Notes under the pieces: model-generated | Told to the model about the DNA's origin: nothing | What the model saw: the letters and a program-made list of their open reading frames with translations, nothing else | Databases searched by the model: none | Program-made: the position numbers and the translations under genes | Shown: piece after piece, positions 1-34,529 of the stretch | How the letters are laid out: the number at the start of each line of letters is the position of its first letter | Position numbering within the stretch: position 1 is the stretch's first letter | DNA from: Flavobacteriaceae bacterium | GTDB lineage: Bacteria; Bacteroidota; Bacteroidia; Flavobacteriales; Flavobacteriaceae | Assembly (NCBI GenBank): GCA_002700465.1 | Contig: PADT01000016.1 | Location: 1 to 34,529 of the forward strand | Reading direction: 5' to 3' | Length of the DNA stretch: 34,529 nucleotides

Positions 1-333
1 ACTTCAATTGCTAAAGCTGTAGAAGATGCTAAAAAGAATTTAGTAAGAATAGCTTTGCATAATTCAACTCTTCCGCATGAACAAAAAGGTAAACATGGAG
101 GGGCAAAGGTTTTTATAAAACCTGCATCCCAAGGTACTGGAGTTATTGCTGGAGGAGCGGTTAGAGCAGTATTAGAATCTTTAGGCGTTCAAGATGTTCT
201 TTCTAAATCTCAAGGATCGTCTAATCCTCACAATGTTGTGAAAGCAACTTTTGATGCATTACTTAGACTTAGGAATGCAAATACTGTTGCTCAAGAAAGA
301 GGAGTTTCATTAGAAAAAGTTTTTAACGGATAA
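1..333 (+). CDS. rpsE: 30S ribosomal protein S5, 3' part only
   Basis: This is the C-terminal 110 residues of ribosomal protein S5, a small-subunit protein involved in decoding accuracy and helicase activity at the mRNA entry site. The reading frame is open from base 1, so the N-terminus (roughly the first 60 residues of a protein usually 165-175 long) lies outside the window. The visible part carries the S5 C-terminal fold: the segment NSTLPHE, then [21 protein letters not shown], where the glycine-rich turn is typical, and the [19 protein letters not shown] stretch. It is followed after 2 nt by rpmD, the normal spc-operon order. An ATG at 55 is internal and is not the real start. Confidence 0.97.
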
Positions 334-335
334 TT

Positions 336-512
336 ATGGCAAAAATTAAAATAAAAAAAGTTAGAAGTGAAATCAAAAGACCTGGAGATCAGAAAAAAAC
401 TCTTTTGGCATTAGGATTAAAGAAAATTGGTCAAGTTGTTGAACATGAGGATACTCCTAATATCATTGGAATGGTAAACAAGGTTAAACATTTAGTTTCT
501 ATCATTAAATAA
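336..512 (+). CDS. rpmD: 50S ribosomal protein L30
   Basis: A 58-residue small basic protein matching bacterial L30, a large-subunit protein. It begins MAKIKIKKVRSEIKRPGDQK and ends KVKHLVSIIK; the block LLALGLKKIGQVVEHEDTPNIIGMV is the family core, given here only as a landmark. Length is as expected for the family (55-60 residues). The ATG lies 2 nt after the rpsE stop and the gene is followed by rplO 6 nt downstream, so it is embedded in the spc operon. There is no Shine-Dalgarno sequence, as usual in Bacteroidota. Confidence 0.96.
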   Translation: MAKIKIKKVRSEIKRPGDQKKTLLALGLKKIGQVVEHEDTPNIIGMVNKVKHLVSIIK

Positions 513-518
513 AAAAGT

Positions 519-971
519 ATGAATTTAAATAATTTAAAACCAAAAGAAGGGTCCATACACACATCTAAAAAGAGAGTTGGTAGAGGCCAAGGTTCTGGAA
601 AAGGTGGTACTGCGACAAGAGGACATAAAGGTGCTAAGTCAAGATCCGGTTATTCTAGAAAATTAGGTTTTGAGGGTGGTCAAATGCCATTACAAAGAAG
701 AGTTCCTAAGTTTGGATTTAATAATATTAACAGAGTAGAATACCAGCCTGTTAATCTTGAAGCTATTCAATTATTAATTGATAACAAAAAGGTTAAAAAT
801 TCAATGGATATTCAAAGTTTTATTGATAACGGTTTAGCTAACAAAAATGATTTAGTTAAAGTTTTAGGTTCAGGAAAAATTAGTTCATCTATTAAAATAA
901 CAGCTCACAAATTTTCTAAAAGTGCTGTAGCACAAATAGAAAAGAGTGGAGGAGAAGCAATAACTTTATAA
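519..971 (+). CDS. rplO: 50S ribosomal protein L15
   Basis: Ribosomal protein L15 (150 residues, a normal length), a large-subunit protein with a long basic N-terminal extension that threads into 23S rRNA. The N-terminal half is glycine- and arginine-rich ([18 protein letters not shown] near residues 22-39), followed by [15 protein letters not shown] near 54-68. The C-terminal globular part ends SGGEAITL. It sits between rpmD and secY as in almost all bacteria, and the stop is 5 nt before secY, indicating co-transcription and probably translational coupling. Confidence 0.97.
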
Positions 972-976
972 TTATT

Positions 977-2323
977 ATGTACAGTTTTTTTGAAACATTA
1001 AAAAATATCTGGAAAATCGAAGAGCTAAAAAATAGAATTTTTATTACTCTATTTTTCTTAGCTATCTATAGATTAGGAGCTCAAGTAGTTCTTCCAGGCA
1101 TCGATTCTGTCCAATTAGCTGAACTATCAAGTAGAACACAAGGTGGTGGATTATTAGGTATATTAAATGCTTTTACAGGTGGAGCCTTTGCTAATGCATC
1201 TGTTTTTGCACTTGGAATTATGCCATATATCTCCGCATCTATTGTTGTACAATTAATGGGTATTGCGGTACCATATCTACAAAAACTTCAAAAGGAAGGC
1301 GAAAGTGGTAGAAAAACTATTAACCAAATTACTAGATGGCTTACCATACTAATTTGTGTTGTTCAAGCTCCTGCATATTTATATAGTCTTGGTGCTCTTG
1401 GAGTTCCAGAAACCGCTTTTATACTTGGAAAGACTCCTGTTTTTGTTTTTTCCTCTGTTGTTATACTTGTTACTGGTTGTGTATTCGCAATGTGGTTAGG
1501 TGAGAAAATTACCGATAAAGGTATCGGTAATGGTATATCTTTACTTATTACTGTAGGTATTATTGCTTCTCTTCCTCAAGCATTCTTTCAAGAATTTACA
1601 TCTAGAGTTACCCAAAGTAACGGAGGAGCCATTACAATTTTAATTGAACTGGTTATTTGGATAGTTGTGATTGCACTTTGTGTCCTATTGGTTAAGGCAG
1701 TTAGACAAGTTCCAGTACAATACGCTAGAAGAACTGCTTCGGGTGGATTTGATAAAAATCAAGCAAGTTCAAGACAATATATTCCTTTAAGATTAAATGC
1801 TTCAGGTGTTATGCCAATTATTTTTGCTCAAGCAATAATGTTTGCACCTGCATATGTAGGTCAGTTATTTGGTGATTCAAGTTTTGGGCAATGGCTTCAA
1901 ACTTCTTTCTCAGATATGTTTGGTTTGTGGTATAATATTTTATTTGGATTTTTAATTATTGTATTTACATATTTTTATACAGCTATTACGGTTCCTACAA
2001 ATAAAATGTCTGATGATTTAAAAAGAAGTGGTGGTTTTGTTCCTGGAATAAGACCTGGAGGTGAAACATCTGAATTTTTAGATAAAATAATGTCTTTAAT
2101 AACATTCCCTGGCTCATTGTTTTTAGCAGCTGTTTCAGTATTACCTGCTATCATTGTTCAGATTATGGGTATGCAACAAGGTTGGGCTTTATTTTATGGT
2201 GGTACTTCCCTCCTGATTATGGTTGGAGTTGCTATTGATACAATTCAACAAATTAATGCCTATTTATTAAATAGACATTATGATGGTTTAATGAAAACTG
2301 GTAAAAAAAGAAAATTAGGATAA
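977..2323 (+). CDS. secY: Protein translocase subunit SecY
   Basis: SecY, the channel-forming subunit of the Sec translocon in the inner membrane. The 448 residues contain about ten hydrophobic membrane segments; the first starts at [13 protein letters not shown]. Plug and lateral-gate landmarks are visible: [20 protein letters not shown] near residues 70-90 and [11 protein letters not shown] in the first cytoplasmic loop. The C-terminal cytoplasmic loops hold QVPVQYARR and FVPGIRPG, motifs used for ribosome and SecA contact. Length fits Bacteroidota SecY (440-450). It is followed after 1 nt by infA. The map and adk genes that often lie between secY and infA in other phyla are absent here. 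Confidence 0.98.
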
Positions 2324-2324
2324 T

Positions 2325-2540
2325 ATGGCAAAACAAGCAGCTATAGAACAAGATGGTACTATTATAGAAGCTCTTTCTAACGCAATGTTTAGGGTTGAGT
2401 TACAAAATGGTCATGTTGTTACTGCACATATTTCTGGTAAAATGAGAATGCATTATATAAAATTATTACCTGGTGATAAGGTTAAATTAGAAATGAGTCC
2501 TTACGATTTAACTAAAGCTAGAATAACATATAGACAATAA
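2325..2540 (+). CDS. infA: Translation initiation factor IF-1
   Basis: IF-1, a 71-residue OB-fold protein that occupies the ribosomal A site during initiation. The family signature is clear: [20 protein letters not shown] at the N-terminus, then [20 protein letters not shown] and the C-terminal strand [10 protein letters not shown]. Length is typical (71-72). Its start codon lies 1 nt after the secY stop and rpmJ begins 3 nt after its own stop, so it is an internal cistron of the long ribosomal transcript. Confidence 0.97.
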
Positions 2541-2543
2541 ATT

Positions 2544-2660
2544 ATGAAAGTTAGAGCATCAGTAAAAAAAAGAAGTCCCGAATGCAAAATTGTAAGAAGA
2601 AAGGGGAGACTTTATGTGATTAATAAAAAGAATCCTAGATTCAAACAAAGACAAGGATAA
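2544..2660 (+). CDS. rpmJ: 50S ribosomal protein L36 (zinc-free form)
   Basis: A 38-residue protein beginning [15 protein letters not shown] and ending NPRFKQRQG, unmistakably L36, the smallest large-subunit protein. In zinc-binding L36 proteins three Cys and one His coordinate a metal. Here only one of these (Cys at residue 14) remains, with Ser, Asn and Phe at the other places, so this is the 'C-minus' form that does not need zinc. That form is common in Bacteroidota. The gene lies between infA and rpsM with 3-nt spacers on both sides. Confidence 0.95.
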
Positions 2661-2663
2661 ATT

Positions 2664-3038
2664 ATGGCAAGAATTTCAGGGGTAGATATACCCAAACAAA
2701 AACGTGGAGTAATAGCTTTAACCTATATATTTGGTATAGGAAAATCTAGAGCTAAGAAAATTTTAGAATCAGCTAAAGTTAGTGAAGACAAAAAAGTTTC
2801 TGATTGGAACGATGACGATACTGCTAAAGTTAGAGAAGCTGTTGGTAGCTTTAAAATTGAGGGAGAGCTCAGATCTGAAAATCAAATCAATATCAAAAGA
2901 TTAATGGATATTGGTTGTTACAGAGGAATTAGACATAGATCTGGTTTACCCCTTAGAGGACAAAGAACTAAAAATAATTCAAGAACAAGAAAAGGTAAAA
3001 GAAAAACAGTTGCAAATAAAAAGAAAGTAACTAAATAA
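2664..3038 (+). CDS. rpsM: 30S ribosomal protein S13
   Basis: Ribosomal protein S13, in the head of the small subunit, contacting the P-site tRNA and the bridge to the large subunit. It has 124 residues. The N-terminus [20 protein letters not shown] and the helix-turn region [12 protein letters not shown] are typical, and the basic C-terminal tail [20 protein letters not shown] ends in several lysines. First gene of the alpha-operon part of the cluster; rpsK follows 8 nt downstream. I see no E. coli-type S4-binding pseudoknot, since rpmJ ends only 3 nt upstream. Confidence 0.97.
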
Positions 3039-3046
3039 TATTTATT

Positions 3047-3430
3047 ATGGCTAAATCAGTATCCAAAAAAAGAAAAGTAATAGTTGACTCGTTTGGTGAA
3101 GCTCATATTAATGCTTCATTTAATAATATTATTATTTCATTAACTAATAAGAAAGGTGAAGTTATCTCTTGGTCCTCTGCAGGTAAAATGGGCTTTAGAG
3201 GTTCTAAGAAAAACACTCCTTATGCAGCTCAATTAGCTGCTGAAGAAGCTGTTAAGGTTGCTCACGATGCAGGAATGAGAAAAGCTAAGGTTTATGTAAA
3301 AGGTCCTGGAAATGGTAGAGAATCTGCAATTAGAACTATACATAACAATGGAATTGAAGTTACAGAAATATATGATGTAACTCCAATGCCGCATAACGGG
3401 TGTAGACCACCTAAAAGAAGAAGAGTATAA
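3047..3430 (+). CDS. rpsK: 30S ribosomal protein S11
   Basis: Ribosomal protein S11 (127 residues), located on the platform of the small subunit near the mRNA exit site. The core strand [20 protein letters not shown], the segment [20 protein letters not shown] and [16 protein letters not shown] are diagnostic, and the C-terminus [18 protein letters not shown] is essentially invariant in the family. It is followed by 69 nt of non-coding sequence before rpsD, the longest spacer in the ribosomal cluster (see the separate entry). Confidence 0.97.
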
Positions 3431-3448
3431 AAATAATATTAATAATAC

Positions 3449-3484
3449 ATTTTTGTCGAAGGACAGACCTTAATTCACAAAAAT
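3449..3484 (+). other. Possible structured leader before rpsD
   Basis: In the 69-nt gap between rpsK and rpsD the sequence ATTTTTGT (3449-3456) is the inverse complement of ACAAAAAT (3477-3484), and between them AAGG (3459-3462) can pair with CCTT (3468-3471) around an ACAGA loop. The RNA could therefore fold as a long outer stem enclosing a small hairpin, 15 nt before the S4 start. S4 is an autoregulator in other bacteria, so a leader element is conceivable. The outer stem is A/U only, and the sequence CATTTTTG here is also one mismatch from a -7 promoter box, so an internal promoter is an alternative. Confidence 0.3.
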
Positions 3485-3499
3485 TAAAAAAACAATAAT

Positions 3500-4105
3500 A
3501 TGGCAAGATATACCGGTCCTAAAACCAAAATTGCAAGAAAATTTGGAGAACCAATTTTCGGAGAAGACAAGTCTTTTGAAAAGAAAAATTATCCTCCAGG
3601 ACAACACGGAAACAATAGAAGACGTGGAAAAAAGTCTGAATACGCTATTCAGTTGATGGAAAAACAAAAAGCTAAATATACTTATGGTATCCTTGAACGT
3701 CAGTTTAGAAACTTATTTAAAAAGGCAAATCAAAGTAAAGGAGTAACAGGTGAAGTTTTACTTCAATTGTGTGAGTCTAGATTAGACAATATTGTGTATA
3801 GACTAGGAATTGCATCTTCAAGAAGTGCAGCTAGACAATTAGTTAGCCATAGACACATAACTGTAGATGGAGTACTTTGTAATATTCCATCCAGAACAAT
3901 AAAAGCCGGAGAAGTTATAGGCGTTCGTGAAAAATCAAAAACTATTTCTTCAATAGAAAATGCATTATCTAATAATTCATCTGTTTACGAATGGATGTCA
4001 TGGAATAGTGATAGAATGGAAGGTGCTTTTGTTTCCATTCCAGAAAGAACACAAATTCCAGAAAACATTAAAGAACAATTAATCGTCGAATTATATTCGA
4101 AATAA
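3500..4105 (+). CDS. rpsD: 30S ribosomal protein S4
   Basis: Ribosomal protein S4 (201 residues), a primary 16S rRNA binding protein that nucleates small-subunit assembly. The N-terminus [18 protein letters not shown] lacks the four cysteines of zinc-binding S4 proteins. The stretch [19 protein letters not shown] near residues 33-51 and the S4 RNA-binding domain ([19 protein letters not shown], then [14 protein letters not shown], residues about 90-130) are plain. It is preceded by a 69-nt spacer and followed after 15 nt by rpoA. In many bacteria S4 regulates the alpha operon by binding its mRNA; whether it does so here is unknown. Confidence 0.97.
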
Positions 4106-4120
4106 AAAAACATTTTAATT

Positions 4121-5113
4121 ATGCCAGTATTTAATTTTCAAAAACCAGACAAAGTTATAATGATTGATTCATCTGAATTCGAAGGTAAATTCGAATTTAG
4201 ACCTCTAGAACCAGGATATGGTTTGACTGTAGGTAACGCTTTGAGAAGAGTTTTGTTATCTTCTCTTGAAGGCTTTGCTTTTACATCTGTAAAAATAGAA
4301 AATATTGATCATGAATTTTCATCTCTTCCAGGAATTGTTGAAGATGTTACAGAAATAATTCTAAACTTAAAACAAGTTTGTTTAAAAAGACAAATTGATA
4401 CTGTTGAGAATGAAAACGTAACTGTTTCTATATTAGGTCAAGAACAAATCTTAGCTGGTGATTTACAAAAATATATTTCAGGCTTTCAGGTCTTAAATCC
4501 GGATTTAGTTATTTGTAACCTAGAAAAAAATGTAAGTTTTAATTTAGAACTTACTATTGAAAAAGGTAGAGGATATGTGCCTGCTGAAGAAAATAAAAAG
4601 GTTGGAGCTCCAATAGGAACTATTTTTATGGATTCTATTTTCACTCCAATTAAAAATGTGAAGTACACAATTGAAAATTTCAGGGTAGAGCAAAAAACTG
4701 ATTACGAAAAATTAATCTTTGAAATTATAACAGATGGCTCAATTCATCCAAAAGATGCTTTGACAGAAGGAGCGAAAACTTTAATTCACCACTTTATGTT
4801 ATTTTCTGATGAAAGAATTACCCTTGAGGCTGATGAGATTGCTCAAACTGAAACTTATGATGAGGAATCTTTACATATGAGACAGCTTTTAAAGACTAGA
4901 TTAATTGATATGGATCTTTCCGTTAGAGCTTTAAACTGTTTAAAAGCTGCTGAAGTTGATACTTTAGGAGACTTAGTATCATTCAACAAAAGTGACTTAA
5001 TGAAATTTAGAAACTTTGGAAAAAAATCACTTACAGAATTAGAAGAATTGGTTATTGTTAAAGGCCTTAATTTCGGAATGGATTTGTCTAAATATAAATT
5101 AGACAAAGAATAA
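4121..5113 (+). CDS. rpoA: DNA-directed RNA polymerase subunit alpha
   Basis: The alpha subunit of RNA polymerase (330 residues, a normal length). The N-terminal domain (about 1-230), which dimerises and binds beta and beta', shows [20 protein letters not shown] near residues 31-50 and the assembly region around [11 protein letters not shown]. After an acidic linker ([13 protein letters not shown]) comes the C-terminal DNA- and activator-binding domain: [20 protein letters not shown], then [16 protein letters not shown]. It is followed by rplQ 9 nt downstream, the standard arrangement. Confidence 0.98.
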
Positions 5114-5122
5114 TTAAATATT

Positions 5123-5755
5123 ATGAGACACGGAAAAAAGATAGCACATTTAGGAAGAAAAACTCCTCATAGAAAATACATGTTAGCTAACATGGCTTGT
5201 TCCTTGATTGAACATAAATCTATTAATACTACAGTTGCTAAAGCTAAAGCTTTAAAAAAATATATAGAACCTTTGATTACTAAATCAAAATCTGATTCAA
5301 CTCACAATAGAAGAATCGTTTTTAGTTATTTAAAAAACAAGTATGCTGTTACTGAATTATTTAGAGATATTTCTGTAAAAATTGGTGATAGACCAGGTGG
5401 TTATACTAGAATTATTAAACTAGGAAATAGACTTGGTGACAATGCTAGTATGGCAATGATTGAATTAGTTGATTATAATACTATTTATAATTCTGGAACG
5501 GATTCTGCTAAGAAAACTAGAAGGAGAAAAAAGTCTTCTAAAAAATCTAATGTTATTGTTGAAGAGTCACCAGCTCCAGTTGTTGAAGAATCAGCGGCTC
5601 CGGTTGTTGAAGAATCAGCTGTTCCAGTTGTTGAAGAATCAGCGGCTCCGGGTGTTGAAGAATCAACGGCTCCGGGTGTTGAAGAATCAACTCATGAAAT
5701 TAAAAATAATGAAACAAATCAGTTAGAATCTGATAAAAAAGAAACTGATTCATAA
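5123..5755 (+). CDS. rplQ: 50S ribosomal protein L17 with repetitive acidic tail
   Basis: Ribosomal protein L17, at the peptide exit side of the large subunit. The core (residues about 1-120) begins [20 protein letters not shown] and contains [19 protein letters not shown]. The protein is 210 residues long, far beyond the 115-130 of most bacterial L17. After a basic linker ([13 protein letters not shown]) comes an acidic tail of about 65 residues made of an eight-residue unit, VVEESAAP and close variants, present almost six times, then an Asn/Glu/Lys-rich end. C-terminal extensions of L17 are common in Bacteroidota; the regular repeat is the notable part. Last gene of the ribosomal operon; a terminator follows. 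Confidence 0.96.
5555..5692 (+). repeat. 24-bp tandem repeat inside rplQ
   Basis: About 5.75 tandem copies of a 24-bp unit, in frame, beginning at 5555, 5579, 5603, 5627, 5651 and 5675 (the last is partial, 18 bp). Each codes for eight residues: [46 protein letters not shown]. The copies differ by only a few bases, with GTTGAAGAATCA nearly constant, which suggests recent expansion by slippage or unequal recombination. Because the unit is a multiple of three, gain or loss of copies keeps the frame. Confidence 0.95.
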
Positions 5756-5790
5756 AAAAATTATATTATTTATAATTTTTATCAATTATA

Positions 5791-5822
5791 AGGGATAAAC
5801 ATTCTGTTTATCTCTTTTTTTG
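5791..5822 (+). terminator. Rho-independent terminator of the ribosomal operon
   Basis: A 10-bp stem, AGGGATAAAC (5791-5800) with GTTTATCTCT (5806-5815) and one G-U pair, closes a 5-nt loop (ATTCT), and is followed at once by a T run (5816-5821). It lies 36 nt after the rplQ stop and directly before the carA promoter, so it should end the long spc/alpha transcript. Confidence 0.88.
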
Positions 5823-5825
5823 TAT

Positions 5826-5833
5826 TATTTTTG
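5826..5833 (+). promoter_or_regulatory. Putative -7 box (TAnnTTTG) of carA
   Basis: TATTTTTG matches the Bacteroidota -7 consensus TAnnTTTG exactly, and TCTG 19 nt upstream (5803-5806) matches the -33 TTTG in three of four bases. The box ends 6 nt before the carA ATG at 5840, so the transcript would have a leader of only a few bases. It immediately follows the rplQ terminator. Confidence 0.5.
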
Positions 5834-5839
5834 AAAACC

Positions 5840-6955
5840 ATGAAAAACAATAAAAAATTAGAAAAAGCATTTATTCTTCTTGATGATGGCACTGTTTTTT
5901 TTGGTAAAGCACTTGGAGTTAAAGGTTCAGCTTTTGGAGAATTGTGTTTTAACACAGGGATGACTGGTTATCAAGAAATTTTTACTGACCCCTCATATTA
6001 TGGTCAGCTAATGGTAACTACTAATGCACATATTGGAAATTATGGAGTTAGTGATTTAGATATAGAATCTAATTCACCCAAAATTGCTGGTTTAATTTGT
6101 AAAAATTTTAATAATAATTTTTCAAGACCGGCTGCTGATAATTCTTTACAGAATTTATTTGTTGAACATAATATCGTAGCTATTTCGGATGTAGATACAA
6201 GAGCCTTAGTTTCACATATTCGTGATTATGGAGCCATGAACGCAGTGATTTCTACTGATATTAATTCTATTGATTCTTTAAAATTAGATTTATCAAAAAC
6301 TCCTTCAATGAAGGGACTTGAATTAGCTTCCAAAGTTTCAACTAAGGAACCTTATTTTTTTGGAAATCCCGATTCAAATATTAAAATAGCAGCTTTAGAT
6401 CTTGGAATAAAATTAAATATTTTAAGAAATTTGTCGAAAAGAGGTGCATATATCAAAGTGTTTCCTTATGATTCTTCTATAAAGGATTTATCAAGTTGGA
6501 ACCCTGATGGATATTTTATTTCAAATGGCCCTGGAGATCCAGAACCATTATCATCAGCCATAAACCTAGCTAAAGAAGTTTTAAGTCTAAACATGCCATT
6601 ATTTGGAATTTGTCTAGGACATCAAGTAATTGCTCTTGCAAATGGAATTTCTACGTATAAAATGCACAATGGACACAGAGGAATTAATCACCCCGTAATT
6701 AATTTAAACACAGGTAAAGGTGAAATAACTTCTCAAAATCATGGTTTTGCAATAAATAAAATTGAAGCAGAACAAAATAAAAATGTAGAAATAACACATT
6801 TACATTTAAATGATAATACTATTGCAGGTATAAGTATAAAAAATAAGAACTGTTTTTCTGTCCAATATCATCCTGAGGCTAGTCCCGGTCCTCACGATTC
6901 AAATTATCTTTTTGATCAATTTATTGATCTAATAAAATCTAATATTAATGAGTAA
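5840..6955 (+). CDS. carA: Carbamoyl-phosphate synthase small subunit
   Basis: The glutaminase subunit of carbamoyl-phosphate synthase, which releases ammonia from glutamine for the large subunit CarB; the product feeds pyrimidine and arginine synthesis. The N-terminal half shows the CarA-specific fold ([34 protein letters not shown]). The C-terminal class I glutamine amidotransferase domain has [10 protein letters not shown], the nucleophile Cys258 in FGICLGHQ, and the His/Glu pair in [10 protein letters not shown]. About 371 residues, a normal length. I chose the ATG at 5840; a TTG at 5831 is in frame but lies inside the putative promoter box. carB is not adjacent. The 3' end overlaps eno by 8 bp (ATGAGTAA), suggesting coupling. 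Confidence 0.96.
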
Positions 6956-8240
6956 AATAATTAAAGTTAAAGCTAGACAAATTTTTGATTCTAGAGGAAA
7001 CCCAACTGTTGAGGTAGATATTATTACTGAAGATGGCGTCTTAGGCAGAGCAGCTGTTCCCTCTGGTGCATCCACTGGAGAACATGAAGCAGTAGAATTA
7101 AGAGACGGAGGGAATAACTACATGGGTAAAGGTGTTTTAAAGGCTGTTTCTAATGTTAACAATATTATTTCTAAGGAAATTATAGGATTATCTGTTTTCG
7201 ATCAAGAATCTATTGATGGTTTAATGATTAGAATTGATGGCACTCATAATAAAGCTAACTTAGGAGCTAACGCCATACTTGGTGTTTCTTTAGCTTTAGC
7301 AAAAGCGGCTAGTAATACTAAAGGTATTTCCTTACATAATTATATTTCAAGTAATAAAAGCACTACTCTTCCTGTTCCAATGATGAATATTATAAATGGA
7401 GGTTCACATTCGGATGCACCCATAGCTTTTCAAGAATTCATGATTATGCCTGTTGAAGCTGAAAGCTTTACACATGCGATGCAAATTGGTTCAGAAATTT
7501 TTCATAATCTAAAAAAGATTCTTTCCGATAGAGGATTGACAACTTCTGTAGGTGATGAAGGTGGATTTGCTCCAAAACTGGAAGGTACTGAAGACGCATT
7601 AAATACAATTATTAATGCTATTGATATGGCTGGCTATAAAGCTGGAACACAAGTTATGATAGCTTTGGATTGTGCTTCATCTGAGTTTTATGAAAATGGT
7701 GTGTATGATTATTCAATTTTTGAAGGAAACGATGGGAAAGTTTTAAATTCAAAACAACAAGCTGAATATTTAGCTGAACTTTCATCCAAATATCCAATTA
7801 TTTCTATTGAAGATGGAATGGATGAAAATGATTGGGATGGTTGGGCACACTTAACTAAAATTTGTGGAGAAAGAGTTCAAATAGTTGGAGATGATCTTTT
7901 TGTTACTAACGTCGAAAGATTAAGTAATGGTATAGAAAACAATATAGCCAATTCTATTCTAATAAAAGTTAATCAGATTGGAACCCTTACTGAGACAATT
8001 AAAGCTGTAAAAATGGCTCATAACGCGGGCTTCACAAGTGTAATGTCTCATAGGTCTGGTGAAACAGAAGATAATACTATCGCTGACTTAGCAGTAGGAT
8101 TATCTACAGGGCAAATTAAAACCGGTTCAGCATCAAGGAGTGATAGAATTGCAAAATATAATCAATTATTAAGAATTGAAGAAGAGTTAGGAGAGAAAGC
8201 ATATTATCCTAAAAAAGAAGCTTTTAATGTTAATTTTTAA
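6948..8240 (+). CDS. eno: Enolase (phosphopyruvate hydratase)
   Basis: Glycolytic enolase, which interconverts 2-phosphoglycerate and phosphoenolpyruvate in the cytoplasm with Mg2+. The 430 residues start [20 protein letters not shown] and include the mobile loop [17 protein letters not shown] (near 37-53), the metal site region [10 protein letters not shown] (about 200-210), [18 protein letters not shown] and the family signature [14 protein letters not shown] containing the catalytic lysine (near 338). [17 protein letters not shown] follows. Length and motifs are complete. The start overlaps carA by 8 bp; gltA begins 31 nt after the stop. Confidence 0.98.
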
Positions 8241-8271
8241 TAGTTATATTAAATATAAATTAGTGTAAGTA

Positions 8272-9555
8272 ATGAAAAACAAAGCAACTGTTAGTATTAA
8301 TAATAAAACTCATGATCTTGATTTAATAACTGGATCTGAGAATGAAGTTGCTTTAGATATTAGTAAACTAAGATCGAATGCTAATTTAATTACACTTGAT
8401 GCAGGGTTTAAAAATACAGGTTCTTGCCAAAGTGCTATTACTTTTTTAGATGGTGAAAAAGGTATTTTAAGATATAGAGGTTATTCAATTGAAGAATTAG
8501 CAAATAAAGCAGATTTTTTAGAGGTTGCATACTTGTTAATATTTGGTGAATTGCCTACTAAGAAACAATTAACAAAATTTTCTAATGATATAAAAGAAAG
8601 ATCAATAATTGATGAAGACTTAAGGATCATATTAAATAGTTTTCCAAAATCTGCTCATCCTATGGGTATTCTTTCTTCTTTAACAAGTGGATTAGTAGCT
8701 TTTGATCCTTCTGCAGTTGATATAAATGATGAGGACGACATGTATGATGCAATTCTAAATGTATTGGCTAAAATTCCCGTTTTAGCAGCATGGGTATACA
8801 GAAGAAGAAAAGGTTTGCCCCTAGAGTATGGAGACACTTCTTTAGGTTATGTTGAAAACATTGCTAAAATGATGTTTCAACGTCCAAATAAAGAATATGT
8901 TCAAAATGAAACTGTGGTTAATGCATTAAATAAATTATTGATTTTACATGCTGATCATGAACAAAATTGTTCTACTTCTACTGTTAGAATAGTTGGCTCA
9001 TCTTACGCAGGATTATTTGCATCTGTTTCTGCTGGAATATCAGCTTTATGGGGTAGGTTACATGGAGGAGCTAATCAAGCTGTAATAGAAATGCTTGAAG
9101 CAATAAATGAAGATGGTGGAGATACGAAGAAATTTATGTCTAAAGCTAAAGACAAGTCTGACCCATTTAGACTTATGGGTTTTGGCCACAGAGTTTATAA
9201 AAATTTTGATCCAAGAGCTAAAATCATTAAAGTTGCTGCTGATGAAGTTCTTAAAGATTTAGGAATCGATGATCCAATTTTAGATATCGCAAAAGGGCTA
9301 GAAAAAGAAGCTTTAGAAGACCAGTATTTCGTTGATAGAAAACTTTATCCGAATGTTGATTTTTACTCAGGAATAATTTATAAAGCATTAGATATACCAG
9401 CTGAAATGTTTACTGTTATGTTTGCTATTGGAAGATTGCCAGGTTGGGTAGCTCATTGGAGAGAAATGAGATTAAGAAATGAACCTATTGGAAGACCTAG
9501 ACAAGTTTATATCGGTGAAAATCAAAGATCTTTTACTGATATAGAATCAAGATAA
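8272..9555 (+). CDS. gltA: Citrate synthase
   Basis: Type II citrate synthase, condensing acetyl-CoA and oxaloacetate at the entry of the TCA cycle. The 427 residues include an N-terminal strand domain (ATVSINNKTHDLDLITGSEN), CQSAITFLDGEKGILRYRG, and catalytic histidines in LHADHEQNCSTS, LHGGANQAV and GFGHRVYKNFDPRA. The catalytic Asp lies in the NVDFYSGIIY region, and the CoA-binding end has GRLPGWVAHWREM. The length suggests the hexameric, NADH-sensitive bacterial type. It follows eno by 31 nt with no visible terminator, and the next gene starts 18 nt downstream. Confidence 0.97.
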   Translation: MKNKATVSINNKTHDLDLITGSENEVALDISKLRSNANLITLDAGFKNTGSCQSAITFLDGEKGILRYRGYSIEELANKADFLEVAYLLIFGELPTKKQLTKFSNDIKERSIIDEDLRIILNSFPKSAHPMGILSSLTSGLVAFDPSAVDINDEDDMYDAILNVLAKIPVLAAWVYRRRKGLPLEYGDTSLGYVENIAKMMFQRPNKEYVQNETVVNALNKLLILHADHEQNCSTSTVRIVGSSYAGLFASVSAGISALWGRLHGGANQAVIEMLEAINEDGGDTKKFMSKAKDKSDPFRLMGFGHRVYKNFDPRAKIIKVAADEVLKDLGIDDPILDIAKGLEKEALEDQYFVDRKLYPNVDFYSGIIYKALDIPAEMFTVMFAIGRLPGWVAHWREMRLRNEPIGRPRQVYIGENQRSFTDIESR

Positions 9556-9573
9556 ACTTTTATTTTTTTAATT

Positions 9574-10489
9574 ATGGAATTTTTAGTTAGTGGTGAAACT
9601 TCTAGACTAAGATCAGTAATTATAGGTATTGCCAATAGTTCTGGTAATATCCCTGTTTTAAGTGAGCTTTACGACCCAAAATCAATAGAAAATTTGAAAA
9701 AGGGAACATATCCCCTGGAAACAGATATGATCAAAGAATTAGAAAATTTTGTTGGCGTATTGAAAAAATATGATGTTGAGGTTTTTAGACCTAGATTAAT
9801 AAAAGATTATAATCAAATTTTTACAAGAGATATAGGATTTGTTATTGATAATTTTTTTTTTTAAATCAAATATCCTTCCTAAAAGAGCTAAAGAATTCGA
9901 AGGAATAAGTTCTATTCTTTCTGGTTTTCATAATAAAATAGTTACTATGCCACAAGATCTTCATATTGAAGGTGGAGATGTACTATATCAATCTAATACT
10001 ATTTTTGTTGGTTATTATGACTTCGATGATTACAGTGATTTATTTACTGCTAGAACAAATAAAGTTGCACTTGATTATTTTATTAAATTTTTTCCAGAAA
10101 AAAAAGTAAAAGGATTTCATTTAAATAAATCATTAACTAACGCAAAAAAAAATATACTTCATTTAGATTGTTGTTTACAAATTATTGCTAAAAATAAAGC
10201 TATAATACACCCTGAAGCATTTACATATAAGGAAGATTATTTATGGTTAATAGATTTTTTTGGCAAACATAATGTTTTTGAAATTTCTGAAAATGAAATG
10301 TATGATATGACAAGTAATATTTTGTCAGTTAATAATGAAACAGTTATCTCTCAACCGAAATTTATAAGATTAAATAACTGGTTAAAAAATCATGATATAG
10401 TTGTTGAAGAAGTTGATTTGTCAGAAGTTTCTAAACAAGAAGGACTTTTTAGATGTTCATCTTTACCCTTAATTAGATATGATGAATAA
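9574..10489 (+). pseudogene. Dimethylargininase-type hydrolase, frameshifted at a T11 run
   Basis: An amidinotransferase-fold enzyme of the arginine deiminase/dimethylargininase superfamily, expected to hydrolyse a guanidino compound such as arginine or methylarginine to citrulline. The first frame (9574-9864) holds ETSRLRSVIIG and QIFTRDIGFVID, then hits a stop right after an 11-T run. The second frame resumes FFFKSNILPKRAKEFEGI and carries LHIEGGDVL (Glu near 132), HLDCCLQII (His near 196) and the catalytic Cys in RCSSLPLIRYDE (near 294). If one T is removed the protein is about 304 residues with all catalytic residues, as expected for flavobacterial homologues. So the coding is otherwise intact: the break may be a sequencing error, phase variation or slippage. 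Overlaps ctlX at its 3' end. Confidence 0.85.
9852..9862 (+). other. T11 homopolymer at the frameshift site
   Basis: Eleven consecutive T residues. Ten would keep the two halves of the hydrolase in frame (…VIDNFFFKSNIL…), and eleven give a stop at 9862-9864. Runs of this length are known hot spots for polymerase slippage in replication and transcription, and for base-calling errors. Confidence 0.9.
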
Positions 10490-11399
10490 TATTCACTCAA
10501 TTTTAATGGTAAGACCCTCAAGTTTTAGAATGAATTCACAAACAGCATCAAACAACTATTTTCAAAAAAACACTCACTTAAATGATGCGCAAGTTTTAAA
10601 GAAAGCATGTCTTGAATTTGACAACCTGGTTAGTTTATTACTTTCAAATGGAATTCCAGTAAATGTGTTTCAAGATGATTTAATAAATGATACACCTGAC
10701 TCCATTTTTCCAAACAATTGGATAAGTTTTCACTCAAATAAAAGAATAGCAGTATACCCAATGTATGCTCACAATAGAAGACTTGAACGAAATTATAAAA
10801 TCATAAAATTTATTGAAAATTTGGGAATTAAAATTGATTTTATTAATGATTACAGTGATGCTGAAAATCATAATTTATTTCTTGAAGGAACAGGAAGTAT
10901 GGTGTTGGATAGATTAAATAAAAAATCCTATTGTTCATTGTCTGAAAGAACATCAGAGAGTTTAATTGAGGAGTTTTGTGATGAATTTAATTATATGCCA
11001 ATTATTTTTAAGTCTTATCAAAGTATAGATAAAAAAAGAAAATTGATTTATCATACTAACGTAATGATGTGTATAGCAAATAAATATTCTATAATCTGTT
11101 TAGATTCTGTTGACTCTAAAATTGACAAGCAAATTCTTTTAAAAAGCTTAAAAGATGATAATAAAGAAATAATTGAGATTAGCGAAAATCAATTAAATTC
11201 TTTTGCTGGTAATATGATAGAGTTGGTTTTTGAAAATAACAGTTTTCTTGTTATGAGTAGTCATGCTTATAAATCTCTAACTAAAAATCAAATTAATAAA
11301 ATAGAAAAATTCTCAAAAATTATTCATTCTAATGTTGAAACAATAGAAAATTGTGGTGGGGGAAGTGTTAGGTGTATGATAGCAGAAGTGTTTAATTAG
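10479..11399 (+). CDS. ctlX: CtlX-type citrulline hydrolase (GME superfamily)
   Basis: A 305-306-residue member of the guanidino-modifying superfamily, resembling CtlX, a proposed citrulline utilisation hydrolase. Diagnostic blocks are ILMVRPSSFRMNSQTASNN at the N-terminus, FPNNWISFHSN, LEGTGSMVLDR, the catalytic His region IYHTNVMMCIA and the C-terminal GGGSVRCMIAEV with the putative nucleophile Cys299. The start is one of two adjacent ATGs (10479 or 10482), both overlapping the 3' end of the previous, related hydrolase, so the two genes probably form one transcript. The 3' end overlaps the convergent gene by 8 bp. Substrate is inferred from the family and from the neighbouring carA and argS. 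Confidence 0.85.
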   Translation: MMNNIHSILMVRPSSFRMNSQTASNNYFQKNTHLNDAQVLKKACLEFDNLVSLLLSNGIPVNVFQDDLINDTPDSIFPNNWISFHSNKRIAVYPMYAHNRRLERNYKIIKFIENLGIKIDFINDYSDAENHNLFLEGTGSMVLDRLNKKSYCSLSERTSESLIEEFCDEFNYMPIIFKSYQSIDKKRKLIYHTNVMMCIANKYSIICLDSVDSKIDKQILLKSLKDDNKEIIEISENQLNSFAGNMIELVFENNSFLVMSSHAYKSLTKNQINKIEKFSKIIHSNVETIENCGGGSVRCMIAEVFN

Positions 11400-11793
11400 T
11401 TGATTTAAATTTATTTATCTTTTTTATGAACTCATGTTCATTTTTCTTTTTTGCCAATATTTTAATAAAATATTCATCGATATATATTGAATATACATTA
11501 GATTGCCCTTTAAATAATTTCAGTTTATAAAACGGAATTATTAAAGCATAAGTTTCTAATAATGACCTAAAACTTACTATAATTCCTTTTGGCCTTAATT
11601 CAATATTACATTGGTTAGTATTATTATCTAAATTTAATAGGTTAGTGATTATTGAATCTGTTTGTGATATGATGTATTTTGGAGAACCAACACCTCTAAG
11701 TTTAATTCTTTCAAATATTGTAAAAGGATTCCCTAATACATCATTGATTTCAGATTTGATTTTAGAATTATTGTAAGAAACGTTTTTTAACAC
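11392..11793 (-). CDS. Conserved small protein of unknown function, next to argS
   Basis: A 133-residue protein starting with GTG (LKNVSYNNSKIKSEINDVLG). I recognise no catalytic motif; it is soluble with alternating beta-strand and basic segments: IFERIKLRGVGSPKYI, then NIELRPKGIIVSFRSLLETY, ALIIPFYKLKLFKG and a lysine-rich C-terminus. I recall similar proteins beside ctlX/argS in Flavobacteriia, so it is probably a real conserved gene, but that memory cannot be checked here. It converges on ctlX (8-bp overlap) and is divergent from argS with an 85-nt intergenic region. A TATATTTG box lies 19 nt upstream. Function unknown. Confidence 0.75.
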   Translation of the reverse strand: MLKNVSYNNSKIKSEINDVLGNPFTIFERIKLRGVGSPKYIISQTDSIITNLLNLDNNTNQCNIELRPKGIIVSFRSLLETYALIIPFYKLKLFKGQSNVYSIYIDEYFIKILAKKKNEHEFIKKINKFKSTN

Positions 11794-11812
11794 TTAACCA
11801 TATTATTAATTT

Positions 11813-11820
11813 CAAATATA
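11813..11820 (-). promoter_or_regulatory. Putative -7 box (TAnnTTTG) of the small protein beside argS
   Basis: Read on the minus strand, TATATTTG matches TAnnTTTG and ends 19 nt before the GTG start at 11793. No convincing TTTG is seen at the -33 distance. On the other side of this gap, argS has only a near match (TATATTTA) about 18 nt before its ATG. Confidence 0.42.
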
Positions 11821-11878
11821 AACCAATCAAAAAAATAATTTATTCATTTTATAATTATATTTACTCCAAATTAAATTA

Positions 11879-13657
11879 ATGGATATTAATACAATTTTAC
11901 AGTCTAAACTTTCAGAATATCTTAAATTAAAGTATGATATTGATTTTAATGATTTTGAAATTCAACTTACTAAAAAAGATTTTGAAGGAGACTTGACAAT
12001 TGTTATTTTTCCGTTAGTAAAAATTTTAAGACAAAGTCCTGCTAATCTAGGTAACGAATTTGGTTCTTTTATAGTTAATAATTCTAAATATGTTACAGGA
12101 TTTAATGTTATTCAAGGGTTTTTAAACCTTTCTATTTCATCATTTTATTATTTAGAATTTTTAAATAACTGTTTAACTGATAATAATTTTGGATTTATAA
12201 CTCCAAAAAAAAACAGTCCCTTATATTTAGTAGAGTACTCATCTCCAAATACTAATAAGCCCCTTCATCTAGGTCATATTAGAAATATTTTACTTGGATA
12301 TTCAATGTCTAAGATTTTAGAGGCTTCTGGTAAAAGAGTCAATAAAACTCAAATTATAAATGACAGGGGAATACATATTTGTAAATCAATTATTGCTTGG
12401 TTAAAATTTGGAGAAAACAAAACACCTTATGATGTAAACCAAAAAGGTGACTTTTTTGTTGGAACATATTATGTTTTATTTGATAAAATTTACAAAAGAG
12501 AAATTAAGGAATTAATTAATAGTGGTTTTTCAAAAATAGAAGCTGAACAAAAATCTCCAATTTTTATTGAAGCCAAAGAACTGTTAAGAAAATGGGAAGC
12601 TGGTGATAAAGAGATTATTAATGTTTGGAAATTAATGAACGGATGGGTTTATGATGGTTTTAATAAAACTTATAATGACCTAGGAGTTAATTTTGACTCA
12701 TTATATTATGAAAGTGACACTTATCTTATAGGAAAGGAAATTATTAATCATGGGCTAGAAAAACAGATTTTTTATAAAAAAGATGACGATTCTGTTTGGA
12801 TTGATTTATCGGATGAGGGTCTTGATGAAAAGCTATTGTTAAGATCAGATGGCACCTCTGTTTATATGACTCAAGATTTAGGTACAGCTTATAAAAGATA
12901 TAAGGATAATCCTGAAATGAAAGGATTGATTTATACTGTAGGAAATGAACAAGACTACCATTTTAATGTTTTGTTTAAGATTTTAAAAAAACTTGGATTT
13001 AAATGGTCAAATCATTTATTTCATTTAAGTTATGGGATGGTTGATTTGCCCTCTGGAAAGATGAAAAGTCGAGAAGGTACAGTTGTGGATGCAGATGAAC
13101 TAATTTCAGAAATGGTAAACAATGCTTCTAAATTATCTAGTGACCTTGGAAAGCTTGATGGATTGAGTATTGATGATAAAAATGCACTAAATCATACTAT
13201 TGGTCTTGGAGCGTTAAAATATTACATACTTAAAGTTGATCCAAAAAAAAGAATTTTATTTGATCCGAATGATTCTATTGACTTTAATGGAAATACCGGA
13301 CCTTTTATTCAATATACATACGCAAGGATTCAATCTCTTTTAAGTAAGGAAACTTTTGAAAATCATTCCTTAAATGAGGATTTAGACATAAATACAAAAG
13401 AGAAACAAATTTTAAAATTATTAACTCAATATCCAGACTTAATAAAATCCTCTGCAGATAATTTAAATCCAGCTTTAATTGCAAATTTCACATACGAATT
13501 AGTTAAAGCTTTTAATTCTTATTATCAAACAACTAAAATTTCAAAAATTGAAAATAATGAAGTCAAGTTATTCCGTTTAAGCTTAAGTTATAAAGTAGGT
13601 TTAATTATTAAATCTTCAATGCTATTATTAGGAATAAAAGTTCCTGACAAAATGTAA
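11879..13657 (+). CDS. argS: Arginyl-tRNA synthetase
   Basis: Class I arginyl-tRNA synthetase (592 residues, normal), which charges tRNA-Arg in the cytoplasm. It has an N-terminal additional domain (residues 1-110) for the tRNA D-loop, then the Rossmann catalytic core with VEYSSPNTNKPLHLGHIRN, where HLGH is the HIGH motif, and LPSGKMKSREGTVVDADEL as the KMSKS-like loop, in the KMKSR form usual for ArgRS of this phylum. YGMVDLPSG and the C-terminal anticodon-binding helical domain follow, ending in SSMLLLGIKVPDKM, typical of ArgRS. The neighbourhood of arginine/citrulline enzymes is suggestive. ffh follows 15 nt downstream. Confidence 0.97.
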   Translation: MDINTILQSKLSEYLKLKYDIDFNDFEIQLTKKDFEGDLTIVIFPLVKILRQSPANLGNEFGSFIVNNSKYVTGFNVIQGFLNLSISSFYYLEFLNNCLTDNNFGFITPKKNSPLYLVEYSSPNTNKPLHLGHIRNILLGYSMSKILEASGKRVNKTQIINDRGIHICKSIIAWLKFGENKTPYDVNQKGDFFVGTYYVLFDKIYKREIKELINSGFSKIEAEQKSPIFIEAKELLRKWEAGDKEIINVWKLMNGWVYDGFNKTYNDLGVNFDSLYYESDTYLIGKEIINHGLEKQIFYKKDDDSVWIDLSDEGLDEKLLLRSDGTSVYMTQDLGTAYKRYKDNPEMKGLIYTVGNEQDYHFNVLFKILKKLGFKWSNHLFHLSYGMVDLPSGKMKSREGTVVDADELISEMVNNASKLSSDLGKLDGLSIDDKNALNHTIGLGALKYYILKVDPKKRILFDPNDSIDFNGNTGPFIQYTYARIQSLLSKETFENHSLNEDLDINTKEKQILKLLTQYPDLIKSSADNLNPALIANFTYELVKAFNSYYQTTKISKIENNEVKLFRLSLSYKVGLIIKSSMLLLGIKVPDKM

Positions 13658-13672
13658 TTTAATAAAAATATA

Positions 13673-15001
13673 ATGTTTAATAATTTAACAGATAAGCTTA
13701 ACTCAGCCTTAAAAATTTTAAAAGGACAAGGAAAAATAACTGAAATTAATGTTGCAGAAACGTTAAAGGAAGTTAGAAGGGCTTTACTTGAGGCCGATGT
13801 AAACTTTAAAACAGCAAAAGAATTCTCAATTAATGTTAAAAATAAAGCTATTGGGCAAAATGTTTTAAGTACTGTTAATCCTGGGCAACTAATGGTTAAA
13901 ATTGTTAAGGATGAATTAACTCAACTAATGGGTGGAAATGCGGAAGGAATTAATCTCTCCAATTCATTTACGGTTATTTTAATGTCTGGTTTGCAAGGTT
14001 CAGGAAAAACTACTTTTTCTGGAAAATTATCAAAATATTTAAAAACTAAAAAAAACAAAAATCCTTTGTTAGTAGCTTGTGATGTGTATAGACCTGCCGC
14101 AATTGAACAATTAAAAATTCTTGGAGAACAAATCGGTGTTGATGTTTATAGTGATGAATTGGAAAAAAATCCAGTAAAAATTGCTTCAGATTCAATTTCA
14201 CATGCAAAAAAGAATGGACAAAATTTAGTTATAATAGACACTGCAGGAAGATTAGCTGTTGATGATCAAATGATGAATGAAATTAAAAACATTCATACTG
14301 CGGTTAAACCTCATGAAACTTTATTTGTTGTTGACTCAATGACTGGACAAGATGCTGTTAATACTGCTAAAACTTTCAATGATATATTAAATTTTGACGG
14401 AGTTATTTTAACAAAACTTGACGGTGATACGAGAGGAGGAGCAGCATTATCTATAAAATCAATAGTTAATAAGCCAATAAAATTTATTGGAACTGGGGAA
14501 AAAATGGATGCAATTGATGTTTTTCATCCTGAAAGAATGGCAGACCGAATACTTGGAATGGGTGATATTGTTTCATTAGTAGAAAAAGCACAAAATGTTT
14601 ATGATGAAAAACAAGCACGAATTTTAAGTAAAAAAATTGCAAAAAGTCAGTTCGGTCTTGATGATTTTTTAGATCAAATAAAAAAAATCAAGCAAATGGG
14701 TGACATTAAAGATATGGTTGGAATGATTCCTGGTGCGAGTAAAGCCGTTGGAGATGCTGAGATTGATAATGATTCGTTTAAACATATAGAAGCTTTAATT
14801 TATTCAATGACACCAAAAGAGCGTTCAAATCCAAAAATTATTGATAATAGTAGAAAAAAACGAATATCAAAAGGAAGTGGATTAGAAGTTCAAGAACTTA
14901 ATAAGCTTTTAAAACAATTTGAACAAATGTCAAAAATGATGAAAATGATGCAAAGTGGTGGGTCAAATAAGCTTATGCAAATGATGAAAGGAATGAAATA
15001 A
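13673..15001 (+). CDS. ffh: Signal recognition particle protein Ffh
   Basis: The SRP54 homologue that binds signal sequences of nascent membrane proteins and, with SRP RNA and FtsY, targets them to the SecYEG channel. The 442 residues show the N domain (helical, 1-90), the G domain with GLQGSGKTTFSGKL (P-loop, near 105-118), DVYRPAAIEQL, IDTAGRLAVDD, the TKLDGDTRGGAAL motif and TGEKMDAIDVF, then the methionine-rich M domain ending MSKMMKMMQSGG. Complete. It lies 15 nt after argS and 14 nt before folD, so the three are likely co-transcribed. Confidence 0.98.
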   Translation: MFNNLTDKLNSALKILKGQGKITEINVAETLKEVRRALLEADVNFKTAKEFSINVKNKAIGQNVLSTVNPGQLMVKIVKDELTQLMGGNAEGINLSNSFTVILMSGLQGSGKTTFSGKLSKYLKTKKNKNPLLVACDVYRPAAIEQLKILGEQIGVDVYSDELEKNPVKIASDSISHAKKNGQNLVIIDTAGRLAVDDQMMNEIKNIHTAVKPHETLFVVDSMTGQDAVNTAKTFNDILNFDGVILTKLDGDTRGGAALSIKSIVNKPIKFIGTGEKMDAIDVFHPERMADRILGMGDIVSLVEKAQNVYDEKQARILSKKIAKSQFGLDDFLDQIKKIKQMGDIKDMVGMIPGASKAVGDAEIDNDSFKHIEALIYSMTPKERSNPKIIDNSRKKRISKGSGLEVQELNKLLKQFEQMSKMMKMMQSGGSNKLMQMMKGMK

Positions 15002-15015
15002 ATAATTAATTAATT

Positions 15016-15891
15016 ATGAAAATTATAGACGGAAAAGAAATATCTAATCAAATTAAACTTGAAATTAAAAAAGAAGTTGATCAAATTATCTTAAAAGGAC
15101 AAAGACCTCCTCATTTAGCAGCAGTTATTGTTGGAGAAGATGGAGCGAGTTTAACCTATGTAGGAAGTAAGGTTAGATCTTGTAGACAAGTTGGGTTTGA
15201 ATCAACTTTAGTAAAACTTCAATCATCAATTAGTGAAGAAAAACTTATTGAAAAAATTAATTTATTAAATAGCGATAAAGAAATTGATGGTTTTATTGTT
15301 CAATTACCGTTACCAAAACATATAAACGAAGAGAATATTTTAATGGCTATTGATCCAAATAAAGATGTTGATGGCTTTCATCCAACGAATTTTGGAAAAA
15401 TGGCATTAAATATGGAGACCTTTATTCCGGCTACACCCTTTGGAATAATGGAACTTTTAAAAAGATATAATATTGAAACATCTGGTAAACATACTGTTGT
15501 AATTGGTAGGAGCCATATAGTTGGTAGACCAATTAGTATTTTAATGAATAGTAAAGGAAAAGCCGGTGATTCTACAGTTACTGTGGTACATAGTAGAACC
15601 GTGAATTTAGAAAGTTACACTAAAAATGCAGATATCATTGTTTCTGCTCTTGGTATTCCAGAATTTGTAAAAAGTGATATGGTAAAGAGTGGGGTAGTTA
15701 TAATAGATGTTGGAATAACTAGAGTCAAGGATGATAATTCAATTAAAGGTTACGTGATTAAAGGAGATGTAGATTTTGAGTCTATGAAATCTAAAGCAAG
15801 TTTTATAACCCCTGTGCCTGGTGGAGTAGGTCCTATGACAATAGCTATGTTATTAAAAAACACTTTGCTTTCTAGAAAAATTTCTATTTAG
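15016..15891 (+). CDS. folD: Methylenetetrahydrofolate dehydrogenase/cyclohydrolase
   Basis: Bifunctional FolD, which oxidises 5,10-methylene-THF with NADP+ and hydrolyses the product to 10-formyl-THF for purine and formyl-Met synthesis. The 291 residues include the catalytic region SLTYVGSKVRSCRQVGFES (lysine near 56), DGFIVQLPLPKHI, NKDVDGFHPTN and PATPFGIMELL. The Rossmann NADP site is VVIGRSHIVGRP, and the C-terminus has TPVPGGVGPMTIAMLL. All family signatures are present. Its stop overlaps the convergent VOC gene by 8 bp, leaving no room for a terminator between them. Confidence 0.97.
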   Translation: MKIIDGKEISNQIKLEIKKEVDQIILKGQRPPHLAAVIVGEDGASLTYVGSKVRSCRQVGFESTLVKLQSSISEEKLIEKINLLNSDKEIDGFIVQLPLPKHINEENILMAIDPNKDVDGFHPTNFGKMALNMETFIPATPFGIMELLKRYNIETSGKHTVVIGRSHIVGRPISILMNSKGKAGDSTVTVVHSRTVNLESYTKNADIIVSALGIPEFVKSDMVKSGVVIIDVGITRVKDDNSIKGYVIKGDVDFESMKSKASFITPVPGGVGPMTIAMLLKNTLLSRKISI

Positions 15892-16303
15892 CAAATATTT
15901 GACTGGAATCTTTAAATGATTTGAATTCTAAAGCATTTCCTGACGGATCTTTAAAAAACATTGTAGATTGTTCACCAGTTAATCCTTGAAATCTTATATA
16001 TGGTTCAATAATAAATTCGATTTTTCTTTTTTTTAGTTTTTCAGCAAATTCTTGAAAAACATTCCATTCTAGTATAACCCCAAAGTGAGGTATTGGTACA
16101 TTTTTTCCGTCAACAGGATTAGATTTTATATTTTTAATATCATTATCTAAATGAATTACAAGTTGATGTCCAAAGAAGTCAAAATCAACCCAATGGTCAC
16201 TACTTCTTCCTTCATTACATCCCAATATATCTTTATAAAAAGTTCTATTTTTTTCAAGATTATTAACAGGAATTGCCAGGTGAAATGGTGATAGTTTTTT
16301 CAT
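15884..16303 (-). CDS. VOC (glyoxalase/dioxygenase-fold) family protein
   Basis: A 139-residue protein of the vicinal oxygen chelate superfamily. The two beta-alpha-beta modules are visible: PFHLAIPVNNLEKNRTFYKD at the start and HFGVILEWNVFQEFAEKL in the middle. Likely metal ligands are His in FHLAIPV, His in LVIHLD or PHFGVI, and Glu in GNALEFKSF. YKDILGCNEG and FFKDPSGNALEFK are typical of dioxygenase-like members. Substrate cannot be told. It follows the lipoprotein gene by 11 nt on the same strand, and converges on folD with an 8-bp overlap. Confidence 0.85.
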   Translation of the reverse strand: MKKLSPFHLAIPVNNLEKNRTFYKDILGCNEGRSSDHWVDFDFFGHQLVIHLDNDIKNIKSNPVDGKNVPIPHFGVILEWNVFQEFAEKLKKRKIEFIIEPYIRFQGLTGEQSTMFFKDPSGNALEFKSFKDSSQIFAK

Positions 16304-16314
16304 GATTTATATTT

Positions 16315-16860
16315 TTAGTTCCATCCAATCATAAATCTTTTAATTTTACTTTCGGGTGGGATATTTATACTTTTAATAATTTGATCGGTACCCAATCTTA
16401 AATCTATTGGTAAATTTTGTTTATCAATAATAAAGTAAGCATCAATTTCATCTACATAAATAATTAAATTATTTATAGTATTCTGAATTGAATTTATTTT
16501 ATGATTTTTTTCAATCATTCTAAATGTACTTTCAATATTTACTCCCTTGTTGGTTGTGAAAAGATTACTAACTATTTCAATAGTTTCAATAGTTTCATTA
16601 TTATCATGTTGATTTCTAGGGGTTAGGGTAAGTAAATGATTTTTATTAGTGCTAAAAATTAAATATTTATCATCACCAGAAAACATATAATCTCCTTCGC
16701 CAATCCTTCTAACAATTGAGTCGTTTTTATATATTGAGTCTAGTTGTTGAACTATAATCTCTTTATTTAATTTTCCAATTTTTCCTTTTTCAATTTTATA
16801 CTCATTGGATGAGCATCCAACAATAAAAATTAGTAATGGAATAAATAGATATTTCTTCAT
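16315..16860 (-). CDS. Putative lipoprotein, unknown function
   Basis: A 181-residue protein with a clear type II signal peptide: MKKYLFIPLLIFIVGCSSNE, with the lipobox Cys at residue 16 followed by Ser-Ser, so it should be lipid-anchored outside the cytoplasmic membrane. The rest is a hydrophilic, probably beta-rich domain, with TFRMIEKNHKIN, LIIYVDEIDAYFIID and the ending PPESKIKRFMIGWN. I do not recognise a family with certainty; a distant resemblance to DUF1131-type lipoproteins is possible. It is divergent from queE and upstream of the VOC gene. Confidence 0.75.
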   Translation of the reverse strand: MKKYLFIPLLIFIVGCSSNEYKIEKGKIGKLNKEIIVQQLDSIYKNDSIVRRIGEGDYMFSGDDKYLIFSTNKNHLLTLTPRNQHDNNETIETIEIVSNLFTTNKGVNIESTFRMIEKNHKINSIQNTINNLIIYVDEIDAYFIIDKQNLPIDLRLGTDQIIKSINIPPESKIKRFMIGWN

Positions 16861-16916
16861 TTTTTAAATTTAATTAAATGTAATAATTACTTTAAACACA
16901 AATTGATTTTATCTTA

Positions 16917-16924
16917 TATATTTG
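16917..16924 (+). promoter_or_regulatory. Putative -7 box (TAnnTTTG) of queE
   Basis: TATATTTG matches the Bacteroidota -7 consensus and ends 4 nt before the GTG start of queE at 16929. Since the -7 box normally ends about 4 nt before the transcription start, the mRNA would begin at or next to the start codon (leaderless). A TTTA at 16891-16894 is a poor -33 candidate (22-nt spacing). Confidence 0.55.
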
Positions 16925-16928
16925 CCAA

Positions 16929-17561
16929 GTGAATTCAAATAATGAACAAGAATTAATTGACAAGGGACTTCTTCTTCCTTTGATGGAATCATTTTATACA
17001 ATTCAGGGAGAAGGATATCATAAGGGTTCTGCAGCTTTTTTTATTAGATTGGGTGGTTGTGATGTTGGGTGCCATTGGTGTGATGTTAAAGAAAGTTGGG
17101 ATCCTAAAATACATCCTCCTACAAGTATTGATGATATTGTTTTTAATGTTAAAAAGAGTTCTAATACTGTAGTTATTACAGGTGGGGAGCCCTTAATGTG
17201 GAATATGAGTCCAATAACTCGACTATTAAAAGACAATAATATTAACATTCACATTGAAACTTCAGGAGCATATAAATTTTCTGGAAATTGGGATTGGATT
17301 TGTCTGAGTCCAAAGAAAAATAAGAATCCTCTTAATGAAATATACTCAAAAGCAGATGAGCTAAAAATGATAATTTATAATTTAGACGATCTTAAATTTG
17401 CTGAAATTGAATCAAAAAAAGTTTCTAATAGTTGTTTGTTGTATCTTCAACCTGAGTGGAGTAAACGAGAAAAAATTATGCCAATTATTGTAGATTATGT
17501 TATGAGAAACCCTAAATGGAAAGTGTCTTTACAAACCCATAAGTATTTAAATATTCCTTAG
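16929..17561 (+). CDS. queE: 7-carboxy-7-deazaguanine synthase (radical SAM)
   Basis: QueE converts 6-carboxy-tetrahydropterin to 7-carboxy-7-deazaguanine in the queuosine pathway, using S-adenosylmethionine and a 4Fe-4S cluster. The cluster motif CX3CX2C is in GGCDVGCHWCDVKESW (residues about 42-57). Substrate and SAM motifs follow: SFYTIQGEGYHKGSAAFFIR before it, and VVITGGEPLMW and NIHIETSGAY after it. 210 residues is normal. The GTG at 16929 gives the N-terminus typical of flavobacterial homologues and sits just behind a promoter box; an ATG at 16942 is out of frame. The 3' end overlaps the convergent NamZ gene by 4 bp (TTAG). No other queuosine gene is in the window. Confidence 0.95.
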   Translation: MNSNNEQELIDKGLLLPLMESFYTIQGEGYHKGSAAFFIRLGGCDVGCHWCDVKESWDPKIHPPTSIDDIVFNVKKSSNTVVITGGEPLMWNMSPITRLLKDNNINIHIETSGAYKFSGNWDWICLSPKKNKNPLNEIYSKADELKMIIYNLDDLKFAEIESKKVSNSCLLYLQPEWSKREKIMPIIVDYVMRNPKWKVSLQTHKYLNIP

Positions 17562-18748
17562 TCGTATAATAAATATTTTACTCTGATATTATTAAATTTT
17601 TTCAGATCACTTTTCCAGCTTTTTTTAATCTGTTTTTCATTTTTACCCTCTATTATTTGTTTTTTTAAATCATATGTCCCTGCAAGTTTATTAAAGCTTT
17701 CTAAGAAAAAAGAAGTTTTATTTTTAGAATTATTGTAGGCTAATATTAACCATTTTAAGTTTATTTCATTTAGTTTTTCATATTTCCTTAAATCTAATCC
17801 ATAGCACTTAGAATTAATGTGTTTAGGATATTTTGCGCCAGGCATCGACTTGGGTGTAAATGTAAAATCATAATTCTCCCAATTTGGATTTCCAATTACT
17901 TGAAATTGTAAATTTGTTCCACGGCCTACACTTACATTAGTACCTTCAAACAAACACAGACTAGGGTATAGGTTAATCGATTTGTGGTTTGGTAGATTTG
18001 GAGATGGTTTAACAGGAAGATTATAAGTGATATATCTGTTATAATTCTTCATTTGAATTATTTTTAAATCACATTTAACGTTACTTTCTAACCAACCTTC
18101 ATTATTTATCATTAACGCATATTCTCCAATTGTCATTCCATGTACTATTGGAACTGGGTGCATGCCAATGAAACTTTTCAAATCCAATTTTCTTAAAGGT
18201 CCATCAACGTAATGACCATTTGGATTAGGTCTGTCAAAAACTATTAATTTAATATTATTTTCTGCAGCAGCTTCCATTACGTAATGAAGAGTAGATATAT
18301 AAGTGTAAAATCTTGCTCCTACATCTTGAATGTCAAAAATTATAACATCTAATCCTTTTAGCTGTTTGTTTGTTGGTTTTTTATTTTTTCCATACAGGGA
18401 AATTATTTTAATTCCAGTTTTTGGATCAATATTATTATTAATTAATTCTCCCGCATCTGCTTCTCCTCTAAACCCGTGTTCTGGGGAAAAAATTCTTTTG
18501 ATTCCAATTTTTAAGGAAATTAGTGAATCAACTGTATGAGTATATTTTCCTTTTTTATTTTCTATTAGGGATGTGTGATTTCCGACGAATCCTACGTTTA
18601 AATTAATTAAATCTTCAATATAATCGTTGGTTTGATTTGCTCCAATGCCATGATAGTTTATGTCTTGAGAAAAAGAAAAGTTACATAATACATTAAATAT
18701 TAAAAAAAAAGTAATTTTATGTATTGCTAAATGTAATTTCATAGACAT
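17558..18748 (-). CDS. NamZ-like exo-beta-N-acetylmuramidase (DUF1343)
   Basis: A secreted protein of the DUF1343 family, whose characterised member NamZ (GH171) removes N-acetylmuramic acid from peptidoglycan fragments. A signal peptide is evident (IHKITFFLIFNVLCNFSFSQ). Family blocks are VGFVGNHTSLI, RIFSPEHGFRGEADAGE (near 85-102), VIIFDIQDVGARFYTYIS, IVFDRPNPNGH, PIVHGMTIGEYALMIN and GTNVSVGRGTNLQFQVIG. 394-396 residues, near full family length. Two starts are possible: ATG at 18748, which overlaps the ATG of the divergent permease in a shared CATG, or ATG at 18742 (MKLHLAIHK). Function is inferred from the family. Suggests peptidoglycan recycling in the periplasm. Confidence 0.88.
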   Translation of the reverse strand: MSMKLHLAIHKITFFLIFNVLCNFSFSQDINYHGIGANQTNDYIEDLINLNVGFVGNHTSLIENKKGKYTHTVDSLISLKIGIKRIFSPEHGFRGEADAGELINNNIDPKTGIKIISLYGKNKKPTNKQLKGLDVIIFDIQDVGARFYTYISTLHYVMEAAAENNIKLIVFDRPNPNGHYVDGPLRKLDLKSFIGMHPVPIVHGMTIGEYALMINNEGWLESNVKCDLKIIQMKNYNRYITYNLPVKPSPNLPNHKSINLYPSLCLFEGTNVSVGRGTNLQFQVIGNPNWENYDFTFTPKSMPGAKYPKHINSKCYGLDLRKYEKLNEINLKWLILAYNNSKNKTSFFLESFNKLAGTYDLKKQIIEGKNEKQIKKSWKSDLKKFNNIRVKYLLYD

Positions 18749-19979
18749 GAATTTTGAATCATATATGGCTAAAAGATTTATAAAATCAAAGCCATATAAA
18801 AATACCGTTTCATCTCCAATAATAAAAATATCAATATTATCAATTGTAATCGGTATTGTGATGATGATTATTTCTATATCATCAAGTGTTGGTTTACAGA
18901 AAACTATAGAATCTAAGGTTTCTTCTTTTTTTGGTCATGTATCAGTGTCAAACTTTGAGAATAACTCTTCTTTTTCATCAATAAACCCTTTGAACAGCGA
19001 TTTTGATTATACTTTATTAAACACTAACTATAGTATTAAATATTTTGATAAAGTAGCTTATAAATCTGCTTTGATTATTAAAAATAATAGTTTTGAAGGG
19101 GTTGTTTTAAAAGGAATAGAGGCAGATTTTAATTGGGAAAATTTTTCAAACTATATTACAAAAGGAAGAGTACCTTCTTTTGAAAAGAATATATCAAATG
19201 AGGTGATAATTTCTGAAAATCTATCAAAAAAATTATTAATTAATTTAGATGATAAATTTAAAACTACTTTCTTTAAATCAAATTCAAGATCCGTTCCTAA
19301 TGAGAGAATTTTTAAGGTTGTAGGAATTTATAGTTCTGGACTTATTGAATTTGATGAAACGTATTTTTTTGGAGATATAAGGCATATTCAAAAAATGAAT
19401 AAGTGGAATAATGATGAGTTTGGAAGTGTCGAGATATTTCTAAAAAAATATTCTTACACTAATGATGTTTCTGTTGATTTATATAATCAAACATCAACTG
19501 AAACTAGTGTAATGTCAATTAATGAAAAGTTTCCAGAAATTTTTAATTGGATGTCTTTATTTGACTTTAATGTTTTATTAATAATAATCATTATGATTCT
19601 TGTAGGTGGTATCAATATGATTACGGCTCTTTTAGTTACTGTTTTAGAAAAAACAACAGTTATTGGTATTCTTAAAACTATTGGAGCTTCTAACAAATCA
19701 GTTAGATCTATATTTTTAATTAATGGAACTTATTTAATTGGTTTAGGCTTATTAATTGGAAATTTTATTGGTATTGGATTAATATTCTTTCAGAATCTTA
19801 CAGGATTTATCAAATTAGATCCTCAAACTTACTATGTATCTGAGTTTCCATTTGATTTTAATTTTATATCACTTGTAATTTTGAATTTAGGAGTATTGTT
19901 TTTTTGTTTTTTGATGTTAATAATTCCATCCTATATTATTACTAGAATCTCTCCCTCTAGTTCAATTAGAACTAAATAA
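18747..19979 (+). CDS. FtsX/LolE-like ABC transporter permease
   Basis: A 410-residue inner-membrane protein of the FtsX-like (MacB/LolC/E type) permease family. After a short cytoplasmic N-terminus (YMAKRFIKSKPYKNTVSSPI) comes the first membrane helix (SILSIVIGIVMMIISISS, residues 28-45), a large periplasmic domain (about 60-265), and three C-terminal helices: one in LLIIIIMILVGGINMITALL, one around NGTYLIGLGLLIGNFIGI and one in LVILNLGVLFFCFLMLII. The cytoplasmic coupling region VLEKTTVIGILKTIGASN lies between them, as in LolC/E. No ATPase or partner gene is adjacent, so the substrate is unknown; lipoprotein release is possible. It starts in a CATG shared with the divergent NamZ gene. Confidence 0.85.
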   Translation: MNFESYMAKRFIKSKPYKNTVSSPIIKISILSIVIGIVMMIISISSSVGLQKTIESKVSSFFGHVSVSNFENNSSFSSINPLNSDFDYTLLNTNYSIKYFDKVAYKSALIIKNNSFEGVVLKGIEADFNWENFSNYITKGRVPSFEKNISNEVIISENLSKKLLINLDDKFKTTFFKSNSRSVPNERIFKVVGIYSSGLIEFDETYFFGDIRHIQKMNKWNNDEFGSVEIFLKKYSYTNDVSVDLYNQTSTETSVMSINEKFPEIFNWMSLFDFNVLLIIIIMILVGGINMITALLVTVLEKTTVIGILKTIGASNKSVRSIFLINGTYLIGLGLLIGNFIGIGLIFFQNLTGFIKLDPQTYYVSEFPFDFNFISLVILNLGVLFFCFLMLIIPSYIITRISPSSSIRTK

Positions 19980-19985
19980 AGAAAT

Positions 19986-20021
19986 TTACATTAATGTAAT
20001 AAGCATGTATATTATTACATT
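19986..20021. repeat. Overlapping inverted repeats, operator-like, before the CBS-like gene
   Basis: TTACATTAATGTAA (19986-19999) is a perfect 14-bp palindrome. Its right part also belongs to a second inverted repeat: AATGTAATAA (19993-20002) and TTATTACATT (20012-20021), 10 bp perfect, 9 nt apart. Together they place three TTACATT/AATGTAA half-sites in 36 bp, the last overlapping the putative -7 box TACATTTG. No T run follows in the plus direction, so an intrinsic terminator is less likely than a protein-binding site. Confidence 0.6.
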
Positions 20022-20023
20022 TG
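20016..20023 (+). promoter_or_regulatory. Putative -7 box (TAnnTTTG) of the CBS-like/DpaL unit
   Basis: TACATTTG matches the consensus and ends 9 nt before the ATG at 20033. An in-frame TTG at 20021 falls inside this box and is therefore an unlikely start. TTAA at 19991-19994 is a weak -33 candidate at 21-nt spacing. The box overlaps an inverted repeat arm, so a regulator bound there would block the promoter. Confidence 0.5.
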
Positions 20024-20032
20024 CAAAGCTTT

Positions 20033-21016
20033 ATGAATTATTATAAAAACATTTTAGAAACAATTGGGAATACCCCTCTTATTAAATTAAATAATTTAAC
20101 AAAGAATATAGATGCTCTAGTTTTGGCAAAAGTTGAGTTCTTTAACCCTGGTAGTTCAATTAAAGATAGAATGGCTTTAAAAATGATTGAAGACGCTGAA
20201 AATGATGGTCGTTTGAAACCTGGATATACTATTGTTGAGGGAACCTCTGGGAATACAGGCATGGGCTTAGCATTAGCTGCTATAGTTAAAGGATATAAAT
20301 TAATATGTGTCTCAACGGATAAACAATCAAAAGAAAAATTTGATGTTTTAAAAGCTGTGGGAGCTAAAGTTGTTGTTTGTCCAACGAACGTAAAGCCTGA
20401 AGATCCAAAATCTTACTATTCAACTGCAAAAAGAATCGGAGAAGAAACGCCTAATTCTTGGTATGTTAATCAATATGATAATCCTTCAAATTCACTTGCC
20501 CATTATGAGACTACAGGACCTGAAATATGGGACCAAACAGATGGTAAAATAACACATTTTGTAGTTGGAGTTGGTACTGGTGGAACAATTTCTGGTGTAG
20601 CGAAATTTTTAAAAGAAAAAAATCCACAAATTAAAATTTGGGGAATTGATACATACGGATCTGTTTTTAAAAAATATCATGAAACTGGAATTTTTGATCA
20701 AAATGAAATATACCCTTACATTACAGAGGGAATAGGTGAGGATATTTTACCTAAAAATGTAAATTTTGATTTAATAGATGGATTTGAAAAAGTAACTGAT
20801 GAAGATGCTGCAATTTATACTAGAAAATTAGCTAAACAAGAAGGTATTTTTGCTGGTAACTCATGTGGAGCAGCTGTTAAAGGTGTCCTTCAATTAAAAC
20901 ATAATTTTAAAAAAAATGATGTTGTTGTAGTTTTACTTCATGATTCAGGAAGTCGATATATAGGAAAAATATATAATGATGAATGGATGAAAAAAAATGG
21001 TTTTAGCTTAGATTAA
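20033..21016 (+). CDS. Cystathionine beta-synthase-like / cysteine synthase family PLP enzyme
   Basis: A fold-type II PLP enzyme of 327 residues catalysing a beta-replacement on serine or O-acetylserine. The Schiff-base lysine is K44 in NPGSSIKDRMAL, the substrate loop is TSGNTG (71-76), and the PLP-phosphate loop is GVGTGGTISG. Segments such as NSWYVNQYDNPSN, LAHYETTGPEIW, EGIGEDILP and the ending DEWMKKNGF resemble the catalytic core of cystathionine beta-synthase more than CysK, but the regulatory CBS and heme domains are absent. I prefer the ATG at 20033 over TTG 20021. It overlaps the next gene by 1 bp (TAATG), so the two PLP enzymes are coupled. Cystathionine, cysteine or diaminopropionate synthesis are all possible. 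Confidence 0.85.
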   Translation: MNYYKNILETIGNTPLIKLNNLTKNIDALVLAKVEFFNPGSSIKDRMALKMIEDAENDGRLKPGYTIVEGTSGNTGMGLALAAIVKGYKLICVSTDKQSKEKFDVLKAVGAKVVVCPTNVKPEDPKSYYSTAKRIGEETPNSWYVNQYDNPSNSLAHYETTGPEIWDQTDGKITHFVVGVGTGGTISGVAKFLKEKNPQIKIWGIDTYGSVFKKYHETGIFDQNEIYPYITEGIGEDILPKNVNFDLIDGFEKVTDEDAAIYTRKLAKQEGIFAGNSCGAAVKGVLQLKHNFKKNDVVVVLLHDSGSRYIGKIYNDEWMKKNGFSLD

Positions 21017-22134
21017 TGAATGATTTTATTATTAATAATTGCTCAAATAAATTAGATAATAATCTTTCACATTCAATACTCAAAAATAGCAAATCTTATA
21101 AATTTCACACCAAGCAACATTACTACAATAAGACCCCACTTGTTCAATTAAATTCTTTATCTAATCATTTATGCCTGAACAACATCCATATTAAAGATGA
21201 ATCAAATAGATTTGATTTAGATGCTTTTAAAGTTTTGGGTTCAACTTACGCACTTTATGAGATTTTAATAAAAAACTCTAACATTGATGTATTTTGTACG
21301 GCAACAGATGGTAATCATGGGAAAGGCTTAGCGTGGGCTGCTCAACAATTCAATAAAAAAGTAATTATTTTTGTACCAAGAGATACGTCAAAAAATAGAA
21401 TTAAGGCTATTAAATCTTATAATGCGATTGTATATCAGCTTGATTTAAATTATGAAGAAACCTGTTTGTATGCATCTAACAAATGTGATGAAAATGGCTG
21501 GCAGTTGGTTCAAGATGCCTCATGGGAAAATTATGAAGAAATTCCATCTCTAATTATGTCTGGTTATTTAACTCATTTTAAGGAAATTGAGTTCCCAACT
21601 AATAGTAATTTTAAATCTAAATTTGATATAATTTTTTTACAATGTGGAGTTGGAAGTTGGGCTGCTTCTTGTATTTGGTATTATTTAAATCATTACAAGG
21701 AACATCGTCCAAAAATAGTTTTAGTTGAGCCTGAAGAATCGTGTGGTGTTTTTGAATCTTTTAAAAATGGTGATAGGATGACTCCCAATACTTCATTTAA
21801 TACTATTATGGCTGGTTTGAACTGTGGAATTCCTTCCAAAAACGCTTGGGAAATTATTAAGATTGGATGTGATGCTGTTATTAAAATATCTGATGAAGAA
21901 GTTAAGAAAGCGATGAGACAATTATATAATCCAATCGGAAATGATATAAAAATAATTTCAGGGGAATCTGGTGCAGCTGGTTTAGCTGGATTAATTAAAG
22001 TTTTAGACTTTGAAAAATCTAATGATTTAAAAAAACATCTTAATTTAAATCAAGATTCAAAAATTCTTTTGTTTAATACTGAGGGTGCTACAGACCCAGA
22101 TAATTTTAATAAAATTGTATCAAAATTTAATTAA
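21016..22134 (+). CDS. dpaL: Diaminopropionate ammonia-lyase
   Basis: A fold-type II PLP enzyme that cleaves 2,3-diaminopropionate to pyruvate and two ammonia. The family signatures are clear: YNKTPLVQLNSLS, IKDESNRFDLDAFKVLGSTY with the PLP lysine K72, then TATDGNHGKGLAWAAQ (catalytic Asp98), VQDASWENYEEIP and QCGVGSWAASCI, and near the end GESGAAGLAG. At 372 residues it is somewhat shorter than the E. coli YgeX protein (about 398), mainly because of a shorter segment between K72 and D98. It is translationally coupled to the CBS-like gene (1-bp overlap). The 3' end overlaps the convergent M28 peptidase by 8 bp (TTAATTAA). Confidence 0.92.
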   Translation: MNDFIINNCSNKLDNNLSHSILKNSKSYKFHTKQHYYNKTPLVQLNSLSNHLCLNNIHIKDESNRFDLDAFKVLGSTYALYEILIKNSNIDVFCTATDGNHGKGLAWAAQQFNKKVIIFVPRDTSKNRIKAIKSYNAIVYQLDLNYEETCLYASNKCDENGWQLVQDASWENYEEIPSLIMSGYLTHFKEIEFPTNSNFKSKFDIIFLQCGVGSWAASCIWYYLNHYKEHRPKIVLVEPEESCGVFESFKNGDRMTPNTSFNTIMAGLNCGIPSKNAWEIIKIGCDAVIKISDEEVKKAMRQLYNPIGNDIKIISGESGAAGLAGLIKVLDFEKSNDLKKHLNLNQDSKILLFNTEGATDPDNFNKIVSKFN

Positions 22135-23461
22135 ATACATCTTTTGGAAATACTATGATACTTTCTTGATTATTAGTGCCAACGCTGGAAACTCCAAATA
22201 AAAAATTATCTATAACTATTCCATTTAAAGTAAATTCATTAGTATCACCAACAAACCTGCTGTTTTCCCAATAAGCTGAGGTGGTTTTTCTCCAATATAT
22301 TTTATAACCTAATATTTTAGAGTTTTTTGGGTTTTCCCATTTAAGTTTAGTAGAAGGTTTTACTGCTCCTCCAATTTTTACATTTTTTGGTTCTTCAGGA
22401 CTCCAACCTAAGCTTGCTAAATTTATTGCATTTACTGCTGTTAATTTTTTTGCATATTTGAAATTAACTCCAGAAATAACATCACCATATTCAATACCAT
22501 TTTCAGTTCTAATATCTTGATGTTGTCTATTGTAATTTTCGTGAGCCTCCATTATTCTCACTCCAGCATATCCTAAATCATTAAATGGTCTGTGATGACC
22601 CCCTCTTCCAAATCTATCTAATCTGTATATCATCATTGGATTCATTTCTGGCATATACTTGCGAACAGTGTTATGAATATATCTTGCTAGTTGTCTTGAA
22701 TTTCCATCAACTTCTCCACCATAAAACCTTCTTCTTTTAATAGAAACTTCTGATTCATTAGCTGGAGTGGGTTCAGAGAATATTCTAAAACTTAAATTAT
22801 CAATTACTCCGTCTACACCTTCAATATTTCCAATCATATCATTATTTAATATTCCAATAATTTCCCAATTATTTTTTTTAGCGTAATTAGCTAATCCAGC
22901 ACCCCCATATAGACCTTGTTCTTCTCCAGATAACCCTACGTATATAATACTATTATCAAATTTATACTTACTTAATACTCTTGCTGCTTCAATTACCCCA
23001 GCCATTCCGGAGGCATTATCATTTGCACCAGGTGAGAGTGAAGTGTAGTTGTTAGGATCACTGACTCTACTATCAATATCACCACTCATAATTATGTATC
23101 TGTTAGGATTTACTAATCCTCTTTGAATAGCAATTACATTATTAATCCAAACATCTTTGATTAACCTTCTTTTGTTTTTTATGAAATAATTTTTTTGATA
23201 AAAAACCTCTAAGCAATTATTGCAATTTGAGGAAATATCTTTAAAAGACTTCTTTATCCATCTTCTTGCTGCGCCAATTCCAGTTGTAATTGATAAAGTG
23301 TCACTTAATGTGTGCCTTGTTCCAAATGACACTAGTTTTTTAATATCACTTTCAATTCTATTTTCGGAAATTGAATCGATAATATTGTAATAATTTTCTT
23401 CGCTTTGCGAATAACACAATGAGGTAAAAATTAAAATAGGTATGATTTTGAAATAATTCAT
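22127..23461 (-). CDS. Secreted M28-family metallopeptidase with C-terminal beta domain
   Basis: A 444-residue exported protein: signal peptide FKIIPILIFTSLCYSQ, a peptidase M28 (aminopeptidase-type, two-zinc) domain at about 35-350, and a fibronectin-III-like C-terminal segment beginning at PKNVKIGGAVKPSTKLKWEN. Metal-site landmarks are SGDIDSRVSDP, SPGANDNASGMAGVIEAA, VGLSGEEQGLYGG, NNDMIGN and a late His in the HHRPFND or EAHENYNRQHQD region. The first ligand position, usually His in SGHxDS, is Asp here. It follows the acyl-CoA dehydrogenase by 31 nt on the same strand and may be read through from that operon, though its role is unrelated. Confidence 0.88.
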   Translation of the reverse strand: MNYFKIIPILIFTSLCYSQSEENYYNIIDSISENRIESDIKKLVSFGTRHTLSDTLSITTGIGAARRWIKKSFKDISSNCNNCLEVFYQKNYFIKNKRRLIKDVWINNVIAIQRGLVNPNRYIIMSGDIDSRVSDPNNYTSLSPGANDNASGMAGVIEAARVLSKYKFDNSIIYVGLSGEEQGLYGGAGLANYAKKNNWEIIGILNNDMIGNIEGVDGVIDNLSFRIFSEPTPANESEVSIKRRRFYGGEVDGNSRQLARYIHNTVRKYMPEMNPMMIYRLDRFGRGGHHRPFNDLGYAGVRIMEAHENYNRQHQDIRTENGIEYGDVISGVNFKYAKKLTAVNAINLASLGWSPEEPKNVKIGGAVKPSTKLKWENPKNSKILGYKIYWRKTTSAYWENSRFVGDTNEFTLNGIVIDNFLFGVSSVGTNNQESIIVFPKDVFN

Positions 23462-23492
23462 ACCTAAATTTAATATAAAAACTTTTAATTTA

Positions 23493-25295
23493 TTAAAAAC
23501 AATATTTGTTTTCTTCTTTTAGTTTGTCTGCAATACTATTCTTTAATTTAATAACGTTTGGATATTCGTAATATTTTGTAAATCTTTTTAGCCCCATCAA
23601 TAATCCTTTTTGTTCATCTCCTGAAGCAAAAGATACTATCACTTCTTTTCCTTTTGATTGTATAATATCCACAGCTTTATATAGATATAACTGAGTCATA
23701 GCAATTTGGTTAGTTTGAGTTTCTCTTCCAAGTCTATTACAATTTTTTTCAGTTCTTAGAAGTGCAGACTCTGTCATGTATATTTCAATTAGTATATCTG
23801 AAACTGCTAACAACATTTGTTGATGCTCTTCAAGTTTTTCTCCGAATTTTTTTATTCCAGCACCAGCCAACATTAAAAACACCTTTTTAAGATTTTTTAA
23901 TATTAATTTTTCTTGAGCAAATAGTTTAGTTAAATCAGGCACTTCAAATGATGGAATTCCCATCAATTCATCAGCTACTTTAGTAGCAGGATTGATAAAA
24001 TCAATATGACCTTTCATTCCTTTTTTGATTAGCATTCCAACGCTTAACATTCTATTTATTTCATTAGTACCCTCATATATTCTACCGATTCTACAATCTC
24101 TCCATGCACCTTCCATTGGGGTTTCTGCTGAAAAGCCCATCCCACCGAACACTTGAATACCTTCATCAGCAATATTCTGCATATCTTCACTTATAGCTAC
24201 TTTTAACAGTGAACATTCTATAGCGTACTCTTCTACACCTTTAAGCTCTGATTCCTGAAAGCTATTACCACTTTCATGTCTAATCTTAATTCGATCCTCA
24301 ATATCCTTAGCAGCTCTGTATGTTGCTGATTCACCAACGTAAGTATCTGTGGCCATTGTAGCAATTTTTTCTTTTATGGCTTCAAAATCAATAATTTTTG
24401 TATTAAATTGAATTCTTTCGCTTGCATATTGCACAGCATATGATGTCACTCTTTTTTGCGCATCTAAGCAAGCTGCTGCTAATTTTATTCTACCTACATT
24501 TAAAGAGTTTACTGCTATTTTAAAACCACTTCCTCTTTCTGAAAGCATATTTTCAACTGGTACTTTTGTTTCATTGAAAAATACTTGTCTAGTTGAAGAT
24601 GAATGTATACCTAGTTTTTTTTCCTCATCACCCAACGTAATTCCATTATTAGATTCGTTAGGTACTATAAAACCTGTTATGTTCTTGTCATCATCAATTC
24701 TTGCAAAAACAATGAACAATTTTGCAAATCCAGCATTTGAAATCCACATTTTTTGACCTGTAATTTTATAATGAGTTCCATCCTCACTTAAAACTGCTTT
24801 TGTTTTTCCACTATTAGCATCTGATCCAGCACTTGGCTCAGTCAAACAATACGATCCAAATATTTCTCCACTGGCAAGTTGTGGAACAAACTTTTTATTT
24901 TGTTCTTTATTTCCATAAAGAACTATTGGCATTGTTCCAATTCCTGTATGTGCTCCAAATGCTGTTGATAAAGAACCTACAGCTCCTGAAATAGTTTCAC
25001 ATACTAACATTGTTGAAACAAATCCCATTCCCATACCTCCATACTCTTCCGGAACTGCTACGCCTAAAAAGCCTAGATCTCCAGCTTTTTTCATAATATC
25101 TTCAGTTAATTTATAATCTTTATTTTCAAATCTCTCACGATGAGGCATAACTTCTTTATCGATAAAATCTGAAACGGCTTGCTTCATCATTAGTTGTTCC
25201 TCAGAAAAATCCTCTGGTGAAAAGACATTTTCACATTCAGTTTCTTTAATTATAAATTCGCCTCCTCTAGTTATATTTTTTTCATTTGTACTCAT
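23493..25295 (-). CDS. Acyl-CoA dehydrogenase (long form)
   Basis: FAD-dependent acyl-CoA dehydrogenase, first step of fatty-acid beta-oxidation. The 600-residue length, with about 180 residues beyond the classic 380-400-residue domain, resembles very-long-chain enzymes. Residues about 25-150 form the N-terminal helical domain (LGVAVPEEYGGMGMGFVSTM). YCLTEPSAGSDANSG and WISNAGFAKLFIVFARI bind FAD, and the catalytic Glu is in RIYEGTNEINRM (near 413). The C-terminal helical extension ends KLKEENKYCF. It follows the thiolase gene by 9 nt and is the last beta-oxidation gene of the marR-fadB-fadA operon; the electron-transfer flavoprotein genes are not in the window. Confidence 0.95.
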   Translation of the reverse strand: MSTNEKNITRGGEFIIKETECENVFSPEDFSEEQLMMKQAVSDFIDKEVMPHRERFENKDYKLTEDIMKKAGDLGFLGVAVPEEYGGMGMGFVSTMLVCETISGAVGSLSTAFGAHTGIGTMPIVLYGNKEQNKKFVPQLASGEIFGSYCLTEPSAGSDANSGKTKAVLSEDGTHYKITGQKMWISNAGFAKLFIVFARIDDDKNITGFIVPNESNNGITLGDEEKKLGIHSSSTRQVFFNETKVPVENMLSERGSGFKIAVNSLNVGRIKLAAACLDAQKRVTSYAVQYASERIQFNTKIIDFEAIKEKIATMATDTYVGESATYRAAKDIEDRIKIRHESGNSFQESELKGVEEYAIECSLLKVAISEDMQNIADEGIQVFGGMGFSAETPMEGAWRDCRIGRIYEGTNEINRMLSVGMLIKKGMKGHIDFINPATKVADELMGIPSFEVPDLTKLFAQEKLILKNLKKVFLMLAGAGIKKFGEKLEEHQQMLLAVSDILIEIYMTESALLRTEKNCNRLGRETQTNQIAMTQLYLYKAVDIIQSKGKEVIVSFASGDEQKGLLMGLKRFTKYYEYPNVIKLKNSIADKLKEENKYCF

Positions 25296-25304
25296 AATAA
25301 TATT

Positions 25305-26489
25305 TTAATTTAAAAATTCATAAATTCCTGCCGCTCCTTGCCCTGTTCCAACACACATGGTAACCATTCCATATTTTGATTTTCTATCTCTCATTTCGTT
25401 GAATAATTGAACCGATAATTTTGCTCCAGAACATCCTAGTGGATGACCGAGAGCGATAGCGCCTCCGTTAACATTGATTATTTCAGGATTTAAATTTAAC
25501 TCCCTTATTACTGCTAATGATTGAGATGAAAAAGCTTCATTTAGTTCGATTAGTTCAATATCATCAATTTTCATTTTAGCTTGATTTAAAACTTTTGGAA
25601 TAGCTTTAACTGGGCCTATACCCATTATTTTTGGAGGTACACCAGCAACTGCATAGTTAACAAGTCTAGCAATTGGTTCAACATTTAATTCTTTAACCAT
25701 TTTTTCACTCATTATTAAAACAAATGCTGCACCGTCACTCATTTGAGAAGAGTTTCCTGCTGTTACACTACCATTCATGGTAAAAACTGGTCTAAGTTTA
25801 TTTAAAACCTTAAGATTTGTATCTTTTCTAGGTCCTTCATCAGTATCAACAATATATTCTCTAAATGCCTTTTTACCATTTTCATCAAGAAATGTTTCCT
25901 TAACTTTTATTGGAACTATTTGAGATTTGAATTTACCATTTGAAATAGCATCTACTGCTTTTAAATGAGAATTTAATGCGAACTCATCTTGATCTTCTCT
26001 ATTAACATTAAATTGTTGGGCAACTTGCTCAGCAGTTAAACCCATTCCCCAATAATAATCTTCTTTACCCTGTTGGGCAATAGCATAGTCAGGTACAGGT
26101 TTGTATCCTCCCATAGGAATAAAACTCATGCTTTCAACTCCTCCAGCTATTATACATTCAGCCATTCCAGATTTAATTTTTGCAGACGCCATTGCTATAG
26201 TTTCTAAGCCTGATGCACAATACCTATTAACCGTAACACCAGGAACATCTTCAACTTTTAATCCCATTAAAGAAATTACTCTACCTATATTTAGACCTTG
26301 TTCTGCTTCAGGTGTTGCATTTCCGACTATTACATCATCAATTCTAGTTTTATCAAGTTCAGGAATTTCGCCCATCATATGATTTATTGTTTCTGACGCG
26401 AGTTCATCAGGTCTTTTGAATCTAAATAATCCTTTTGGCGCTTTTCCAACAGCTGTTCTATAAGCTTTAACTATATATGCTTCTTTCAT
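25305..26489 (-). CDS. fadA: Acetyl-CoA C-acyltransferase (3-ketoacyl-CoA thiolase)
   Basis: Thiolase of 394 residues, which cleaves 3-ketoacyl-CoA with CoA to acetyl-CoA and a shortened acyl-CoA. The nucleophilic Cys is in VNRYCASGLETIA (near 90), the catalytic His in GGAIALGHPLGCSGA and the second Cys in MVTMCVGTGQGAAGI. NGSVTAGNSSQMSDGAA and ELNEAFSSQSLAV are also family signatures. The 3-nt spacing from the upstream 3-hydroxyacyl-CoA dehydrogenase/hydratase gene argues that it acts in beta-oxidation rather than acetoacetyl-CoA synthesis. The ATG at 26489 gives the typical start KEAYIVKAYRTAVGKAP. Confidence 0.95.
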   Translation of the reverse strand: MKEAYIVKAYRTAVGKAPKGLFRFKRPDELASETINHMMGEIPELDKTRIDDVIVGNATPEAEQGLNIGRVISLMGLKVEDVPGVTVNRYCASGLETIAMASAKIKSGMAECIIAGGVESMSFIPMGGYKPVPDYAIAQQGKEDYYWGMGLTAEQVAQQFNVNREDQDEFALNSHLKAVDAISNGKFKSQIVPIKVKETFLDENGKKAFREYIVDTDEGPRKDTNLKVLNKLRPVFTMNGSVTAGNSSQMSDGAAFVLIMSEKMVKELNVEPIARLVNYAVAGVPPKIMGIGPVKAIPKVLNQAKMKIDDIELIELNEAFSSQSLAVIRELNLNPEIINVNGGAIALGHPLGCSGAKLSVQLFNEMRDRKSKYGMVTMCVGTGQGAAGIYEFLN

Positions 26490-26492
26490 AAT

Positions 26493-28898
26493 TTAATTTC
26501 TTAAAGGTTTACCTGTTTTTAATATATGCTGTATTCTTTCTAGTGTTTTTCTTTCAGAACAAAGAGAAAGAAAAGCTTCTCTTTCTAAGTCTAATAAATA
26601 TTGTTCATTTACAAATGTCGCTTTTGATAAATCTCCTCCGCTAATAACATATGCAATTTTATTAGCAATTTTTTGATCATGTTCAGAAATATATTTTCCG
26701 GCTTTCATTGTGTCAGTACCAACCATGAACATTCCTAACGCCTGTTTTCCCAAAACTTTAATATTTTTTTCACTGCAAGGTGGTAAATAACCATAGTCTG
26801 ACATTAAAATTGCTTGCTTTTTAGCTATTGAAATTTGATGATTTTTATTCATTATTATAGTATCATTATTTGGCTCTAAATAGCCTAAATCAATTGCTTC
26901 ATGAGCAGAGGTAGATGTTTTAGCCATTCCAATATTTAAAAAATATTCCTGCAGAACATTAAGTTCAACATCATTTTTACTAAATTTTCTTGAAGCTCTT
27001 AGTGCCATTTCTTTACAACCGCCTCCACCAGGGATTAGTCCAGCACCCACTTCAACTAAACCAATATAACTTTCACTGTAAACTACCGCTTTATCACAAT
27101 GCATTGTTACTTCACAACCTCCTCCTAATGTAAGTCCGTGAGGAGCTGCAATTACAGGAATATTAGAATATCTTAATTTCATCATACTGTCTTGAAAGTA
27201 TTTTATTGCTAAATTAATTTCATCATATTCTTGTTCGGCAGCTGCCATAAATATCGCTCCTAAATTTGCTCCTGCAGAAAAATGAGATCCTTCATTTCCA
27301 ATAACAATTCCTCTGTGATTTTTCTCGGCTAAATCAACAGCTTTATTTAAACCCATTAATACTCCTTGTCCAAGGGTATTCATTTTAGTTCTAAATTCTA
27401 TATTCAACACACCATCTCCTAAATCTTTAATTATCGAATCATTATTTTCCCAAACGATTGAGCTTTTATTTAAATTATTAAGAATTATTAAAGAATCTTG
27501 ACCTGGTTTAATAAGAAAAGATTTAGAGTTCAAATCATAATAATTTATTTTACCATTTTCAATTTTATAAAAACAGTCAATATTGTTATTTATCATTTCA
27601 GAAACCCATTTGGCTGGTTTAAGCCCTAAAGATTCCATTATTTCAACTCCTTTTTTTATACCAATTGAATTCCAAATTTGAAAAGGCCCGTTTTTCCATC
27701 CAAACCCTGCTCTTAATGCATCATCAATTCTATATAGTTCATCTGAGATTTCAGGAATTCTATTTTGAATGTATGAAAACATTGTACCAAAATTGAATCT
27801 GTAAAACTCTCCTGCTTTGTCAGTTCCATTAACCAATATTGAAAACCTATCAATAACTTTAGTAATTTTTTTAGCACTATTTAAAGTGTCAAATGATACT
27901 TTTTTTACAGGTGAATATTCTAAAGTTTTTAAATCTAAAGAAAGAATAGTTGATTTTCCATTTTCATCTTTAACTCTTTTATAAAACCCACCATCAGTTT
28001 TAGAACCAAGCCAGTTATTTTCTAACATTTTATAAATGTAATCTGGAAGCTTAAAAGTTTCTCTAAACTCGTCATTTGGACAATTATCATAAATACCAGT
28101 TGCAACATTTACAGTTGTATCTAAGCCAACTACATCACTTGTTCTGAAAGTAGCAGATTTTGGACTTCCAATAATCGGTCCAGTTAACTTATCTATTTCT
28201 TCAATTGTCAAATTTAATTTTTCAACATTATTTAAAATATTTACCATTCCAAAAGTTCCAATTCTATTTCCTATGAACCCAGGTGTATCTTTAGCTAAAA
28301 CAGAATCTTTTCCAAGAAATCTTTCTCCAAAATCGTTTAAAAATTCAATTGTTTTTGGTTCGCAATCAGGACCTGGAATAATTTCAAATAATTTTAAGTA
28401 TCGTGGTGGATTAAAAAAATGAGTTACTGCAAAATTCTTTCTAAAGTCTTCAGATCTTCCTTCATTCATTTGCTTAATAGGAATCCCTGAAGTATTTGAA
28501 GTTATAAGTGTTCCTTTTGTTCTGTGCTCTTCAATTTGATTAAACACAATTTGCTTAATATTTAATTTTTCAGTTACTACTTCAATAATCCAATCTACTT
28601 TACTTATTTTATGTAAATCATCAGTAAGATTACCTAGTTCAATTCTACTGGCAAAATTTCTATGATACAGTGGAGCAGGTTTTGACTTGATACACCTTTG
28701 AAACATTTCATTTACTATTCTGTTCTTGACTTTTTTGTTGTCAAGTGAAAGACCAAGTTTCTCTTCTTTTTCGTTTAATTTATTTGGAGCTATGTCAAGA
28801 AGCAAAACATTAATTCCAATATTTGCGAAATGACACGCTATACCAGATCCCATAACACCAGATCCAATTACTGCAACATTTTTAATATTTCTTTTCAT
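26493..28898 (-). CDS. fadB: Fused 3-hydroxyacyl-CoA dehydrogenase / enoyl-CoA hydratase
   Basis: A bifunctional beta-oxidation enzyme of 801 residues. The N-terminal dehydrogenase starts NVAVIGSGVMGSGIACHFAN (NAD site), with HFFNPPRYLKLFEIIPGP and KDTPGFIGNRIG, followed by the helical dimerisation domain. The C-terminal part (about 490-690) is a crotonase-fold hydratase: SAGANLGAI, HGLTLGGGCEVTMHCD and EVGAGLIPGGGGCKE, with both catalytic Glu positions occupied. This order, dehydrogenase first, is that of Bacillus FadN rather than E. coli FadB, so the symbol is used loosely. It lies 17 nt after marR and 3 nt before the thiolase, forming one operon. Confidence 0.94.
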   Translation of the reverse strand: MKRNIKNVAVIGSGVMGSGIACHFANIGINVLLLDIAPNKLNEKEEKLGLSLDNKKVKNRIVNEMFQRCIKSKPAPLYHRNFASRIELGNLTDDLHKISKVDWIIEVVTEKLNIKQIVFNQIEEHRTKGTLITSNTSGIPIKQMNEGRSEDFRKNFAVTHFFNPPRYLKLFEIIPGPDCEPKTIEFLNDFGERFLGKDSVLAKDTPGFIGNRIGTFGMVNILNNVEKLNLTIEEIDKLTGPIIGSPKSATFRTSDVVGLDTTVNVATGIYDNCPNDEFRETFKLPDYIYKMLENNWLGSKTDGGFYKRVKDENGKSTILSLDLKTLEYSPVKKVSFDTLNSAKKITKVIDRFSILVNGTDKAGEFYRFNFGTMFSYIQNRIPEISDELYRIDDALRAGFGWKNGPFQIWNSIGIKKGVEIMESLGLKPAKWVSEMINNNIDCFYKIENGKINYYDLNSKSFLIKPGQDSLIILNNLNKSSIVWENNDSIIKDLGDGVLNIEFRTKMNTLGQGVLMGLNKAVDLAEKNHRGIVIGNEGSHFSAGANLGAIFMAAAEQEYDEINLAIKYFQDSMMKLRYSNIPVIAAPHGLTLGGGCEVTMHCDKAVVYSESYIGLVEVGAGLIPGGGGCKEMALRASRKFSKNDVELNVLQEYFLNIGMAKTSTSAHEAIDLGYLEPNNDTIIMNKNHQISIAKKQAILMSDYGYLPPCSEKNIKVLGKQALGMFMVGTDTMKAGKYISEHDQKIANKIAYVISGGDLSKATFVNEQYLLDLEREAFLSLCSERKTLERIQHILKTGKPLRN

Positions 28899-28915
28899 TT
28901 TCGTTCTTTAGTGAG

Positions 28916-29353
28916 TTAAAAATTGAATATTTTTTTATTTTTAATTAGAGTATTAATTTTTTCAATTGTATTATGAAAATTTTCAAAAGCTTCATCTCCA
29001 ATCTCGTCTTTAATAGCTTGATTGAATTTTAAAACAGCTACCCTTGAAGCATCTCTATTAACCTTACCTCTTTCAGTTAAATAAATAAGTACACTTCTTC
29101 CATCATCAGGATTACCTTTTCTTTCAATTAATTTCTTTTCTTCAAGAGATTTAAGTGTTCTAGATAAACTAGTTGCTTCCATTCCCATTTTTGGACCTAA
29201 TGAAGTCGAAGGGGTGCCTTTTTTAGGATCTATACTTAAAAGAGTAAAGCCAGTAGCCATTGTGGAATCATATTTGGAGGCTTCTTCATTATACATCCTT
29301 GCAATTGCTTGCCACGTTGATCTTAAAAGATGGTCTATGGTTTTTTTCTCCAT
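28916..29353 (-). CDS. MarR-family transcriptional regulator of the fad operon
   Basis: A 145-residue winged-helix dimeric repressor of the MarR family. The DNA-binding part includes MGMEATSLSRTLKSLEEKKL (recognition helix, near 76-95), the wing IERKGNPDDGRSVLIYLT, and the N- and C-terminal helices for dimerisation. It is the first gene of the operon with fadB, fadA and the acyl-CoA dehydrogenase, so it probably senses an acyl-CoA or fatty acid and controls beta-oxidation, itself included; the ligand is inferred only from context. Just upstream lie a TAAATTTG promoter box (5 nt from the ATG) and a long palindrome suited to a MarR dimer. Confidence 0.92.
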   Translation of the reverse strand: MEKKTIDHLLRSTWQAIARMYNEEASKYDSTMATGFTLLSIDPKKGTPSTSLGPKMGMEATSLSRTLKSLEEKKLIERKGNPDDGRSVLIYLTERGKVNRDASRVAVLKFNQAIKDEIGDEAFENFHNTIEKINTLIKNKKIFNF

Positions 29354-29358
29354 TTGAC

Positions 29359-29366
29359 CAAATTTA
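29359..29366 (-). promoter_or_regulatory. Putative -7 box (TAnnTTTG) of the marR-fad operon
   Basis: On the minus strand TAAATTTG matches the consensus and ends 5 nt before the marR ATG at 29353, predicting a leaderless or nearly leaderless mRNA. No TTTG is found at the -33 distance; that place is occupied by the palindrome, which would let a bound regulator exclude RNA polymerase. Confidence 0.6.
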
Positions 29367-29403
29367 ATAAAAAAATACTATGCACGCATAGTATTTTTTT
29401 ATT
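29366..29403 (-). terminator. Terminator of purL and likely MarR operator
   Basis: A perfect inverted repeat of 18-bp arms (29366-29383 and 29386-29403) around a 2-nt centre. In the minus direction it starts 5 nt after the purL stop and forms an A-tract/hairpin/U-tract structure typical of an intrinsic terminator; it is symmetrical, so it could also work the other way. The 20-bp core ATACTATGC-AC-GCATAGTAT (29375-29394) is a dimer-sized palindrome covering roughly -21 to -40 relative to the predicted marR start, exactly where an autorepressor would sit. Confidence 0.75.
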
Positions 29404-29407
29404 TTTT

Positions 29408-32400
29408 TTAAATATTCTTATTTATCCAGTTTTTTGCACTTTCAAATGCTATAATCCAAGGAGAAACTTCGTCTTTTCTGTTGTTTGGGTAGTAGGGCCA
29501 ATTCCAAGGGAAAGTTGATCTTTCCAAATGGGGCATCATTGCTATGTGTCTTCCGTTAGAACTGCTAATTATTGCTGTATTATAGTCCGAGCCATTTGGA
29601 TTAGCAGGGTAGGAGCTATATCCATATTTTCCTATTATATTATAATTTGTTTCTTTATATGGAAGTTTAAATTTTCCTTCACCGTGTGCTGACCAAATAC
29701 CTAGTTTTGAACCAGATAAATCTTTAAACATTATTGAATCATTTTTTTGTATTTCAACAGATGAAAAAATACATTCAAATTTATTAGAATCATTGTGATC
29801 CATTTTAGGTTTTATCTCGTGCTCAGGGTGAAGCAACCCAAGTTCTACAAATAATTGACATCCATTACAAACTCCTAACGATAATGTGTTATCTCTTGTG
29901 TAAAAATTCATTAAACTTTGTTTAGCTTTTTCATTGTATAAAAATGAGCCAGCCCATCCCTTGGCAGAACCAAGAACATCTGAATTAGAAAATCCACCTA
30001 CTGCTACAATAAAATTAATATCCTCTAAATTTTCTCTACCAGAAATCAAATCAGTCATATGCACATCTTTAACTTCGAATCCTGCTAAAGTCATAGCGTA
30101 GGCCATTTCTCTTTCAGAGTTACTTCCTTTTTCTCTAATTACCGCAGCTTTTACTTTCTTTAAATTATTGTGATTGATTTTTCCGTTAAAATTATTAGGA
30201 AATTTAAAATTTAACGGATGCTTTTTGAAATTTTCAAATCTTTCTTTTGCTTTAATTTTGCCACTCTGATTTTGATCTAATAAATAGGATGTTTTAAACC
30301 AAATGTCTCTGTATTTAGATACATCTAGATTTATATTATTAGTATTAGATTTCAGTTCTAATTTAGAATTATTAGTAACCTCTCCAATATTTATAAAATT
30401 GATATTATTTGTATTTAAAACTTCTTCAATTTCTTTTTTACCTTGAAAAACTAAACCAAGACTTTCGCTAAACAATAATCTTATTAAATCTTTTTCTTTA
30501 AATTGGTTTAGATCAATATTTGCTCCTAGATTATTTTCAGAAAAACACATTTCTAATATCGTGGTTATTAATCCACCTGAACTAATATCGTGACCAGAAG
30601 AAATTAGATTTTCTTTTATTAGATTTTGAAAAACATTAAATGTTTTTTTAAAATAAGAGGGATCACAAGAGTCGATTGTTGAAGATCCTATGAAATCTAA
30701 TGTTTGACTAAAAGCAGAACCCCCAATATTAAAATCATTATTTGCCAGATTAATATAATATATGTCTTGATCATTATACTGAAAAACTGGTTCTATTATA
30801 TTAGAAATATTATTGCAATTTGCTGCTGCAGAAATAATTACCGTTCCAGGTGATATGACCTCTTGATCTTTATATTTCTGCTTCATTGATAGAGAATCTT
30901 TTCCGGTAGGAATATTTATTCCTAATCCAATTGCAAAATCTGAGCAAGATTCAACAGCTTCATATAATCTAGCATCTTCACCAGGATTATTACATGGCCA
31001 CATCCAGTTTGCAGATAATGTAACAGATTCTAAAGCTTTTTCAAGCGGAGCCCATATAATGTTAGTTAGTGCTTTCCCAATCGCTAACCTAGACCCAGCT
31101 CTTGGATTAATTAATGCTGGTAATGGTGCATGTCCAATTGAAGTTGCTACACCGTTTTTTCCGCAATAGTCCAATGCCATAACTCCACAATTATTTAGTG
31201 GAAGTTGTAAAGATCCCACACATTGCTGTTTGGCAACTTTCCCGGTAACACACCTGTCAACTTTGTTTGTTAACCAGTCTTTACATGCAACTGATTCTAG
31301 ACTTAATACATTTTGCAAGTAATTTTCAAAAAAATCTACGCTATACGTCTTATCAGAAAATTTGGTGGTTATAGTTTTATCAGTCATTATAGTTTTTGGT
31401 GAACTTCCAAAAAAGTCTGATAATGACAAGTTTATTGGGGATGAGTTGTTTTTTTTAGATTTAATTTGAAATTTTTCGTCGTTTGTAATTTTACCAACCT
31501 TATAACATGGAGCTTTTTCTCTGTCAGCTATTGTTTTAAGTTTTTCATACTTATTTTCTGGTATAATTAATCCCATTCTTTCCTGTGATTCGTTTCCGAT
31601 AATTTCTTTTGCAGAAAGTGTTTTGTCGCCAACTGGAAGTTGATCTAAATTGATAATACCGCCAGTTTCTTCAACAAGTTCTGAAAGACAATTCAAATGT
31701 CCTCCAGCTCCATGATCATGAATTGAAACTATAGAGTTTTCTTCAGATTCTACAAAAGCTCTAATAGCATTAGCTACTCTTTTTTGCATTTCAGGATTAG
31801 ATCTTTGTACTGCATTAAGCTCTATTCCAGAGTTGTACTTTCCGGTTTCTGTTGATGAAACAGCTGCTCCGCCCATACCAATCCTATAATTATCTCCACC
31901 TAAAACAACAATAACATTATTTTCACTTGGCTTATCTTTTAAGCTCTGATTTTCTTTAGCAAAACCAATTCCTCCCGCTAGCATTATGACCTTATCAAAG
32001 CCAAGCGTTTTATTGTTCTCAATGTGTTCGAAAGTTAATACTGATCCAGAAATTAAGGGTTGACCAAATTTATTTCCAAAGTCTGAAGCTCCATTAGAAG
32101 CTTTTATTAAAATATCAATTGGAGTTTGGTATAACCAAGGTCTTTCTTCTTTTATCCATTTTCTTTTTTCGTCATATCTTGGGTATGATGTCATGTAAAC
32201 AGCAGTACCTGCAAGAGGAAGTGATCCTTTACCACCTGCAAGTCTATCTCTAATTTCTCCACCAGATCCAGTAGCAGCTCCGTTAAACGGTTCTACAGTA
32301 GTTGGAAAATTATGTGTTTCAGCTTTTAGGGAAACAACTGAACTGAATTTAGATGTTTGAAAATAAGAAGGTTTGTTTCCATGTTTAGGTGCAAATTGCT

Positions 32401-33052
32401 CGACTACAGGTCCTTTTACAAAAGCTACATTGTCTTTGTATGCAGAAACAATTTCATTAGGGTTTTTCTTAGATGTTTTTTTTATGAGTTTAAATAACGA
32501 GCTTTCTTTTTCAATACCATCAATTATAAATTTTCCATTAAAAATTTTATGTCGACAATGTTCAGAATTTACCTGTGAAAATCCAAAAACTTCACTATCG
32601 GTTAGTTTTCTTCCTAATTTATTTGATAATTCATTTAAATAATTTATTTCTTCATTATTTAACGCAAGACCTTCTTTAAGATTATAATCTGAAATGTTTT
32701 CGATTTCAATAATTGGCTTTGGACTTGCAGAAATTTTGAATAAATTTTGGTCAAGTATTGGATAATTTTCAGAAAGCATTGGGTCAAAGTCATCACTAGA
32801 TTTTTTAGGAACAAATTTTTCAATTCTTAAAATTCCTGTTATTGCCATATTTTCTGAAATTTCCACTGCATTGGTACTCCATGGAGAAATCATGGTTTTT
32901 TTTGGACCTATAAAGTTTGAATCAATAGAAGCTTGATTAATATGTTTTGCTACAAATAACCATTCTAATTTTTTTAAATCAATTTCATTTAATTTAGTTG
33001 ATGAATCTACGGCGAAAATTGTTTCAAATTTATCTTGAAAATAGAGAATCAT
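29408..33052 (-). CDS. purL: Phosphoribosylformylglycinamidine synthase (large single-chain form)
   Basis: Fourth step of purine synthesis: FGAR plus glutamine and ATP to FGAM. This is the large one-chain enzyme (1214 residues; proteobacterial ones are about 1290), fusing PurS-like, synthetase and glutaminase parts. Seen in order: N-terminal PurS-like and linker region (1-200) with FGFSQVNSEHCRHKIFNG, the synthetase core with LKAETHNFPTTVEPFNGAAT, then GGEIRDR, SIHDHGAGGHLNCLSEL, GHDISSGGLITTILEM, and a C-terminal class I glutaminase (about 965-1214) with its Cys in LGVCNGCQLF (near 1060), AHGEGKF and MMPHLERS. All catalytic motifs are present. It ends in the hairpin shared with the marR control region. 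Confidence 0.97.
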   Translation of the reverse strand: MILYFQDKFETIFAVDSSTKLNEIDLKKLEWLFVAKHINQASIDSNFIGPKKTMISPWSTNAVEISENMAITGILRIEKFVPKKSSDDFDPMLSENYPILDQNLFKISASPKPIIEIENISDYNLKEGLALNNEEINYLNELSNKLGRKLTDSEVFGFSQVNSEHCRHKIFNGKFIIDGIEKESSLFKLIKKTSKKNPNEIVSAYKDNVAFVKGPVVEQFAPKHGNKPSYFQTSKFSSVVSLKAETHNFPTTVEPFNGAATGSGGEIRDRLAGGKGSLPLAGTAVYMTSYPRYDEKRKWIKEERPWLYQTPIDILIKASNGASDFGNKFGQPLISGSVLTFEHIENNKTLGFDKVIMLAGGIGFAKENQSLKDKPSENNVIVVLGGDNYRIGMGGAAVSSTETGKYNSGIELNAVQRSNPEMQKRVANAIRAFVESEENSIVSIHDHGAGGHLNCLSELVEETGGIINLDQLPVGDKTLSAKEIIGNESQERMGLIIPENKYEKLKTIADREKAPCYKVGKITNDEKFQIKSKKNNSSPINLSLSDFFGSSPKTIMTDKTITTKFSDKTYSVDFFENYLQNVLSLESVACKDWLTNKVDRCVTGKVAKQQCVGSLQLPLNNCGVMALDYCGKNGVATSIGHAPLPALINPRAGSRLAIGKALTNIIWAPLEKALESVTLSANWMWPCNNPGEDARLYEAVESCSDFAIGLGINIPTGKDSLSMKQKYKDQEVISPGTVIISAAANCNNISNIIEPVFQYNDQDIYYINLANNDFNIGGSAFSQTLDFIGSSTIDSCDPSYFKKTFNVFQNLIKENLISSGHDISSGGLITTILEMCFSENNLGANIDLNQFKEKDLIRLLFSESLGLVFQGKKEIEEVLNTNNINFINIGEVTNNSKLELKSNTNNINLDVSKYRDIWFKTSYLLDQNQSGKIKAKERFENFKKHPLNFKFPNNFNGKINHNNLKKVKAAVIREKGSNSEREMAYAMTLAGFEVKDVHMTDLISGRENLEDINFIVAVGGFSNSDVLGSAKGWAGSFLYNEKAKQSLMNFYTRDNTLSLGVCNGCQLFVELGLLHPEHEIKPKMDHNDSNKFECIFSSVEIQKNDSIMFKDLSGSKLGIWSAHGEGKFKLPYKETNYNIIGKYGYSSYPANPNGSDYNTAIISSSNGRHIAMMPHLERSTFPWNWPYYPNNRKDEVSPWIIAFESAKNWINKNI

Positions 33053-33078
33053 TGAAGAACTTATTTAAATTATAAGCT

Positions 33079-33086
33079 CAAAAATA
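33079..33086 (-). promoter_or_regulatory. Putative -7 box (TAnnTTTG) of purL
   Basis: On the minus strand TATTTTTG lies 26 nt before the purL ATG, in the 106-nt gap between rsmB and purL. No good -33 element is visible. The remaining part of the gap is low-complexity A/T (for example AAATTTAAATTT near 33115), with no convincing terminator for the upstream gene and no purine riboswitch that I can recognise. Confidence 0.35.
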
Positions 33087-33158
33087 TAAGAAATAAAGCA
33101 GAAAACTTCTCTTAAATTTAAATTTTAAATAACGATTTTGAATTACTTATTAACAACA

Positions 33159-34370
33159 TTATTTATAGCTTAATCTAGCCATGTAAAACCCATCGAAACC
33201 AGTTTGATTTGGACTTATTTTTTTTTCATCTTCTTTCTTAAAAGCTTTGCCAATATCAGATTTTAAAAATTCATCAATTTGTTGTTCGTTTTCAGACGGA
33301 AGAATAGAGCAGGTTGCATAAACCAGTTTTCCGTCTTTTTTAATCATTGGAGCATATTTTTTTAGAATTTCTTGTTGAGTGGATCTAATTTTTTCTAAAA
33401 AATCTAAGGAAAGATTCCATTTAGAACCTGGATTTCTTTTTAATACACCTATGCCTGAACATGGAGAATCAATTAATAACCTATCTATTTTACCGTACAA
33501 TCTTTTGATAGGTTTATTGTTTTCGATTACCCTAGTTTCAATATTAAATGCACTATTTCTTTTTGCTCTTCTTTTAAGTTCATGTAATTTATTTTTATAA
33601 ATATCCATGGCAATTATTTGACCTTTATTTCCAGATAGAGCTGATAAATGAAGAGTTTTACCACCAGCTCCGGCACATACGTCACATATTTTCATACCAT
33701 CTTCTATTTTAAGAAATGGTGCCACTAATTGTGATGAGGCATCTTGGATTTCAAACAACCCGTTTTTAAAAGCTTCTGTTAAAAACAAATTTTTTCTTAT
33801 GATTAACTTAAGAGCATCTGGAAATCCCTTTATTTTTTCAGTTTGAATATCTTCATCATTAAGAATTGCTTGAAGTTTGTCAATTGTAGTATTTAAAGTG
33901 TTAGTCCTAATTATAACAGATGCTTTCTGATTCAAAGCATTTAATTCCTTTTCCCAATTTTTTTCACCAAGCTCATCAAGTCCGATTTTGTCTAACCAGT
34001 CAGGTACTGACTCTCTAAATTTTCTTATTTTAATTAGTTCATCAAACTTGCCTTTTATTCTTCTGTTGGGCGTTTCATTAAGTTCCGGCCAATTTGGAAG
34101 TTGAATTCCTTTTAACACGGCCCATACTGCAAATATTTTCCATAGTTCTTTATACTTAAAAGGACTCTTTGCCTGAGCAATTTCTGAGTATAATCTTTTC
34201 CATCTAATTATCTCGTAGCTGGTTTCAGCTATAAACCCTCTATCTCTACTTCCCCATCTTTTATCATATTTAAGAACTTTTTCAATAGTTTTATCAGCAT
34301 ATAATTTCTGATTAAAGACACCATCAAGTACTTTAACAACAGCAACAACTAAATTTTTGTGAAGACGCAT
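33159..34370 (-). CDS. RsmB/NOP-type 16S rRNA (cytosine-C5) methyltransferase
   Basis: A SAM-dependent RNA m5C methyltransferase of the RsmB/NOP family (403 residues). The N-terminal third (1-140) is a helical RNA-binding region (RDRGFIAETSYEIIRWKRLY). The PUA-like/linker portion leads to FEIQDASSQLVAPFLKIEDG, the SAM site KICDVCAGAGGKTLHLSAL, then the two conserved cysteines: DSPCSGIGVLKRNPGSKW (release Cys) and LVYATCSILPSENEQQ (catalytic Cys). Family membership is firm, but whether it methylates the RsmB position or another rRNA site cannot be told. A TATATTTG box lies 14 nt upstream. Confidence 0.9.
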   Translation of the reverse strand: MRLHKNLVVAVVKVLDGVFNQKLYADKTIEKVLKYDKRWGSRDRGFIAETSYEIIRWKRLYSEIAQAKSPFKYKELWKIFAVWAVLKGIQLPNWPELNETPNRRIKGKFDELIKIRKFRESVPDWLDKIGLDELGEKNWEKELNALNQKASVIIRTNTLNTTIDKLQAILNDEDIQTEKIKGFPDALKLIIRKNLFLTEAFKNGLFEIQDASSQLVAPFLKIEDGMKICDVCAGAGGKTLHLSALSGNKGQIIAMDIYKNKLHELKRRAKRNSAFNIETRVIENNKPIKRLYGKIDRLLIDSPCSGIGVLKRNPGSKWNLSLDFLEKIRSTQQEILKKYAPMIKKDGKLVYATCSILPSENEQQIDEFLKSDIGKAFKKEDEKKISPNQTGFDGFYMARLSYK

Positions 34371-34384
34371 TTTACAGTTTTGCG

Positions 34385-34392
34385 CAAATATA
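34385..34392 (-). promoter_or_regulatory. Putative -7 box (TAnnTTTG) of the rRNA methyltransferase gene
   Basis: On the minus strand TATATTTG matches the consensus, ends 14 nt before the ATG at 34370, and has TTAG 19 nt upstream, three of four bases of the -33 TTTG. It lies in the 68-nt gap after the partial upstream gene. Confidence 0.48.
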
Positions 34393-34438
34393 GGTTTTAA
34401 ACTTAATCTTTCTAATCTGAGTAATAATTAGATAGGAT

Positions 34439-34529
34439 TTATTTTTTATTTTTGGATCTAAGTTTTTTCATCATCTCTTTCCTAAAATCATCTTCAATTC
34501 TAAATAGCGATACAGTTTTTTTTAAGGTC
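34439..34529 (-). CDS. C-terminal end of an unidentified protein (partial)
   Basis: On the minus strand a frame is open from the window edge to a TAA at 34441-34439, giving 29 residues: it runs through KKTVSLFRIEDDFRKEMM and ends in the basic tail KKLRSKNKK. The position, 68 nt upstream of the methyltransferase on the same strand, and the charged composition typical of a protein end suggest a real C-terminus. The fragment is too short to identify. Confidence 0.55.
   Translation of the reverse strand, partial: TLKKTVSLFRIEDDFRKEMMKKLRSKNKK

Follow-up and report, generated by a model that had tools for sequence, protein, structure and literature searches.

The window, i.e., the whole stretch of 34,529 nucleotides that was analysed, carries on its minus strand a purL gene followed by marR and three fad-like genes, and belongs to an assembly of 1.18 Mb that is 66.6% complete; its near relatives are recorded as Flavobacteriaceae, Flavobacteriales, Cryomorphaceae or Bacteroidetes. 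Between purL and marR lies a spacer of 54 bp (29354-29407, with the purL stop at 29408 and the marR ATG at 29353). The features considered below are the following (the promoter consensus and the position of its box are those given in the available excerpt of PMC9723704):

29408-33052, minus strand: purL, phosphoribosylformylglycinamidine synthase, 1214 aa (NF003672 above its cut-off; stop codon at 29410-29408)
29366-29403, minus strand: the full inverted repeat with 18-bp arms, a candidate purL 3' hairpin with T-rich tail (arms 100% complementary, fold z -4.91)
29375-29394, no strand assigned: operator core ATACTATGC-N2-GCATAGTAT, predicted MarR dimer site at -21 to -40, a palindrome conserved upstream of marR
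29359-29366, minus strand: TAAATTTG, the putative sigma-A -7 box for marR, 5 nt from the ATG (consensus TAnnTTTG)
29354, minus strand: predicted marR transcription start with a 1-nt leader, placed from the box position of -12 to -5
28916-29353, minus strand: marR, MarR-family winged-helix regulator, 145 aa (Pfam PF01047, E 2e-09)
26493-28898, minus strand: fadB-like 3-hydroxyacyl-CoA dehydrogenase/enoyl-CoA hydratase, 801 aa (Pfam domains above their cut-offs, named FadB models below theirs)
25305-26489, minus strand: fadA-like thiolase, 394 aa (TIGR01930 above its cut-off)
23493-25295, minus strand: fadE-like acyl-CoA dehydrogenase, 600 aa (NF058590 above its cut-off)

The perfect inverted repeat that had been described in this spacer is indeed present: a repeat search placed its arms, 18 nt each and fully complementary, at 29366-29383 and 29386-29403, i.e., 2 nt apart. 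When 67 nt of minus-strand RNA were folded, the structure reached -15.9 kcal/mol (z -4.91), which 1 of 200 dinucleotide shuffles equalled, and of 32 gene 3' ends tested across the window, purL (-5.0) and rplQ (-5.1) alone had folds with z near -5 when measured against mononucleotide shuffles. Rfam had no match at the 54-bp spacer. Elsewhere in the window, positions 3451-3482 (plus strand), before the S4 gene, match the Rfam S4-Flavobacteria ribosomal protein leader (RF03141, 39.9 bits).

The regulator encoded next to the spacer carries a MarR winged-helix domain (PF01047, 37.6 bits against a cut-off of 24.6), and its AlphaFold model (mean pLDDT 87.8) has the MarR fold: 286 PDB entries matched at E<=0.001, and the 50 listed among them bear MarR-type regulator names. 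The best match was the MepR-DNA complex 4lln (TM 0.84, 22% identity), and the SlyA-DNA and FabT-DNA complexes were also among the structural matches. The protein scored below the NCBIfam cut-offs of all 12 MarR-type models listed, and an identity as FabT was rejected (FabT equivalog, 22.1 bits against a cut-off of 200).

Conservation of the palindrome and the genes behind its copies

The core of the repeat had been proposed to be a MarR operator, and we read its conservation from 149 genomes of the family (141 with a marR match, 110 of which, 30 plus 80, were read as loci) and 80 named records, giving 191 marR-bearing loci, or 184 after the removal of L001 and six identical copies. The 18-bp dyad TAYTATGCRYGCATARTA lies within 400 nt upstream of marR, at three mismatches or fewer, in all 184 non-identical loci: 161 are exact, 16 have one mismatch, five have two and two have three, a count that describes conservation and is no blind test, as the consensus was drawn from the same 184 loci. 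A reversed-stretch control matched none of the 184 at up to two mismatches and one at three, with the rest at four or more, and a coding-stretch control matched no locus at up to three. The core is kept upstream of marR even where purL lies elsewhere. Outside the order, where marR shares 39-49% identity, six of ten loci have a site at two or three mismatches, three match only at four, which is the chance level of the reversed control, and one has no match.

Sites in these class-level relatives (L280-L289) often read TAGTATGCATGCATAC or similar, which suggests co-evolution of protein and site. Seventeen of the 184 loci have tandem operators, i.e., two (16 loci) or three (one locus) operator-like sites at three mismatches or fewer (L009, L022, L047, L049, L078, L082, L086, L102, L105, L132, L135, L158, L174, L179, L182, L185 and L188). 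Tandem operators were also seen in a second family of the order, where they separate marR from a divergent AMP-binding (acyl-CoA ligase-like) gene (L193, 1473-1518). One record titled as a Klebsiella pneumoniae MAG (L143) encodes a flavobacterial marR with its operator, and is probably mislabelled or contaminated.

The palindrome also keeps a constant distance from a promoter motif. The flavobacterial sigma-A -7 box has the consensus TAnnTTTG at -12 to -5 (PMC9723704, in the available excerpt), and such a box begins 8-10 nt downstream of the 18-mer in 165/184 marR loci; in the other 19, the first match lies at offset 0 (six), 5 (one) or 7 (one), or there is none (11). This fixed spacing puts the operator 18-mer at about -22 to -39, centred near -30 and thus approximately where a -33 element would sit, with the 20-bp core at -21 to -40. 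The promoter that had been predicted is supported by this spacing, and the core position and the box 5 nt from the marR ATG agree with what had been claimed.

The marR mRNA had also been predicted to be leaderless, a state reported for 5.5% of mRNAs in Flavobacterium psychrophilum (same excerpt of PMC9723704). Going by the geometry of the box, this is plausible at the locus itself, where the predicted leader is 1 nt, yet it would be a lineage-specific trait that only part of the genus shares. The distance from box to start codon is 5-6 nt in 12 of 21 genus loci and 13-16 nt in the other nine, and on the genus tree the near-start box does not fall on one side of one branch but needs two changes. 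In the wider set, the distance is 16-20 nt in 112 of the 173 loci with a box, and within 8 nt in 18.

Genome-wide, exact sites occurred in 41 of 60 relatives, 131 of 149 genomes of the family and 21 of 198 genomes drawn from the phylum, against none in any of these sets for the reversed pattern. They accompany marR: in the family, 130 of 141 marR-bearing genomes have one, versus one of eight without marR (Fisher p 8e-7, kinship ignored), and in the phylum draw the figures are 20 of 31 with a marR match (E<=1e-25) versus one of 167 without (Fisher p 1e-18, kinship likewise ignored). The exceptions run in both directions. Eleven marR-bearing family genomes lack an exact site, while four genomes without a marR match have sites: G138 (seven at up to one mismatch, one of them exact, at etfB), G015 (one, with one mismatch), G164 (one exact, at the MDR oxidoreductase gene; a genus member, 79% complete, in which purL was not matched either, so that it offers no natural control) and G286 from the phylum draw. 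It is possible that marR was missed in these drafts.

The genes behind the copies are few in kind. There are at least 67 distinct exact sites, and of the subset of 67 examined, 62 precede marR-fadBAE (28, an undercount, because the known marR sites of family genomes were mostly left out), etfB (18), an MDR oxidoreductase (8), a 4Fe-4S protein (5) or an acyl-CoA dehydrogenase (3); two more precede a protein of 530-560 aa (one member without a Pfam match) and three precede other genes. The etfB sites are often divergent from a pyruvate-dehydrogenase-beta-like gene. A search of the window's own genome for sites at other fatty-acid genes, as had been advised, yielded a second site, with two mismatches to the window's core, which stands 65 nt before an MDR oxidoreductase gene and close after a gene judged by eye to be enoyl-CoA-hydratase-like. 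We claim no third, because a shortened 12-mer at up to one mismatch gave four sites versus two in the control; etfB was not found in this 66.6% complete assembly.

Going by the sequence comparisons (the dyad and how far it is conserved, its distance from the promoter box, the kinds of gene that follow it and how consistently it accompanies marR), the 20-bp palindrome is very probably an autogenous operator of the adjacent MarR repressor, which would govern fatty-acid beta-oxidation in Flavobacteriaceae and relatives. We put the probability of this reading, including the promoter-block and ligand model given below, at about 0.88. The operator part of the original prediction is thereby strongly supported at the level of sequence comparison: the site is conserved, its genome-wide regulon is small and it co-occurs with marR.

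The hairpin behind purL

The same repeat had been taken for the terminator of purL. It has the hairpin and U-tract form of an intrinsic terminator: besides the fold described above, 7 of the 8 nt after the 18-mer are T, and it passes a scan of the 120 nt behind purL. A consensus scan for a G+C-containing stem (at least three G-C pairs, loop of 3-8) did not list the spacer hairpin, and no site in the window passes a stricter terminator scan. The clearest terminator-like element in the window lies after rplQ (5756-5830, plus strand), a strong hairpin with U-tract at z -5.77.

Position behind purL, together with this form, would suit a palindrome that is just the purL terminator and resembles a MarR site in size by coincidence. 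However, the same sequence stands upstream of marR where purL lies elsewhere, and upstream of unlinked beta-oxidation genes, and the terminator-like purL hairpins of relatives differ in sequence from the operator. Conservation of the operator away from purL thus rules this reading out, and we assign it a vanishingly small chance.

A dual role is a different matter: the operator hairpin may have replaced a lost dedicated terminator, so that one palindrome would act as DNA operator for marR and as RNA terminator for purL. In all 21 genus loci the purL stop lies 13-16 nt before the 18-mer, and when the 120 nt behind purL were scanned, each of these loci showed a hairpin followed by a T-rich tail, which was always the operator, and no other hairpin turned up; the scan picked out a separate hairpin in 13 of 21 relatives whose purL lies elsewhere (some of these relatives being closely related to one another). 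Perfect arms average 12.1 beside purL (n=18) versus 8.7 at other marR loci with a co-directional upstream gene (n=152) and 6.6 at those with a divergent or no upstream gene (n=14). Similarly, the tail holds 7.0 T in 8 beside purL versus 5.7 and 5.9 at other marR loci, in a genus that is also more A+T-rich. The fold and U-tract of the purL hairpin resemble those after rplQ, and the few one-sided core changes within the genus, about two only, keep pairing on the purL sense strand (read by eye).

Other observations count against a dual role. Within the genus, arms are equally long at etfB sites between divergent genes (mean 12.1, n=10), and average 10.4 at 17 other regulon sites, so A+T-richness or the needs of the operator would explain their length; arm length is ambiguous as proof of termination. 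The T-rich tail doubles as promoter spacer. With a median of -8.9 kcal/mol (range -4.4 to -14.2, n=21), the operator hairpins fold less stably than the 13 dedicated hairpins of relatives, whose median is -13.9 (range -9.9 to -16.4), and the perfect arms of the operator, which range from 3 to 18 bp in the genus, are down to 3-5 bp in four of the 21 loci. G+C-rich terminators are rare in this lineage (4 in 166 kb versus 29 in 229 kb of other Flavobacteriaceae, with shuffles giving 0.12 and 0.44 per 10 kb), and 8 of the 21 control purL ends have no hairpin, so that the purL hairpin may be dispensable. A wobble asymmetry at exact marR sites not beside purL (T..G 39 versus C..A 17) was rejected as evidence of selection on RNA, being inflated by related sequences. 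On this balance we hold the dual role only tentatively, at somewhat short of an even chance, and give the same odds to the narrower claim that the spacer hairpin materially terminates purL.

An operator whose hairpin has no role in RNA is about an even bet. Here purL would be read through into marR or ended by Rho, with bound MarR acting as a roadblock at most. Operator and T-rich spacer persist beside varied neighbours, 13 loci having a divergent gene upstream (by an ORF heuristic). Terminator-like sites are scarce, with one found against 7.3 expected from shuffles (15000-34529), and in each of three convergent gene pairs of the window the two genes share 8 bases (11392-11399, 15884-15891 and 22127-22134), leaving no room for terminators between those genes. 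Against this reading, any purL transcript extending into the operator should fold into a hairpin with U-rich sequence behind it, and such structures often cause some termination.

The terminator claim is thus not established. The hairpin and U-tract form is there, and it is the only terminator-like hairpin behind purL in 21/21 genus loci; but palindrome and T-rich spacer go with marR regardless of the upstream gene, and at divergent etfB sites of the genus, which have no need of a terminator, the A/T extension of the arms is just as long. Going by the sequence comparisons, it is possible that one palindrome serves as operator and purL terminator in this streamlined genus. The three functions that had been thought to be packed into the spacer are partly supported: operator and promoter are supported, while the terminator is unproven and the leaderless state is plausible but lineage-specific.

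A predicted regulon of fatty-acid degradation

In the model that we favour, the MarR repressor would control marR-fadB-fadA-fadE, etfB and accessory oxidoreductases. Its operator would occupy the -33 region of a sigma-A promoter whose -7 box, TAAATTTG, begins 9 nt after the 18-bp core, so that RNA polymerase should be kept out while a MarR dimer is bound. Release of MarR, and with it induction of the operon, would come from a ligand derived from fatty acids (a fatty acid or an acyl-CoA, a guess from the make-up of the regulon). In this streamlined genus purL is followed at once by the marR promoter, and transcripts that run on from purL into it would carry the operator hairpin and U-rich sequence, which may end such transcripts by default. 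That the fad operator took over the job of a lost purL terminator, and that MarR occupancy, i.e., fatty-acid status, tunes the 3' ends of purL, strikes us as unlikely.

The kind of system is known, and the regulon assignment is the new and useful part. MarR, MepR, SlyA and OhrR are likewise autogenous repressors with a winged-helix fold, a dyad of 18-20 bp beside their own promoter and a small regulon; here, by contrast, the protein shares 22% identity with MepR, and the predicted operator falls where a Bacteroidota TAnnTTTG promoter has its -33 region and serves a beta-oxidation regulon. FabT, a regulator of fatty-acid synthesis, has in common with it the MarR fold and a link to lipid metabolism (the FabT-DNA complex 6jbx being among the structural matches), but its identity is 16% and the targets here are degradation genes. 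FadR of the GntR family and the TetR-family PsrA and Bacillus FadR are beta-oxidation repressors that keep fad and etf genes shut off in the absence of fatty acid; they do the job proposed here with unrelated protein families and operators. In inverted DNA-uptake signals, one palindrome is said to serve possibly both as DNA for a protein and as a terminator hairpin, whereas here the DNA role is that of a predicted repressor operator and the terminator role only a candidate one. Inverted uptake signals that double as terminators are the subject of PMC1852404.

Our search of the literature outside subscription journals and regulon databases found, among the papers listed, no published description of this regulator, operator or regulon. 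Flavobacterium psychrophilum strongly raises the expression of its beta-oxidation genes in response to fish mucus and plasma (PMC9723704), an induction of the fatty-acid pathway for which the predicted MarR regulon could account. For much of Flavobacteriaceae, the analysis predicts which regulator and operator control fatty-acid degradation and which genes make up the regulon, and the operator that abuts purL is a natural case in which to ask whether, as a genome is streamlined, an operator can take the place of a terminator.
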